Both the position numbers and the translations under genes were made by a program. The notes below the pieces were generated by a model that worked only from the letters and a program-made list of their open reading frames with translations, was not told the DNA's origin and searched no databases. Positions 1-64,000 of a DNA stretch of 64,000 bases are shown here, one piece after another. The DNA comes from Vibrio aerogenes (GTDB lineage: Bacteria; Pseudomonadota; Gammaproteobacteria; Enterobacterales; Vibrionaceae). How positions within the stretch are numbered: position 1 is the stretch's first letter; each line of letters starts with the position of its first letter. The stretch is taken from the NCBI RefSeq assembly GCF_024346755.1, contig NZ_AP024861.1, positions 3,596,001-3,660,000 of the forward strand. Direction: 5' to 3'.

Positions 1-214
<214 letters not shown>

Positions 215-272
215 CTAATCGTTTGATCAGCTCCCCGGTTAAAAATAAATACCCTATGTAAGGGGGGGCGAA

Positions 273-301
273 ATTATAGTCATAATTTGCGCAACAAACA
301 A
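273..301 (-). promoter_or_regulatory. Probable promoter of the rplK (L11) operon
   Basis: On the minus strand a TTGTTT hexamer (301-296), a 17-nt spacer and a perfect TATAAT (278-273) are followed by a G/C-rich stretch (TTCGCCCCCCC). A promoter between nusG and rplK is known in E. coli. The GC-rich discriminator fits growth-rate or stringent control. This is inferred from sequence only. Confidence 0.6.
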
Positions 302-315
302 CCCTGAAAAAGGTT

Positions 316-864
316 CTAACTCAGTTTTTCTACCTGACCAAACTCAAGCTCAACCGGAGTCGCACGGCCAAAGATAGATACTGATACTTTCAGACGACTC
401 TTTTCATAGTCAACTTCTTCCACAGTACCATTGAAGTCAGCAAATGGGCCATCATTTACACGAACAACTTCACCCGCTTCAAACATGGTTTTCGGACGTG
501 GTGCTTCGCTCGCTTTTTCCAAACGATTTAAAATAGCATCTGCTTCTTTGTCTGTGATAGGAGCAGGACGATCTGATGTACCACCAATGAAGCCCATCAC
601 TCGGGGAACGCTACGCACAAGATGCCAGGATTCATCATTCATGATCATCTGCACAAGTACATATCCCGGAAAGAACTTTCTTTCACTCTTGCGTCGCTGG
701 CCTGCTCGCATTTCAACAACTTCTTCAGTAGGAACCAAAACTTCTCCGAAGAAGTCTTCCATTCCATGCATTTTTATATGCTCACGTAATGACTGAGCAA
801 CACGTCCTTCAAACCCGGAAAAGGCTTGAACAACGTACCAGCGTTTTTTAGGAGCTTCACTCAT
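316..864 (-). CDS. nusG: Transcription termination/antitermination factor NusG
   Basis: A 182-aa protein of the usual NusG length. The N-terminal NGN domain begins [21 protein letters not shown]-terminal KOW domain contains [21 protein letters not shown], the signature of the motif. NusG binds RNA polymerase and suppresses pausing; through the KOW domain it contacts either Rho or ribosomal protein S10. It follows secE by 12 nt, so the two are co-transcribed as in E. coli. The start gives the expected [11 protein letters not shown]-terminus. Confidence 0.98.
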
Positions 865-876
865 GAATTAAACCCT

Positions 877-1260
877 CTATACTCCTGTTGCGAATGCAAC
901 AAGACGAACCATAATACCGTCAATACCCCACAGAGCTAATGCCATAACAACACATACAGCCAATACAATCAGCGTTGTCTGTATGGTCTCTTGACGAGTA
1001 GGCCATACCACTTTGCGCACTTCGATTTTCGCTTCGCGGGCAAACTTAATTGCAATCTGACCTTTAATTGTTGTCGCAGCAACACCCAGTGCAGCCGCGA
1101 TCAAAACGATGACACCCGCAGCCCGGATTACAATGGAGACTGTCTCACCGTAAAATGAGTTACCTACTACTGCAGCAGCCAACAGAACAAGAGCAAGAAA
1201 CCACTTAAACTTATCAACTGCATTGGAGCTCTCAGGAGTTTCAGCATGATTTGCTTTCAT
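877..1260 (-). CDS. secE: Preprotein translocase subunit SecE
   Basis: A 127-aa membrane protein and the small essential subunit of the SecYEG channel. After a hydrophilic N-terminus it has two hydrophobic segments (about residues 20-60) and then the conserved cytoplasmic amphipathic region with EVRKVVWPTRQETIQTT, followed by a last membrane helix. This three-helix layout is typical of gammaproteobacterial SecE. The start at 1260 (MKANHAETPE) is preferred over an upstream in-frame ATG at 1296 because it gives the standard N-terminus and an AGG ribosome-binding site lies just upstream. It is in an operon with nusG. Confidence 0.95.
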   Translation of the reverse strand: MKANHAETPESSNAVDKFKWFLALVLLAAAVVGNSFYGETVSIVIRAAGVIVLIAAALGVAATTIKGQIAIKFAREAKIEVRKVVWPTRQETIQTTLIVLAVCVVMALALWGIDGIMVRLVAFATGV

Positions 1261-1427
1261 AAACCAACCTGTTACTAGTCTTAATATAGACGACAATAAC
1301 CCCGCTAATGCAGGGCAATACGGTTGATATACAACCTAACTGCTATATATCGAACCAGATAAAAACTTTTTCTGTTCAACTTCTCAACGATTGACTAACA
1401 AGTAATCAATATATATCTTCAGTGCAG

Positions 1428-1455
1428 AAAAAGGGCATCAAATGATGCCCTTTTT
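1428..1455 (-). terminator. Rho-independent terminator of tuf (bidirectional shape)
   Basis: Inverted repeat AAAAGGGCATCA / TGATGCCCTTTT with a 2-nt spacer, flanked by A and T tracts, lies 20 nt beyond the tuf stop codon. It separates tuf from secE-nusG. Confidence 0.85.
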
Positions 1456-1475
1456 ACTAGTGTTAAGTCAAATCA

Positions 1476-2660
1476 TTATGCGATGATTTTAGCAACAACA
1501 CCGGCGCCTACTGTACGGCCACCTTCACGAATCGCAAAACGAAGACCTTCGTCCATCGCGATTGGCGCAATCAGCTCAACAATCATCTTGATGTTGTCGC
1601 CTGGCATCACCATTTCTACGCCTTCTGGTAACTCAATCGCACCTGTTACGTCCGTTGTACGGAAGTAGAACTGTGGACGGTAGCCTTTGAAGAATGGTGT
1701 ATGACGACCACCTTCATCTTTTGACAACACGTAAACTTCTGATTCGAATTTTGTGTGCGGCGTGATTGAACCTGGCTTAGCAAGTACCTGACCACGCTCT
1801 ACTTCATCACGCTTAGTACCACGCAGAAGCACGCCAACGTTCTCACCTGCACGACCTTCGTCAAGCAGCTTACGGAACATTTCTACACCAGTACAAGTCG
1901 TCTTAGTCGTCTCTTTGATACCGATGATTTCTACTTCGTCACCAACTGTGATGATGCCTTGCTCTACACGACCTGTTACTACTGTACCACGGCCCTGGAT
2001 TGAGAATACATCTTCGATTGGCAGAATGAAATCCTGATCGATTGCACGCTCTGGCTCTGGGATGTAAGTATCCAAAGCTTCTGCAAGCTCAACAATCTTG
2101 TCTTCCCACTCTTTCTCACCGTTCAGTGCACCCAGTGCTGAACCCTGAATTACTGGCAAGTCATCTCCAGGGAATTCATATTCTGAAAGCAGTTCACGTA
2201 CTTCCATTTCTACCAGCTCAAGCAGCTCTTCATCATCTACCATGTCACATTTGTTCATGAAGACGATGATGTAAGGAATACCTACCTGACGACCCAGCAG
2301 GATGTGCTCACGAGTCTGTGGCATTGGACCATCTGTCGCTGCAACAACCAGGATACCACCATCCATCTGTGCCGCACCTGTGATCATGTTTTTTACATAA
2401 TCCGCGTGTCCAGGACAGTCTACGTGCGCGTAGTGGCGGCTTGGAGTGTCATACTCAACGTGTGAAGTCGCGATTGTGATACCACGCTCACGCTCTTCAG
2501 GCGCGTTATCGATTGATGCGAAATCTTTCGCTTCACCACCATACACTTTGGCAAGTGTTGTACAGATTGCTGCTGTTAGCGTTGTTTTACCGTGGTCAAC
2601 GTGGCCGATAGTACCAACGTTTACGTGCGGTTTCGTACGTTCAAATTTTTCTTTAGACAT
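1476..2660 (-). CDS. tuf: Elongation factor Tu
   Basis: 394 aa, the normal EF-Tu length. The GTPase domain has the P-loop GHVDHGKT (residues 19-26), the switch-II DCPGH motif, and the NKCD guanine-specificity motif. Domains II and III follow, with [12 protein letters not shown] and the C-terminal [11 protein letters not shown]-Tu delivers aminoacyl-tRNA to the ribosome. This copy is the tufB-type locus, downstream of a thrU-tyrU-glyT-thrT tRNA cluster and probably transcribed with it. Many Vibrio carry a second tuf elsewhere, which cannot be seen here. Confidence 0.99.
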
Positions 2661-2759
2661 AATAGTCCCTCTAGGTACGGATTTAAGGTGGCTTTATGAC
2701 CACGCAACCAAAATTATTGGTAATAAAGTATATAACAAAAGGAAATGTTTGCTTAGAGC

Positions 2760-2835
<76 letters not shown>

Positions 2836-2848
2836 ACTCATAATTGAG

Positions 2849-2923
<75 letters not shown>

Positions 2924-2960
2924 ACACGTAGTAACTCTGAGAGCTATTTCCTAAAGAATA

Positions 2961-3045
<85 letters not shown>

Positions 3046-3081
3046 AAATTTTAACTCACTCTATTTTAACAAAAAATAAAG

Positions 3082-3157
<76 letters not shown>

Positions 3158-3170
3158 GTAAGTGGGGCGC

Positions 3171-3220
3171 ATTCTATTGAATGATTTCATCCCTTGCAAG
3201 CCTTTCTGCGAAAAAAAATT
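3171..3220 (-). promoter_or_regulatory. Strong promoter of the tRNA-tuf operon
   Basis: On the minus strand TTGCAA (3199-3194), a 17-nt spacer and TAGAAT (3176-3171) are followed by the GC-rich discriminator GCGCCCC. An A/T tract just upstream of the -35 looks like an UP element. The layout is that of stringently controlled stable-RNA promoters. It lies 14 nt upstream of the first tRNA. Confidence 0.8.
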
Positions 3221-3363
3221 CAAATTTCTTATGTTTTTGCTTATTCGCTGCTTTTTCAGACAATTTCCCCTGCTGTAACCTAATATATTGTCATTGTTTG
3301 TTGCTTTCTCTTTTTTTCTTAGGGTATGTTGCTGTACCTGCCGATTTCAGTCATGGGTATAAT

Positions 3364-4284
3364 ATGAATCCTTACTTATCATTTGATAGATATCAATGGT
3401 CGGAACTTCGCAATTCAGTTCCAATGACACTGTCAGAGAACGATCTTCTTGAATTGCAAGGCATTAATGAACAACTGACCATGAAGGAAGCAGTTGAAAT
3501 TTATTTACCTTTGGCAAGACTACTGAATTTATATGTCGCTTCACGTCAAACAAGAAATACGATTCTAAACCAGTTTTTAGGACGAAAAAGAGTGCCTCCT
3601 TTTGTGATCGGTATTGCCGGGAGCGTTGCAGTCGGGAAAAGCACCACAGCACGTCTGCTGAAAGCACTTCTTTCCCGTTGGGAAAACCACCCTAAAGTTG
3701 AGCTGGTCACAACAGATGGGTTTCTTTATCCGAATGAAGTCCTCCTTGAGAAAGGCATTATGCAGAAAAAAGGGTTTCCGGAATCCTATGATATAAAGAG
3801 CCTTGTGCAATTTGTATCCGATGTAAAATCAGGAAAACCCAACGTTTCAGCGCCGGTATATTCTCATTTGACCTATGACATCACTGAAGAAAAAAAGATT
3901 GTCAATGATCCTGATATTCTGATTCTCGAAGGGCTCAATGTCTTACAAAGCGGGATGGATTATCCCCATGCACCACACCGGGTTTTTATTTCTGATTTTC
4001 TTGATTTTTCAATTTTTGTTGATGCTAACCCAGTGTTTATTGAAAACTGGTACGTCTCAAGGTTTATGAAATTCAGGCATGGAGCCTTCAAAACACCAGG
4101 CTCTTATTTTAGTCACTACACCCGTATTGCCGAAGATGAAGCCACCTCGATAGCAAAAAATATCTGGCATGCGATTAACGGAAAAAATCTACAGGAAAAT
4201 ATTTTACCAACACGGGAAAGAGCACAGCTTATTTTACGTAAAGGAAAAAATCATACGGTGGAACAAATTTTACTGCGTCAATAG
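3364..4284 (+). CDS. coaA: Pantothenate kinase (type I)
   Basis: A 306-aa enzyme that phosphorylates pantothenate with ATP, the first and regulated step of coenzyme A synthesis. The P-loop is GSVAVGKST. Typical blocks are [18 protein letters not shown], and [16 protein letters not shown]. The frame is open upstream to 3181, but the N-terminus [16 protein letters not shown] matches the family start, so the ATG at 3364 is chosen. No strong ribosome-binding site is visible there. The gene is divergent from the tRNA-tuf operon and converges on birA; it ends in a hairpin terminator overlapping the birA 3' end. Confidence 0.97.
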
Positions 4285-4317
4285 ATTGAATTGAGATGAA
4301 TTGCCCCCCGTCCAGCG

Positions 4318-4346
4318 ACAGGATGACTAATTGTCATCCTGTTTTT
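4318..4346 (+). terminator. Rho-independent terminator of coaA
   Basis: A 10-bp stem ACAGGATGAC / GTCATCCTGT with a 5-nt loop is followed by TTTTT. The left arm overlaps the final codons of the convergent birA gene. Confidence 0.8.
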
Positions 4347-5304
4347 CATCACTTCTTAACGAAATCTCACCACCAACAAAACTGCGTATACCTTCCTCTG
4401 TCTCCAGTAAGACTGCACCATGTGTATCAATCCCTCTTTCAATACCACGAACCACCTGATCTCCCATCAGTAATTTCACCGGGCGGTTAATAAAATTATC
4501 CATGCTATTCCATGCGTCAATGAAACCTGCAATCCCTGTTTCTTCATAACCTCTCAATATATCCGTCCAGGAACGAATTAAAGCAACTGCCAGCTCATTA
4601 CGATCAATCAAATGCTCCCCCATTACCTGAGAAAGGGTCGTCCATGGCTGGTCAATCGTAATATCCTCCTGCCGCATAAACAGATTCATGCCCATGCCTA
4701 TAATTAAATGCGCTGCGTCACCCGCCTGGCCGGAAACTTCAACAAGAATACCTGCCAGCTTTTTATCCTGATAATAAAGATCATTCGGCCACTTAAGCTT
4801 TACATCATCAACACCAAGCGCTTTCAGGGCCTCAATCACGGCGATACCAACAACCAGACTCAGCCCCATTGCGGCAGCCATACCGGCTTCCAGCTTCCAG
4901 TACATTGAAAAATAGAGATTAGCTCCAAAAGGTGAGTTCCATTGTCTTCCTCTTCGCCCGCGCCCCTTTGACTGATATTCAGCAAGACAGACAGCACCAG
5001 ATTCAAGGTCTCCGGCCCGTTCGACTAAATACTGATTTGTCGAGTCAATAATAGGATGAAGTGTGACAGGATTAGACACATGCTGTTGAATTAAATGTTC
5101 ATCCAAAAGCTGCATTGGTTGGGCAAGCTGATAACCTTTTCCCTGAACACGAAAAACATCAACACCCCAGTCCTGTATGCCTTTGATGTGTTTGCTAACC
5201 GCGGCTCTTGAGACACCCAGCTGCTCTCCCAGATATTCGCCGGAATAAAATTGCCCATCAGATAATAGCGACAAAATTTTTAATTTGGCCTGATGTGTCT
5301 TCAT
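4327..5304 (-). CDS. birA: Biotin-protein ligase / biotin operon repressor BirA
   Basis: A 325-aa bifunctional protein. The N-terminal winged helix (about residues 5-60, LGVSRAAVSKHI) binds the bio operator. The central catalytic domain contains the biotinyl-AMP loop GRGRRGRQW (about 114-122) and KWPNDLYY. A small C-terminal SH3-like domain follows. It attaches biotin to AccB, which is encoded in this same window at 27401. The start at 5304 overlaps the murB stop as ATGA and has an AAGGA ribosome-binding site 9 nt upstream. An in-frame ATG at 5313 touches that site and is less likely. Confidence 0.96.
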   Translation of the reverse strand: MKTHQAKLKILSLLSDGQFYSGEYLGEQLGVSRAAVSKHIKGIQDWGVDVFRVQGKGYQLAQPMQLLDEHLIQQHVSNPVTLHPIIDSTNQYLVERAGDLESGAVCLAEYQSKGRGRRGRQWNSPFGANLYFSMYWKLEAGMAAAMGLSLVVGIAVIEALKALGVDDVKLKWPNDLYYQDKKLAGILVEVSGQAGDAAHLIIGMGMNLFMRQEDITIDQPWTTLSQVMGEHLIDRNELAVALIRSWTDILRGYEETGIAGFIDAWNSMDNFINRPVKLLMGDQVVRGIERGIDTHGAVLLETEEGIRSFVGGEISLRSDEKQDDN

Positions 5305-6350
5305 CCGGAACATTCCTTTTTAATCAAATCACTTAAATAAACTTCTCCCGTCGCACCAATAAAACGCACTTCATGCTCAAGTGAAACACCATATGTTTCA
5401 AATACCCGGGAATAAACATGGGCAGCTAACCGGATAACATCTTCCGCAGTTGCATTATCATCATTCACCAAAACAAGCGCCTGATTTGGGTGTACCTGCG
5501 CTCCGCCAATCTTCATACCTTTCAGGCCACATTGTTCAATCAGCCAACCCGCCGCCAGCTTCACACCCTGTTCCTGAGGATAACTTACAATATCGGGAAA
5601 ACGTTGTTTAATCAGTTCAAAATCCTCATGTGAAATCACCGGATTTTTGAAGAAACTCCCGGCATTACCGCTCACCTCCGGGTCCGGTAATTTTTCCTGA
5701 CGAATATGACAAACATGTTCAAAAACCGCTTCAGCCCCGGCATCTTCAGGAAGCTGGCGCAAAGCACCATAATGCAGTGCAGGCGCTCTGTTTTTCACGA
5801 CAACCAATCCGATAGCAACCACAACAGCCTTTTGATACAAATGATGTTTAAAAACTGAATCTCTGTAACCAAAACAGCATTCATTTTTACTGAGGCGGTG
5901 AACGGTCAGGCTTTCCAGACAGAGGTAATCAACATATTCACAGATATCTTTGAATTCAATGCCATAAGCACCAATATTTTGGATCGGTGCACTACCTGCG
6001 CAACCCGGAATCATGGCAAGGTTTTCAAGTCCGGCTATATTTTGTCTGACGGTATTTTCCACCAAATCAGGCCAGTCTTCTCCGGCGCTGACGTGTAAAT
6101 GATAGGTCGCACTATTTTCAGAAATTGTAATTCCTTTCAGACAATTGATGATGACAACCCCATCAAAGAAAGTAGTAAACAGTACATTACTTCCCTGCCC
6201 CAGAACCATTTTAGGCAGATTTTTCCACTCAGGCCGGCGATAAACATCAACCAGCTCATCAACAGAACTCACCTCGACCAAAAACCGACAACATTGCGCA
6301 ATACCAAAAGTATGGTAAGCACGCAGGCTGGCATTCGAATGTATTTGCAT
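5301..6350 (-). CDS. murB: UDP-N-acetylenolpyruvoylglucosamine reductase MurB
   Basis: A 349-aa FAD-dependent cytoplasmic enzyme that reduces UDP-GlcNAc-enolpyruvate to UDP-MurNAc in peptidoglycan synthesis. The FAD-binding part has LGQGSNVLF and PGCAGSAPIQNIGAYG. The catalytic residues of type I MurB are visible: the Arg of GYRDS, the Ser of GNAGSFFKNP, and the Glu of EHEVRFIG near the C-terminus. It is translationally coupled to birA, as in E. coli. Confidence 0.97.
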   Translation of the reverse strand: MQIHSNASLRAYHTFGIAQCCRFLVEVSSVDELVDVYRRPEWKNLPKMVLGQGSNVLFTTFFDGVVIINCLKGITISENSATYHLHVSAGEDWPDLVENTVRQNIAGLENLAMIPGCAGSAPIQNIGAYGIEFKDICEYVDYLCLESLTVHRLSKNECCFGYRDSVFKHHLYQKAVVVAIGLVVVKNRAPALHYGALRQLPEDAGAEAVFEHVCHIRQEKLPDPEVSGNAGSFFKNPVISHEDFELIKQRFPDIVSYPQEQGVKLAAGWLIEQCGLKGMKIGGAQVHPNQALVLVNDDNATAEDVIRLAAHVYSRVFETYGVSLEHEVRFIGATGEVYLSDLIKKECSG

Positions 6351-6408
6351 GTTTTTCTATCAATCCGGTAAACTAAAATCTATTTAAAATCTGCTCAAAC
6401 CGATTCTC

Positions 6409-6849
6409 ATGAATCAATTATTATTCGAACAACTTGATCCTATTAAGATACCACTCATTCAACGTTTTTATAAACAACACTATCCGTCCGGAAAAGCAAA
6501 AAAAGATGAGCAAGTGATTATAGCCAAAGATAATCAGCATCAAATTTGTGCAGCGGTACGATTCAGACACATATCGAACTACCAGTTATTAACCGGTATG
6601 ACAGTGGCAACAGAAAAGAGGCAGCAAGGCATAGGTCATCAGTTACTGACTTTTTGTGAACAACGGATCCTCCATGAGCAAGTCTATTGCTTTGCATTGG
6701 CACATTTAAAAGATTTTTACACGACTCATCACTTCAGATATCAAGAACCAGATACTTTGCCTGAAGCTATTCGAACGCTCTATTTTCGGTATACCCGTCA
6801 GGGAAAAGTCCTTATCCCTATGAGATACATCACCCCGGGTCCCCGATAA
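6409..6849 (+). CDS. GNAT family N-acetyltransferase
   Basis: A 146-aa protein with the GNAT acetyl-CoA binding motif A: TGMTVATEKRQQGIGHQLLTFCEQ (about residues 64-87), including the RQQGIG pyrophosphate loop. A motif-B-like segment, ALAHLKDFYTTHHFRYQE, follows. The substrate is unknown. It is divergent from murB with only 58 bp between the starts, so the two promoters share a small region. The family assignment is firm but the function is not. Confidence 0.8.
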   Translation: MNQLLFEQLDPIKIPLIQRFYKQHYPSGKAKKDEQVIIAKDNQHQICAAVRFRHISNYQLLTGMTVATEKRQQGIGHQLLTFCEQRILHEQVYCFALAHLKDFYTTHHFRYQEPDTLPEAIRTLYFRYTRQGKVLIPMRYITPGPR

Positions 6850-7077
6850 TTCGCCAGCGCTCCAGAGAAAGACAGCCGGAAAGAAAAAGTTTGATTCATT
6901 TCTGGCTTCAATAATCTTTTTCAGGGTAGAATTTCGCGTTTAGTCTGACAAAGCGAACCGAAAAGTTGATCTGATGTCATATGTTTACAACCCAAAACAA
7001 GTTATAGCTATGCGTTCAGAGAATTTGGTAGTATTAATGCTTTGCAATTTTGCGTCTATTGGGGTAACTCGCTAACG

Positions 7078-8418
7078 ATGATCGCTCGTAGAAATTTATT
7101 CGAACAATTGCCAACAATTGCAATAGAACCAGAAGACTTCCAGGTTTTATTCTCTGCAGAGCAATTCAGGCAATATCTGGTTCAAGCGATTCGTCAGGCC
7201 ACTCATCGCATCTACATTGTTGCGCTTTATCTTGAGGCTGACGAAGCTGGCAAAGAAATCCTGACCGAACTTTATGCAGCTAAACAACGAAATCCAGACC
7301 TTGATATCAATGTCTGTGTTGACTGGCACAGAGCACAAAGAGGACTCATTGGCGCCGAAAGCTCAGCTGGAAACGCAGCGATGTATGAGTCTTTCGCTTT
7401 GTCCAGTGAACACCAGATTCCCGTATATGGTATACCAGTGCGGGGAAAAGAAGTCCTTGGTGTACTTCACCTGAAAGGATTTATTATCGATGATGAAGTG
7501 ATATACAGTGGTGCCAGCCTGAATAATGTATATCTTCAATATCAGAATCGTTACCGTTTTGACCGCTATCATGTCATTCAAAGTAAAGCATTGGCTGACT
7601 CCATGGCTGGTTTTATTCACTGTCAGATGCTTTCTCATCCTGCGGTCAATAATCTGGCAACACCTTCCCGCCCGGTCACCAAGGAACTCAAGCCCGTCAT
7701 ACGACAATTCAGAAACTGTTTATCTCAGGCTAAATATCCATTTCAGCATCAGGAAATATCGCCAGGCCATGTTGGTATTACGCCACTCGTGGGCGTTGGA
7801 AAGAAAAGTAATCATCTGAATTTGCATATCAATCACATGATCTCGCGGGCTCAAAAAGAGATTTTCATTTGCACGCCATATTTTAACTTTCCCAAACGAA
7901 TCGAAGTTCAGGTAAAGCGTGCGCTGAAGCGTGGCGTCAAAGTCAACATCATTGTCGGCGACAAAACCGCAAATGATTTTTATATCCGGCCTGAAGATAC
8001 ATTTAAAACAATAGGTGGCTTACCCTATTTATATGAATTGAACCTTCGCCGTTTTGCTAAAGCTAATGAAGACAAAATAGCCAGTCGCCAGCTTTCAATT
8101 CATGTATGGAAGCATGACGACAATAGTTTTCATTTGAAAGGGATCTGGGTTGACCGACAGTACATGTTAATTACAGGTAATAACCTCAATCCCCGTGCAT
8201 GGCGGCTTGATCTGGAAAATGGCCTCCTGATCCAGGACCAATACGGTCACCTGACCAGTAAATTTGAGCAGGAATTCGAAAATATTCTCCAACATACCCA
8301 GCTTATCTGTACCTATAAGCAAATTGATGCTCTCGATACGTACCCCCCCAAAGTTCAACGACTGATTAAACGTATTTTACGGGTAAAAGCAGACAGGATT
8401 TTAAAACATATTCTTTGA
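7078..8418 (+). CDS. pssA: CDP-diacylglycerol--serine O-phosphatidyltransferase
   Basis: A 446-aa enzyme of the phospholipase D superfamily, type I PssA, close to the E. coli length of 451. It makes phosphatidylserine, the precursor of phosphatidylethanolamine, from CDP-diacylglycerol and serine at the membrane surface. Two HKD motifs are visible: HLKGFIIDD in the first half and HLKGIWVD in the second, each followed by the conserved Asn/Ser block (SGASLNN; TGNNLNPRAW). The ATG at 7078 (MIARRNLFEQLP) is chosen over an upstream ATG at 7042 because it gives the family N-terminus. Confidence 0.95.
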   Translation: MIARRNLFEQLPTIAIEPEDFQVLFSAEQFRQYLVQAIRQATHRIYIVALYLEADEAGKEILTELYAAKQRNPDLDINVCVDWHRAQRGLIGAESSAGNAAMYESFALSSEHQIPVYGIPVRGKEVLGVLHLKGFIIDDEVIYSGASLNNVYLQYQNRYRFDRYHVIQSKALADSMAGFIHCQMLSHPAVNNLATPSRPVTKELKPVIRQFRNCLSQAKYPFQHQEISPGHVGITPLVGVGKKSNHLNLHINHMISRAQKEIFICTPYFNFPKRIEVQVKRALKRGVKVNIIVGDKTANDFYIRPEDTFKTIGGLPYLYELNLRRFAKANEDKIASRQLSIHVWKHDDNSFHLKGIWVDRQYMLITGNNLNPRAWRLDLENGLLIQDQYGHLTSKFEQEFENILQHTQLICTYKQIDALDTYPPKVQRLIKRILRVKADRILKHIL

Positions 8419-8427
8419 TCAGTTCCA

Positions 8428-8469
8428 AATGACAGCGGGCCACTTCAATGTGGCCCGCTGTCATTTTTT
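8428..8469 (+). terminator. Strong terminator between pssA and fre
   Basis: A 15-bp perfect stem (ATGACAGCGGGCCAC / GTGGCCCGCTGTCAT) with loop TTCAAT is followed by TTTTTT. It separates the convergent pssA and fre genes. Confidence 0.92.
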
Positions 8470-8482
8470 CCTGATTTAGTGC

Positions 8483-9196
8483 TCAGATAAAGCTATAAGC
8501 ATCACCATAAATATGATCGCTGCGGGCATGCTTATTCAAGGTAAACTGTTCCCGGGCAAAGCCTGCCATTTCAAACCTGCCAGCAATATAAATATCCACA
8601 TCAGCAAGCGAATCAAAATCTTCTGCAACCGCCTGAATCACATTGCCGGTTTTACCCTGCCAGTTACTCTCAGCTGTTTCAATGACAGGGATAAACTGAA
8701 CATTTGTGTTCTGCTCATCAATTTGATTGAGCTCATCAATCGCGTAGAGTTGATGACTATCCTTCGCTCCCCAGTAAAGATATATATTTCGGCTGACTGA
8801 CTGGCTCAGACAATGGTCCAGAATCGAGCGTACATAGCTAAAGCCGGTTCCTCCGGCAATCAGTAAAAGGTCCCGTTCTGAAGTTTCCCGTAACCACGCA
8901 TCACCATGAGGTACATCAATACTGATATCCTGATTGTCTTTCATTGCAGCTTTCATCATTTCAACGACTTCAAACGCATATGCATTATGCTCAGCAGCTC
9001 CGATATGCAATTCCAGCTCGCCTTCATGCCGGCAAGGACTGCTTGCAATAGAAAACGGACGTTTATCCTGCTCTCCCATGACAACCATTAAGTATTGTCC
9101 GGGTTTAAATGAAACAGGCTTCGACGGCTGTAATAATATTTTATAGGTATTGCTGGCTAAAGGCTGAATCGACTTAACTTTACTTTGAATTATCAT
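8483..9196 (-). CDS. fre: NAD(P)H-flavin reductase
   Basis: A 237-aa soluble flavin reductase of the Fre/LuxG family, which passes electrons from NAD(P)H to free flavins. The flavin-binding motif [11 protein letters not shown], the nucleotide-binding motif [15 protein letters not shown], and the C-terminal YIAGRFEMA are present. It is next to ubiD, as in E. coli, where fre (ubiB in old literature) lies beside ubiD. The start at 9196 has an AGAGGAAG ribosome-binding site. An in-frame ATG at 9241 lacks one and would add 15 unusual residues. Confidence 0.95.
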
Positions 9197-9296
9197 AAAC
9201 TTCCTCTGAATTACCCATACCGGATAACTATCAAACTGCAATGAATGCTCTGCTTTACCTCAATATTCATCACACAAACAAATAAAAAATAATTAC

Positions 9297-10763
9297 TTAC
9301 ATAATTCCCAGCTCATCCCACATTTGATCGACTCTGGCAACAACATCGGCATCTTTCTGAATTTGTCTGCCCCATTCCCGCTCTGTTTCCCCAGGCCATT
9401 TATTCGTTGCATCCATTCCCATTTTAGAACCCAATCCAACTTTTGGAGAAGCAAAATCAAGTGAGTCGATCGGTGTATTCTCAATCAAAACCGTATCACG
9501 GGCCGGATCCATTCTTGTTGTAATCGCCCAGATGACATCCTTCCAGTCTCTCGCATTGACGTCCTCATCACAAACAACAACAAATTTGGTATACATAAAT
9601 TGCCGTAAAAAAGACCAAACGCCCATCATGACCCGCTTGGCATGACCTGGATATTGTTTCTTCATCGTCACAATCGCCATTCGGTAGGAACATCCTTCCG
9701 GCGGTAAATAGAAGTCAGTAATCTCCGGAAACTGTTTTTGTAATATCGGAACAAAAACCTCATTCAACGCTTCGCCTAAAACGGCAGGTTCATCTGGTGG
9801 ACGCCCGGTATAGGTACTGTGATAGAGAGGATCTCTGCGCATTGTCATATGAGTAACAGTAAAGACATGATGACGCTCAACCTCATTAAAATATCCGGTA
9901 TGATCGCCATAAGGACCTTCATCCGCATATTCTTCCGGATCAATATATCCTTCGAGAACAATCTCGGCGCTTGCCGGTATTTCCAAATCGTTACTGACAG
10001 ACTTGACCACTTCTGACTTGCTGCCCCGCAATAAGCCAGCAAAAGCATATTCTGACAACGTGTCCGGTACTGGCGTTACAGCACCTAAAAGCGTGGCAGG
10101 ATCTGCGCCAAAAGCAACAGAGACAGGAAATGGTTCTCCCGGATGCGCTTCACGCCAGTCAAAAAAGTCTGTCGCGCCTCCCCGGTGAGAAAACCAACGC
10201 ATAATGATTTTATTTTTAGCTATCTTTTGCTGTCGGTAAATACCCAGATTCTGACGTTTTTTTACCGGCCCCCGGGTCACAGTAAGTCCCCATGTCATTA
10301 GCGGTGCCACATCACCAGGCCAGCAGGTCATCACCGGAATCTTATCCAGATCCACCTCATCACCTTGCCAGATAATTTCCTGGCAGGGTGCCTTTTTCAA
10401 CCGCTTCACCGGCATATTCAGGACTTGTTTAAAAACCGGAAGTTTATTTAAAGCATCTTTAAACCCCTTCGGCGGTTCAGGCTCTTTCAGATAAGCTAAT
10501 AGTTGTCCGACTTCCCGAAGTTCCTGAACATTTTCACGCCCCATCCCCATCGCGACACGTTCAGGCGTACCAAATAAATTAGCCAGTACAGGCATGTCAT
10601 AACCAATCGGGTTTTCAAATAAAAGCGCGGGACCAGCAGCGCGCAAAGTCCTGTCACATATTTCTGTCATCTCGAATTTGGGATCAACCGGGTGCTGAAT
10701 ACGCTTTAACTGATCAATACTTTCAAGATATATAATAAAATCGCGTAAATCCTTAAAAATCAT
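9297..10763 (-). CDS. ubiD: 4-hydroxy-3-polyprenylbenzoate decarboxylase UbiD
   Basis: A 488-aa prenylated-FMN-dependent decarboxylase that removes the carboxyl group of polyprenyl-4-hydroxybenzoate in ubiquinone synthesis. The diagnostic [11 protein letters not shown] block, which holds the catalytic Glu, is visible, along with the NLGIYRQQ and HRGGATDF cofactor-binding segments. Length agrees with E. coli UbiD (497). The start at 10763 gives the family N-terminus [10 protein letters not shown]. The frame stays open upstream to 10874 but that part is not conserved-looking. Confidence 0.96.
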
Positions 10764-10906
10764 AAGGCATCTAGATCTGGAAAATGTAGGGTGCAGTATA
10801 ACAAAAAGAATACAACTCTGACTGATATTTCTAACATAGCAAATCACTGAAATATGCCCAAAGAAGTCTGACAAACAGCTCAGCGATATAGTGATTTATG
10901 GATCAC

Positions 10907-11884
10907 TTACAAGTCAACAAACCTTTTGATGAGATGACGCTTGATCGTTTTATTGTCCTGAATTAACTGTTGTAGCCAGTACCCATATCCTTCTTTCACC
11001 AATGATCGTGCAGTCACCTCGGCAGTGTCGCTCCGGCTCATTTGCCGGATGAGGAAATGTTTTACATTGTCTGGCATCGGTTTTAACCGGGTCAGCTGTT
11101 TGATAGCCAACAATTTTAAACCGGGATTATTTGCAGCTTTGATAATCTGCCCAACAGCAAAAGCATCCTGCTGAACAGAAAGATAGTTTAACTCTGAAAT
11201 AGTAAAACCATCCGGTTTCATTAGCCATAACAACTTGTATACACCCGCATTTTTACTTCTTCTGGCTAACGCTGACATCAGCCTTGTTGAAGGCAACCAA
11301 CTGGTGACTGGCTCACTGACCAGGGGATGTGTTAAATAGAGAATTTCATCATCAGTCAAACGTTCCAGTTCCTGAATCAGTAACGATTCATGTAAACGGA
11401 CTAAATCTTCATCACCAGACAGCCAGGAACGCAACTCAAAATTATGCTGTCGGATACGCTGAAGCATCGACACAGTATTTTGTTGATGCTTCCATGTCCG
11501 GAGTAACCTGCCGGAAACAGCAGGAAAGTCAAAAGCAGGTACCGTAAATGTGTATCCATCTTTTCTTTCAGATAGATACCAGGCAGGCTTAATGGATTGC
11601 TGAGCCCGCACAAATTGCTTTATTTTCAATGAAACAGAAAAATGTTCCTGCTCAAGACGTTTGAGCAGTAAATAACGGGCAGCTTCCTGTCCGGGAAGGG
11701 AGATTCGCTGTAAAGAAAAATTAAGTTCATCAATTTTCTCACTAAGCAGCAATTGATGAAGTTCATTCAGCTGGCTGAGAATTTGGGATGACTGCAACAA
11801 CTGTTCTCTGGAAAGCTCATCCAGCTCTCCGGCACTAACATATTGGAGGTTTGTCCATAGCAGAACAAAAAGAAGTAATAACAT
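10907..11884 (-). CDS. Secreted or periplasmic protein of unknown function
   Basis: A 325-aa protein that I do not recognise. It begins with a hydrophobic stretch (LLLLFVLLWTNLQYVSA) ending in a signal-peptidase-like VSA-G site, so it is probably exported. The rest is largely helical and leucine-rich with no metal or catalytic motif that I can see. It lies between ubiD and rho on the same strand. The start at 11884 is chosen because AAGGA lies 6 nt upstream; an ATG two codons earlier abuts that site. The signal peptide lacks an obvious positive n-region, so export is an inference. Confidence 0.7.
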   Translation of the reverse strand: MLLLLFVLLWTNLQYVSAGELDELSREQLLQSSQILSQLNELHQLLLSEKIDELNFSLQRISLPGQEAARYLLLKRLEQEHFSVSLKIKQFVRAQQSIKPAWYLSERKDGYTFTVPAFDFPAVSGRLLRTWKHQQNTVSMLQRIRQHNFELRSWLSGDEDLVRLHESLLIQELERLTDDEILYLTHPLVSEPVTSWLPSTRLMSALARRSKNAGVYKLLWLMKPDGFTISELNYLSVQQDAFAVGQIIKAANNPGLKLLAIKQLTRLKPMPDNVKHFLIRQMSRSDTAEVTARSLVKEGYGYWLQQLIQDNKTIKRHLIKRFVDL

Positions 11885-11958
11885 CAACATTCCTTGTTGT
11901 ATGTGAATTACCTTCAGTAAGATTCAGTAATAGTGGAGTCTGACTCATCAAAATGCAA

Positions 11959-11988
11959 TAAAAAAACATCACCAAGTGGTGATGTTTT
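11959..11988 (-). terminator. Terminator downstream of rho
   Basis: An 11-bp stem AAAACATCACC / GGTGATGTTTT with loop AAGT. Read on the minus strand it ends in a T run (A tract at 11959-11966 on the plus strand). It lies 24 nt beyond the rho stop. Confidence 0.8.
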
Positions 11989-12011
11989 CAAATTCAGAAC
12001 CGGATTCAGAT

Positions 12012-13271
12012 TTATTGACGTCTCATAGCATCAAAAAACTCGTCATTGGTTTTTGTCATTGCAAGCTTATCAATGAGGAATTCCATCGCATCGATTTCTC
12101 CCATCGGGTGAACGATCTTGCGCAAAATCCACATTTTCTGCAGCTCGTCGGCTTTTGTCAGCAATTCTTCACGACGCGTACCGGAACGGTTAAAGTCAAT
12201 TGCAGGGAAAACCCGTTTCTCAGCAATCTTACGATTCAGGTGTAACTCCATGTTACCAGTTCCTTTGAACTCTTCGTAAATGACTTCATCCATTTTAGAA
12301 CCGGTATCAACCAACGCTGTGGCAATAATTGTCAGGCTTCCGCCTTCTTCAACATTCCGTGCAGCGCCGAAAAATCTTTTGGGCCGGTGTAATGCATTCG
12401 CGTCCACACCACCGGTTAATACTTTTCCGGATGAAGGGACGACCGTATTATATGCACGGGCTAAACGTGTAATTGAGTCAAGCAAGATAACAACATCTTT
12501 TTTATGCTCAACCAGACGTTTGGCCTTTTCAATCACCATTTCAGCAACCTGAACGTGGCGGGATGCAGGCTCATCGAAAGTCGAAGCAACCACTTCACCT
12601 TTGACCAAACGCTGCATTTCTGTGACTTCTTCCGGACGTTCATCAATCAAAAGTACCATCAGTTCACATTCAGGGTGATTGTACGCAATGCTTTGAGCAA
12701 TATTTTGCAAAAGCATCGTCTTACCCGCTTTTGGCGGCGCAACAATCAACCCACGCTGGCCTTTACCAATCGGTGATGCCAGATCAAGAACACGCGCAGT
12801 GATGTCTTCTGTTGAGCCATTCCCCCGCTCCATAATCATACGCTCATTGGCATGTAACGGCGTCAGGTTTTCAAAGAGGATCTTATTGCGGGCATTGTCT
12901 GGCTTGTCGTCGTTAACAGTATTCACTTTCAGCAATGCAAAATAACGCTCACCTTCTTTTGGCGGGCGAATCTTACCGGAGATGGAATCCCCTGTACGCA
13001 GGTTAAAACGACGTATCTGACTGGGTGACACATAGATGTCATCCGGGCCTGCCAGATAGGAGCTGTCAGAGCTGCGCAAGAAGCCGAAACCATCCTGCAG
13101 AATTTCTAACACGCCATCACCAAAAATATCTTCTCCGCTCTTTGCATGCGCTTTCAGTATCGAGAAGATAATGTCTTGTTTTCTCAAACGTGCAAGGTTT
13201 TCCAGCCCGAGGCTTTCACCAAGTTTCACGAGATCAGACACAGGTCTGTTCTTTAGTTCTGTTAGGTTCAT
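12012..13271 (-). CDS. rho: Transcription termination factor Rho
   Basis: A 419-aa protein, exactly the E. coli length when started at 13271 ([19 protein letters not shown]). The N-terminal RNA-binding domain contains the GFGFLR motif. The RecA-like ATPase domain has Walker [11 protein letters not shown], Walker [17 protein letters not shown], and the Q/R-loop region [10 protein letters not shown]. Rho is a hexameric RNA translocase that ends transcription. The 205-bp gap to trxA should hold the rho leader, which is autoregulated in E. coli. The 8 extra in-frame residues from 13295 are not needed. Confidence 0.98.
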
Positions 13272-13437
13272 TGTGGTGGATTGTTGTTTAGTCAAAATTA
13301 GGATCTGTTTGCTAAGTTAAGGTTAAGATAGACTTTGGCCTCAGGATTGACCAAGAAGTGAACACATATTTAATTAACGTGCATTAAACTAGCACCATTT
13401 AATTATCGAGTCCAGATATTGTTGTAAGTTTATGTGC

Positions 13438-13468
13438 AAAACCGTACATATTTCTATATACGGTTTTT
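13438..13468 (-). terminator. Terminator downstream of trxA
   Basis: A hairpin with arms AAAACCGTA and TACGGTTTT lies just past the trxA stop, with A/T tracts on both sides. Read on the minus strand it ends in a short T run. Confidence 0.6.
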
Positions 13469-13476
13469 GCTCAAGA

Positions 13477-13803
13477 TCACAAATGTGAATCTAAAAACTC
13501 AACCAACTGAGTTTTGGACAACGCACCAACTTTTGTTGCAGCAACCTGACCATTCTTAAACAACAATAAAGTCGGGATACCACGAATACCAAATTTCGCT
13601 GGCGTATCAGCATTTTGATCAATATTCAGTTTTCCGATAGTGAGTTTATCTCCGAACTCTTCTGCGATCTCATCGAGAATCGGAGCAATCATTTTACATG
13701 GACCACACCATTCCGCCCAAAAATCTACAAGAACAGGGCCTGCAGCTTTGATTACACTGTCCTCAAAACCTTCATCACTAAGCTGCAAAATCTTATCACT
13801 CAT
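13477..13803 (-). CDS. trxA: Thioredoxin 1
   Basis: A 108-aa protein with the redox-active WCGPCK motif (about residues 32-37) in [14 protein letters not shown] and the cis-proline loop [11 protein letters not shown]. Both length and sequence are standard for thioredoxin A, the cytoplasmic disulfide reductase. The start at 13803 ([10 protein letters not shown]) has a GGAGTTGAAG ribosome-binding site. An in-frame extension to 13890 would add 29 unrelated residues. It lies upstream of rho and is divergent from rhlB, as in E. coli. Confidence 0.98.
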
Positions 13804-13913
13804 CTTCAACTCCAATGTTTTTCCTGAACTGATTGCATAATGATCAGCATTTAGATGTCCTATTGGAATGTATTTACTTCCGTATTGCAAGCTTAAGCTG
13901 ATATTCTATAGTG

Positions 13914-15233
13914 ATGAAAAAGACACATATCACAGAGCAAAAATTCGCCGATTTGGGATTACACCCCCAAATTAAAACAGGTTTGACAACAAAAGGGTTC
14001 GAATTTTGTACCCCGATTCAAGCCTTGGCGCTGCCGGTACTGCTCTCCGGCCAAGACATTGCAGGCCAGGCCCAAACAGGGACTGGTAAAACTTTAACGT
14101 TTCTTGCTGCGACATTTCATCATCTGCTGACCATTCCTGCTCATGAAGGCCGGAAGCCGGGTAATCCAAGAGCGATTATCATGGCACCAACCCGCGAACT
14201 GGCCATACAAATTTTTCATGATGCAGAGCCACTGACACAAAGCTCAGGACTGAAAGTGGCCCTTGCCTATGGTGGTGAAAGTTACGAGAAACAATTATCC
14301 CGGCTCAAAGATGGTGTCGATATTCTGATTGGAACCACAGGACGAATCATCGACTTTTATAAACAGCGGGTGTTCAACCTGAATAACATTCAGGTGGTAG
14401 TCCTTGATGAAGCAGACCGGATGTTTGACCTTGGTTTTATTAAAGATATCCGCTTTTTATTCCGCCGGATGCCTGAACCAAAAGAACGTTTGAACATGCT
14501 CTTTTCTGCCACCTTATCTTACCGGGTACAGGAACTGGCGTTTGAACACATGAACCAGCCTGAGCATATTGTTGTAGAACCAGAACAAAAAACCGGGCAC
14601 CGGATCAAAGAAGAGCTCTTTTATCCATCCAATGAACATAAAATGTCTTTGCTTCAAACATTGATTGAAGAAGAATGGCCCGATCGGGCAATCATTTTTG
14701 CAAATACCAAACATAAATGTGAATCAGTCTGGGGGCACCTTGCAGCCGACGGACATCGTGCAGGCCTGTTAACCGGGGACGTCCCTCAGAAAAAACGGGA
14801 ACGGATTTTAGAACAGTTTACACAAGGCCAGCTGGATATTCTGGTCGCAACTGATGTGGCTGCACGGGGATTACATATTCCGCAGGTCACCCATGTATTT
14901 AACTATGATTTACCTGATGACAGTGAAGATTATGTTCACCGGATAGGCCGTACAGGACGCGCAGGCGCAAGCGGTCACTCAATCAGCTTCGCCTGTGAAG
15001 AATACGCCATCAACCTGCCTGCCATCGAAAGCTATATTAATCACACGATTCCTGTATCTGATTATGATGCATCGGCTTTATTGACAGATTTGCCTGCGCC
15101 ATTGAAAATGCATTCACCTCGTCCTGCCCGGAGAACCAATACCGGCGGTGCACGTTCAGGAAACAACAACGGGCAACCCAGAAAAAGACAGAAGCGTTCA
15201 GGGTCGCCTCAACACAAAAAAAAGGATAGCTGA
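13914..15233 (+). CDS. rhlB: ATP-dependent RNA helicase RhlB
   Basis: A 439-aa DEAD-box helicase of the RNA degradosome. Motifs in order: Q motif PIQALALP, Walker [19 protein letters not shown] box [14 protein letters not shown] (motif III), ATDVAARG, and HRIGRTGR (motif VI). The C-terminal tail is basic ([16 protein letters not shown]...), as expected for RNA contact. The start is the ATG at 13914; a GTG three bases earlier is also open. It is followed after 8 nt by gppA, the conserved rhlB-gppA operon. Confidence 0.96.
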
Positions 15234-15241
15234 GTCTTTTT

Positions 15242-16735
15242 ATGAGCCAGGTCGTACCTTCACCACTATATGCAGCTATTGATTTAGGTTCCAATAGCTT
15301 CCACATGCTCATTGTCCGCCATGTCAATGGCAGTGTACAAACAATGGCAAAAATCAAGCGTAAAGTCAGACTTGCAGCTGGTTTGGATGAGCAAAATACG
15401 TTGAGTGAAGAAGCCATGCAACGCGGCTGGGATTGCCTGCGTCTTTTTGCTGAACGGCTTCAGGATATTCCAGGGGAGAATATCCGGATTGTTGGGACCG
15501 CAACATTAAGAACAGCAACTAATGCAGATGTATTCATCCGGAAAGCCAATCAAATCTTAGGTTATCCGCTTGAAGTCATTCCCGGCACCGATGAAGCCGC
15601 GACGATTTATAAAGGTGTTGCCCATACATCAGGTGGTTCAGGGCGCCGGCTGGTTGTCGATATTGGTGGCGCAAGCACCGAGTTAATCATCGGTGAAGGC
15701 TTCGAAGCAAATGCATTAACCAGCCTGAAAATGGGATGTGTCACCTGGCTTGAAAAACATTTCCGCAACAGGCAACTCACTGAGTCAAACTTTATTCAGG
15801 CGATAGAAGATGCCAAACAAGTTATCCGGCCGGTTTTACAGCAATATCAGAAATTAGGCTGGGATGTCTGTGTTGGCGCAAGTGGTACTGTACAGGCACT
15901 TCAGGAAATCATGCTCGCTCAGGGCATGGATGAAGTGATTACACTGGCAAAACTGAAACGTCTGCAAAATCAGGCGATGTTGGCAGATCATCTGGAAGAA
16001 CTGGAAATTGAAGGCTTAACACTGGAAAGAGCGCTGGTTTTTCCAAGTGGCCTGTCGATTCTGATAGCGATCTTTGAATTGCTGAATATCAGCGCCATGA
16101 CACTGGCTGGAGGCGCACTGCGGGAAGGACTGGTCTACGAAATGATCACCGAACTCCGGCAGGATAATATCCGTGAGCGTACAATCAAAAGTATGCAAAG
16201 CCGTTATCAGATCGACGACATCTATGCCGGGCAGGTGGCAAACCTTGCCAGCCAATTGTTTCAGCAGTGCGGCGGGTCAGCATGGATTCCTGAGCCACAG
16301 TCTGAAATGCTGCTCAGAACTGCGGCTCAATTACATGAAATCGGTCTGTCGATTGATTTCAAAACAGGTGGTCAGCATAACGCCTATCTCATTCAACATT
16401 CAGATCTGCCGGGATTTACCCGGGCCCAGCGTTATTTTCTGGGTGAGTTAACCCGGCGCTACCGGGATACGTTAACATCGTTACCGGAACAACATGCATT
16501 GTCCAGCACCAGTGGTAAAAGGCTGCTGAGGTTACTGAGACTGGCAGTATTGCTCAGTCACCGCCGGGATCAACAGCTGGTTCCGGAATTTGTCGTCACG
16601 GCAGACAAAGAAAAACTGACACTCAGTATTGATCTGCAATGGCTGGACAACAACCCACTCACCAAAGCTGAGCTGGAAACAGAGAGTAACCGGCAAACCG
16701 ATATGGGGTGGCCACTGGTACTCACCGAAAAATAG
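15242..16735 (+). CDS. gppA: Guanosine-5'-triphosphate,3'-diphosphate pyrophosphatase
   Basis: A 497-aa member of the Ppx/GppA family (E. coli GppA 494 aa). It converts pppGpp to ppGpp in the stringent response and may also hydrolyse polyphosphate. The actin-like ATPase fold signatures are visible: [16 protein letters not shown] near the N-terminus and [16 protein letters not shown] near residue 140. A C-terminal HD-like helical domain with [11 protein letters not shown] follows. It is in an operon with rhlB. The GppA label over Ppx is supported by this neighbour. Confidence 0.94.
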
Positions 16736-16771
16736 CAGGAAAAAGTCCCGGTTTCAGCGCACTCTCCGGCC

Positions 16772-19700
16772 TCACGTCTGAGATAATCCTTCTTCCGGGC
16801 CTTTCTTCTCATTCTTTACCCGGTTCAACATGGCTCTTAGTTTAATTGGCTTGACCGGTTTCGGCATGAACCGGAATCCATGTGATTCAATCACATCCAG
16901 CATATCCTCTGTCCGGTCTGCACTGATGATAATCCCTTCAAACCGATCACCGAGCCGGAGCCGGCATTGCTGTAATACTTCAAGTCCTGTCCGACCATGA
17001 TCCAGCCGGTAATCAGAGAGAATGACATCCGGATGCCAGCGCTCATCAATTTTTCTTAATCCGGAAACTAAATCTTTTGCCGTTCTGATATCGACACCCC
17101 AACGAGACAACAATGCGGTCATTCCTTCCAGAATATCCGATTCATTATCAATACAAAGCACTTTGATTCCAGCTAATCCGCCATCTGTGGATACCTTTTG
17201 CTCTGCGGGCTTCTTCTTCACATCCGATGCTTTGGCTCTGCGCAATTTCAGATAGAACACACTACCCTGCCCCGGCCATGAACGCATATCTATTCTGTGG
17301 CCAAGTACCTGAGCAATACCTCTGGAGATCGCCAGCCCCAGTCCAACGCCCTGATCAGACTGAACCCGGCCACCCCGGTTAAATTCTTCAAAAATATCCT
17401 GCTGTTTATCTTCCGGGATACCAATGCCGTTATCCCAGACTTCAATCCGGATTTGATTGCCGTCATGTCTGACGCCTAATATCACTTTCCCGTTGGTCGT
17501 ATAGCGAAATGCATTGGTCAGAAAGTTCTGAATGACACGGCGTAAAAGTTTCGGATCTGACCGGACATATACCGAAGAAGGCACCATCGAAAAATCAATG
17601 CCCTGCTGACGGGCAAGTACATGAAACTCAGCATCCAGATGGCTCAGTACATCATGGACGGCAAAAGCATGGATATTGGTATCCAGCTTCCCTGACTCCA
17701 GCCGTGAAATATCCAGTAAATCACCAATCAACTCTTCAGCCGCACCAAGGGCACTTTCAATGTGCATTGACAAATGTTGCGTCTCTTCCTCTTGAGTCAG
17801 CTCTGACAGTGATGATGCAAACAGCCGGGCAGCATTCAGAGGCTGCATGAGATCATGACTGACTGCCGCCAGAAAACGGGACTTGGACTGTGATTCCCGT
17901 TCAGCGCGCTGCGTTTCCTGCACCAGCTGACGGTTAAGCTTTTCAAGCTCTCTGGTTCGCCTGTGAACCCGTTCTTCGAGAAACTCATTCGTTTGTTTGA
18001 GAGCATCCTCGGCATCGCGAAAAACTGTAATATCAGAAAAAAGCATCACAAAACCACCACCAGGCATCGCATTACCCTGTACTTCAATGACCCGGCCATC
18101 AGGCCGCATCCGGGAAGAGGTATGACTGGTTCCGGCTTCAAGGTGGCGTAATCTCTTTTGAACATGGGCTTCAATATCTCCCGGTCCACACAATCCCTGT
18201 TCTGCATTATGACGGATGACATCCGCAACAGGCCGTCCGACCTGAATCAGCCCCTGAGGAAAATCAAACAGTTCCAGATAGCGCTGATTCCAGGCGACCA
18301 GACGAAGCTGCTTATCAATGACGGAAAGCCCCTGCCCGATATGTTCGATTGCACCTTGCAGCAAGCCCCGGCTAAAATCATATAATTCAGAGGCTTCATC
18401 AACGATAGTTGCAACTTCTTCCAGCTGCATATTGCGGCCCTGCAACGCAGATGACAGCACAAGCCTGGCCGAAGAAGCCCCAAAAATCCCGGCTAATACT
18501 CTTTCTGCATGCCGGATTAAAGATGAAGGCGCCTGCTGCTGAGGTATTCTCAGTCCGGAATATCTTTCCCAGAACTGTGAAAAAGCCGTTTCCATCCGGC
18601 TCCGGCCAACAAAACGGGCGACCAGCATTTCCAGTTCAGTGACAGTCACCCGGCTGTGATAAAGCGTCATATTATCGCTTTCAGGAAAAGGGCTGCCCAC
18701 GAAAGAAGCTGATTGTAAGCGCTCACCAATAGACAGACGTGTCATTTTTGACACACCCACATAGCAAAGTGCATTCACAATGACACTGAGAATCATCCCC
18801 CAGTCAGACAAGCTGATACCCAGATCAGAGATAAACCAAGGTGGAGAGATAAGCCAGAGTAATGGATTGGTTTGTTGATCTCCGGCTAACAGATTCGTCT
18901 GTGACATCAATGTCACACCCCATATGATAAACCCGGTTATCAACCCGGCATAAACGCCCTTCTTGTTCCCTTCCCGCCAGAAAAGACCACCAATTAAAGC
19001 CGGTGCAAACTGTGCAACAGCAGCAAAAGAGAGAAACCCAATCGCTGAGAGTGACGGCACAGCATCCAGTACATGATAAAAAAACCATGCTCCGGCCAGC
19101 AACAGACAAATGATTCCCCGGCGAACGATCAGCAGAATCCGGGAGAAATATTGTTGTCCCCGCTGCATAAATTTAAACCGTCGCAGCAACAGAGGCACAA
19201 CCAAATCATTAGAAACCATGATGGTCAATGCAATCGTGGAGACAATCACCATGCCTGTCGCTGCCGAGGTGCCCCCCAAAAATGCAATCAGGGCAACAAA
19301 GTCTGCCCCAATCATCTTGGGCACATGAATCACGTAAGTATCGGCCAGACTGACATCCAGCATCGACTTTCCTACCCAGGAAACAGGCAGAACAAACAAC
19401 CCCATTAACAGTAAATAAAGCGGGAAGACCCAGCGGGCGGTATGCAAATCTCCCGGGTGCTCATTTTCGACCACCATCGTGTGGAACAACCGGGGTAAAC
19501 AGAGCACCGCCAACATGGTTAAAATCAAATGAATCAGCAATCCGGGCCAGTCAGGAGCAGTCATCGCTCCCCGGGCTTCTGCCATCAGGTCAACCGAATC
19601 CGAAGACCAACCGATGTAAAAGATAAAAAGACCGACAAACAAAAACGCAACCAGTTTGACGACAGATTCAAACGCAATAGCCATCATAATGCCACGATGA

Positions 19701-20248
19701 TGTTCTGTGGTATCAATATGCCGGGTGCCAAATAACATGGTAAACACAGCCAGTACCAGCACAATAAACAGTGATACATCATTGCTGCCGGCACCGGTTT
19801 GCTCCACCGTCTCACCGGTCAGGATATAAAAACCCATAGTGACACCGCGCAATTGCAGTGCGATATAAGGCAGGATACCGGTGACAGCAATCACGGTGAC
19901 AACCACAGCCAGCCCCTGAGACTTACCATAACGGGCCGCGATAAAATCCGCAATTGATGTGATATGTTCCCGTTTGGCGATGACCATTAACCGGGCCATA
20001 ATCCGCCAGCCAAAAATAAATACCAGTGCCGGAGAAAGGTAGACAGGAAGAAATGACCAGGGCTGGAGAGTGGCCTGTCCAACCGTGCCATAAAAGGTCC
20101 AGGACGTACAATAAACCGCAATGGACAAGCTATAAATAAGTGGCCGGTAACCAGAAAGCCATTGCGGTCTTTTATCTCCTGACCAGGCAATAAAAAACAG
20201 CAGACCGAGGTAAACAAATAAAACCGGCGCTACAATCCATGATGGCAT
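16772..20248 (-). CDS. crbS: CrbS-type hybrid sensor histidine kinase with N-terminal sodium/solute symporter domain
   Basis: A 1158-aa membrane protein. Residues about 1-500 form a sodium:solute symporter-like domain with 12 or more membrane segments. A PAS domain follows (around GLSVIDKQLRLVAWNQRYLELF), then a coiled coil, a histidine kinase core (H-box FLAAVSHDLMQPLNAARLF; N-box QNFLTNAFRYT; G-box DNGIGIPEDKQQDIFEEF) and a C-terminal receiver (from about 1025) with phospho-Asp in ILSDYRLD. In Vibrio cholerae the orthologue CrbS, with regulator CrbR, switches on acs and so acetate uptake. The acs gene lies 4 kb away here. The start at 20248 has an AAGGACAAGG ribosome-binding site. The CrbS name rests on architecture and synteny. 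Confidence 0.88.
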   Translation of the reverse strand: MPSWIVAPVLFVYLGLLFFIAWSGDKRPQWLSGYRPLIYSLSIAVYCTSWTFYGTVGQATLQPWSFLPVYLSPALVFIFGWRIMARLMVIAKREHITSIADFIAARYGKSQGLAVVVTVIAVTGILPYIALQLRGVTMGFYILTGETVEQTGAGSNDVSLFIVLVLAVFTMLFGTRHIDTTEHHRGIMMAIAFESVVKLVAFLFVGLFIFYIGWSSDSVDLMAEARGAMTAPDWPGLLIHLILTMLAVLCLPRLFHTMVVENEHPGDLHTARWVFPLYLLLMGLFVLPVSWVGKSMLDVSLADTYVIHVPKMIGADFVALIAFLGGTSAATGMVIVSTIALTIMVSNDLVVPLLLRRFKFMQRGQQYFSRILLIVRRGIICLLLAGAWFFYHVLDAVPSLSAIGFLSFAAVAQFAPALIGGLFWREGNKKGVYAGLITGFIIWGVTLMSQTNLLAGDQQTNPLLWLISPPWFISDLGISLSDWGMILSVIVNALCYVGVSKMTRLSIGERLQSASFVGSPFPESDNMTLYHSRVTVTELEMLVARFVGRSRMETAFSQFWERYSGLRIPQQQAPSSLIRHAERVLAGIFGASSARLVLSSALQGRNMQLEEVATIVDEASELYDFSRGLLQGAIEHIGQGLSVIDKQLRLVAWNQRYLELFDFPQGLIQVGRPVADVIRHNAEQGLCGPGDIEAHVQKRLRHLEAGTSHTSSRMRPDGRVIEVQGNAMPGGGFVMLFSDITVFRDAEDALKQTNEFLEERVHRRTRELEKLNRQLVQETQRAERESQSKSRFLAAVSHDLMQPLNAARLFASSLSELTQEEETQHLSMHIESALGAAEELIGDLLDISRLESGKLDTNIHAFAVHDVLSHLDAEFHVLARQQGIDFSMVPSSVYVRSDPKLLRRVIQNFLTNAFRYTTNGKVILGVRHDGNQIRIEVWDNGIGIPEDKQQDIFEEFNRGGRVQSDQGVGLGLAISRGIAQVLGHRIDMRSWPGQGSVFYLKLRRAKASDVKKKPAEQKVSTDGGLAGIKVLCIDNESDILEGMTALLSRWGVDIRTAKDLVSGLRKIDERWHPDVILSDYRLDHGRTGLEVLQQCRLRLGDRFEGIIISADRTEDMLDVIESHGFRFMPKPVKPIKLRAMLNRVKNEKKGPEEGLSQT

Positions 20249-20397
20249 GCCTTGTCCTTTTGTCGAATGAAAGCCGGATACGCTTATACCGAGATCCCTG
20301 CCATCTGAAGATGCATCACTCAGATGGTTGGGGAACAAACACTTCAGATATAAAACTGAATGAATTCATTAAACTAAGGATTTTCAGAGAACACAAT

Positions 20398-21588
20398 TCA
20401 GCCGGATGATTTTTGTGCCTCAGGTGTGATTTCTGTTGTGGTGCGCTCCGGATATTCGACCCGCACAAAGAGTGCAATCACCCCCATGACCGCCATACCA
20501 AGGAACACATAACTTCCCCAGCGTTCATAGCCCCAGCCGCTCATTGTGGTCATCACTGCAATCACTGCTCCCAGAGGAATCGCGTTATAAAGAGCCTGCA
20601 GTGCAATCATCCGGTCAGCACTACCTGATTGCTGGATGTAGCGGATAGCTGCCAGATGAGCAACCGCAAATGTCAGACTGTGGAATAGCTGAATCACCAC
20701 CAACACAGCAATCTGATATGTCATGGCCATTAACCCCCAGCGGATTATCACAGCGACAGCAGAAAGTAAGAACATGGCATGAACAGACCAGGATTTGAAG
20801 AAGCGTTGACTGAATGCAAACACACAAATCTCAGCAATCACCCCGAGACTCCACAGGTAGCCAACGACACTTTCTGAATAACCCACCGATTTCCAGTAAA
20901 CCGAACTAAAACTGTAATAAGCCGCGTGACTTCCCTGAATACAGGCGATCAGAAACAGGAACTTAATCACCGGCCACTCTTTGAGTATTCCGGCCAGCCG
21001 GACACGACTTCCCGGTTTGGGCTGATGCTGAGTCACCGGAGGCGGCCCGGGCAAACGCAGGCTCAGCAAAATCGTCACCAGCATGCCGATTAATGCACAG
21101 TAAAGGATCCAGTTTTCACCCCAATGTGTCACGACCCAACCCACAATCGATGAACCGACGATAAATGCCACCGATCCCCATAAGCGGGTTCTGCCGTAAT
21201 CCAGCATGTTTAATGTGGTGTAATGATTTGCTAATGCGTCAGAGACAGGGATAATCGGCCCAAAAAACAGATTCAGGGCAACAGTTGCGACAGCAATCCA
21301 GACAAAATCACCCTCAGTCACCCCATGAAGCGCAATGAGCACCGCACATAACACACTGCACCAGCGCAAAACAGGAATATACTGTTCCACCCGCTGAATC
21401 CGCGGCGTTAAGACAAGATTAGAAACACAGCGGGTAGCAAAAGCCAATCCCAGAATGATACCACTGTCGGTCGAAGAAATGCCTTCACTCTGAAGCCAGA
21501 CAGCCCAAAATGGCAGATAAGCGCCATAGACGAAGAAGAAACTGAAAAAGTACTGCGATATCCAGCCATACGGGGATGTTTTAATCAT
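20398..21588 (-). CDS. MFS transporter, HcaT-like (3-phenylpropionate permease family)
   Basis: A 396-aa protein with about 12 hydrophobic segments. It begins PYGWISQYFFSFFFVYGAYLPFW and contains DYGRTRLWGSVAFIVGSSIVGW, both typical of the MFS_1_like/HcaT and nucleoside-proton symporter-like group. The substrate cannot be read from sequence; the 3-phenylpropionate label is commonly attached to this family but is unproven. It lies upstream of crbS on the same strand and is divergent from the DUF294 gene. An AGGA ribosome-binding site sits 5-6 nt before the start. Confidence 0.8.
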   Translation of the reverse strand: MIKTSPYGWISQYFFSFFFVYGAYLPFWAVWLQSEGISSTDSGIILGLAFATRCVSNLVLTPRIQRVEQYIPVLRWCSVLCAVLIALHGVTEGDFVWIAVATVALNLFFGPIIPVSDALANHYTTLNMLDYGRTRLWGSVAFIVGSSIVGWVVTHWGENWILYCALIGMLVTILLSLRLPGPPPVTQHQPKPGSRVRLAGILKEWPVIKFLFLIACIQGSHAAYYSFSSVYWKSVGYSESVVGYLWSLGVIAEICVFAFSQRFFKSWSVHAMFLLSAVAVIIRWGLMAMTYQIAVLVVIQLFHSLTFAVAHLAAIRYIQQSGSADRMIALQALYNAIPLGAVIAVMTTMSGWGYERWGSYVFLGMAVMGVIALFVRVEYPERTTTEITPEAQKSSG

Positions 21589-21857
21589 ATGATTCCTGTT
21601 TATTCACTGAGCACCGGAAAACCACAGCTCCGGCGAATCAGGCCTATTATGCGGGCTGTCATCAGGAAGAAAAAGTGAACTTTATTCAACTCATCGTTTC
21701 CCTGTTTAAAGGTGTTTATTTTTTCATCAAAACTCACCTCATAAGCAAAGTTCACTAAAAATATTTGCCTCATGTTTTCCGGGTGTATTAGACCAAAGTC
21801 GTCTGGAGACCGCTCATATTTCGGCCACACTTAACAAAAACAAAACAAGAGGTGGTG

Positions 21858-23684
21858 ATGTCAGATAAATTTAACCTTCGGTCTCCGCCTTTCAACCGGC
21901 TGACTTCAGCACAACAACAATCGTTACTGGCCGCCCTGGATATTGCGTACTACCGGGCCGGAGATGAGGTGTTACGCAGCCATCAGCCAGGTGAATTTCT
22001 CTTCATCCTCATGAAAGGCATGGTTGAAGAACGTTCTGCCGATGGGCAGGAAGTTTATGCACATTATACCCATGACGATATTTTTGATGTACGCGCCATC
22101 CTGAACGGCACAACCAAACATCACTATACAGCACTGGAGGACACACTCACCTATCTGCTGCCAAAATCCGTTTTTCTGACTTTGTATCAGCAAAACGGGA
22201 CATTTGCGGCTTATTTTGATAACAATCTTGCCACCCGGCAATCCTTAATTGAAACGGCAAAAAAGCAGCAGAATCTGGCGGAATTTATTCTGACCCGTGT
22301 CGACAGCACAATCTATCAGCCCCCGGTGATCCTTGCTCCGGAACAGAGCATTCAGGATGCAACGTTCTGTTTGGAGCAACATCATTACGATGCAGCATTG
22401 GTCAGACTCACAGCCCATGATCCGCGCCTCAGTCAATCTCCGGATGCACCACCGTATGCCATCATCACCCGGACGAACCTGCTCCACGCACTGACAATCA
22501 ACGGTTGTTCCCTCTCAACACCGGCTGCTGCGGTTGCGACATTTCCGGTCCATTCAATTCACGATGGCGATTTTCTGTTTAATGCCATGCTGCAAATGAT
22601 TCGCCACAAAATCAAACGCATAGTGATCTGTCAGGGAGAAGAAGCTGTCGGTATTCTCGATATGATTCAGGTGATGAGTATTTTTTCGACGCATTCACAT
22701 GTCCTGACCCTGAGTATTGATCGTGCCGACAGTATAGAGGAACTCAGAATTGCCTCACATCAGCAGCATAAGCTCATCAAAAACCTCGTTGCTCAGGGCA
22801 TCCGGACACGCTTTATCATGGCACTGATCGCCACCGTCAATGAACAGATCATCGAGAAAGCTTTTCAGCTGGTTGTGCCACCTGCAATGCATCAGCACTG
22901 TTGTCTGCTGGTACTTGGCTCTGAGGGACGGAGCGAACAGATACTGAAGACCGATCAGGACAATGCACTGATTCTGGAAGATGACATTCAGTGGGATGAA
23001 TGTGAGGCAGTGATGGAAACACTGAGCCGGACACTGGTTCACCTCGGTTATCCGCACTGCCCGGGAAAAGTGATGGTCAATAACAGCTTCTGGGTCCGTA
23101 CACAAACCGGATGGCGGGATGCACTGACTCAGTGGGTGATGCAGGAAAAGCCTGAACAGATCATGCAGTTAGCAATTTTCTCTGACGCCCATGCGGTGGC
23201 TGGCAATAAAGCCTTACTGACACCGGTTCAGGATCATCTGACCCACCTGATGGAAAATCAGGAAGTGATTCTGGCAAGATTCACCCGTCCGGCACTCAAC
23301 TTCTCATCACCGCTGACACTCTTTGGCAATGTAAAATCATCAAAATCCGGGCTGGATATCAAACAGGGCGGTATTTTTCCCATTGTGCACGGAATACGCG
23401 CACTGAGCCTGGAGCACGGCATTACCGAAAAAAACACCTTTGAGCGGATACAGAAGCTGGTCAGCCAACGGGTACTGGAGCAGCAAACGGCTGACAATCT
23501 GACGGAAGCCCTTAAATTATTCTTTAAGTTCCGCCTGCAACAGCAACTCGAATACGACCATACAGGCAATCTGCTTCATGTGGACGGGTTTGAACGAACG
23601 GAGCGGGATCTGCTGCGCCACAGCCTTCATATCGTCAAAAAATTCAAACAGTGGCTGGCTTATCATTATCAGATACGGGATTAA
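21858..23684 (+). CDS. DUF294 putative nucleotidyltransferase with cyclic-nucleotide-binding and CBS domains
   Basis: A 608-aa protein. Domains in order: a cNMP-binding-like beta barrel (about 1-120, GEFLFILMKGMVEERSADG), a pair of CBS domains (about 150-280), and a DUF294 nucleotidyltransferase domain with LGSEGRSEQILKTDQDNAL, the GS...D.D metal-binding signature. A helical C-terminal DUF294_C domain follows. The architecture suggests nucleotide-sensing control of a protein-modifying transferase, but the substrate is unknown. Such genes commonly accompany acs and the symporter-kinase in gammaproteobacteria. The ATG at 21858 is preceded by AGAGGTGG. It is followed 5 nt later by an exonuclease gene, so the two are an operon. 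Confidence 0.85.
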   Translation: MSDKFNLRSPPFNRLTSAQQQSLLAALDIAYYRAGDEVLRSHQPGEFLFILMKGMVEERSADGQEVYAHYTHDDIFDVRAILNGTTKHHYTALEDTLTYLLPKSVFLTLYQQNGTFAAYFDNNLATRQSLIETAKKQQNLAEFILTRVDSTIYQPPVILAPEQSIQDATFCLEQHHYDAALVRLTAHDPRLSQSPDAPPYAIITRTNLLHALTINGCSLSTPAAAVATFPVHSIHDGDFLFNAMLQMIRHKIKRIVICQGEEAVGILDMIQVMSIFSTHSHVLTLSIDRADSIEELRIASHQQHKLIKNLVAQGIRTRFIMALIATVNEQIIEKAFQLVVPPAMHQHCCLLVLGSEGRSEQILKTDQDNALILEDDIQWDECEAVMETLSRTLVHLGYPHCPGKVMVNNSFWVRTQTGWRDALTQWVMQEKPEQIMQLAIFSDAHAVAGNKALLTPVQDHLTHLMENQEVILARFTRPALNFSSPLTLFGNVKSSKSGLDIKQGGIFPIVHGIRALSLEHGITEKNTFERIQKLVSQRVLEQQTADNLTEALKLFFKFRLQQQLEYDHTGNLLHVDGFERTERDLLRHSLHIVKKFKQWLAYHYQIRD

Positions 23685-23689
23685 CGCTG

Positions 23690-24358
23690 ATGAACTGGCT
23701 GAGACGGATTTACTGGTACGGTAAACTCAAAGATTCGGACTACCGCCCGCTTTTCCGGACAACAAAACACCATGAATACGTTGCTCTCGATTGTGAAACA
23801 ACCAGCCTGAACCCCAGACTGGCGCAGCTGGTCACGATTGCTGCGGTTAAGGTTGTACATAACCGGATCGTAACCAGCCAGTCTTTTGAAGTTCACTTAA
23901 AGGCACCGGGAACACTGGATGAACACTCAGTCAAAATTCACCAGATGCGCCATCAGGATCTCGCACACGGACTGGCAGAACAGGATGCACTTAAGCAGTT
24001 AATTCAGTTTATCGGCAACCGCCCTCTGATTGGCTATCATATCCGCTATGATAAAACGATTCTGGATTTGGCCTGCCGGAAACATTTGGGATTTCCTTTG
24101 CCAAATCAGATCATTGAAGTCAGCCAGATTTATCAGCAAAAGCTCGAGACTCAACTCCCGAATGCCTACTTCGATCTCAGTCTGGATGTCATATGCCACC
24201 AGCTGAATTTACCGTCACCTGAGCGGCATAACGCCCTGCAGGATGCCATTTCAGCCGCGCTGATTTATATCAGATTAACGTATGGAGACTTACCCGTACT
24301 CACATCACCATCTGTCACAAAACCACACATTTTTCACCCACCTTATCCTAAAGTCTAA
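23690..24358 (+). CDS. DEDDh 3'-5' exonuclease (DnaQ/epsilon-like)
   Basis: A 222-aa exonuclease-family protein. Exo I is VALDCETTSLNP (Asp and Glu metal ligands), Exo II is GYHIRYDKTILDLA, and Exo III has HNALQDAISAA (His and Asp), giving the complete DEDDh set. It resembles the DNA polymerase III epsilon proofreading fold, but it is a free-standing paralogue that pairs with DUF294 genes, not the replicative dnaQ. Start at 23690, 5 nt after the upstream stop. The natural substrate is unknown. Confidence 0.85.
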   Translation: MNWLRRIYWYGKLKDSDYRPLFRTTKHHEYVALDCETTSLNPRLAQLVTIAAVKVVHNRIVTSQSFEVHLKAPGTLDEHSVKIHQMRHQDLAHGLAEQDALKQLIQFIGNRPLIGYHIRYDKTILDLACRKHLGFPLPNQIIEVSQIYQQKLETQLPNAYFDLSLDVICHQLNLPSPERHNALQDAISAALIYIRLTYGDLPVLTSPSVTKPHIFHPPYPKV

Positions 24359-24531
24359 TTGTCGAATCACCGCCTATGAACAAAAGTTATTAAACACTCT
24401 GGTCCAATAGCAAATGATCATAAGTCATCGACACGATCACAAATAAAAAAACTGATCATAATGAACAGAACAGAACAGATCAGATCAGGAATCAATAAAC
24501 GGACTGGCGGCTTTCAAAAGGAGAAGAAACC

Positions 24532-26496
24532 ATGAGTGATGTTCATATTTACCCGGTAAAAAAACATATAAAAGAACACGCCCATGTCGATGAAGATACT
24601 TACGTGACGATGTATCAGCAATCAGTGAATGATCCGGAAACCTTCTGGAACGAACACGGTAAAATTGTCGACTGGATCAAGCCCTACACCAAGGTTAAAA
24701 ACACGTCATTTGACACGGGACATGTCGGTATCCAGTGGTTTGAAGACGGCACGTTAAATGTGTCAGCAAACTGTCTTGATCGTCATCTGAAAGAACATGG
24801 CGATGAGATCGCATTAATCTGGGAAGGCGATGATCCACGTGATGACAAAAGCCTCACCTACACCCAGCTGTATATCGCCGTTTGTCGATTTTCCAATGCC
24901 TTAAAAGAACTTGGTGTCAGAAAAGGCGATGTCGTCTGCTTATACATGCCGATGGTGCCGGAAGCTGCCGTTGCCATGCTGGCCTGCACCCGTATTGGTG
25001 CGATTCATACCGTTGTCTTTGGCGGATTTTCCCCGGAAGCACTAGCAGGAAGAATCATTGATTCAAACGCCAGAATTGTCATTACCGCAGATGAAGGCGT
25101 CCGGGGCGGACGACCCGTTCCGCTGAAAAAGAATGTTGATGAAGCTCTCACCAATCCGGAAGTCAAAACCATAGAGAAAGTCATCGTTTATCAGCGCACG
25201 AATGGCCCCGTTGACTGGCATCCACATCGCGATGTCTGGTGGCATGAAGCCACCGCTATGGTGTCTGATCACTGCCCGCCGGAAGAGATGAATGCAGAAG
25301 ACCCACTCTTTATTCTTTATACCTCCGGTTCCACCGGCAAACCAAAAGGCGTGCTGCATACCACCGGCGGATATCTGGTCTATGCGACCATGACCTTCAA
25401 ATATATTTTCGACTATCACCCCGGTGAAGTCTTCTGGTGTACGGCAGATGTCGGATGGATTACCGGTCATACCTACCTGATTTACGGACCGCTTTCTAAC
25501 CGGGCAAAAACGATTCTTTTTGAAGGCGTTCCTAACTATCCGTCAACCAGCCGGATGGCTGAAGTCATCGATAAACATCAGGTCAATATTCTTTATACTG
25601 CACCAACAGCTATCCGGGCACTGATGGCTAAAGGTGATGAAGCAGTAGCCGGTACAAGCCGAAGCAGCCTGAGAATCATGGGCTCCGTTGGTGAACCCAT
25701 TAACCCTGAAGCATGGGAATGGTACTACCGGACTATCGGCAATGAACAAGCCCCCGTCGTTGATACCTGGTGGCAGACTGAAACCGGCGGTATTTTAATC
25801 ACCCCTCTGCCGGGTGCGACCGGGCTGAAACCAGGCTCGGCGACCCGGCCTTTCTTTGGCGTGCAACCTGCACTGGTAGATAATACCGGCCAGATTCTGG
25901 AAGGTGCAACTGAAGGTAACCTTGTCATTCTGGATTCATGGCCAGGCCAGATGCGCACTGTCTACGGCGATCATGAACGATTCGAGCAAACCTATTTCTC
26001 CACCTTCAAAGGCATGTATTTCACCGGCGATGGCGCCCGGCGGGATGAAGACAATTATTACTGGATTACCGGAAGGGTTGATGATGTGCTGAATGTCTCC
26101 GGTCACCGGATGGGCACCGCAGAAATTGAATCGGCACTGGTTGCCTTCGATAAAATCGCTGAAGCTGCCGTGGTCGGTATCCCGCATGATATCAAGGGTC
26201 AGGCGATTTATGCCTATATCACACTCAACGATGGTATTTACCCTGACGCTGAATTACATAAAGCGGTTAAAGAGTGGGTCCGCAAGGAAATTGGCCCCAT
26301 CGCTACACCGGATATCCTGCACTGGACGGATGCATTACCCAAAACCCGCTCCGGTAAAATCATGCGACGTATTCTGAGAAAAATTGCCACCGGCGACTTT
26401 AACAATCTGGGTGACACCTCGACGCTGGCTGATCCAAATGTTGTAGACAGACTCATTCAGGAAAATGCAACCACAGGCGCAGTCCACTCAGGTTAA
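24532..26496 (+). CDS. acs: Acetyl-coenzyme A synthetase
   Basis: A 654-aa AMP-forming acyl-CoA synthetase (E. coli Acs 652). It activates acetate to acetyl-CoA through acetyl-AMP. Motifs: the P-loop [12 protein letters not shown], the acetate-pocket Trp in [10 protein letters not shown], and the C-terminal catalytic and acetylation Lys in [12 protein letters not shown] strong AAAGGAGAAG ribosome-binding site precedes the ATG. The 170-bp upstream region contains GATCA/TGATC-rich sequence that could hold regulator sites. In V. cholerae acs is controlled by CrbRS; the probable crbS lies nearby. A terminator follows. Confidence 0.98.
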
Positions 26497-26526
26497 ATCA
26501 GTTTTCACAACATAAACCTCAGCTTT

Positions 26527-26550
26527 GCCACCCATCCGGGTGGCTTTTTT
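26527..26550 (+). terminator. Terminator of acs
   Basis: A 7-bp perfect stem GCCACCC / GGGTGGC with loop ATCC is followed by seven T. It lies 30 nt past the acs stop. Confidence 0.92.
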
Positions 26551-26890
26551 TATTGATTGTTGCTTGTCAGTTTCCGAAACCTTCTTCAGGTTTAGCGGTC
26601 CAAATCCGTTAATCACCGGCGAAATTGCAGATAAGAGCGACTTTCACCCCAAAGTTAAACCGATAAAAAGACAAATTGAACATCCCCGGTCACCGAAAGA
26701 TGTGTGTTTCAGGTTGCCCGGACATTAAATAGAGTGATTAGACCAGTAATTTGCTGCCATTTGCTCTGAATTCACTATAATCACTACTGATTTATCATTT
26801 TGAAACATTTTCCTAAAAAATTTTGTGTAAAAAAATCAAAAATGTGGGATTATGTACAAAGTCACCAACATTGAGGATAATAACGGCACG
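26551..26890. promoter_or_regulatory. Intergenic region acs-aroQ with probable aroQ promoter
   Basis: About 340 bp without a convincing gene. A TATAAT hexamer at 26776-26781 (CACTATAATCAC) is the best candidate -10 for the aroQ-accB-accC operon; its -35 is weak. The last 70 bp are AT-rich. A 67-codon open frame at 26525-26728 starts inside the acs terminator and is not believed. Confidence 0.4.
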
Positions 26891-27340
26891 ATGTCAGCAA
26901 AATTTAAAATTCTTGTTCTGAATGGCCCGAATCTGAATCTGTTGGGCCAACGGGAGCCAGCACACTACGGTGCTCAAACACTGGCACAAATTGTTGAAAC
27001 GCTTCACCGGCAGGCTGTCGACGCAGGTATCACGCTTGAACACCTGCAATCCAACCGGGAATACGAGCTGATTGACAAAATTCATCAGGCAATGGGCAAC
27101 ACTGATTTTATTATCATTAACCCGGCTGCTTTCACGCACACCAGCGTCGCCTTACGTGATGCCCTGCTTGGTGTTGATATCCCGTTTATTGAAGTTCACC
27201 TTTCCAATATTCACGCACGCGAACCATTCCGTCATCACTCCTACCTGTCTGATAAAGCACAGGGGGTGATTTGTGGTTTGGGTGCTCAGGGCTATGAATT
27301 TGCCCTTTCAGCAGCAGTAAAAAAGCTGCAATCGAACTAA
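26891..27340 (+). CDS. aroQ: 3-dehydroquinate dehydratase, type II
   Basis: A 149-aa type II dehydroquinase that forms 3-dehydroshikimate in the shikimate pathway; the family forms dodecamers. Motifs: [15 protein letters not shown] with the catalytic Tyr in the following flexible loop (EPAHYG), [10 protein letters not shown], and the catalytic-His segment [17 protein letters not shown]. The ATG at 26891 ([14 protein letters not shown]) is chosen over one at 26852 because it matches the family N-terminus. It is upstream of accB with a 60-bp gap, the usual aroQ-accB-accC order. Confidence 0.96.
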
Positions 27341-27400
27341 CACTCTGCAGTTTCTGATGTTCAGAAACTGTCTTATTCACAAGATAAAAGAGAAAAGACA

Positions 27401-27865
27401 ATGGATATTCGTAAAATTAAAAAGCTTATCGAGTTAGTAGAAGAATCAGGTATCGCTGAGCTGGAGATTTCTGAAGGTGAAGAATCCGTGCGCATCAGCC
27501 GCAATTCTGCACCCGCACAACCTATCCCTGTTCAATATGCAGCAGCACCAGCGCCAATGGCTGCACCTGCCGCCGTTGCAGCTGCACCGGTTCAGGATGC
27601 ACCAGCAGCTGACGCAAAACCCGTTGTCAGCGGCCATCAGGTGCTTTCTCCAATGGTTGGTACATTCTACCGTTCACCAAGCCCGGATGCTTCACCATTC
27701 ATCGAAGTCGGACAGAGCGTTTCTGTCGGCGATACATTATGTATCGTTGAAGCAATGAAAATGATGAACCAAATCGAAGCAGACAAATCCGGTACGGTGA
27801 AAGCGATTCTCCTTGAAGATGGTCAGCCAGTCGAATTTGATCAACCTCTCGTCATCATCGAATAA
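27401..27865 (+). CDS. accB: Biotin carboxyl carrier protein of acetyl-CoA carboxylase
   Basis: A 154-aa protein. A short N-terminal helix ([17 protein letters not shown]) is followed by an Ala/Pro-rich linker (about 36-72) and a C-terminal biotinyl domain in which the biotinylated Lys is K120 of EAMKMMN. The characteristic thumb loop [13 protein letters not shown] is present. It carries carboxybiotin between AccC and AccAD in fatty-acid synthesis, and BirA (4327-5304) is its ligase. It is 14 nt before accC. Confidence 0.98.
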
Positions 27866-27879
27866 ACCGGGGACGAATT

Positions 27880-29223
27880 ATGCTAGATAAAATCGTCATT
27901 GCGAACCGGGGAGAAATCGCGCTGCGGATTCTTCGTGCCTGTAAAGAACTGGGCATCAAAACTGTCGCAGTACACTCAACAGCCGACCGGGATTTAAAGC
28001 ATGTACTGCTTGCTGATGAATCGATTTGTATCGGTCCACCACGCAGTATTGACAGCTACCTGAATATTCCCCGGATTATTTCTGCCGCTGAAGTGACCGG
28101 CGCAATTGCCATTCACCCTGGTTATGGCTTCTTATCAGAGAATGCTGATTTTGCCGAACAGGTTGAACAATCCGGATTTATTTTTGTCGGCCCGAGAGCC
28201 GAGACCATCCGGATGATGGGTGACAAAGTCTCAGCGATTAACGCCATGAAGAAAGCCGGTGTTCCCTGTGTCCCAGGCTCAGATGGCCCGCTGGACAACG
28301 ACAGTGACAAAAATAAAGCGCACGCAAAACGGATTGGCTACCCTGTCATCATCAAAGCTTCCGGCGGCGGCGGCGGTCGGGGGATGCGGGTTGTCCGTAA
28401 TGAAGGGGAACTGGTTGATTCAATTGCGATGACCCGTGCAGAAGCAAAAGCTGCTTTCAATAACGATATGGTTTACATGGAAAAATTCCTTGAAAATCCG
28501 CGTCACGTTGAAGTTCAGGTCATTGCTGACGGACAAGGCGGTGCAATCCATCTTGGTGAACGGGACTGCTCGATGCAACGTCGTCACCAGAAAGTCGTGG
28601 AAGAAGCTCCCGCACCGGGCATTACCGAAGAGATGCGTAAATATATCGGTGAACGCTGTACCCGTGCCTGTGTTGAAATTGGTTACCGCGGTGCCGGTAC
28701 CTTTGAATTCCTTTATGAAAATGGTGAGTTCTATTTCATTGAAATGAACACCCGGATTCAGGTAGAGCACCCGGTCACAGAAATGGTCACCGGCGTTGAT
28801 CTGATCAAAGAACAGTTGCGCATTGCTGCCGGTCAGCCACTTTCATTTACTCAGGATGATATTAAGCTTCGCGGCCATGCAATCGAATGCCGGATCAATG
28901 CTGAAGACCCAGAGCGTTTTCTGCCTTCACCAGGAACCATCGATCTGTTCCATAGCCCCGGAGGTATGGGCGTACGCTGGGAATCTCATATTTATTCCGG
29001 CTACACAGTACCACCACATTATGATTCCATGGTCGGCAAACTGATTACTTACGGTGAAAACCGCGATGTCGCAATTGCCCGGATGAAAAATGCCCTGAAT
29101 GAAATGATTGTTGAAGGGATTAAAACCAATATCCCGCTCCAGCAGGAAATCATGAATGATGAAAACTTCCAGCACGGTGGTGCCAACATCCACTATCTGG
29201 AGAAAAAGCTGGGACTACAATAG
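27880..29223 (+). CDS. accC: Biotin carboxylase subunit of acetyl-CoA carboxylase
   Basis: A 447-aa ATP-grasp enzyme (E. coli 449). It carboxylates biotin on AccB using ATP and bicarbonate. Visible motifs: N-terminal [19 protein letters not shown], the glycine-rich loop [14 protein letters not shown], the ATP and metal site [14 protein letters not shown], and the C-terminal RINAEDPE segment. It is co-transcribed with accB and followed by a clear terminator. Confidence 0.98.
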
Positions 29224-29247
29224 GCCGGACATTAAAACTAACTTGAT

Positions 29248-29275
29248 AAGGCCACCATCCGGTGGCCTTTTTTTG
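29248..29275 (+). terminator. Terminator of accC
   Basis: A 9-bp stem AAGGCCACC / GGTGGCCTT with loop ATCC is followed by a T run, about 25 nt past the accC stop. Confidence 0.92.
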
Positions 29276-29360
29276 GTTATACAAAGAATCATACTCATTC
29301 ATCTCTGAATCAGTGAGGGTTGAATCAGTATGCTTCCGAAAGCAGGAAAGGAAGTCAGTT

Positions 29361-29642
29361 ATGCAAAAAAGGACCGAGATCTATCACCAGTCACAGAAAG
29401 AAGCTTGCTGGGCGCTGGTACTCTCTATCCTCTACTTTATCTGGTGGTATGTCAGTGCTTATGGTTTTGCCCCCGCTCCCGGCGATCAACAACTGCCCCA
29501 ATTGATTTTGGGTCTTCCCGTCTGGTTTTTGCTCTCATGTATCATCGGACCGGCACTGTTTACATTGCTCTGTTTTCTGATGGTGAAATTTTTCTATCGC
29601 GATGTCCCGCTCGATATTCAGGATGGTGATGACCATGAATAG
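29361..29642 (+). CDS. yhdT: YhdT family small membrane protein (DUF997)
   Basis: A 93-aa protein with two hydrophobic helices (about residues 18-35 and 50-77) and the family pattern YHQSQKEACWALVLSILYFIWWY. The function is unknown. In many gammaproteobacteria it stands directly before panF, as here, where its last 8 nt overlap the panF start, so it may be an accessory of the pantothenate symporter. The start at 29361 has a GGAAAGGAAG ribosome-binding site; the frame is open upstream to 29262 without support. Confidence 0.88.
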   Translation: MQKRTEIYHQSQKEACWALVLSILYFIWWYVSAYGFAPAPGDQQLPQLILGLPVWFLLSCIIGPALFTLLCFLMVKFFYRDVPLDIQDGDDHE

Positions 29643-31095
29643 CCAACTCATTATCCCGTTAGTCATTTATTTAATGGCGATGTTTGTCATGGCGGCCCTG
29701 ACCCGTCGTCACCGTCAGTCCGGTGCATTCTTAAACGAATACTTTGTGGGCGGACGCAGCATGGGCGGTTTCGTCCTCGCGATGACCTTAGCTGCTACTT
29801 ATGCCAGCGCCAGTAGTTTTATCGGCGGACCGGGTGCAGCATATAAAATGGGATTAGGCTGGGTTTTACTGGCCATGATCCAACTCCCGGTGGCGTGGTT
29901 AACGTTAGGGATTCTCGGCAAGAAATTCGCAATTGAAGCCCGGCGAAATAATGCCGTGACACTCAATGATATGCTTTACGCCCGCTTTCAGAGCAGAACG
30001 GTTGTCATTCTTGCCTCAGTCGCCCTGTTACTGGCATTTTTCGGCACCATGGTTGTCCAGTTTGTCGGCGGAGCGCGTCTGTTACAGACAGTCACCGGAC
30101 TACCCTACCAGCACGGCCTGTTTTTATTCGCTTTTACGGTCGGAATCTATACCACAATTGGCGGGTTCAGGGCCGTGGTTCTGACTGATACGGTACAAGG
30201 AATTATGATGCTGATTGGTACGGTCGCTCTGCTGGCTGGCGTCATTCACGCGGGCGGCAGCCTGGGCGAACTGATCACCAAACTGCATGAGATCGACCCG
30301 GCGCTCATAACGCCATACGGGCCGAATCATTTTCTCAGTCAGCCGTTTATGCTGAGCTTTTGGATCCTGGTCTGCTTTGGCATGATCGGGCTGCCTCATA
30401 CCGCCATTCGTTGTATGGCATACAAAGACAGCCGCTCACTCCATCAGGGCATCGTTATCAGTACCGCGATGGTTGCGCTGCTGATGCTCGGCACACATTT
30501 GGCCGGAGCTCTGGGCCGGGCGATCGTACCGGATCTTTCCAGCCCGGATCAAATCATGCCGACCCTGATGATGACAGTGCTGCCACCTTTTTTTGCCGGT
30601 ATTTTTCTGGCCGGCCCGATGGCAGCAATTATGTCGACCATCGACTCCCAGTTAATTCAGTCTTCTGCGACACTCCTGAAGGATTTATATATCAACTATA
30701 TCAACCCACAGCTCATGACGCAGAAAGAGTCGGAAACAGAAAGTAAGCTCAACCGGCTATCGTTGTGGATCACCGCTATTTTCAGCTTACTGGTCTTTAT
30801 CGCAGCCACAAATCCGCCGGATATGATCATCTGGCTGAATTTGCTGGCATTAGGCGGGTTACAAGCTGTTTTTCTCTGGCCGCTGGTTTTAGGCTTATAC
30901 TGGAAAAAGGCCTCTGCATCCGGTGCACTGGCTTCAATGTTCTGCGGTTTGAGTACCTATATCGCGCTCACCATCCTGAAGCCCGATCTGCACGGCATAC
31001 ATGCGATCGTCCCTACATTAGCCATTGGGCTGATCGCATTTATTTCCGGTAGCCTGTTGCTTCCGTCAGCCAGAACCGTGCATGCCAGTTCGTAA
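29635..31095 (+). CDS. panF: Sodium/pantothenate symporter
   Basis: A 486-aa integral membrane protein of the sodium:solute symporter family with about 13 membrane helices. Recognisable PanF segments are FLNEYFVGGRSMGGFVLAMTLAATYASASSF near the N-terminus, GGPGAAYKMGLGWVLLAMIQLP, and GPMAAIMSTIDSQLIQSSAT. It imports pantothenate, the substrate of CoaA encoded at 3364. Translation is coupled to yhdT. The ATG at 29635 is chosen; an ATG two codons upstream is also possible. Confidence 0.95.
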   Translation: MNSQLIIPLVIYLMAMFVMAALTRRHRQSGAFLNEYFVGGRSMGGFVLAMTLAATYASASSFIGGPGAAYKMGLGWVLLAMIQLPVAWLTLGILGKKFAIEARRNNAVTLNDMLYARFQSRTVVILASVALLLAFFGTMVVQFVGGARLLQTVTGLPYQHGLFLFAFTVGIYTTIGGFRAVVLTDTVQGIMMLIGTVALLAGVIHAGGSLGELITKLHEIDPALITPYGPNHFLSQPFMLSFWILVCFGMIGLPHTAIRCMAYKDSRSLHQGIVISTAMVALLMLGTHLAGALGRAIVPDLSSPDQIMPTLMMTVLPPFFAGIFLAGPMAAIMSTIDSQLIQSSATLLKDLYINYINPQLMTQKESETESKLNRLSLWITAIFSLLVFIAATNPPDMIIWLNLLALGGLQAVFLWPLVLGLYWKKASASGALASMFCGLSTYIALTILKPDLHGIHAIVPTLAIGLIAFISGSLLLPSARTVHASS

Positions 31096-31156
31096 CTATG
31101 TCGTTAGTTCGAAACTATGTCGTCAGTTCGAAACGATGCCAGTTCATCACTATGCC
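31087..31156 (+). repeat. Short degenerate tandem repeat at the 3' end of panF
   Basis: Four consecutive copies of an AGTTCGAAACTATGTCGTC-like 16-19-bp unit start at 31087, 31106, 31125 and 31141. The first copy includes the panF stop codon; the later copies are increasingly diverged. Confidence 0.7.
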
Positions 31157-31359
31157 CGTTTGTAACCAGACCGTTTTTTTACCATGCTGTAATCCGTCAT
31201 CAAACCAATGGCTGATTACAGTTCACTCCGGGATCTGTTAGACTTCGTCGCAATGAGAGCGATTCATCTCAACACCCGTTTTTTATTTCAATCCACCCGT
31301 TTTTATTTCAGCCACGGTGTGAATTTCACCGTGATTGATTTCAACAAGAGTAATGTGTC

Positions 31360-32244
31360 ATGCCATGGATTCAAATCAAACTCAATGCCACCAACCAAAA
31401 TGCAGAGCAAATCGGCGACATGCTGATGGAAGAAACCGGCGCTTTGTCAGTCACGTTTCTGGATGCACAGGATACACCGGTATTTGAACCGCTTCCCGGA
31501 GAAACCCGCCTTTGGGGAGATACAGATATTCTTGCACTGTATGATGCTGAAGCTGATACGGCTCAGGTTCTGGCACAAATTAAAGCCAGCGGTATGCTGG
31601 ATGAATCATTTGCATACAAAATTGAGCAGCTGGAAGATAAAGACTGGGAAAGAGAATGGATGGATAATTTCCACCCGATGCAGTTTGGCCAGCGTTTATG
31701 GATTTGCCCAAGCTGGCGTGAAATCCCGGATCCGGACGCGGTGAACGTGATGCTTGATCCCGGGCTGGCTTTTGGCACCGGGACTCACCCAACAACAGCA
31801 CTGTGCCTTCAATGGCTTGAAGCGCTTGATTTAACCGGTAAAACAGTCGTTGATTTCGGGTGTGGGTCCGGCATTCTGGCCATTGCTGCAATTAAGCTGG
31901 GTGCGAGCAAAGTGATCGGGATTGATATCGACCCACAAGCCCTTCTCGCATCACAGGAAAATGCCAAACGTAATGGTGTAGAAGACCTGCTGGAAGTCTT
32001 TTTGCCACAAAACCAACCAGAAAATCTGCAGGCTGATGTTGTCGTCGCAAACATACTCGCCGGCCCGCTGCGTGAGCTGTCACCTGTTATTCAAAGTCTG
32101 GTGAAACCACAAGGACTATTAGCGATGTCCGGGGTGCTGGATACACAGGCTGAAGATGTTTCTGGTTATTATTGCAACACTTTTGACTTGGATCCTATCG
32201 CTGAACAGAGTGAATGGTGCAGAATATCTGGCCGGAAAAAATAA
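31360..32244 (+). CDS. prmA: Ribosomal protein L11 methyltransferase
   Basis: A 294-aa SAM-dependent methyltransferase that trimethylates ribosomal protein L11 (rplK at the left edge of the window). The N-terminal substrate-recognition domain begins [17 protein letters not shown]. The catalytic domain contains [13 protein letters not shown], the SAM motif [15 protein letters not shown], and the NILAGPL active-site motif. It lies upstream of dusB-fis, as in E. coli. A CACGGTG / CACCGTG hairpin (31313-31333) sits just upstream. Confidence 0.97.
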
Positions 32245-32325
32245 TATCTCACGCAGTAAATCGCTTAATTGGCTGAAAAAACAAACACTTTTACAAAACA
32301 ATTGAGAAATGCTCAAATATTAGTC

Positions 32326-32354
32326 TTTTCACGCCGCGAAAAAATGCGTAAAAT
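32326..32354 (+). promoter_or_regulatory. Probable promoter of the dusB-fis operon
   Basis: TTTTCA (32326-32331), a 17-nt spacer and TAAAAT (32349-32354) are followed by GCGCGCCC. A GC-rich discriminator directly after the -10 is a hallmark of the fis promoter of enterobacteria, which is under stringent control. Confidence 0.6.
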
Positions 32355-32389
32355 GCGCGCCCTTACTGCAAGATAACTGTAACGACGTT

Positions 32390-33361
32390 TTGAAGATTGG
32401 AAATTATCAACTAAAAAACAATCTGATTGTTGCGCCGATGGCTGGTGTCACCGACAGACCTTTCAGAGAGTTATGTCTTCGTTATGGCGCAGGGATGGCC
32501 ATCAGTGAAATGATGTCATCAAACCCTGCTCTGTGGAAAACGCCGAAGTCAAAACAGCGTATGGTTCATGAAGGAGAATCCGGGCTCCGCTCAGTACAGA
32601 TCGCTGGTTCTGACCCGCAGTTAATGGCAGAAGCTGCACAATTCAGTGTTGAAAACGGTGCGCAAATTATCGATATCAACATGGGTTGTCCGGCGAAGAA
32701 AGTAAACAAAAAGTTAGCGGGCTCGGCATTACTGCGCTACCCGGAACTGATCGAAAAAATATTAACTTCGGTCGTTCAGGCAGTCCAGGTGCCCGTCACT
32801 TTGAAAACCCGAACGGGTTGGGATACAAACAACAGAAATTGTGTCCGGATAGCAAAATTAGCCGAAGACTGCGGCATACAGGCATTGGCACTGCATGGCA
32901 GAACCAAAGCCTGCATGTACAAAGGTGAGGCCGAATACGACAGCATTAAAGCGGTAAAATCTGCCATCTCGATTCCTGTCATTGCTAACGGTGATATCGA
33001 TACTCCGGAGAAGGCAAAACATGTACTGGATTACACCGGTGCAGACGCGTTAATGATTGGCCGCCCCGCTCAGGGTCGTCCGTGGATTTTTCAGGAAATT
33101 CAGCATTTTTTGGAAACCGGAGCTGTAATGCCGCCACTTCCTCAACAGGAAGTTAAAAGCATTTTACTTGGTCACGTGAAGTCTCTTCATCAGTTTTACG
33201 GAGAGTACCTGGGGCCCCGCATCGCACGTAAACACGTCGGGTGGTACCTGAAAACACACGAGGCCAGCGGTTTTCGTCGGACCTTCAATGCCATAGAAGC
33301 AGCACCGCTGCAACTTGAAGCGCTTGAAGGCTATTTTGATAACGTTGCATCATCAAATTAA
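32390..33361 (+). CDS. dusB: tRNA-dihydrouridine synthase B
   Basis: A 323-aa FMN-dependent enzyme that reduces uridine to dihydrouridine in tRNA. Motifs: [34 protein letters not shown] with the catalytic Cys, KTRTGWD, and [12 protein letters not shown]. The start is a TTG at 32390 ([12 protein letters not shown]), aligning with the family N-terminus; no suitable ATG lies nearby. It is the first gene of the operon with fis, whose coding sequence begins 20 nt after the dusB stop. Confidence 0.96.
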
Positions 33362-33381
33362 TGAGAAGAGCTAGACCGAAT

Positions 33382-33678
33382 ATGTTCGAACAAAATCTAA
33401 CTTCAGAAGCTTTAACTGTAACCACTGTAACTTCACAAGACCAAATCACGCAAAAGCCTTTACGTGACTCCGTTAAAGCATCACTTAAGAACTATCTTGC
33501 CCAGTTAAACGGACAGGAAGTAACAGAACTATACGAATTAGTTCTTGCTGAAGTAGAGCAGCCTTTACTGGACACTATCATGCAATATACCCGTGGTAAT
33601 CAAACGCGTGCTGCAAACATGATGGGCATCAACCGCGGTACTCTGCGCAAAAAACTGAAAAAATACGGCATGAACTAA
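33382..33678 (+). CDS. fis: DNA-binding protein Fis (3' end used as an integration site)
   Basis: A 98-aa nucleoid protein of the standard length with the C-terminal helix-turn-helix [27 protein letters not shown]. It controls growth-phase transcription and site-specific recombination. The start at 33382 ([11 protein letters not shown]) is chosen over an in-frame ATG at 33361. The last codons (33662-33681) are repeated almost exactly at 44777-44796, marking fis as the attachment gene of the mobile island that follows. The reading frame is intact. Confidence 0.97.
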
Positions 33679-33681
33679 ACC
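33662..33681 (+). repeat. attL: fis 3' end (20-bp core)
   Basis: AATACGGCATGAACTAAACC contains the last fis codons (Tyr-Gly-Met-Asn-stop). It pairs with the direct repeat at 44777-44796. Confidence 0.85.
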
Positions 33682-33704
33682 GTTTTTCATAACTATATGA
33701 TTTT

Positions 33705-33738
33705 AAAGCACTAATAGAGAAATTTATTAGTGCTTTTT
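33705..33738 (+). terminator. fis terminator, left copy
   Basis: A 12-bp stem AAAGCACTAATA / TATTAGTGCTTT with a short loop is followed by six T. A sequence-related hairpin (GCACTAACAA / TTGTTGGTGC) occurs at 44819-44851 beyond the other end of the island. Confidence 0.88.
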
Positions 33739-33744
33739 TCGTTG

Positions 33745-33766
33745 TGATACACACCGTGATACACAC
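33745..33766 (+). repeat. Left arm-type repeat (two TGATACACAC boxes)
   Basis: TGATACACAC occurs at 33745 and again 12 bp later at 33757. The same two-box arrangement with identical spacing and one mismatch recurs at 44629-44650. This is the pattern of integrase arm-binding sites. Confidence 0.75.
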
Positions 33767-34014
33767 GGGCAAATCCGTAAACACACGATATAACCTATTG
33801 AGATAGCAAGACTTAATTGTTCTATTCTTGAAGTCATCTCAAAATACCGCTTTATGGTCAGTTCAGTGCAACTTCCGCCTTTTCAGCTTTCTGCTGTACA
33901 TACTTAAAAATGGATTGGCAGCACTCTTTTGTTGCATGTCTGAATGAGATGTATGAAGGATTGAGACAGAGAAGCGGAATCACCTACATGGGCGCTAAAA
34001 ATGACTTGCTCAGG

Positions 34015-34425
34015 CTTCCGGATATAGTTTGATTAAGAATCCGGATACCGAATCTAAATCGCTTGGATTGTGAATGATGAGCAATCAGGGATTATCTGAA
34101 TGGCATTTGATGTGGCTTGATTTAGGGGTCTGATACGGTTTGGTTGAATATCCGGATTGCATATCTGAACGACTTAGATTGTTAATAATCAGGATTCGGG
34201 ATTATCTGGATGGCATATGATGCGGTTAAGTTTGAGGATTCGGATATGGTTTGATTGTATATCCGGATTCCATATCTGAATGGTTTGGATTGTGAATGAT
34301 ATGGTATCGCGATTGCACTTGGTATGGGTTGGTTTTGGGGTTCCGATACCATTTAATTGTATACCTGATTTCACATTTGAGCCGCTTGGATGGTCAATCA
34401 TGGGTGTTCGGATTCATAAAATGGT
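34015..34425. repeat. Degenerate ~100-115-bp tandem repeat array, noncoding
   Basis: Units begin near 34015, 34130, 34240 and 34341. Each opens with a GATAyrGTTTgATT-type block, then TATCCGGATT, CATATCTGAA and a TTGGATTGTGAATGAT-like block. The last unit is shorter. The copies differ by many substitutions, so the array is old. No open frame is supported. The flanking 33767-34014 contains nothing I recognise. Confidence 0.7.
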
Positions 34426-34433
34426 GGGTCTGC

Positions 34434-34461
34434 AAAAAGAGCCACAAAACTAAGTGGCTCT
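34434..34461 (-). terminator. Terminator of the leftward island transcript
   Basis: An 8-bp stem AGAGCCAC / GTGGCTCT is followed, on the minus strand, by TTTTT (A tract at 34434-34438). It sits just beyond the stop of the small gene at 34489. Confidence 0.75.
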
Positions 34462-34488
34462 GGATTAACTTAGTTTTGAACAAGGAAC

Positions 34489-34689
34489 TTATTGCTTTAT
34501 TCTGCCCTTCTCAGAAGTGACTACCTTACCGATTGAGTCCTGAATCGTGATTAACTTATTCATGTAAAGCAGCACCTCATGAAAATCATGATCTGAAGGA
34601 TTCATCTTGCGCAGATAATCTTCAATCTGAATAAGATATTCACGGGCTTTCTGTGAAAGGTGTGGGTCGTAAGCGATTGTTGCAGGCAT
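34489..34689 (-). CDS. Small island protein of unknown function
   Basis: A 66-aa acidic/basic helical protein (MPATIAYDPHLSQKAREYLIQIEDYLRKMN...), not recognised. The ATG at 34689 has a perfect GGAGG ribosome-binding site 6-7 nt upstream, and a terminator follows the stop. These make it a likely real gene despite its size. It is the last gene of the leftward set in the satellite. It lies between the tandem-repeat array and a noncoding block with inverted repeats. Confidence 0.65.
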   Translation of the reverse strand: MPATIAYDPHLSQKAREYLIQIEDYLRKMNPSDHDFHEVLLYMNKLITIQDSIGKVVTSEKGRIKQ

Positions 34690-35063
34690 AAGTGCCTCCG
34701 TACGATGATTTAAAGAAAAAATCACCACCGCAATGGTTCCAAACAGAGAGGTGGTGGACTGATCGAGGTTGGAACAACCGCACGTACGGACACGGCCTGG
34801 CCGAAGTCAGCCTCTCTCAGCCCACCATAATTCTAAACGATTTCGCTCAATAAATAGTCAAAATCGCAAAAAAACAGGTGTGAAAAGATCATATACCGAC
34901 ATGATGTCGATATATCGTACGTTTTATTTGCGAGGTTCCAAACTCGTCACCGGATTTTGCCAGTGAGCGGGTAGGATAATCTTGGTGGGGGTGAGGTGTC
35001 AATTGTTGAAGAACTCGATAACTTCTACATTATAGGTTCCAGTCTGAATATTTGAACGAGATA
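34690..35063. other. Noncoding block with inverted repeats inside the satellite
   Basis: 374 bp without a supported gene. CACCACC (34723-34729) pairs with GGTGGTG (34750-34756). The 9-mer GTTCCAAAC occurs at 34735 and 34935, with an inverted GAGGTTGGAAC near 34765. An A-tract region and a TATATCGTACGTTTTAT segment follow. It could be a promoter, an RNA or part of a replication origin; the sequence does not decide. Confidence 0.35.
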
Positions 35064-36464
35064 TCAATTAATTGGTAGTAAATTTCTTGCTACCTGTAAA
35101 ATATTTTTTCTGATACGAATATCCCTATTTTCTGCTATGGCTACAAAACCCGCAGCTTTGAATTCATTGGCTAATTGAGAAACATGAGGTGCAATCCAGT
35201 TTATAGAGTTACGGGTTCTTCTTGCTAAATTATCTCTGATATCATTGAAGTTTGTTTCGCTAATACAATCCTCTGCCTGATTGCTCAATTCTATAATTAG
35301 ACTACTAATACCATTAAACTTGCTATTGAGGTGATATATACCGTTTGTAGCTGCATACTCCATATGCATTGTCCACGCATTTTGAATATCGTAATTTTCT
35401 TTTTGTAATTCTAGTAACAAGTAACGCCATAAATTAACTGTATAGCGAGGTCTATTCAATAATCCAACCAACGAAAAAGAATCATTGGATTCATACTCCC
35501 AACAAGGCTTGGCATAGCAAGAATCATCGAGAGAGAAATAAGTCAAAAACGATTCAAAACTGATATCTGAACCACATTCTTGAATCGCATAATTAAATCG
35601 TTCTTTAACAAGTTGCATTAACTTTTCTGTATCCCAGCAATTTATTGCCACTAATTTTCCCATATACTTAGCGCCTAATCCTTGTACGATTGAAAATGCT
35701 GAAGAATTAATAGCTATTGCATACGGAGCAATTATACCTGAGTCAGTCAAATCATAAAGTGTTTGAAAATAGCATTGAATATTATGACGAACATTATCGC
35801 TTAATAAATTATCTCTTGAATCATCTATTTCATCGATTTGAAAATAAAGACCAGAAAATATTTTAGATGCTTTCATTTTATCTGTAATTTGATTAATTCT
35901 GGTTACAGGATTTGCATTTTCATTATTTAATATAGATAGAGTTATATTACTCATGGATAATATAGCAGGATCAGCTTCAAATATCTTATTAAAAAAAGAA
36001 AACATTTGTTCAACATTTTCTAGGGCAAATGTTGCAATTTGTTCTATGGTATCTCTTCGATCTAAACCTAATTCAGTTGCAATCTTCCGTATGCCAGCAT
36101 CACCACCACTAGTGAGCTTATTATATGAGCGCTTCGCTATTTCAGTAAGTATCCAAAAGTCAATTGCATATTGAACAGCTCTGCAACGATCATTCATCCC
36201 CCAATTCTGTATTGTATCCACGAGCCTATTAAGTTGTTGATATTCAACTTTACATGTTGAGTCTACTTTTTTAGTATTTGATAACAGTTTTAATAATGAG
36301 GACTTGCCAATTCCTGCTGGCCCATGAATCACAATGATATTCTCTTTATTAATATCTTTAATTTGTTTTAGATCAATTAGGTAATGCTCTAAATTTGCAT
36401 CTTTACTTGCGTCCTCAGCTTCAAATACAGAGGATAGGGCTTTGAACTCATCATGCGTTATCAT
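35064..36464 (-). CDS. P-loop ATPase, candidate anti-phage cargo (gene 2 of a two-gene operon)
   Basis: A 466-aa protein with a clear ATPase core. Walker A is GPAGIGKSS (48-56), Walker B LYFQIDEID (206-214), a sensor-1-like strand AIAINSS (249-255), and a later NRPR motif that could be sensor 2. This order fits AAA+/STAND-type (ORC-CDC6-like) ATPases. The C-terminal 150 residues are helical with no recognised effector motif. The start at 36464 has GAGG 8 nt upstream and overlaps the upstream gene by 14 nt, so translation is coupled. The gene is visibly AT-richer than the replication genes beside it, a sign of separate acquisition. An anti-phage role is inferred from context only. Confidence 0.8.
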   Translation of the reverse strand: MITHDEFKALSSVFEAEDASKDANLEHYLIDLKQIKDINKENIIVIHGPAGIGKSSLLKLLSNTKKVDSTCKVEYQQLNRLVDTIQNWGMNDRCRAVQYAIDFWILTEIAKRSYNKLTSGGDAGIRKIATELGLDRRDTIEQIATFALENVEQMFSFFNKIFEADPAILSMSNITLSILNNENANPVTRINQITDKMKASKIFSGLYFQIDEIDDSRDNLLSDNVRHNIQCYFQTLYDLTDSGIIAPYAIAINSSAFSIVQGLGAKYMGKLVAINCWDTEKLMQLVKERFNYAIQECGSDISFESFLTYFSLDDSCYAKPCWEYESNDSFSLVGLLNRPRYTVNLWRYLLLELQKENYDIQNAWTMHMEYAATNGIYHLNSKFNGISSLIIELSNQAEDCISETNFNDIRDNLARRTRNSINWIAPHVSQLANEFKAAGFVAIAENRDIRIRKNILQVARNLLPIN

Positions 36465-36978
36465 GGTGAACCTCATAAAAAAGAAAGTGTTGCCGCTTAA
36501 CTATTCGGTTCATACCAATCAATAGTTGAACAAGTTGTTTAAAACGAGTTTTAGGATAATCTGTACCCCATTTGCGGTACCAGTTATCAAGGGTTGGAAG
36601 ATTGTTTTCATTTGAGTGGCCAGTATGAATTGATTGCAATAAGCCATCCAAATCATAACCTTGTGATTCTATTTCTTTTCTTAAATGAATTTCAAGAGAA
36701 CGGTCAAAGTCGTTGTTATATATATCTTTGCCTTTTTCAGTAAGCTTCCCTTCGATCCTATCCACTATATTCCAGTATCTAATGTGATTAAACCAAGCCC
36801 TAATAGCCTTATCACTAATAAAAATATCTTTGTCTGTATTCCGATCTTTAATCATAAATGCTTTAGCAAGTTCTTTGTCTAGCTTTAATGAACCTATAAC
36901 ATTGTCATATTGCTCACTTGGGTATTTACCAAATGCAATTATTGATGCTTTAAAACGGTTGTAAGTAATTGGTACCAT
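36451..36978 (-). CDS. Unknown protein, gene 1 of the ATPase operon
   Basis: A 175-aa protein with no recognised family. It contains charged helices and a C-terminal region (LDNWYRKWGTDYPKTRFKQLVQLLIGMNRIVKRQHFLFYEV) that could be a winged helix. AAGG lies about 8 nt before the ATG. It overlaps the P-loop ATPase gene by 14 nt, so the two proteins are probably made in a fixed ratio and work together. A DNA- or RNA-binding partner of the ATPase is a guess. It is AT-rich like its partner. Confidence 0.75.
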   Translation of the reverse strand: MVPITYNRFKASIIAFGKYPSEQYDNVIGSLKLDKELAKAFMIKDRNTDKDIFISDKAIRAWFNHIRYWNIVDRIEGKLTEKGKDIYNNDFDRSLEIHLRKEIESQGYDLDGLLQSIHTGHSNENNLPTLDNWYRKWGTDYPKTRFKQLVQLLIGMNRIVKRQHFLFYEVHHDNA

Positions 36979-37071
36979 AAGTAATGCCTTGATAGCTTTT
37001 CTTTTTGTACAAAACCAGTAATAAATATTTATCCGAAGTTGTTATCACATTCGTTACTATCCCAAATACAC

Positions 37072-38631
37072 TTATTCACAGAACTCCAAGTGAAAAGATG
37101 TCGCCTGCTGTAACTCAATCCGCCACTCAAAAATCCGGGTAATCAATTCACGCCCGACAGTGACTACACCTTTTAATGCTCTTATGAGCTCACTTTCACA
37201 GTATAGACTGCTTTTTATTTCGCCAGTGGTCTGATCAACAGAATATTCATAGTAAGGCTTAAAAACCTGTGCCTTGCGCTCACAGAACACCCCGCCCATC
37301 TGCACGGTAAAGGTTTTCCAGTCGCCTTTGTCGGCAGCTTCAATAATCGCTTTGGGCTTGTCAGACAACCCGGTAATGTCTTTTAAGCGTCGCAGTTCGC
37401 GCCAGACGGTAACGGAACAACCACCCAGTTGCTGAAACTGACGAATACCCCAACAGGCCGCCCATGCGTCCACTCTGGCGGCGGCTTCCTGCGGGTCTTC
37501 GCCATAAAGGCCAGTGTCTAAATCACTGCCATCAATGTTCTTGGAGATGTATTTCGCAATGTAGCCAGTCGATGAGCCTTTGGCCGGGTCGATTTTAACT
37601 TCCGTAAAACGGTGTTTATCTGCGCCGGATTCGTCGCTGTCTTCACGCATGGCGTAATCCCGCATCACTTCAATCATGGGCTGATAGAGGTGCTTTTCAG
37701 CAAACAGCAATAAATGCCAGTGCGGTGTACCATCATGTTGTGGCTCTGCCACCCGGAAGCCGTAAAAGCGGATATTCAGGCGGCTGAGTTTCGCCCGGAT
37801 TAACTGCCATAAGTTATTGAGATAAGCTTGCCCATCCAGCGGGGTGAATCCCTGCCATTTGGGATTGATATCGCCGGATTTGGAATAACTGCGGTGATAC
37901 TTTGACGGACAGGTGATCGTCAGAAAGGCGGCTTCATGGCCGGAATCCTGCGCCAGCTCTTCAAACCCTCTTGCCCGAAGCATCAATTCACCTTTTCTGA
38001 TTTTCGGGTCAGCAACACCTTTTTGTGACAGTTCCAGTAATGAAAAGCGCTGTCCCAGATTGTTCACGGCAAAAGTGTTAGACAGATATTCATGCTGATA
38101 AGCTTTCTGCCGGATTCTGGCCTGTAAGGTGAGCTTTGAACAATACAGACTGGTGCGTTTGTTGACCTGATTCAGGTGATGCAACACAGTTTCAATGTTG
38201 CGTCGCTGGGATTTTCTCAGCTTACGCAACCACCATTTATGATCACAGTACCGTCCCATTTCCCCGGCCAGGGAATAACCTTCTGTCGGAATGATCCCTT
38301 GTTGCCGGATAAAGCAGCGCACAGGCTCAAGGGAGAATTCATCATCCAGATACTGACGACGCAGAGCAAACACCGACTTTGCCAAATGTTTAGCTTTGGC
38401 GCGTAAATCATCTTCACTGAGGTTCAGCTCAAGCTGCTGAAAGGGAACGGAAAGCTTGTCCGCTAACTGCTCTGTGGTGAGGCGTAAAAAGGTATTGCGT
38501 TCAAATTTGGTTGGCCGGGCGAAATACTCACGCAGCAATAAGCGTTGTATTTCCGGCGGAAAGCAACAAAGCCTTTGCTGAACAAAGGCTTTATCATCCC
38601 AATCGACCTGTGAAAAACTGATTGGCTTCAT
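37072..38631 (-). CDS. HUH replication endonuclease (P2 gpA / Phage_GPA type)
   Basis: A 519-aa rolling-circle initiator. The HUH core is visible: AFLTITCPSKYH (motif 1), PQHDGTPHWHLLLF (motif 2, His-Trp-His), and GYIAKYISKNI (motif 3, two candidate catalytic Tyr spaced by four residues, as in P2 A protein). It would nick the element's origin and start replication after excision. Its ATG overlaps the stop of the upstream 88-aa gene (ATGA). It is one of the proteins expected of a minimal satellite. Confidence 0.9.
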   Translation of the reverse strand: MKPISFSQVDWDDKAFVQQRLCCFPPEIQRLLLREYFARPTKFERNTFLRLTTEQLADKLSVPFQQLELNLSEDDLRAKAKHLAKSVFALRRQYLDDEFSLEPVRCFIRQQGIIPTEGYSLAGEMGRYCDHKWWLRKLRKSQRRNIETVLHHLNQVNKRTSLYCSKLTLQARIRQKAYQHEYLSNTFAVNNLGQRFSLLELSQKGVADPKIRKGELMLRARGFEELAQDSGHEAAFLTITCPSKYHRSYSKSGDINPKWQGFTPLDGQAYLNNLWQLIRAKLSRLNIRFYGFRVAEPQHDGTPHWHLLLFAEKHLYQPMIEVMRDYAMREDSDESGADKHRFTEVKIDPAKGSSTGYIAKYISKNIDGSDLDTGLYGEDPQEAAARVDAWAACWGIRQFQQLGGCSVTVWRELRRLKDITGLSDKPKAIIEAADKGDWKTFTVQMGGVFCERKAQVFKPYYEYSVDQTTGEIKSSLYCESELIRALKGVVTVGRELITRIFEWRIELQQATSFHLEFCE

Positions 38632-38894
38632 ATTGCATCCCTCCCTCGTGATGTGAGGGAAAACTCATCCCAGCGAAGGCCGAAGAAGTTCACCGGGGTG
38701 AAGGTAACCAACCCGGCCTGATAAAGTTTATCGACCGTGCCGGAAAATACCCGGACAGGCAACCGGGATTTTGGTTGAACCTCGCCTTTCATTGGACTGT
38801 AATCAGAGCAAACGCGAAACGTTCGCCCGGTTTGCATCCATTGCAGTAATGCTTTTTGTTCTTTGGTGAGAGAAGGAGTAGAAAACTCAGGCAT
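38628..38894 (-). CDS. Small satellite protein between alpA and rep
   Basis: An 88-aa protein (MPEFSTPSLTKEQKALLQWMQTGRTF...) with a possible winged-helix pattern: helix LTKEQKALLQWMQ, later VDKLYQAGLVTF, and a C-terminal strand pair FSLTSRGRDAI. It is not recognised by name. Both ends overlap neighbouring genes (alpA upstream, rep downstream), so it is part of a tight three-gene operon. It may help regulate replication, which is an inference from position. Confidence 0.75.
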   Translation of the reverse strand: MPEFSTPSLTKEQKALLQWMQTGRTFRVCSDYSPMKGEVQPKSRLPVRVFSGTVDKLYQAGLVTFTPVNFFGLRWDEFSLTSRGRDAI

Positions 38895-39129
38895 AGTAAG
38901 CCACCTCCTGAGACAGGTGATCCAGCTTGGTGTGATTGTTTAACCACTGATCTAAGTCTTCTTTGAGGTAACGGACAGCACGCCCGATTTTGATAAAGGG
39001 TGGTGCAACCGTGCGGTTTCCCCGGTGCCCCTCCATTCTGGCCTGACGTAAAAAAGAACGGCTCATGCCGATATAAGCGGCGGTTTCCTGCTCTGTGTAT
39101 GCACGTTTTTCGATGGTGGTTTGTGTCAT
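38887..39129 (-). CDS. alpA: AlpA-family helix-turn-helix regulator / excisionase
   Basis: An 80-aa protein with a MerR-like winged HTH: YTEQETAAYIGMSRSFLRQARMEG, then PPFIKIGRAVRYLKEDLDQWL, the common AlpA/excisionase signature. In satellites such proteins activate or assist integrase-mediated excision. CGGAG lies 8 nt before the start. Three 12-bp tandem repeats (39182-39217) stand just upstream and could be its operator. It is the first gene of the alpA-88aa-rep operon. Confidence 0.85.
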   Translation of the reverse strand: MTQTTIEKRAYTEQETAAYIGMSRSFLRQARMEGHRGNRTVAPPFIKIGRAVRYLKEDLDQWLNNHTKLDHLSQEVAYYA

Positions 39130-39181
39130 GTTTGTATCTCCGTTTGTTCATTGAGAGATATAAAAACATGCGTAATCTGCA

Positions 39182-39217
39182 CGTGCAGATGACCGTGCAG
39201 CTAACCGTGAAGTTAAT
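39182..39217. repeat. Three 12-bp tandem repeats upstream of alpA
   Basis: CGTGCAGATGAC, CGTGCAGCTAAC and CGTGAAGTTAAT stand head to tail. The first copy also forms the palindrome CTGCACGTGCAG with preceding bases (39178-39189). The third runs into the stop codon of the upstream gene. The arrangement suggests a regulator operator or replication iterons. Confidence 0.75.
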
Positions 39218-40130
39218 TTTTCAGTTCGTTTCTGACTTCACTCAGCAGGTTCTGAAAACGGCGGTAAGACATGGTTAATACCACATCACCCCGGCCAAAA
39301 TAAGTAATGTCATCATTGGTGATGTCATCAATCACTGCATCGGTATCAAATTCACGCCCGGTTTCAAGATGGATATCTTTACGCAGTAACACCAGTACCT
39401 TATCTGAACGGGATTTCGGATGTTTCAATAGCACCCGGTGCAAAATCTGTTTGATGGGATTGGTAAACACAACCTCACCGGAGGCTTCCGGCTGCTTTTG
39501 TATTGTCGGAGCGGGTACCGTATCTTTTATCACTTCAAGACCAAACCGTTCAGCGATCTGATTTAAGTCAATCCGTAGGGAGTGCGGTTCAATGGTCAGT
39601 TTTCGGTTTTGCAGGTAACGGGTATTCAGCCTGTTAAGCTCATCACCCATTTTTTCTTTCATTTCAGCCGTAAACATTTCAGTGATCATTTGGCCGACAC
39701 TTTGAAAACCAGTGACATCATAAATCACTTCAGGGTAAGCCCAGAAAGGCTTTTCCCGCCGTGCTGGTAACTTATTCATGTATGGGATGATATATTTTTC
39801 TATGGCTCCGAAAGCCTCTGTCACCGATTGCCAGCCTGAGACTTTTTCCGGCTCAAGGATCTGAAACATCTCTACCATTTTCTCTTTGTTGTAAGCCGCA
39901 AAATGCTTTGAATCTTCCCAGCCTAACCGGACAAATCCCCGGTAATCAAACACCGCACCAACCACAGGCTTATCTTTCACAGCAAACAACGCCCCGGCGT
40001 GCTTCACCTCAACCTTTGCACACAGATGAAGCTCACCATCATCAATTGAATCAAGCACTTCTTCTTTGGTCAGAGATGTTCTTTTTTCTATTTCTTCTAA
40101 CCGGATAAACCGGCGTTTTCTTTGCGCCAT
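39213..40130 (-). CDS. Satellite protein of unknown function (305 aa)
   Basis: A 305-aa protein starting MAQRKRRFIRLEEIEKRTSLTKEEVL, where a small HTH-like segment may recognise DNA. The rest is not recognised. The start at 40130 has CAGG about 10 nt upstream; an ATG at 40175 has no ribosome-binding site. It heads the leftward gene run of the satellite and is separated from alpA by only the 12-bp repeats. It may be a regulator or part of the phage-response module; no motif supports an enzymatic role. Confidence 0.75.
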   Translation of the reverse strand: MAQRKRRFIRLEEIEKRTSLTKEEVLDSIDDGELHLCAKVEVKHAGALFAVKDKPVVGAVFDYRGFVRLGWEDSKHFAAYNKEKMVEMFQILEPEKVSGWQSVTEAFGAIEKYIIPYMNKLPARREKPFWAYPEVIYDVTGFQSVGQMITEMFTAEMKEKMGDELNRLNTRYLQNRKLTIEPHSLRIDLNQIAERFGLEVIKDTVPAPTIQKQPEASGEVVFTNPIKQILHRVLLKHPKSRSDKVLVLLRKDIHLETGREFDTDAVIDDITNDDITYFGRGDVVLTMSYRRFQNLLSEVRNELKN

Positions 40131-40618
40131 GTATAAACCTGTCTGGAGTATTTGTGTGGAATTATTCTGAATCATTGGGAATCTAAGCCGTTTGAGATTG
40201 TGAATAGATTTCCTGTTGAAAGTAGCATTTTAACCCGTTTATACATAAAACACATTGCGATACGTTGATTCCGCATGGAAAAGTGTATCGGTTGACAATT
40301 GGACACAGATGGGAGATGGAAGAACATATACAATTTATACAGTGATGGTGGAAAGGCATTATTGAAAATCGTTTTTGCCCCGAAGCTTCCTAGCCCCGCC
40401 AAACTGGCTCCCCATGAATTCTCTAGAGTGGACAAAATTAATCTAATCTATGAGCGGTGTTTTTCCGTAATTATCTCCTGAAATCGTCTCTGATTCACAC
40501 AAGAGGCTGATATTGATTTAGTTTAATAACAATTGGTAGCATTATAGGTAGAATGTAGGTATGGAGAAATTCCACCTATAAAGTTTTAGAACTCTTTATA
40601 TTTCACATGAGGAACAAA
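40131..40618. promoter_or_regulatory. Divergent regulatory region between the satellite run and the DarT-like gene
   Basis: About 490 bp without a believable gene. It contains TATAGGT (40543-40549) and the inverted ACCTATA (40574-40580), a second TAGGT between them, and AT-rich stretches near both gene starts. Promoters for the leftward satellite genes and for the DarT-like gene should lie here. An 87-codon minus-strand frame (40172-40435) is rejected. Confidence 0.4.
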
Positions 40619-41422
40619 ATGTCTACTTTAGACCAATACAAAGATAAGTATTTTTTCCATTTCACTCACTTAGCTAATCTTAATGATATATTGGTTAATG
40701 GCTTGTTAAGTACAAACGAAAAAAAAGAAAGAAAAATTAAGCATTTAGATGTGGCCTCATCTGATATACAGTGCACTAGACATGAAATGGTAGTGCCATG
40801 TGGACCAAAGGGAAAGATTCACGATTATGTCCCATTTTATTTTTGTCCAAGAACTCCAATGTTTCTTAGCATTATTAAGTCAAGAAATTATGACCAGCCG
40901 TTTTTTATTACCTTTGCTGTCTCATTCGAGAAACTTAAAAGTAAAAAATTTGTTTTTACAAATAAAGCTGCAAATAGAAGGTTTGAACCACCTGAGTTCT
41001 ATGATTGTCCAACACAACTTGATAAATTAAGTTGGGATATTATTGAAAGTAGGTCATGGGGGTGTACTGATGACTCTATTAAACATAAAAAAATGGCAGA
41101 AGCACTTCATTATAAAAAGTTTAACCTTTCCGATGTAGATTATATTGTTGTTTGGAAGGAACAAATTAAAGATTTTGTAAAAAAAGCATTTAATAAAAAT
41201 GGAATTAATTGCCCTCCGATCTACCTTGATGGGAAAAACAAATATTATCACTACTATTATGATCTAAACTGCAATGAAAAAAATTGTTCTTTGGTTCATG
41301 GTCCGATAATTACGAGAGCAACATTTATAAATATTGTAGAGAAAGTAAACGAGAATAGGAGAACTGTTAATGATCACTATAAGTTTGATGATATTGAAGA
41401 TGCTTTACCCCCTCTGTCAGAA
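40619..41422 (+). CDS. DarT-like (DUF4433) DNA ADP-ribosyltransferase, 3' end disrupted by an IS
   Basis: A 268-aa protein with the DarT signature: FHFTHLANLNDIL (about 13-25), then HDYVPFYFCPRTPM (68-81), and the segment HKKMAEALHYKKF, in which E161 aligns with the catalytic Glu of DarT. DarT proteins use NAD+ to ADP-ribosylate bases in DNA and act as toxins or phage-abortive effectors, normally with a DarG macrodomain antitoxin. No DarG is seen in this window. The start at 40619 has GAGGA upstream. The final residues Ser-Glu-stop lie inside the IS3 left end, so the native C-terminus has been replaced. The gene is strongly AT-rich. Confidence 0.82.
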
Positions 41423-41474
41423 TAGTTGCCACTGTTAAAAATTAACCAGTCATAGGGGAGGTTAAAGAGGAATG

Positions 41475-41975
41475 ATGACCCGCTATTCACCAGAAAGAAA
41501 AGAAGCGATCCTGAAAAAAATGTTACCCCCACATTCACTTTCTGTCGCTCAACTGGCAAAAGAAGAAGGGATTTGTGAAGCAACCCTGTACAATTGGCGA
41601 AAAGCATTCAGAGAATCAGGAGTCGTTTTGCCAGACAGTCATACTTCATCTTCACAATGGTCCGCACAAACCAAACTGGCCGTTGTTGCCGACACCCTTT
41701 CTATGACTGAAGCAGAGCTCAGTCAGTACTGCCGTGAAAAAGGCCTGTACCCTGAGCAGGTTCATCAGTGGCGCAGTGAATGTATGCAGGGCTTTATGTC
41801 GGCTAAAGAAAGGGAAGCGGAAGCGAAAAAACAGGCAAAGGCCGATAAACAGGAAATCAAAGCCCTGAAAAAAGAGCTGCGACATAAAGAAAAAGCACTC
41901 GCTGAAACTGCAGCTTTACTGGTGCTGAGAAAAAAGCTCAGAGCCTTTTACGGGGAAGATCCCGGGGACGACTGA
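41475..41975 (+). CDS. IS3-family transposase OrfA
   Basis: A 166-aa protein with an N-terminal HTH (YSPERKEAILKKMLPPHSLSVAQLAKEEGICEATLYNWRKAF) and a second HTH-like segment around residues 70-100. A leucine-zipper-like coiled coil rich in Lys and Glu (AKERAEAKKQAK-type) follows. This is the DNA-binding half of the transposase. At 41930-41936 lies A AAA AAG in the right frame for -1 slippage into orfB. The start is either of two adjacent ATGs (41472 or 41475). Confidence 0.88.
   Translation: MTRYSPERKEAILKKMLPPHSLSVAQLAKEEGICEATLYNWRKAFRESGVVLPDSHTSSSQWSAQTKLAVVADTLSMTEAELSQYCREKGLYPEQVHQWRSECMQGFMSAKEREAEAKKQAKADKQEIKALKKELRHKEKALAETAALLVLRKKLRAFYGEDPGDD
41930..41936 (+). promoter_or_regulatory. 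Programmed -1 frameshift site in the IS
   Basis: The heptamer A AAA AAG is read in the orfA frame as AGA AAA AAG. A -1 shift enters the open orfB frame and continues without a stop to 43030. A GGGGAAGATCCC stem lies about 14 nt downstream and could act as stimulator. Confidence 0.75.
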
Positions 41976-43030
41976 CCTCAACCGAAGACAGGAAAAGTCT
42001 CATAGCACTGATCCATGAAGCCTGCCAGAGTGGTTGCCGGTTAATCAGAGCCTGTGATGAAGCGCAGATTGATTTACGGACTTACCGCCGCTGGTATCAG
42101 GGTGGAAAGGTTCAGGCCGATCAAAGACCACAGGCATTGAGACCGGCGCCGGTCAACAAGCTTTCAGAGCAGGAACGAAGGGCGATTATCGACATCTGTA
42201 ATACTGCAGAATATGCCAGTCTGCCGCCCGCGCAGATTGTTCCGGCCTTGTTGGATAAAGGAGAATATATTGCCAGTGAATCGAGTTTTTACCGGGTCTT
42301 AAAAGCAGCAGGACAGCTGACCGGGAGAGGTCGCCAGAAGAGCCGACAAAAAGTTGTAAAACCAACGAGTTATACTGCGACACAGCCAAATCAGGTCCAC
42401 ACCTGGGATATCACCTATCTGCCTTCAACGGTACGTGGTCAGTTTTACTACCTGTATCTGATTGAAGATATTTACAGCCGGAAAATCGTGGGTTATGAGG
42501 TGCATGAAACCGAATGTGGTGAGTTGGCGTCAGAATTATTGCAACGGACAGTGTTCCGGGAAAAATGTTTTCAACAGGCGTTGGTCCTGCACTCAGATAA
42601 CGGCAGCCCGATGAAGTCCCTGACACTGAAAGCAAAAATGGAAGAGCTTGGCGTGCTCTCTTCTTACAGCCGTCCGCGGGTGAGTAATGATAACCCTTAT
42701 GTGGAATCGCTGTTCCGGACGTTGAAATATATCCCGCAATGGCCATCAAATGGATTTAGAAGTCTGAACGATGCCAGAGAATGGGTAGAGCGATTCGTTC
42801 AGTGGTATAACACGGAGCACAAACACAGTGCGCTCAATTACGTGACGCCAGATGAGCGTCATCATGGAAAAGACAAACAGATTTTAGAAAACCGCAAACA
42901 GGTCTTGATGTTACACCGAGAGGCGAATCCAGCGCGCTGGTCAGGAAATATCAGGAACTGTGAGCCAGTTGGTAAGGTTGAATTAAACCCGGACAAAACA
43001 CCAGAAATTGACGAAGAAAAAGCAGCTTAA
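41936..43030 (+). CDS. IS3-family transposase OrfB (DDE integrase domain)
   Basis: The frame is open from the frameshift site; the first ATG is at 42137 (297 aa from there). The upstream part encodes LIHEACQSGCRLIRACDEAQIDLRTYRRW, the usual OrfB N-terminal HTH. The rve catalytic core has HTWDITYLP (first Asp), VLHSDNGSPM (second Asp), and SNDNPYVESLFRTLKY (Glu), the DDE triad. It is made mainly as an OrfAB fusion. Apparently intact, so the element may be active. Confidence 0.9.
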   Translation, partial: AQSLLRGRSRGRLTSTEDRKSLIALIHEACQSGCRLIRACDEAQIDLRTYRRWYQGGKVQADQRPQALRPAPVNKLSEQERRAIIDICNTAEYASLPPAQIVPALLDKGEYIASESSFYRVLKAAGQLTGRGRQKSRQKVVKPTSYTATQPNQVHTWDITYLPSTVRGQFYYLYLIEDIYSRKIVGYEVHETECGELASELLQRTVFREKCFQQALVLHSDNGSPMKSLTLKAKMEELGVLSSYSRPRVSNDNPYVESLFRTLKYIPQWPSNGFRSLNDAREWVERFVQWYNTEHKHSALNYVTPDERHHGKDKQILENRKQVLMLHREANPARWSGNIRNCEPVGKVELNPDKTPEIDEEKAA

Positions 43031-43041
43031 ATATTAAGCAG

Positions 43042-43122
43042 ATGATGACAACTATCTTGAAAAACACCGTATTTCAGCAACAAAGATTGAATTTGAAAAT
43101 GGAAACATTATACTTGGCTAAT
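43042..43122 (+). pseudogene. Remnant 3' end of the gene split by the IS
   Basis: An open frame immediately after the IS end encodes ...YLEKHRISATKIEFENGNIILG-stop on the plus strand, in AT-rich sequence like the DarT-like gene. It has no start of its own. The simplest reading is that it is the original C-terminus of the DarT-like protein, or of a gene directly after it, cut off by the insertion. The rest of 43123-43363 has nothing I recognise. Confidence 0.45.
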
Positions 43123-43363
43123 TAAATAGCCCTAACAGGTATTTAAGGTTTCAAGATACTTTGTCTTATCTGATACTAGCATATTAGAGCATTTGTACTA
43201 ACATGCTTTTGTCCGTGCGACCTGAAGTCGTATGAAGCGTTGTTCATCGCTTTATGAGTGAACCATCTGTTTATTCAGAAGCCAAATGCGCATAACTCAG
43301 ACCAGAATCCTTGACATAACATTCACAAATAAAGAACACTGAACCGTACTTATCCCCAAATAC

Positions 43364-44596
43364 TCAAACCAACCCCTCATATCTTCCCAAAGAAACATCC
43401 TCCCCAAACCCAAGATAATCAACCCAAATCCTCAACGCCTCTGATTTCTCACTCAAATACTGGCTGCGGTTATATATCCCGGATACTCCAGCAACCGTAT
43501 GCCCTAGCAGGTGATCAACTACATGCGGTGCAACGCCTAAATCATTTAGCTTGGTGGCAATCGTCCGGCGTAAGTCGTGAATTGACCATGATTCCTGATG
43601 GTCTAGTTTCTTCCATAAAATCCGGCAATACTGGCTGACTGATTCCGGTGATTTTTCACCGCCAAGCACAAAGCCTGTTTTCTGAGTTTCAAACTTCAGT
43701 TCCAGTAACCAAGGAATGATTGCATCCGGAATGGGGCGAATAATCATTTCAGAGTTTTTACTATTCGCTTTTGGCACCGTCCAAAGTTGCTGATGAAAAT
43801 CCCATTCATCCCATGTTGATAAGCGCACTTCCTGTGTCCGGGCACCAAAAATGACCAGTAACAGAATCAGCCGCTGATAGTATGGGAGTACTTTGTCACC
43901 CTGAATCAGTTCAAGTAATTGTGTGAGTTCTTCATCACTCAACACGCGATCCCGTTTCGCCTGCTTCTTACCTACATCACTGATTATCAGGTCATCTAAG
44001 GCATGGCTGAGGGCAAAGCCCCGCTTACGGCAGAAAATCAGCGCCTGTTTACAATTCTGGAAAATATACCCGGCTGCAACAGGTGCCGCTTTTCGTTTTC
44101 CCGAACCCCGGCGGACTTTATCGAAACAGGAACACCATAATGAAGTGGAAACATCAGCAAGCGGATACCTCCCAAGCGTAGGATAAATATGTCGTTCAAA
44201 CTGTGCCTGATGCCGCTTGTAATTTTTCCGGTTTTCTTTCGCATAGTGCTTCAGCCAGTAGTCCAGTGCTTCTTTAACCGTCACCGGGTATTGGCGACTT
44301 GCTCTTAACAAGTTCATTTCAACACCTGGATCTTTACCGTTATCCAACCACTCCCGGCAGCGATCGCGCTTTTCTCTTGCCTGCTTCAGTGAAGTTTCCG
44401 GATACGAACCCAAACCTAATAATTTTGGATTGGTCTCCCGTCCGCCTAACCGATAACGATAAATCCAGCCTATTGCACCGTTTTTAGAAATCCGGGCTGA
44501 TAACCCGGAACCATCAGAAATGACGCTTTGACCCTCGTAAGGTTTCCCATAAATTGCTTTTAAGAATCTATCATTGATTTTATTTGTTGTTGCCAT
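43364..44596 (-). CDS. int: Tyrosine-type site-specific integrase (P4 family)
   Basis: A 410-aa integrase. The N-terminal DUF4102-like arm-binding domain begins NKINDRFLKAIYGKPYEGQSVISDGSGL. A SAM-like core-binding domain follows. The catalytic domain has the Arg in FGARTQEVRLSTW, HDLRRTIATKL (His-x-x-Arg), HLLGHTV and the nucleophile Tyr in GIYNRSQYL. It integrates and excises the island at fis. The start at 44596 has CAGGTG upstream; the ATG at 44650 lies in the arm repeats. Reading inward from attR is the usual position. Confidence 0.94.
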   Translation of the reverse strand: MATTNKINDRFLKAIYGKPYEGQSVISDGSGLSARISKNGAIGWIYRYRLGGRETNPKLLGLGSYPETSLKQAREKRDRCREWLDNGKDPGVEMNLLRASRQYPVTVKEALDYWLKHYAKENRKNYKRHQAQFERHIYPTLGRYPLADVSTSLWCSCFDKVRRGSGKRKAAPVAAGYIFQNCKQALIFCRKRGFALSHALDDLIISDVGKKQAKRDRVLSDEELTQLLELIQGDKVLPYYQRLILLLVIFGARTQEVRLSTWDEWDFHQQLWTVPKANSKNSEMIIRPIPDAIIPWLLELKFETQKTGFVLGGEKSPESVSQYCRILWKKLDHQESWSIHDLRRTIATKLNDLGVAPHVVDHLLGHTVAGVSGIYNRSQYLSEKSEALRIWVDYLGFGEDVSLGRYEGLV

Positions 44597-44628
44597 ACAA
44601 GCACCTGGCCGGATAAAACAGCCTTCTG

Positions 44629-44677
44629 TGATACACACCATGATACACACATTTATTTGCGTAACGATGATACACGA
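44629..44677 (+). repeat. Right arm-type repeats (TGATACACAC boxes)
   Basis: TGATACACAC at 44629 and 44641 (12-bp spacing, as at the left end), plus a third partial box TGATACACGA at 44668. They lie upstream of int and probably bind the integrase N-terminal domain. They may also overlap the int promoter. Confidence 0.75.
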
Positions 44678-44776
44678 TGAACGAGAAAGAACAAATATAA
44701 CAATAAACTCTATATTTTCAATGCCTTAAAATGACAACCATAAATTTCAGGAAACAACAATGAACCATATACTTAT

Positions 44777-44796
44777 AATACGGCGTGAACTAAGCC
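44777..44796 (+). repeat. attR: second copy of the fis 3' end
   Basis: AATACGGCGTGAACTAAGCC repeats the fis tail with two changes; in the fis frame it reads Tyr-Gly-Val-Asn-stop. It is followed 22 bp later by a fis-terminator-like hairpin. Confidence 0.85.
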
Positions 44797-44818
44797 ATAT
44801 TCAGCAAGATATCGATCG

Positions 44819-44852
44819 AAGCACTAACAAAAATTTGTTGGTGCTTTTTTTA
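44819..44852 (+). terminator. Second copy of the fis terminator, beyond the island
   Basis: GAAGCACTAACAA / TTGTTGGTGCTT with a 4-nt loop is followed by seven T. It is related in sequence to the hairpin after fis at 33705, and no gene precedes it now. It is best explained as the displaced original fis terminator or the island's version of it. Confidence 0.85.
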
Positions 44853-44921
44853 TTTCAGTCATGAGGAATCAAACAGCCTTCTGTCAGGCAGCCTTTACGG
44901 TGTTGTAGCTTACTTCGGGTC

Positions 44922-45407
44922 TTATCCTTCACTCTGCCCGGCGTCATCCGCTTCAACCGCTTCAACCCAGAAGATACTCACTTCAGTTTTCACCACCCGC
45001 ACGATCTGACCTTGTTTCAATGGCTTCTCACTTCTGACTTTCCAGTTGATGCCTGAATAAGGATAAACGACATCATCAGAGGCCATATCCACATCACCAG
45101 AAAGACGAAAAGTGAGCTGAGCGAAGTCGGACTGAGACGATTGGGAGGAAGCGCGATTCTGGAGCAGGTGCAGTGGTTTCCAGAGAATCAACGCTAAACC
45201 TAATGAAAGGAGCGCACTCGACCAGAGGGCTGCATTCATCGTTACATCCAGCCACCCAAACTGCATCATCAGGCCAGTCAGGAAAACCGCCAGCCCAATG
45301 AAGAACAGAATAAACGTCGCAAAACCAAACACCGCGACTTCAATGACCAATAACAGAACCCCAAGTGTCATCAGCACTTCAGGAAAATGTGCAATCACCC
45401 AAACCAT
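44922..45407 (-). CDS. NfeD-family membrane protein
   Basis: A 161-aa protein with two or three hydrophobic segments (about 8-75) and a C-terminal OB-fold-like domain (LSGDVDMASDDVVYPYSGINWKVRSEKPLKQGQIVRVV), the layout of short NfeD/YbbK proteins. These work with SPFH (stomatin-like) proteins in membrane microdomains. The SPFH partner gene ends 3 nt upstream, so they form an operon. It is the first chromosomal gene right of the island. Confidence 0.88.
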   Translation of the reverse strand: MVWVIAHFPEVLMTLGVLLLVIEVAVFGFATFILFFIGLAVFLTGLMMQFGWLDVTMNAALWSSALLSLGLALILWKPLHLLQNRASSQSSQSDFAQLTFRLSGDVDMASDDVVYPYSGINWKVRSEKPLKQGQIVRVVKTEVSIFWVEAVEADDAGQSEG

Positions 45408-45410
45408 GAC

Positions 45411-46361
45411 TTAACTGCCCGCTTTTGAATTCAGTGTATTAATAATCGACATCCCCTGTGCGACCAGTGCTGTGGCATCGGTTGCATTATCAGGTAACAG
45501 CACCACCGAGGACTCTTTTGCAATCGCCTGCTTCGCTTCAATCGCTTTGGTAGCCAGATCGAGCTGAATCGCTTTCTGTCCCCGTTCAGTATTGGCGGCT
45601 TCCCCAACGACTTCCAGAGCTTTTGCCCGTGCATCTGCAACCGCAATAATCGCTTTCGCTTCCCCTTCAGCCCGGAGAATCTGTTCCGCTTTATCAGCTT
45701 CAGCCGCCAGTACCTGCGCCTGTTTTTTCCCTTCGGCGACGTTGATCGCGGCCTGACGATCCCCTTCGGATTCCAGAATTTGCGCCCGTTTCACCCGTTC
45801 TGCTTTCATCTGAGCTTCCATCGATTCCATAATCGAACTTGGCGGCACAATATCTTTCACTTCATAACGCAGTACCTGAATGCCCCACGGTTCAGCAGCC
45901 AGATTGATCGCACTGACAATATTTGTATTGAGCATATCCCGCTCTTCAAAGGTCCGATCCAATTCCATTTTACCCAACTCAGAACGCATGGTTGTTTGCG
46001 CCAATTGCGTGACAGCAAACACATAATCATCCACACCATAAGTTGCTTTGTATGGATCCAGCACCCGGAAATACAACACACCATCCACCACCAGCGAAAT
46101 GTTGTCTTTGGTAATCGCAGACTGGGAAGGCACATCCTGCGCCTGCTCTTTCAGGCTTCTCTGAGCCGACACCTTGTCAATAAAAGGAATAATGACATTC
46201 ATTCCCGCAAGCTTCGTCGACTGGTATTTCCCGAAACGTTCCACCAGATACGCCTGATTCTGGGGCACAAACTTAATTGCAGAACGCAATAAAATAATGA
46301 TGAGCAGCAAAATCCCTACAGGCAGGATATTGTCCTGAATGATATAAATAAAAAATTCCAT
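45411..46361 (-). CDS. qmcA: SPFH/stomatin-domain protein (QmcA-like)
   Basis: A 316-aa protein. An N-terminal membrane anchor (ILPVGILLLIIILL) is followed by the SPFH/Band-7 domain (VPQNQAYLVERFGKYQ... FRVLDPYKATYGVDDY) and a long Ala/Glu-rich coiled coil (VKRAQILESEGDRQAAINVAEGKKQ...). Members oligomerise in the inner membrane and are paired with NfeD, as here. The E. coli homologue is QmcA (YbbK). The exact role is unclear. Confidence 0.88.
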   Translation of the reverse strand: MEFFIYIIQDNILPVGILLLIIILLRSAIKFVPQNQAYLVERFGKYQSTKLAGMNVIIPFIDKVSAQRSLKEQAQDVPSQSAITKDNISLVVDGVLYFRVLDPYKATYGVDDYVFAVTQLAQTTMRSELGKMELDRTFEERDMLNTNIVSAINLAAEPWGIQVLRYEVKDIVPPSSIMESMEAQMKAERVKRAQILESEGDRQAAINVAEGKKQAQVLAAEADKAEQILRAEGEAKAIIAVADARAKALEVVGEAANTERGQKAIQLDLATKAIEAKQAIAKESSVVLLPDNATDATALVAQGMSIINTLNSKAGS

Positions 46362-46679
46362 CAGATGTTCCTGTTATGTCCGATTAAAGAATGATGACAC
46401 GATTCCGGTTATCTTCGTTTGCCGTGTGGCAAATAGAGTATATCAAACATATGAAATATTATTATTATAGCTGTTGATAAACCGGGGCAAACTGAGGATA
46501 CAAATTTCAGCAAAATCTCACAGAACAACGTTCAATCACTTTGCGTTCAATATTTTCATTGAAATATTAAAAATATCAATTGAACTTTGTTCACAAAAAA
46601 GGCAGTCTCTTGCACAGATAAAGATAAACCTGTGTCTGAAAAAACACCCCGTCAGCTCACGTTAATGAAATAGTATTCC
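46362..46679. other. Intergenic region between qmcA and the glycosyltransferase block
   Basis: 318 bp, AT-rich, with AATATTT / AAATATT inverted repeats near 46550-46590. It should hold divergent promoters for qmcA and the GT32 gene. No gene is supported. Confidence 0.4.
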
Positions 46680-47462
46680 ATGACAATTCCTAAAAAAATT
46701 CACTACTGCTGGTTCGGTGGGAACGAACTACCTGAACTCACCATTCAATGTATCGAGAGTTGGAAAAAATTCTGCCCTGATTATGAAATTATCCGCTGGG
46801 ATGAAAGCAATGTTGACCTGAATTCATGTCAGTTTGTGAAAGAAGCTTATGCGGCAAAGCAATGGGCATTCGTTTCCGATTACATCAGGCTGAAAGTCGT
46901 GGAAGCCTGTGGGGGAATCTACCTCGACACAGATGTTGAGCTGCTTACCAGTCTGGAGCCTTTTTTAAACTTGCAGGCATTTATGGGATTCCAGTTTGAT
47001 GACCGGCATCTCGTGGCTTCCGGACTGGGCTTTGGCGCGATAGCTCATCATCCGGCTTTAAAAGCGTTAATGTCGACCTATGAACACATTCCTTTTATTC
47101 AGGCTAACGGAAGTTATGATACGACGCCATGTCCGGACCGGGATACCCGTGTTCTGGAACAATTTGGTCTGAAACGGAATAATACAACGCAGAGACTGGA
47201 AGTTGAGCAGTACGCGATCACGATCTATTCATCAGACTATTTTTGCCCCAAATCTTATGAGGGTGATGAACATTTCACGGATAATACGGTTTCGGTTCAT
47301 CATTACGATGCTTCCTGGCTACCAGAACAAGAGAGAGAAAAGCTGCGCCTGAAAGTACATTACAAACAAAAATTTGGCCCAAAACTGGGTAAATTTATGT
47401 TTAAGAAGCACAAGCAATTATTAAAAATAAAGCGGTTACTGTCGGGAAATCAGCGTAAATAA
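46680..47462 (+). CDS. GT32-like glycosyltransferase (capsule/LPS sugar transferase)
   Basis: A 260-aa cytoplasmic glycosyltransferase. The N-terminus IPKKIHYCWFGGNELPE and the DXD metal/nucleotide-sugar motif in GGIYLDTDVELL are typical of the Gly_transf_sug / GT32 group that acts in polysaccharide and LPS outer-core synthesis. The sugar donor and acceptor cannot be read. It is the first of four glycosyltransferase genes in 3.4 kb, suggesting a surface-glycan locus. Confidence 0.85.
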   Translation: MTIPKKIHYCWFGGNELPELTIQCIESWKKFCPDYEIIRWDESNVDLNSCQFVKEAYAAKQWAFVSDYIRLKVVEACGGIYLDTDVELLTSLEPFLNLQAFMGFQFDDRHLVASGLGFGAIAHHPALKALMSTYEHIPFIQANGSYDTTPCPDRDTRVLEQFGLKRNNTTQRLEVEQYAITIYSSDYFCPKSYEGDEHFTDNTVSVHHYDASWLPEQEREKLRLKVHYKQKFGPKLGKFMFKKHKQLLKIKRLLSGNQRK

Positions 47463-47516
47463 CAGCCTCTTATCTGCTAATGAATTCCTGACTATTATTT
47501 GAAAGGGCGTAACATC

Positions 47517-48392
47517 GTGAATCACTCATCAGAAAACAATCATCTCATCAGTGTGATTATTCCTGTTTATCATGTGGAAGATTATCTTGCTGAATGCTTA
47601 CTGTCAGTCATTACCCAATCTTTTAAGCATATTGAAATCATTTGTATTATCGATGGCTCAAAAGATAACAGTTTTAATATTGCCAGATATTATCAGATGT
47701 GTGATGACAGAATAAAAATTATCTGGCAGGAAAATCAGGGGTTATCCGGTGCGAGAAATACCGGACTGGAAGTCGCTCAGGGAGATTTTATTTTCTTTCT
47801 GGACTCAGATGACTTCCTTAAACAGGATGCTTTAGCATCTTTATATCAGTATATTGAACAATATGATGTCGTCAGTGGTGCAGTCCTGAATTATGTACAG
47901 GATACAGGGGTTACCCGGCCTTTTTGCCAGCACAGGCAAACCGGTGAAATTGACATTCAGGACAATTTTTATTCACTGGAAACTGTTGTATGGAATAAGT
48001 TATATCGCTCAGAAGTGGTTAAAAATCTCAGGTTTATCCCCAGACTGGTTCATGAAGATGAAGATTTTTACTGGAAAGTATTTTCACAACCTTTAAAAAT
48101 TTATGCCGCTGAATGCCATATTATCTATTACAGGATAAGAAGTGACTCGATTATGTCCAGTTTAAATCCAGATCCAGACTATCAATATAACTATATTCAA
48201 ATCATTGACTCTGCATATAGCCAGCTACAAGAAGCACCATCGTTAAAATATACGTTTTACAAAGCTGCATTACGGTTTTTGAAAATACTTATTTCCAGTG
48301 GTGCACCCTATCATGCATATGAAAACCACATTAAAATGAAGTATAAAATAAAAGACTCCCGGTTATGCAAATTTCGTTTTAAATATTTATAA
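47517..48392 (+). CDS. GT2 family glycosyltransferase A
   Basis: A 291-aa GT-A fold enzyme: ISVIIPVYHVEDYLAECLLSV at the N-terminus, the nucleotide-binding Asp of IIDGSKDNS, and the DXD-type FFLDSDDF. The start is taken as the GTG at 47517, with AAAGGG 9 nt before it. Bases 47652-47800 (central GT-A fold) are 147/149 identical, inverted, to the paralogue at 48442, while the 3' parts differ strongly. It probably adds a sugar to a surface polysaccharide. It converges on the paralogue. Confidence 0.85.
   Translation: MNHSSENNHLISVIIPVYHVEDYLAECLLSVITQSFKHIEIICIIDGSKDNSFNIARYYQMCDDRIKIIWQENQGLSGARNTGLEVAQGDFIFFLDSDDFLKQDALASLYQYIEQYDVVSGAVLNYVQDTGVTRPFCQHRQTGEIDIQDNFYSLETVVWNKLYRSEVVKNLRFIPRLVHEDEDFYWKVFSQPLKIYAAECHIIYYRIRSDSIMSSLNPDPDYQYNYIQIIDSAYSQLQEAPSLKYTFYKAALRFLKILISSGAPYHAYENHIKMKYKIKDSRLCKFRFKYL
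47652..47800 (+). repeat. 149-bp inverted repeat, copy 1 (in glycosyltransferase A)
   Basis: Read base by base, this stretch matches the reverse complement of 49061-49209 at 147 of 149 positions. The differences are T/C at 47682 and G/A at 47769. Similarity falls sharply outside. Confidence 0.92.
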
Positions 48393-48441
48393 GCCAAAGA
48401 TATTACATACAAGCCCGGCTAATCAGAATCCGGGCGACTAA

Positions 48442-49347
48442 TTATTGACGCAGTAAATGATAAAGCTTATAAATTTTCATTCTCAGCAGACAACTTAAAT
48501 TTCTGCTGATTTTGTAATGCTTATAAATAAATTGTTCATACTTTTCTTTGGGAGAATTTTTTTCGTCCAGATCATTTAAAAATTTTATGCATAGCTTATA
48601 GAACAAATATCTTTTACGACGGTCTTTTTCGGCAGCAGAATAAGCAACTCTGGTGATATGAATATGATGTTCCTGGTGGGTTTCATCACCGCTGTAGCTC
48701 TTAGTCATAATCGAGTTTTCACGGATCCGATAATGATAGATATCTTCCGGAATGCAATAAACCCGGACAGGATGAGAATATAAACGCCAGTATAGCTCAA
48801 GATCTTCATATATCAGGCCACGGGTAAACCGTATCTCTGTGAAAACTTCTTTTCTGTACAACTTATTCCATACAACTGTTTCAAGAGCATAGAATTTGCG
48901 GTTGAAGTCAACCTCACCGATCGTTCTGTTTTTCTTGTAGGGATACCGTGCACCAGTCTCCTCTTCCACACAAGTAATACCACCACAAACAATATCATAA
49001 TGATCAATGTGTTGATGAAGCAATGTGATAGCGTCTGGTTCAATTGAATCATCCGAATCAAGAAAGAAAATAAAATCTCCCTGAGCGACTTTCAGTCCGG
49101 TATTTCTCGCACCGGATAACCCCTGATTTTCCTGCCAGATAATTTTTATTCTGTCATCACACATCTGATAATATCTGGCAATATTAAAGCTGTTATCTTT
49201 TGAGCCATCAATGACACAGATAATCTCGATATAAGGATAACTTTGAACAATCACTGATTGCAAACACTCAGCAAGATATTTCTCAACATTATAAACAGGA
49301 ATAATCACACTAATGAGATCGCTTCTCTCACCATTCAACCTCATCAT
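48442..49347 (-). CDS. GT2 family glycosyltransferase B (paralogue of A)
   Basis: A 301-aa GT-A enzyme with the same layout as its convergent neighbour: LISVIIPVYNVEKYLAECLQSV, CVIDGSKDNS, FFLDSDDS. The C-terminal half (acceptor side) differs from A (TCVEEETGARYPYKKNRT versus a YVQDTGVTRPFCQ-type segment), so the two should have different acceptors. The ATG at 49347 lies 2 nt after the stop of the upstream gene, with an AGGTG ribosome-binding site; earlier in-frame ATGs overlap that gene. It is translationally linked to the GT25 gene. Confidence 0.85.
   Translation of the reverse strand: MMRLNGERSDLISVIIPVYNVEKYLAECLQSVIVQSYPYIEIICVIDGSKDNSFNIARYYQMCDDRIKIIWQENQGLSGARNTGLKVAQGDFIFFLDSDDSIEPDAITLLHQHIDHYDIVCGGITCVEEETGARYPYKKNRTIGEVDFNRKFYALETVVWNKLYRKEVFTEIRFTRGLIYEDLELYWRLYSHPVRVYCIPEDIYHYRIRENSIMTKSYSGDETHQEHHIHITRVAYSAAEKDRRKRYLFYKLCIKFLNDLDEKNSPKEKYEQFIYKHYKISRNLSCLLRMKIYKLYHLLRQ
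49061..49209 (-). repeat. 149-bp inverted repeat, copy 2 (in glycosyltransferase B)
   Basis: Inverted copy of 47652-47800 with two mismatches. The 1.26 kb between the copies contains the 3' halves of both genes. Confidence 0.92.
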
Positions 49348-49349
49348 GT

Positions 49350-50078
49350 TCACCTGTATATCATTTTTTTTCTGAGATTGAATATCTTTCTCCGACACTG
49401 CTTCATCAGCCGGATGATCTCGATATTCACTTTACTAAACAAACTCATTTTATCCTTTATTTTTCTCTGACCAATGGTCGATTTGACGTCACTGCGACGA
49501 AGCAATGGTGGTGAATAACTATAGATGATCTGACCGGTTCGCCATTCATTATCCATAAAGTCATCAACCGGCTCATAGAAGCCCTGTGCCTTTTTCAAAT
49601 ACAGAGACGCAACTTCCGGAGTAATTGCATAAGCAGATGTTCCACATGCGCCTTTCAGGTTGGAAATAAGATGATACTCGTCGTCAATCTTACAGATTTT
49701 AATATGCTTACGTTCGAAAATATTACCCAATTTTACAACACCATACCGGGAAACGAGAACCTCAATATTTTTCAGTTGGGCAGACAAATCACCTGACAGC
49801 TCAATATTATCCTCAAGTATCAGATAAGACTCATTATCTTCAACACATTTTTTCCACAGCGAAAGGTGACTCGCAAAACATCCAAGCTCAGACAAGGTAA
49901 GCTCATATCCTTTATTCTTTTTTACCTTTTTTTTACTATATAACGAATAAATAAAGTGATCAGGACTGTGCCTGATATTCTCAGCATCAAAAAATTTAAA
50001 TTTGATACCTTTGAGTGCAGAAGACATGTAGGCCCTGCGTTCATGAGACTCTTTCAAACTGATTGCAATTATTTTCAT
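49350..50078 (-). CDS. GT25-like glycosyltransferase (LPS biosynthesis)
   Basis: A 242-aa protein of the Glyco_transf_25 family. The N-terminus MKIIAISLKESHERRAYM, GCFASHLSLWKKCVE, and the ILEDN metal-site motif are characteristic. Members transfer galactose or related sugars to lipooligosaccharide cores. It is upstream of GT2-B with a 2-nt gap, so it is the first gene of a leftward two-gene operon. The region upstream is AT-rich. The ribosome-binding site is weak. Confidence 0.87.
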   Translation of the reverse strand: MKIIAISLKESHERRAYMSSALKGIKFKFFDAENIRHSPDHFIYSLYSKKKVKKNKGYELTLSELGCFASHLSLWKKCVEDNESYLILEDNIELSGDLSAQLKNIEVLVSRYGVVKLGNIFERKHIKICKIDDEYHLISNLKGACGTSAYAITPEVASLYLKKAQGFYEPVDDFMDNEWRTGQIIYSYSPPLLRRSDVKSTIGQRKIKDKMSLFSKVNIEIIRLMKQCRRKIFNLRKKMIYR

Positions 50079-50568
50079 AAAAACACGATTAAATGATTAT
50101 TACCAATTAAAATACAAATGACACACAAAAAGAACATTGTTCGATATTTTTTAGTACATATACATTTAATTAATATTACTGTCAATTAAATTGTGTTTTT
50201 AACACAAATAAATATACGCTTATCCATTCATAAACATTAATTTAAAATATTGTTTTATTTTAAGTTACGTTTAATTAATATATACTCAGGAAACATCAAG
50301 ATTCATCTCCGAAAGTCGAGACGCATTGACTCCTGCCTTGTGTTACTGATTTTCAGCGTAAAATGACTCTGTTTTTATATCAGTGCCTGAGCGATACAGA
50401 ATCCGATTCAATCAAGCAAAAAATGTGGATAACAGACTCAATCTGTGACATACCAATCAACAAATTGATCCAATTATTTTCATGAATGTATCTTTGGTTT
50501 ATAAATCAAGACACATATAGGAGTGATGTATCGGCTGTATTCCATCGTTATCCTTCAGGGGAGAAATC
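50079..50568. other. AT-rich gap at the edge of the glycan locus
   Basis: About 490 bp very rich in A and T, with several TTAATTAA-like runs between 50150 and 50290. No gene is supported. It may be a silenced, H-NS-type promoter region for the GT25 operon and the small genes to the right. Confidence 0.4.
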
Positions 50569-50772
50569 ATGAGCATACATGGATATCAGCATTCTCAACC
50601 ACTCGTGCTGCAATCACAGCTTTTGAACCGGCTGGTTTCTTTTTTCGGGCAAAATCCATTGTGTTTAAAACAAAAACGCTCAGTCATGTGCAGCAGCAAC
50701 CAACAAAAGACAACTGAATGCAGCCTGCTCAGGGCACTCAGCAGCCCTTCAATTTCCGGTCAGCAGACATGA
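50569..50772 (+). CDS. Possible small protein, unknown
   Basis: A 67-codon frame (MSIHGYQHSQPLVLQSQLLNRLV...) with a very good AGGGGAG ribosome-binding site 6 nt before the ATG. It stands 92 nt before another unknown gene in the same direction. No family is recognised and the composition (Ser/Gln-rich) is unremarkable. It may be real or a chance frame. Confidence 0.4.
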   Translation: MSIHGYQHSQPLVLQSQLLNRLVSFFGQNPLCLKQKRSVMCSSNQQKTTECSLLRALSSPSISGQQT

Positions 50773-50864
50773 CGACAAACATCCGGCTGCATCAGACAAA
50801 ATTTTAAAATCGATCCAATACGTATCAAAAACTTAAAAATATAATTTCCAAGAGGAATATCAGC

Positions 50865-51278
50865 ATGGAAAACATGATTTATAATCTGTCCCTGTATGGT
50901 GCGAACGAAAAAAAAGTGATGGGTGCACTCTGCTTTGATATTGCAGCAAAAGATGCGATTCCGGATGTCAGTAATCTTGCGGATATCTGGGCCCGCTCAT
51001 CCGGCAATGATGAGATATCATTCGATGTTGTTCCCATAGAAGCCAGCTTTGTCTGTACCAATATTCTTGGCAACATCAAATGCCTGCTGAACGGCTGTAT
51101 GTTTACTTCAGACGCCGGACCAACCCTGACAACAACGCTTGATGGGGGACAAGGGCAGCATGATATCACTATCCAGTTTAACTTTATGGACTCTCCTGCG
51201 GATAATATCGGCGGCATACTACGGGTCGATGACCATCAATCCTGGTGCTTTCTCGGCAGCCGGGAAAGGGAGTCCTGA
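50865..51278 (+). CDS. Unknown protein (137 aa)
   Basis: A protein not recognised. AAGAGGA lies 9 nt before the ATG. The sequence is beta-rich in appearance, with no signal peptide: MENMIYNLSLYGANEKKVMGALCFDIAAKD..., then CLLNGCMFTSDAGPTLTTTLDGGQG..., ending GGILRVDDHQSWCFLGSRERES. It contains four Cys but no clear metal pattern. It is flanked by an AT-rich region and a chemoreceptor gene in the opposite orientation. Confidence 0.65.
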   Translation: MENMIYNLSLYGANEKKVMGALCFDIAAKDAIPDVSNLADIWARSSGNDEISFDVVPIEASFVCTNILGNIKCLLNGCMFTSDAGPTLTTTLDGGQGQHDITIQFNFMDSPADNIGGILRVDDHQSWCFLGSRERES

Positions 51279-51365
51279 ACAGAAAATGACGTGGGCCAAA
51301 AGGCTCACGTCACTCTTGTTTGACCACTAAACCCTGTCGTGATTTATCTCAAGATGCACTTTGAG

Positions 51366-53063
51366 TTATATCCTGAATTTGCCCAGGTCTGCATTTAATG
51401 CCACCACATGAACGGAAATTTCATCATTTGCTTCTTCAACATCAGTTGCATCCTGACTGGTATGAATCGCAATATCACTGATATTCTGAATGGCTTCCTG
51501 AATCATTCCTGAGGTGGTATTTTGCTCTTCTGTTGCTGCGGCAATCTGTGTGTTGTAATCAAAAATCTTATTCACTGCCTCCACAGCTTCGTGAAAAATC
51601 CGGGTTGTTTCTTCACCAAGAGATAACGCTTCCTGCGTCACAGTTAAACCCTTATTCATTTTATCTGTCGCCTGTTCCGACCCGGCCTGTAAAGATTCAA
51701 CCAGCTTTTGAATATCTCCTGTTGAACTTTGTGTTCTCTGCGCCAGGGAGCGGACTTCATCGGCAACGACCGCAAACCCGCGTCCATTCTCTCCGGCTCT
51801 GGCAGCTTCAATCGCCGCATTCAAAGCCAGCAGATTAGTCTGTTCTGCAATTTGCTGAATGGTATCGACGACCACAGTAATATTGTCGGTTTGCTGAGTC
51901 AGTGCATGAATGCTTTCTGAAGTCGCAGCGACATCTTCAGCAAGCTGGCGAACAATCTCCTGTGTTCTGTCCGCGGATTGCTGCCCCTGTGTCACTTTAT
52001 CCTTCACAATACCTGCGACTTCAGAAGCTTCACTGGTATATTGCACAACTTCAGCTGTTGCGTGAGACATTTCAAGAATGGCAGAGGCGACCTGTTCTGT
52101 TTCTTCCCGCTGTTTTTCAATATTAACCAGCGTGTTTTTCACCACCTTTGATGCTGATTCAGAGCACTGATTTAAACTCGAAGATGAATGCGTCACATTT
52201 CCCAGAACTGACTGTAGCTTTTCCAGAAACAGATCCAGCTTGCCAGATAAGGCCCCCAGCTCATCTTTCCGGTTGACCTGCATTCTGATTGTCAGGTCTC
52301 CGTCGCCATTCACCAAATCCTTCAGCCGGGTGGATACAACCTTCAACGGCCGGATAATCGACACACCAATCAGGATTAAAATCACGACACTGATGATCAG
52401 CGATATCGCAAAAATCGTTATGACACCACTCAAGGCAAACTCTTCATCCTGTTTTGCCTGCTGCACAGAGCGAATCGTCAGATCCTGCAGACCATCAAGT
52501 ATATTGATCAGATGGTGATCAAGTGCTTCGTTGAGTTTTTCGAGATGAATGATTTGTTTCTTTGACGCCTGAATACCATTTTGCTGCACTTTATCTAAAA
52601 AACGTTTTGTCTCTGTTTCAAGGGTGATAAATTCCTTTTCAACCTTGGCAAACTCAACCAGCAGATGCTGGTAGGCGGCTTTCGCTTCCGGCAGGTGAAC
52701 ATCCTTCTCGAGTTTGATCAGTCTCTCTCTGGCCTGAGAAATCTCAGTGTGTAATGCAACTATCTTTTTATCAACGCTTTGTAACAGCTGCTGGCTGTCA
52801 CGGGAGAGACCATTTTTCTCCTGAATCACATCCAGTAAAGCATGCGAGATAAATTTCTCAAACGTCAGTGCCTGTTGTAACTGATGCTCGGTAATCAGAG
52901 TCAGGGTTTTAGTTAATGGCATATGATCATCGGCGATCTCTTTGAGTTCTTCTCCGACTTTGGTCATTTGCAGCGTCGAGAAAAGACCAAGAACAGCCAG
53001 AGCCATGATCTGAACGAAACCAATTAAAATAAGCTTGTGGGAAATTTTCAGTGATGACAGCAT
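51366..53063 (-). CDS. Methyl-accepting chemotaxis protein
   Basis: A 565-aa transmembrane chemoreceptor. The N-terminal helix (KISHKLILIGFVQIMALAVLGLF) and a second at about residues 220-245 (VITIFAISLIISVVILILIGV) flank a helical, four-helix-bundle-like periplasmic sensor. A HAMP domain follows (IIRPLKVVSTRLKDLVNGDGDLTIR), then a signalling domain with the hairpin tip EQTNLLALNAAIEAARAGENGRGFAVVADEVRSLA. The ligand is unknown. The start at 53063 has AAAGGAG about 11 nt upstream. Confidence 0.93.
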   Translation of the reverse strand: MLSSLKISHKLILIGFVQIMALAVLGLFSTLQMTKVGEELKEIADDHMPLTKTLTLITEHQLQQALTFEKFISHALLDVIQEKNGLSRDSQQLLQSVDKKIVALHTEISQARERLIKLEKDVHLPEAKAAYQHLLVEFAKVEKEFITLETETKRFLDKVQQNGIQASKKQIIHLEKLNEALDHHLINILDGLQDLTIRSVQQAKQDEEFALSGVITIFAISLIISVVILILIGVSIIRPLKVVSTRLKDLVNGDGDLTIRMQVNRKDELGALSGKLDLFLEKLQSVLGNVTHSSSSLNQCSESASKVVKNTLVNIEKQREETEQVASAILEMSHATAEVVQYTSEASEVAGIVKDKVTQGQQSADRTQEIVRQLAEDVAATSESIHALTQQTDNITVVVDTIQQIAEQTNLLALNAAIEAARAGENGRGFAVVADEVRSLAQRTQSSTGDIQKLVESLQAGSEQATDKMNKGLTVTQEALSLGEETTRIFHEAVEAVNKIFDYNTQIAAATEEQNTTSGMIQEAIQNISDIAIHTSQDATDVEEANDEISVHVVALNADLGKFRI

Positions 53064-53284
53064 GTCAGTGTGTGCTCCTTTGAGATAATCACTCAGGAAA
53101 AATACAGAGTGATTAACAAAATACGGTCGTTGATTATCGAGCCACACTGATACGTAAGATTGAAACCATTGTGATTATTATTCTTATTTAATGGCAATTA
53201 ACATATAGATAAGTTTATGCAATAAAGCAAAGTATTAATCGGGTCAGATATCAACTGATGTGAACCGGAGCGAAATGAGCCAGC

Positions 53285-53839
53285 TTACAGACGAAAAAGC
53301 GCTTCAACAAATGCATCTATCTGAGTTTTCTCATCCAGCTGATTTGTCAGTAAATTAAACCAGCAAAAACCAAATGACATCTTCAGCAAGAGTTCAATAT
53401 CCGTATTTTCAGGTAATTCTCCCTGCTCTGTGGCTTTCATTAATAACTGACGCGGTCCTTCAAACCGGCGAGCCATAAAATCACTTTCCATATACTTCAT
53501 ATTTTGTTTATTGAGCTGAGATTCAGCAATAAAGCACCGTAATGCTTCGCCACAAACTGTCGTTTCCCACAACGTCCATAAATCATGCAGCAACTGCCGG
53601 TATTGTTCGCAGACCGGCGCAGGCGATGAGGATTGAAACGTGATCTTATTTTCCAGTTCGTAAAGTTCTGCGACCAGCCGGGCCTTATCCGGCCACCAGC
53701 GATAAATGGTTGGTTTACTCGCCCGGGCACGGCCTGCAACTTCTTCAATCGTAAACCCTTTGTATCCCTTTTCTGCCAATACACTTTTAGTGGCCGCCAT
53801 AATCGCCTCGTATGAGGCCTGGCTTCTTGTTCTGGCCAT
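53285..53839 (-). CDS. phlF: PhlF-like TetR-family repressor
   Basis: A 184-aa TetR regulator. The N-terminal HTH contains FTIEEVAGRARASKPTIYRWWPDKARLVAELYE. The ligand domain has LHDLWTLWETTVCGEALRCFIAESQL and MSFGFCWFNLLTNQL. From memory of Pseudomonas PhlF, the repressor of 2,4-diacetylphloroglucinol synthesis, these blocks are closely alike (PTIYRWW, CGEAxRCxIAExQL, FGFCWxxLLTxQL). It is divergent from phlA, as in Pseudomonas, and a PhlF-like palindrome lies between them. The expected ligand is an acylphloroglucinol or similar phenol. Confidence 0.82.
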   Translation of the reverse strand: MARTRSQASYEAIMAATKSVLAEKGYKGFTIEEVAGRARASKPTIYRWWPDKARLVAELYELENKITFQSSSPAPVCEQYRQLLHDLWTLWETTVCGEALRCFIAESQLNKQNMKYMESDFMARRFEGPRQLLMKATEQGELPENTDIELLLKMSFGFCWFNLLTNQLDEKTQIDAFVEALFRL

Positions 53840-53920
53840 GACTTACCCTTTTCAACTGGTTGAATATGCAATAGAATAACTTAATTTATGATTTTATCAC
53901 GGCTATTTTTATTTAAAAAC

Positions 53921-53940
53921 AAAACGATACGTTTCGTTTT
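53921..53940. promoter_or_regulatory. Probable PhlF-type operator
   Basis: AAAACGATACGTTTCGTTTT has 7-bp inverted arms (AAAACGA / TCGTTTT) and a GATACGTTTCG core resembling the known PhlF operator, which also contains ACGAAACGT and TATCGTT. It lies 18 bp before the phlA-like start, so binding would block the operon promoter. Confidence 0.72.
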
Positions 53941-53958
53941 ATATTTAAAGGAGTGCAA

Positions 53959-55065
53959 ATGAAGCCAATGAGCGGTATTACAGGTTACGGATACAGCTTA
54001 CCTTTCTTAAGGCTGAGCGTTGAACAAACAACAGAGGTATGGAAAAACACCCCGCTTGCTTTATTAAAAAACGGATTAAAGGTTTCATCGCGGACGGTGT
54101 TACAACCGGACGAAGATACCATCACTCTGGCTGCCGATGCTGCCAGACAAGCCCTGAAGCAACACCTGAAACAGCAGGCCCGGTTTCCGGATATCAGTCC
54201 GGAAGCGATCTATCTGGGCACCTGCACCAACCCTTATCAATCGCGCAGCTCGGCCGCAATTGTCGCTGAAATGCTCGGCCTCTCCCGCCAGCTGTTCTGT
54301 GCGGATATTCAGTTTGCCGGTAAATCAGGTACTTCAGCCCTGCAGATTTGTCATGCCCTGATCAATTCAGGCATGTGTCACCAGGCACTGGCAATCGGTA
54401 GTGATACGATGAACCGCCACACAGCGCCCGGAGATCTGACGGAATCCTATGCCGGTGCTGGCGCTGTTGCGATGCTGCTGGGCACAGAACGGGTAATTGC
54501 CCGCATCGATAATACCGGTTCAGGCTGTGAAGATCTGGCAGATAATATTCGTCCGGAAGGTGAACGTTACATCCGCTCCGGTATGAGCCTTGGATCGGAT
54601 AAAAATAACCTCGGAATATACCGCCACATGCAATTGTCGGGAGAGCAACTGTTACATGACATGGATTGCACCTGGGCAGATTTTGACTTTGTGGTCGTTC
54701 AGCAGCCCACAGAATCAGCCGTCGACACCATGACTGAAAAGCTGCAACTGGAATACGCACAAACCGTTCACAGCCGTTATGCAGCAACGACCGGTGATAT
54801 CGGTTCAGCCAGTCCGCTGATGGGATTAGCCGCCACACTGGATCATGCACAACCCGGACAAAAAATTCTGATGCTGTCCTATGGTTTCGGTGCAGGGAGC
54901 GATGCCATCGCATTGACCGTCACTGATGAAATTTTGCCCTACCGTGAACAGGCTCCCACCGTGGCCGCATTATTGGCCCGGACCAAAGAAGTCTCCTATG
55001 CCGAAGCTGCGAAATATGAATTTAAATTTTCACGTCCGGATTATGCGCTTGCACCCTATTTATAG
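53959..55065 (+). CDS. phlA: PhlA-like subunit (HMG-CoA-synthase/KAS III fold) of a Friedel-Crafts acyltransferase
   Basis: A 368-aa condensing-enzyme-fold protein. Segments [73 protein letters not shown], and [17 protein letters not shown] match PhlA as I recall it. The usual nucleophilic Cys position reads GKSGTSA, so this subunit seems non-catalytic, consistent with PhlA being structural. In Pseudomonas PhlACB transfers acetyl groups to phloroglucinol. AAAGGAG lies 5 nt before the ATG at 53959. It is the first gene of phlACB. Confidence 0.83.
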
Positions 55066-55079
55066 AAAGGAATTCACTC

Positions 55080-56285
55080 ATGGCCAATGCACCACGCAGA
55101 GTCGCAATTGTTGCGGCGGAACATACAACCAATCCTGGCATCTATCATCCTGAAATCACATTTAAGGAGATGATTGCTGAGTCCGCTTACCGGGCAATCA
55201 AACGGATCGATCTGGATCCGAAAATGATTCAGGGCCTGAGTTACGGTTATCACGGTGAAGGTGTCTCAGAATATGGCGGCCTTGGCCCGACTATTTCTGA
55301 TGCGCTGGGTCTGAGCCCTGCGCCCTGCTTTATCACAGCCTCTAACTGCACCAGCGGCTCTGTTTCTTTCCAGATGGGCGTCCAGATGATCGAATCCGGG
55401 CGCTATGACATTGTCCTGTGCGGCGGGTTTGAAAAGCCCAGTGATCATCTGAATTATACAGACTATATTAATGCCAGCACTGAAACTGAATATGATTACC
55501 TGATGGGAATTTCCCATGTCGATGCCTTTCATCTCGCCAATGAAGCCTATTTTCACTATTACGGCTATTCCGCTGATGATACAGCAGAAGTTCTGGCCCG
55601 GTTTGGCTTACAAATGCGCCGTTATGGTCAGCAGTGCCCGGATTCATTCTATTATCAAAAATCACTGCCTTCTGTTGAGCATCTGAAATCATTACCGGAA
55701 CACGGTGCAATGCTTGCCCCCGGTGAAGCCAGTGGCAGTGTGATTCTGGTGGCGGAAGAGCTTGCTCACCGATACACCGATAAGCCTGTGTTCGTCAAAG
55801 GCATGGCTTATACCAATACTTCCCACTATTTTGGCAGCCGCTATAACCGGACGGCGGTCCGAGGCATCGATCATGCTTCTGCTTCCGGTATGGTGTCTCC
55901 GGCCAATGCGATTGCGTGTACAACAGCGGCTTATCAGGATGCCGGTATTACCGCAGAAGATGTGGATGTTATTCAGGTTTATGATGAACAGGCTGCCGGA
56001 CTGATTCAGATGGAAACCCTCGGCATCTGCCCCGCAGGAGAAGCCGGCAGATGGGTGCTCGATGATCAAATCGGGCCGGATGGACGATGTCCGGTCAATA
56101 CAGATGGCGGAAATATCGGGCGGGGCCACGCTTCCGGGTGTGACGGCATCATGCACATCGCCGAATTATTCCGGCAACTCAGGGGAGAGTCGGCCAATCA
56201 GGTCTCTCATGCCCGGATTGCTGTCAGCAGTAATATCGGAGGATATATGGCCCATAACTCTGTCATTGTACTTTGTAACGAATAA
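55080..56285 (+). CDS. phlC: PhlC-like catalytic thiolase subunit of the acyltransferase
   Basis: A 401-aa thiolase-like protein of the SCP-x group. The nucleophile is Cys90 in ASNCTSGS, at the place of the acetyl-accepting Cys of Phl[49 protein letters not shown] and the C-terminal [17 protein letters not shown] give the remaining His and Gly motifs. It forms C-C bonds on aromatic rings in the PhlACB complex. It is 14 nt after phlA and 12 nt before phlB. Confidence 0.86.
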
Positions 56286-56297
56286 GGAGCGCTGTTT

Positions 56298-56738
56298 ATG
56301 TCTCAATACCCTGAACAAATTCACCGTTTAAACACGGCATCGATGCTGAGAGAATGGCGTGAACATGGTGGAAAATATCGTCTGGAAGGCACCCGGTGCC
56401 AACATTGCGGCGCAACCTTTTTCCCGCGGCGGGCGGTTTGCTCTCATTGTCATGAGTCCGGTCTTGAAGTCTGCCGTTTCCCGCATGAAGGCACAATCGA
56501 AGTCATGCAGGATGCAGATATTCCGGTTCTGGCACTGATGGGATATGGTGAAATGATGCCCCGCCATATTGCAATGATCCGGCTGACCGACGATATCGTG
56601 ATCGCAGGAGAAATTGTTGATGTTGCCTCTGAGGATGAACTGGAGCCCGGAGCCAGAGTTGAAATGGTGGTTCGCAAACAGGTCAGAGAGAGTAATCTGG
56701 CCTGGCAGTATGCATACAAATTCCGGCCACTGCGATAA
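56298..56738 (+). CDS. phlB: PhlB-like DUF35 zinc-ribbon/OB-fold subunit
   Basis: A 146-aa protein. An N-terminal helix ([17 protein letters not shown]) leads into a zinc ribbon with Cys34, Cys37, Cys48 and Cys51, then an OB fold. The C-terminus [13 protein letters not shown] is a strong match to PhlB. DUF35 proteins bridge thiolase and HMG-CoA-synthase-like partners, both here and in archaeal mevalonate synthesis. It completes the acyltransferase. No phlD (type III polyketide synthase) follows. Confidence 0.86.
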
Positions 56739-56936
56739 AGAATCTGGCTGGCATGTCGTCAGCCTTTTCACTTCACTGACTCTCAGGCAAAACTCATTTG
56801 CGTCCGCACCAAGGCTTATCCTGAATCAGGTTATCTACATTAACCTCATTTAATTTGTTGTATTTTTCATCGCTAACCATGTAGAATCCGCGCCGTTTTC
56901 ACTTTTTCTGACATGACAACTGGAAGGTAACAATTT

Positions 56937-57527
56937 ATGTCAACAAAATTAGCCAACCCGGCTCCGCTTGGTTTAATGGGATTCGGGATGACGACGGTTT
57001 TACTCAACATTCATAACGCCGGATTTTTCCCGCTGGATTCAATGATTCTGGCTATGGGTATTTTTTATGGCGGTCTGAGTCAGGTGATTGTTGGGATCAT
57101 GTGCTTCAAACGCGGCGATACGTTTGGCACAACCGCATTTACATCTTATGGATTATTCTGGCTCACGCTGGTCGGACTGATCGCGATGCCAAAAATGGGC
57201 TTTCCTGCCAGCCCGGCGAAATTCATGGCATGCTATCTGGCACTGTGGGGAATTTTCACCGGCTTTATGTTTATTGGCTCGCTGCGTTATCCGGTTGCCA
57301 AGCAGGTTGTATTCGGTTCTCTGACAATTTTGTTCGCCCTGCTGGCTATCAAAGACTTTACAGGTAATGAAGAACTGGGCGTGATCGCCGGCTTCGAAGG
57401 TATTTTCTGTGGTGCAAGCGCTATCTACTTTGCAATGGCGCAGGTTCTGAACAATGAATACGGCCGTGTCATTCTGCCTGTAGGTGAAAAGCGTCCGTCC
57501 GCTGTTGAGAAACCATTAGCGGCTTAA
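56937..57527 (+). CDS. satP: Acetate/succinate transporter of the GPR1/FUN34/YaaH family
   Basis: A 196-aa membrane protein with six helices. The N-terminal family signature [24 protein letters not shown] is intact. E. coli SatP (YaaH) exchanges acetate with protons. GGAAGG precedes the ATG. A TAGAAT hexamer at 56880-56885 suggests its own promoter, so it may not belong to the phlACB operon. It fits both the acetate block (acs, crbS) and the acetyl-transferring PhlACB next door. A strong terminator follows. Confidence 0.92.
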
Positions 57528-57560
57528 TCGCCTTTAACAGCATGAGATATTGAATTTGAC

Positions 57561-57592
57561 AGAGCCGCAAGCAACTTGTGGCTCTTTTTTTT
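57561..57592 (+). terminator. Terminator of satP
   Basis: An 11-bp stem AGAGCCGCAAG / CTTGTGGCTCT (one G-T pair), loop CAA, followed by eight T. Confidence 0.92.
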
Positions 57593-57738
57593 GTTAACGT
57601 CTCTCCATCCTGCTATTTTCCCGTTTTGTGACCTGTACATTTCAAGTTTTGTGACCTGTAAATCGCAAAAATATGTTCAAGACCCTGAGTCCAATGATAA
57701 ATTAAATCAATTGCATATAAACACATACAGGTTAACCG

Positions 57739-58713
57739 ATGAAAACAACGATATTCAGTTTATTGGCTACATTCACTATCGCAGGTTGTGGCATGTATAT
57801 TTCTGCCGCCAGTGCGCACAACCCGCTGGATTTTGGCAGCGATATCCTTACTGCCGATCCATCCGGACATGTCTGGAACGACGGGAAAATGTACCTCTAC
57901 ACATCACATGATGAGTCTTGCCAGCAAGACTTCTGGATGAAAGACTGGCACGCCTTTTCCTCTGACGATTTAGTGCACTGGACTGATCATGGCGCAATTC
58001 TCTCTGTCAACGATCTGAGCTGGGCGGACAATTATGCCTGGGCACCCGATGCGGCTTATAAAAACGGTAAATACTATTTTGTATTCCCGGCCGGGACCGG
58101 ATACAAAGACAGGGAGAATCCGCAAAACAGCACCAAATGGATGGGCATCGGTATTGCCGAAAGCGACTCACCAACCGGCCCGTTTAAAGATATGATTGGT
58201 GCACCGTTATGGACTTCGCCTTATGCCAATGATCCGGCTTTATTCATTGACGATGATGACAGAGCTTATCTGTATTTTCATGGCAGTGGTATGGACTATC
58301 ATGTGGTCGAAATGGCAGATGATATGCGCGGTATTAAGGGGAACTTTATCAAAATGGACATGGGTGGTTATGAGCCCAAAATGGAAGGTCCGTGGGTCTT
58401 CAGGCGCAGGGGAATTTACTACTTCACGATGCCGGAGAATAACCGAAAGCTGACTTACTATACCTCAACCTCTCCAACCGGCCCATGGACCTATCGCGGT
58501 CTGATCATGGATGAAGAACTCAGTTCAAACAACCATCACTCAATTGTCCGGTATAAAGGGCAATGGATTCTGTTTTATCACGTCTGGCGTAAAACGCCGG
58601 GATCAGACTGTGATAAACGCCAGCGTCATGTTGCTGCCGAATATCTGCACTTCAACCCTGACGGCACCATCCAGGAAGTCAAAAGAAGCCAAAAAGGTGT
58701 TTATTTGCCATAA
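57739..58713 (+). CDS. Exported GH43-family glycoside hydrolase (arabinosidase/xylosidase type)
   Basis: A 324-aa secreted protein with signal peptide MKTTIFSLLATFTIAGCGM. The IAGC lipobox suggests a lipoprotein; a cleavage after SAASA is also possible. The five-bladed propeller shows the three GH43 acid residues: Asp in LTADPSGHVW, Asp in NDPALFIDDDD, and the acid Glu in KMEGPWVFRRRGIYYF. GH43 enzymes cut arabinose or xylose side chains of plant or algal polysaccharides. It stands alone, with no transporter or regulator beside it. AGGT lies 6 nt before the ATG. Confidence 0.88.
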   Translation: MKTTIFSLLATFTIAGCGMYISAASAHNPLDFGSDILTADPSGHVWNDGKMYLYTSHDESCQQDFWMKDWHAFSSDDLVHWTDHGAILSVNDLSWADNYAWAPDAAYKNGKYYFVFPAGTGYKDRENPQNSTKWMGIGIAESDSPTGPFKDMIGAPLWTSPYANDPALFIDDDDRAYLYFHGSGMDYHVVEMADDMRGIKGNFIKMDMGGYEPKMEGPWVFRRRGIYYFTMPENNRKLTYYTSTSPTGPWTYRGLIMDEELSSNNHHSIVRYKGQWILFYHVWRKTPGSDCDKRQRHVAAEYLHFNPDGTIQEVKRSQKGVYLP

Positions 58714-58720
58714 ATACATT

Positions 58721-58752
58721 CTGAAAGGCCTCTGAGTACAGAGGCCTTTCAG
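58721..58752. terminator. Bidirectional hairpin between convergent genes
   Basis: A perfect 14-bp inverted repeat CTGAAAGGCCTCTG / CAGAGGCCTTTCAG with loop AGTA. It lacks a long T run but sits between the GH43 gene and the convergent acetyltransferase. Confidence 0.65.
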
Positions 58753-58773
58753 ATCATGATGACTGACTCTGTC

Positions 58774-59256
58774 TTAATTTGACTCCGCAAACTGTAAAAG
58801 CGCTTCACCAGACAACCTGCAAATGGTCAAATCATCTTGAGGTAAAGCGCCAATACGACGATAAAAATCCTTTGCTTTCTGATTCCAGTCCAGCACGACC
58901 CACTCAAACCGGCCACATTGCTGACTGACTGCAATCTGTGCCAGATAGCGGATAATCGCTTTGCCCGCACCTGTCCCACGGTATTCCGGCGACACATACA
59001 AGTCTTCAAGATATAGCCCATACCTGCCAACCCATGTCGAATAATTGAAAAAGTAAACAGCAAAGCCAATTGCCTCACCCTCTTTTTCACAGATCAATGC
59101 GTAAGCATGGACATTATCTCCAAATAAATGCGTTTCAATGGCTTCAACTGTATTTAAAACCACATCCGGCTCTCTGACATAAGTTGCCAGCTCGTTGATA
59201 AAGTGCAAAATCGTCGCTGCATCTTCTTTTTGAGCTGGCCTGATCTCAACGGACAT
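58774..59256 (-). CDS. GNAT family N-acetyltransferase (diamine acetyltransferase-like)
   Basis: A 160-aa protein. Motif A is LYLEDLYVSPEYRGTGAGKAIIRYL with the RGTGAG pyrophosphate loop. IGFAVYFFNYSTWVGRYG and the C-terminal RFEWVVLDWNQKAKDFYRRIGA resemble the spermidine/spermine-type N1-acetyltransferase subgroup. The substrate is unproven. The ATG at 59256 has AAGGGGA upstream; the frame continues to 59358 without support. Confidence 0.83.
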   Translation of the reverse strand: MSVEIRPAQKEDAATILHFINELATYVREPDVVLNTVEAIETHLFGDNVHAYALICEKEGEAIGFAVYFFNYSTWVGRYGLYLEDLYVSPEYRGTGAGKAIIRYLAQIAVSQQCGRFEWVVLDWNQKAKDFYRRIGALPQDDLTICRLSGEALLQFAESN

Positions 59257-59548
59257 ACACCAATCCCCTTTTTCTTCAGAACTCCGTACAACCTGAAGGC
59301 ACATGCTGCCCGGACATATCAGACCTGATGATATACAAATCAGTGGCTCTGTCACCATGATTTACTCAATACCTGTGATTTCCGGATGTACATTTCCCAC
59401 TTCACACACTGTTAATCTTATCGTCACCAAAAATTCATTCTATAGTCACCGGGCGCTGTCAGCCTTTATGCCGAACATCCTGTAATTTCAAGATCTTACT
59501 AACAAAAACAGATAGTCAACAGATTTCAATCGCAAAAGGAGAAACAGA

Positions 59549-61603
59549 ATGCAACCGACAGTCGTATTCAGGAGAGACAGGTTAAAAAAATTCGTTGCCG
59601 CAGCACTGATGACAACCGTCATCGCCGGATGTGCTTTTGATGACGATGATGATAATAAAACAACACAGTCTGGTAATGAGGTTGCTTTCACGCTTCAGTT
59701 ACTGCATGTCGCTGATATGGATGGCTCCAATGCAGTGGCACTGGCCAACGCAGGCAACTTTGCCAGTAACGTTGCAGCACTGCGTAACCAGTACCCGAAT
59801 AACACTCTTTTTCTCAGCTCTGGCGACAACTATATTCCGGGCTCGCGCTATAAGGCCGCAGCTGATGATTCCATGACCAATGTCGCAGGTATTGGCACGC
59901 CGGGCGTCGGCAGGGCCGATATAGCGATGCTCAATGCAATGGGTGTGGAAGCCTCTGCCGTCGGTAACCATGATCTGGATGGCGGTACTGAAGAATTTGC
60001 CTCTATTGTGGCTGCGGATAATGCCTATCCGGGAACACAATTCCCGTACCTGAGTTCAAATATGATTTTCGCTGATGATGCGAATACAGCACCGCTTGTT
60101 ACCGCTGATGGTCAAATGGCCAGCTCAGTACCGAACAGCCTGACTTCCTCAGTTGTGATTGAAGTCAATGGTGAAAAAATAGGTATTGTCGGAGCCACCA
60201 CACCGACCAATGAAGTGATTACCAGCACCGGCGATATCACCGTCTTACCGGCTGATGACAGCACAACAGAACTGGCAGCACTCATTCAGGAGAAAGTCGA
60301 TGCCCTCACAGCGACCGGCATCAATAAGGTGATCCTGCTGGCTCACATGCAGCGAATCGATATTGAGGAAGAACTGGCAACACTGCTCAGGGATGTTGAT
60401 ATCATTGTAGCCGGTGGTTCCAATACCCGCTTATCCGACAGCACCGATCGTCTGTGGGCCGGTGATACTTCTGCCGGAGACTATCCGCTGCTGTATAAAT
60501 CAGCCAGCGGTGAAAATGTTGCGGTCGTGAATGTAGACGGCGATTACAAATATCTGGGTCGTCTGGTTGCTGGTTTTGATAAAGACGGGGAACTGCTGAC
60601 CAATACCATCGATAAAAATGTCAGCGGTGTCTTCATCAGTGACAGCCAAATGGTCACAGAACTCGGCGGGACGCCAAATACAGCTGTCGATAACATTGTC
60701 TCAGCGATCAACGATGTTATTGTCGCCGCAGAGAAAAACATTGTGGGTCATACCGATGTCTATCTGAACGGTATTAAATCAGAAGTTCGCTCTGAAGAAA
60801 CGAATCTGGGTGATCTGACAGCGGATGCGAACCTTTGGTATGCGAAACTGGCCGATGCTTCGGTTGAAATCTCGATCAAAAACGGGGGTGGTATCCGCGC
60901 TTCGATCGGTTATGCGACTTATCCACCGGGTTCAACAGATATCGCAGATCTTCAGTATTTACCGCCGGCAGCTTACCCGGCAGCCGGTAAAGCAGAAGGT
61001 GATATTTCTCAGTATGACCTGCAATCAACGCTGGCCTTTAATAATTCACTTTCCACGCTGGATGTTACGGCAGCAGAGTTGAAAGATATCCTTGAACACA
61101 CCGTTGCTGACATCGATCCAACGGATGCCTCCGGGTACGCCGGTGGCCGTTTCCCACAGATTTCAGGGATGCGATTCACCTTCGATCCAACCCGTACAGC
61201 CCGCACTTCAGCAGGTAATGACGGGCAACGAATCACCGAACTGGCTGTCGATACCAATGGAGACGGCACTTACGATGACACGGTTGTCTCCGGCGGCACC
61301 ATACAGGACGATGCAACCCGGACCTTTAAAGTTGTAACTCTGGGATATCTGGGCACCGGCGGTGACGGTTACCCATTCCCTTGTACCTCATCCGGTGATA
61401 GCTGTACGAACCAAACTGCCTTATCTGACTCTATGGGCAGCAACGATCCGGGCCTGGCAACCTTTGCTGAGACGGGTTCTGAGCAGGACGCACTGGCTGA
61501 ATATCTGCTTGCGACATATCCGGATCAAAGCAAGCCATTCAACACTGCGGATAATATTGCAGATTCAAGTGTCACAGATACCCGGATTATTCGTCAGAAC
61601 TAA
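59549..61603 (+). CDS. 5'-nucleotidase/UshA-family metallophosphoesterase lipoprotein
   Basis: A 684-aa exported protein. The signal peptide ends in a lipobox (TVIAGC, Cys28) followed by an Asp-rich linker (DDDDDN), so it is probably a lipoprotein. The calcineurin-like domain has ADMDGSN, FLSSGDNYIPGS, AVGNHDLDGG, and LLAHMQ. The 5_nucleotid_C domain has SIKNGGGIRASI and YDLQSTLAFNN. A Cys pair near the end (PFPCTSSGDSCTN) may form a disulfide. The first metal motif reads HVADMDGSN where UshA has D-x-H, an unusual variant. AAAGGAG precedes the ATG. The substrate (nucleotide or phosphate ester) is unknown. Confidence 0.88.
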   Translation: MQPTVVFRRDRLKKFVAAALMTTVIAGCAFDDDDDNKTTQSGNEVAFTLQLLHVADMDGSNAVALANAGNFASNVAALRNQYPNNTLFLSSGDNYIPGSRYKAAADDSMTNVAGIGTPGVGRADIAMLNAMGVEASAVGNHDLDGGTEEFASIVAADNAYPGTQFPYLSSNMIFADDANTAPLVTADGQMASSVPNSLTSSVVIEVNGEKIGIVGATTPTNEVITSTGDITVLPADDSTTELAALIQEKVDALTATGINKVILLAHMQRIDIEEELATLLRDVDIIVAGGSNTRLSDSTDRLWAGDTSAGDYPLLYKSASGENVAVVNVDGDYKYLGRLVAGFDKDGELLTNTIDKNVSGVFISDSQMVTELGGTPNTAVDNIVSAINDVIVAAEKNIVGHTDVYLNGIKSEVRSEETNLGDLTADANLWYAKLADASVEISIKNGGGIRASIGYATYPPGSTDIADLQYLPPAAYPAAGKAEGDISQYDLQSTLAFNNSLSTLDVTAAELKDILEHTVADIDPTDASGYAGGRFPQISGMRFTFDPTRTARTSAGNDGQRITELAVDTNGDGTYDDTVVSGGTIQDDATRTFKVVTLGYLGTGGDGYPFPCTSSGDSCTNQTALSDSMGSNDPGLATFAETGSEQDALAEYLLATYPDQSKPFNTADNIADSSVTDTRIIRQN

Positions 61604-61640
61604 TCAGGCAGAGCGAACCACTCAAGATATCATCGCGTAC

Positions 61641-61668
61641 AGACGCCCGGTAAAACGGGCGTCTTTTT
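61641..61668 (+). terminator. Terminator of the nucleotidase gene
   Basis: A 9-bp stem AGACGCCCG / CGGGCGTCT with loop GTAAAA is followed by five T. Confidence 0.92.
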
Positions 61669-61719
61669 CTTAAGATGAACCCTTCATAAAATCACCATTT
61701 CCTGATTTTTTTCTCAATG

Positions 61720-61762
61720 CCAAACGATTGCGCGAGCTTTTTTACATTTAATTCGTTAGAAT
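61720..61762 (+). promoter_or_regulatory. purH promoter with PurR-type operator
   Basis: CCAAACGATTGCGC at 61721-61734 differs by one central base from the purine-repressor core CAAACGTTTGCG. A TAGAAT -10 lies at 61757-61762. Binding there would cover the -35 region, as in E. coli pur genes. The -35 itself is poor. Confidence 0.7.
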
Positions 61763-61826
61763 GTGCGCCACAAAATTCTGACATCAATGTCATTCAATTA
61801 ACTCCGTGATTTGAGGAAAAGGAAGC

Positions 61827-63419
61827 ATGAATAACGCTCGTCCGATTCGCCGTGCGCTGATTAGCGTTTCAGATAAAACAGGTATTGTCGGGTTTGCCAA
61901 AGCTTTGGCTGACCGTGGGGTCGATATTCTTTCTACCGGTGGCACAGCCCGCCTTCTGGCTGAAGAGGGCATTTCAGTCACTGAAGTCTCTGATTATACC
62001 GGGTTTCCGGAAATGATGGATGGCCGTGTGAAAACACTGCACCCGAAAGTTCATGGCGGAATTTTAGGCCGCAGGGAACAGGACGATGCGGTGATGGCTC
62101 AACATGACATACAACCGATTGATATGGTTGTCGTCAACCTTTATCCGTTTGCTGCAACCGTTTCAAACCCGGACTGCACCTTAGAAGATGCGGTTGAAAA
62201 CATTGATATTGGCGGGCCAACAATGGTCCGTTCTGCTGCGAAAAACCATAAAGATGTGACAATTGTGGTCAAAGCGAACGACTACGATCGCGTGATTGCT
62301 GAAATGGATAGCAATCAGAACTCCCTGACATACAACACCCGTTTCGATCTGGCGATTGCAGCCTTCGAACATACCGCGGCTTACGACGGTATGATTGCCA
62401 ACTATTTCGGCACGATGGTGCCATCTTACGGTGAAAACAAAGAAGGCGATGAAGCCTCTCAGTTCCCGCGTACATTCAACATGCAGTTCGGGAAAAAGCA
62501 AGACATGCGTTATGGCGAAAACAGCCATCAATCTGCTGCATTTTATGTTGAAAGTAACCCGGAAGAAGCCTCCGTTTCCACCGCCCGCCAGATTCAGGGT
62601 AAAGCGCTTTCTTACAACAACATCGCGGATACAGATGCAGCACTGGAGTGCGTGAAAGAATTTGATGAGCCAGCCTGTGTAATTGTCAAGCATGCGAATC
62701 CATGTGGTGTTGCACTCGGCGGCGATATTCTGAGCGCTTATAACCGCGCTTATCAAACCGATCCGACATCAGCATTTGGGGGCATCATTGCCTTCAACCG
62801 TGAACTTGATGCGGCCACAGCGAAAGCCATTGTTGATCGCCAGTTCGTTGAAGTGATTATCGCGCCTGAAATTACACCAGAAGCTGTTGAAGTGGTCTCA
62901 GCCAAGAAAAATGTCCGTCTTCTGGAATGTGGCTACTGGAACAGCAAAACATCAGGTTACGATGTGAAACGCGTGAACGGCGGGTTACTGGTTCAGGAGC
63001 GCGATCAGGGCATGGTGGGTCTTGAAGATCTGAAAATCGTTTCAAAACGTCACCCATCAGCCGAAGAAATCAAAGACGCGCTGTTCTGCTGGAAAGTTGC
63101 GAAGTATGTAAAATCGAATGCGATTGTTTACGCCAAAGGCGATATGACGATTGGTGTGGGTGCCGGTCAGATGAGCCGCGTTTACTCAGCAAAAATTGCT
63201 GGTATTAAAGCCGCAGACGAAGGACTGAAGGTCGAAGGTTCTGTGATGGCGTCAGATGCATTCTTCCCGTTCCGTGACGGGATTGATGCAGCTGCCGAAG
63301 CAGGTATTACCTGTGTCATTCAGCCGGGGGGGTCAATGCGTGATGATGAAGTCATTGCAGCAGCTGATGAACATGGCATGTCGATGATCTTTACCGGTAT
63401 GCGTCACTTCAGACACTAA
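61827..63419 (+). CDS. purH: Bifunctional AICAR transformylase / IMP cyclohydrolase
   Basis: A 530-aa enzyme catalysing the last two steps of IMP synthesis. The N-terminal IMP cyclohydrolase domain has [27 protein letters not shown] and [15 protein letters not shown]. The C-terminal transformylase domain has the catalytic Lys-His in [15 protein letters not shown] and [18 protein letters not shown]. Length equals the E. coli protein (529). GAGGAAAAGGAAG precedes the ATG. It is followed by purD, the standard purHD operon, and preceded by a PurR-type box. Confidence 0.98.

Positions 63420-64000
<581 letters not shown>

Follow-up and report, generated by a model that had tools for sequence, protein, structure and literature searches.

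A pair of overlapping genes in a 64,000-nucleotide stretch of the Vibrio aerogenes contig NZ_AP024861.1 (hereafter, the window) probably constitutes an anti-phage cassette, in which a divergent Fun(Z)-type ATPase is coupled to an orphan partner and which occupies a cargo slot next to a replication origin (Table 1). It is a new form of the Fun(Z)/Sll1717 type.

Table 1 Features of the gene pair, its slot and the surrounding element, in window positions
Feature	Position	Strand	Basis
Probable attL: 24-bp repeat shortly after fis	33743..33766	+	Repeat search
C4 antisense RNA (P4/P1-type immunity RNA)	34747..34832	-	RF01695, 61.7 bits (gathering 45)
Exchangeable cassette, ~2.05 kb, without blastn similarity in sibling satellites	35009..37062	.	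blastn against siblings
466-aa P-loop ATPase, Sll1717/Fun(Z) family	35064..36464	-	NF047389, 103 bits; family alignments
NRPR, residues 337-340 (P339, R340 invariant), putatively sensor-2-like	35445..35456	-	Family alignments
Walker B FQIDEID, residues 208-214 (D211, D214 invariant)	35823..35843	-	Family alignments
Walker A GPAGIGKSS, residues 48-56	36297..36323	-	Family alignment
Orphan protein of 175 aa, encoded by the first gene	36451..36978	-	ORF list
Conserved site of 24 bp that matches the nick site of P2 gpA (replication origin)	37063..37086	-	Sibling and P2 comparison
P2-type gpA rolling-circle replication protein, 519 aa	37072..38631	-	PF05840, 277.7 bits; phrog_91
AlpA/excisionase-like HTH_17 protein	38887..39129	-	PF12728, 32.3 bits (cut-off 27); phrog_66
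320-aa backbone protein without known function	39213..40175	-	BLASTP relatives in 4 of 6 sibling loci (L064, L065, L067, L068)
DarT-like ADP-ribosyltransferase, second accessory gene	40607..41425	+	PF14487, 142.6 bits; E 2.3e-20 to DarT chains
Tyrosine integrase	43364..44650	-	ORF list, Pfam; start likelier 44596 (by eye)
Probable attR, 24-bp repeat beside int	44627..44650	+	Same repeat beside fis in sibling L142

An intact pair of overlapping genes

The two genes form a real and intact cassette, encoded on the same strand as gpA and beginning about 85 bp past the gpA nick site. The 14-nt overlap of the two reading frames, noted in the original prediction, was confirmed from the ORF list with the ATPase start placed at the internal ATG at 36464, which has GAGG six bases upstream, as judged by eye. 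Starting from the upstream ATG at 36476 would give an ATPase of 470 aa (35064-36476, minus strand); inspection by eye found no clear ribosome site before this codon. The ATG of the small gene is preceded by AAGG (by eye). The predicted AT-richness relative to the replication gene was also borne out, with 32.8% GC in the cassette and 48.8% in gpA. A promoter scan of the region returned 13 promoter-like sites, fewer than the 21.3 in shuffled sequences, and we therefore claim no promoter. An AT-rich pair without relatives, in a genome that also holds a remnant of another gpA element, could be a decaying acquisition with no present function. However, neither frame is interrupted, the ATPase keeps its core motifs and each start follows a ribosome-site-like sequence; we consider decay highly improbable.

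The ATPase is a distant relative of P2 Fun(Z)

The ATPase matched the NCBIfam model NF047389 ("P-loop ATPase, Sll1717 family") over residues 14-447 (103 bits, cut-off 75, 2e-29), and the runner-up model, at 4e-4, scored 83 bits lower. None of 14 control genomes contained a protein above the NF047389 cut-off. Pfam gave P-loop-level matches only, below cut-off, and the matches in PADLOC and PHROGs were weak. Fun(Z) of phage P2 matches the same model with 209 bits; thus, the window ATPase is a distant homolog of a proven phage-exclusion protein. The original prediction had recognized no named system in the pair. This did not hold for the ATPase, which belongs to the Sll1717 family containing P2 Fun(Z), a blocker of many coliphages.

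In an alignment of 16 family members, M1, G51, G53, K54, D211, D214, P339 and R340 are invariant and W277 is nearly so. Extending the alignment to 29 members leaves D211, D214, P339 and R340 invariant, with G51, G53, K54, W277 and F310 nearly so. The window ATPase retains every one of these residues, the W and PR motifs included, and its Walker A and B motifs are intact, as had been predicted. On these profile matches and alignments, it belongs to the Sll1717/Fun(Z) family of P-loop ATPases as a divergent member whose nucleotide-binding motifs are preserved. Its pairwise identity to the other members is 13-17% in the 16-row alignment. An R-x-D/E motif after strand 4, which is common (13 of 16 aligned rows) rather than defining, is absent from the window ATPase, which reads AINSSAF there, and likewise from L074 and L078. 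The predicted structure is weak (pLDDT 60.5) and has replication initiators and TnsC as its closest folds, suggesting with low confidence an ORC/Cdc6/TnsC-like fold. The 16-member profile mostly matched PDB sequences in the P-loop region, and a viral fold library returned no match at E<=0.001.

Proteins exceeding the NF047389 cut-off occur in 19 of the 296 Vibrionaceae genomes and in 11 of 369 class-level genomes, the window's own genome being counted in both. With the window ATPase itself as the query, the 369 class-level genomes returned only that protein, and E. coli genomes contained nothing that matched the DNA of the cassette.

The partner protein is an orphan

Searches of Pfam, PADLOC, PHROGs, NCBIfam and protein and genome collections with the 175-aa protein yielded only itself or chance-level matches, and it stayed outside any known family. 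Matches at E<=1 were found in 35 of the 296 Vibrionaceae genomes (its own included), the best non-self match being 0.002, which is chance level over 296 genomes, and three that were inspected (L162-L164) show alignments with long proteins of other kinds. Against 5.8 billion proteins, both members of the pair returned only identical sequences flagged as the window's own, and plasmids, phages, IMG/VR and genome contigs held no close relative of either. Single-sequence folding of the 175-aa protein gave no usable model (pLDDT 38).

Our first guess by eye, a DUF4007/BrxA-like protein, found no support. With profiles built from just 3 and 4 sequences and 20 shuffles each, the hhalign scores of 10.9 and 11.9 fell below the best shuffled controls, 21.7 and 17.8. 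From its sequence, the protein gives us the impression of a tandem winged helix. Profile searches, the fold model and the DUF4007/BrxA profile comparison gave no nucleic-acid-binding signature.

Effectors accompany some other family members

The survey of upstream neighborhoods covered 22 other family members: P2 Fun and those whose ORF is complete within a fetched locus. It excluded L076, L077, broken or partial members (L015-L019) and members for which there was no locus. None has an overlapping upstream ORF of at least 100 aa, and shorter ones occur in L070 (53 aa) and L073 (76 aa). Some members have a candidate effector nearby or in the same chain. In L006, from another Vibrionaceae genome, a 234-aa protein encoded 27 nt upstream of the ATPase carries a TIR domain (PF10137, 102.7 bits), along with winged-helix matches that are weak and do not reach the cut-off; it has no meaningful match to the 175-aa protein. 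In P0014 the family ATPase is fused to an Mrr nuclease (105 bits). L069, L070 and P0013 carry a fused nucleoside-deoxyribosyltransferase-like region, matched below cut-off only, which we read as TIR-like, and L076 a fused ParA-like region, again matched below cut-off only. Among the members examined, an overlapping orphan partner was met only in the window.

The L006 unit of TIR protein and Sll1717-family ATPase (754-3549) is itself a candidate two-gene defense system. Separately, four ATPases below the family cut-off (L079-L082) each directly follow a ParA/MinD-like gene, as seen by eye, and two of the four also adjoin a restriction-type or helicase-type gene.

The pair lies in a satellite-like element beside fis

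The element that carries the pair is bounded by 24-bp repeats that are identical at 23 of 24 positions; the first of them begins 65 bp past fis. Among the ORFs of the element that were scanned with Pfam and PHROGs, none was recognized as a structural phage gene. From this content, the element would be a phage satellite with a helper, and we describe it as a putative gpA-replicating (P2-replicon) satellite of Vibrionaceae integrated beside fis. Relatives of its gpA at E<=1e-90 occur in 32 of the 296 Vibrionaceae genomes (own included), and the 324 records that match it in a phage collection are all less than 60% identical. The C4 RNA recurs in L063 (10151-10235), L141 (8683-8767) and L142 (6225-6310), and a small ORF after the window copy (34489-34728) presumably occupies the kil position of P4. 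Our literature search found no description of this gpA element family, which is not proof of absence.

Several other features of the element deserve mention. Near attL, at 34010-34314, lie three direct repeats with 111-bp spacing, and similar ones are present in L063, L141 and L142. The DarT-like gene scored 143.5 bits in NCBIfam, under the cut-off of 150; no DarG was noticed beside it, and an IS3-like element (41472-43030, by eye) lies directly downstream. In the same genome, L063 (G000:C1:724040-724849) is a remnant of a second gpA element, with a gpA 3' part 96% identical, a 258-aa ORF without known function and then an integron attC-like sequence (by eye).

Carriage on a satellite invites the reading that the pair works as a module for helper interference or superinfection, directed solely against the element's own helper or rival satellites. 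In PICMI satellites, UP2 acts mainly on relatives of its helper phage (PMC10803314). However, the action of Fun/Z in E. coli is broad, and we regard so narrow a target range as quite improbable.

The cassette is bounded by the gpA nick site

We compared the window by blastn with 26 sibling loci (L063-L068 and L141-L160). On the gpA side, similarity stops between 37055 and 37067 in all 26 and exactly at 37064 in 20; in L147, L149 and L150 the last similar piece consists of nothing but the origin site, which is there separated from gpA. At the other end, similarity resumes at 35008 in L063, L141 and L145, although it spans a mere 78 bp in L145. In L142 it resumes at 34981, shortly ahead of the C4 RNA, and the other 22 loci show none. 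No locus has blastn similarity to the cassette itself, although L144 has just 0.57 kb beyond the site. In L142, the same fis site and the same repeat go with a different cassette. The pair therefore fills a slot whose content varies among sibling elements, in agreement with the cargo position originally proposed.

The 24-bp site at the edge of the cassette, CTTGGAGTTCTGTGAATAA(G/C)TGTA, is present once and in one orientation in each of the 26 sibling loci. Its P2 counterpart (29889-29912, CTCGGAGTCCTGTCAATAACTGTG) agrees with the C form at 20 of 24 positions and includes the annotated nick site (rep_origin 29892). The site mostly overlaps or abuts the gpA stop and is farther away in L066 (~90 bp), L158 (0.3 kb), L147 and L149 (1.5 kb) and L150 (4 kb). 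Because it is separated from gpA in these five loci, it is a site in the DNA rather than coding sequence alone. The notion that it merely encodes the gpA C-terminus was ruled out by L147, L149, L150 and L158, where it lies 0.3-4 kb past the gpA stop. In the latter four, sequence intervenes between gpA and the nick site. The position of the cassette edge at the gpA origin offers an exact landmark by which to search such elements for new defense genes.

The slot appears rich in defense genes

For the PADLOC scan of the slot, we dropped L144, where the contig stops 0.57 kb past the site, and L149, a second L147 copy in the same genome, and scanned one to three selected ORFs in 23 of the remaining 24 loci, leaving out L066; for part of the loci only matches at E<=1e-8 were considered. 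At E<=1e-20, 11 of the 23 loci matched, as a raw count, and some of the matches lie 2-5 kb past the site and may be outside the element. The matches are PD-Lambda-4 (L141), PDC-M26A (L146), BovA (L147), type IIG restriction (L148), SIR2 (L150), LmuB (L151), DRT UG5-nitrilase (L157), PD-Lambda-2_C (L160), Helicase with DUF2290 (L064), PD-Lambda-2_B (L065) and ATPase-Toprim (L068). Three loci gave weak matches (L067, L152, L159) and nine none (L063, L142, L143, L145, L153, L154, L155, L156, L158). The expectation that defense genes are frequent at this position is thus supported, and the matches point to a defense-rich cargo slot that is not reserved for defense.

The fis-sited sibling L142 carries a protein (4459-5949, minus strand) whose N-terminal domain is Hcp, the type VI secretion tube, and whose C-terminal part matches DUF3289 chains; a 99-aa ORF adjoins its gene. 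This Hcp fusion resembles bacterial-competition cargo in a satellite-like element.

Two further explanations of the pair arise from these comparisons. A toxin-antitoxin or bacterial-competition cargo, in which a small protein is combined with a neutralizing or delivering partner, would suit the Hcp fusion and 99-aa ORF in the L142 slot, and a small first gene overlapping the second is a common toxin-antitoxin layout. However, no type VI secretion marker was found in the window cassette with Pfam or NCBIfam, Sll1717/Fun ATPases are not known to serve as antitoxins, and Fun(Z) itself blocks phages, which leaves this explanation unlikely. Alternatively, the pair could serve the satellite itself, as an ORC/Cdc6- or TnsC-like helicase loader or replication regulator with a small DNA-binding partner. 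Its proximity to the gpA nick site, its strand and the fold matches of the ATPase to replication initiators and TnsC fit this. Against it, the lack of blastn similarity to the cassette in all 26 siblings, of which L144 extends just 0.57 kb past the site, implies that elements of this type do not need the pair, and P2 fun(Z) lies >10 kb from gene A and is annotated as non-essential. We judge a replication role improbable.

Proposed function

We favor the anti-phage reading, with several points against it: the 13-17% identity, the missing R-x-D/E, the weak ATPase model, the orphan partner, a slot that is not defense-only, the scarcity of promoter-like sites and the ability of P2 Fun(Z) to work as a single cloned gene. 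Beyond an ATPase with intact motifs, we infer the mechanism as follows. The two proteins would form one complex through coupled translation. The ATPase would be an ORC/Cdc6-like, ATP-driven switch on DNA that answers an infecting phage, probably its replicating DNA. ATP binding would set the switch, which the 175-aa protein would read out or aim during phage DNA replication. The latter may be a target-recognition or effector subunit, replacing the fused or adjacent domains (TIR, Mrr nuclease) of its partner's relatives, and activation would stop the phage or the cell, as with Fun(Z).

A more specific proposal, which we hold as possible though doubtful, is a two-component Fun(Z) immunity in which the orphan 175-aa protein confers specificity on an ORC/Cdc6-like ATPase or acts as its effector subunit, the pair being carried on gpA-type satellites that swap defense cassettes at the origin nick site. 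With the nick site as the swap point, gpA nicking and strand transfer may therefore drive cargo exchange.

Comparison with known systems

In BREX-type systems, recurrent defense layouts place a small HTH protein (BrxA/DUF4007) next to an ORC/Cdc6-like ATPase (PMC12839542); the 175-aa protein, in contrast, scores below the best shuffled controls against both families. Like P4-like satellites, the element encodes a C4 immunity RNA. Like PICMI (PMC10803314), it lies beside fis, encodes an integrase and an AlpA-like protein and carries its cargo toward the fis end. However, PICMI are defined by a primase and have 17-bp repeats, and the window element has gpA and 24-bp repeats. A DUF3987/DUF5906 primase had no match among the element ORFs scanned with Pfam, a scan that covered not every small ORF. 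Since no primase was seen, we do not claim PICMI membership, notwithstanding the integrase, AlpA-like protein and fis position.

P2 phages have a defense hotspot between gpA and gpQ (old/tin), as described in PMC9122126. Both this hotspot and the window slot hold variable defense cargo directly 3' of gpA. The window element differs in being satellite-like and in having the gpA nick site itself as the boundary, whereas the P2 nick site is inside gene A. The L006 unit shares with the window pair a two-gene order, the smaller gene first and the Sll1717-family ATPase (687 aa) second, but has a 27-nt gap instead of an overlap and a partner with a TIR effector (PF10137).

Another close counterpart is Fun(Z) of P2 (AF063097, 15675-17261). 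Fun(Z) blocks many phages by a mechanism described as unknown in PMC8594841. The P2 record notes that the 'cloned gene blocks growth of T5', and Fun(Z) works as a single cloned gene. Our literature search on Sll1717 found nothing, and that on funZ gave items unrelated by title. Fun(Z) and the window ATPase share the NF047389 match, the Walker A and B, W and PR motifs and a carrier element with a P2-type gpA. They differ in that Fun(Z), 13% identical in the alignment, is a 528-aa protein with an IRPD motif, encoded by a single gene >10 kb from gene A, whereas the window ATPase lacks IRPD and has an overlapping 175-aa partner. Thus, one ATPase family includes Fun(Z), members with TIR or Mrr effectors and a member with an overlapping partner, which makes the old question of the Fun(Z) mechanism testable.
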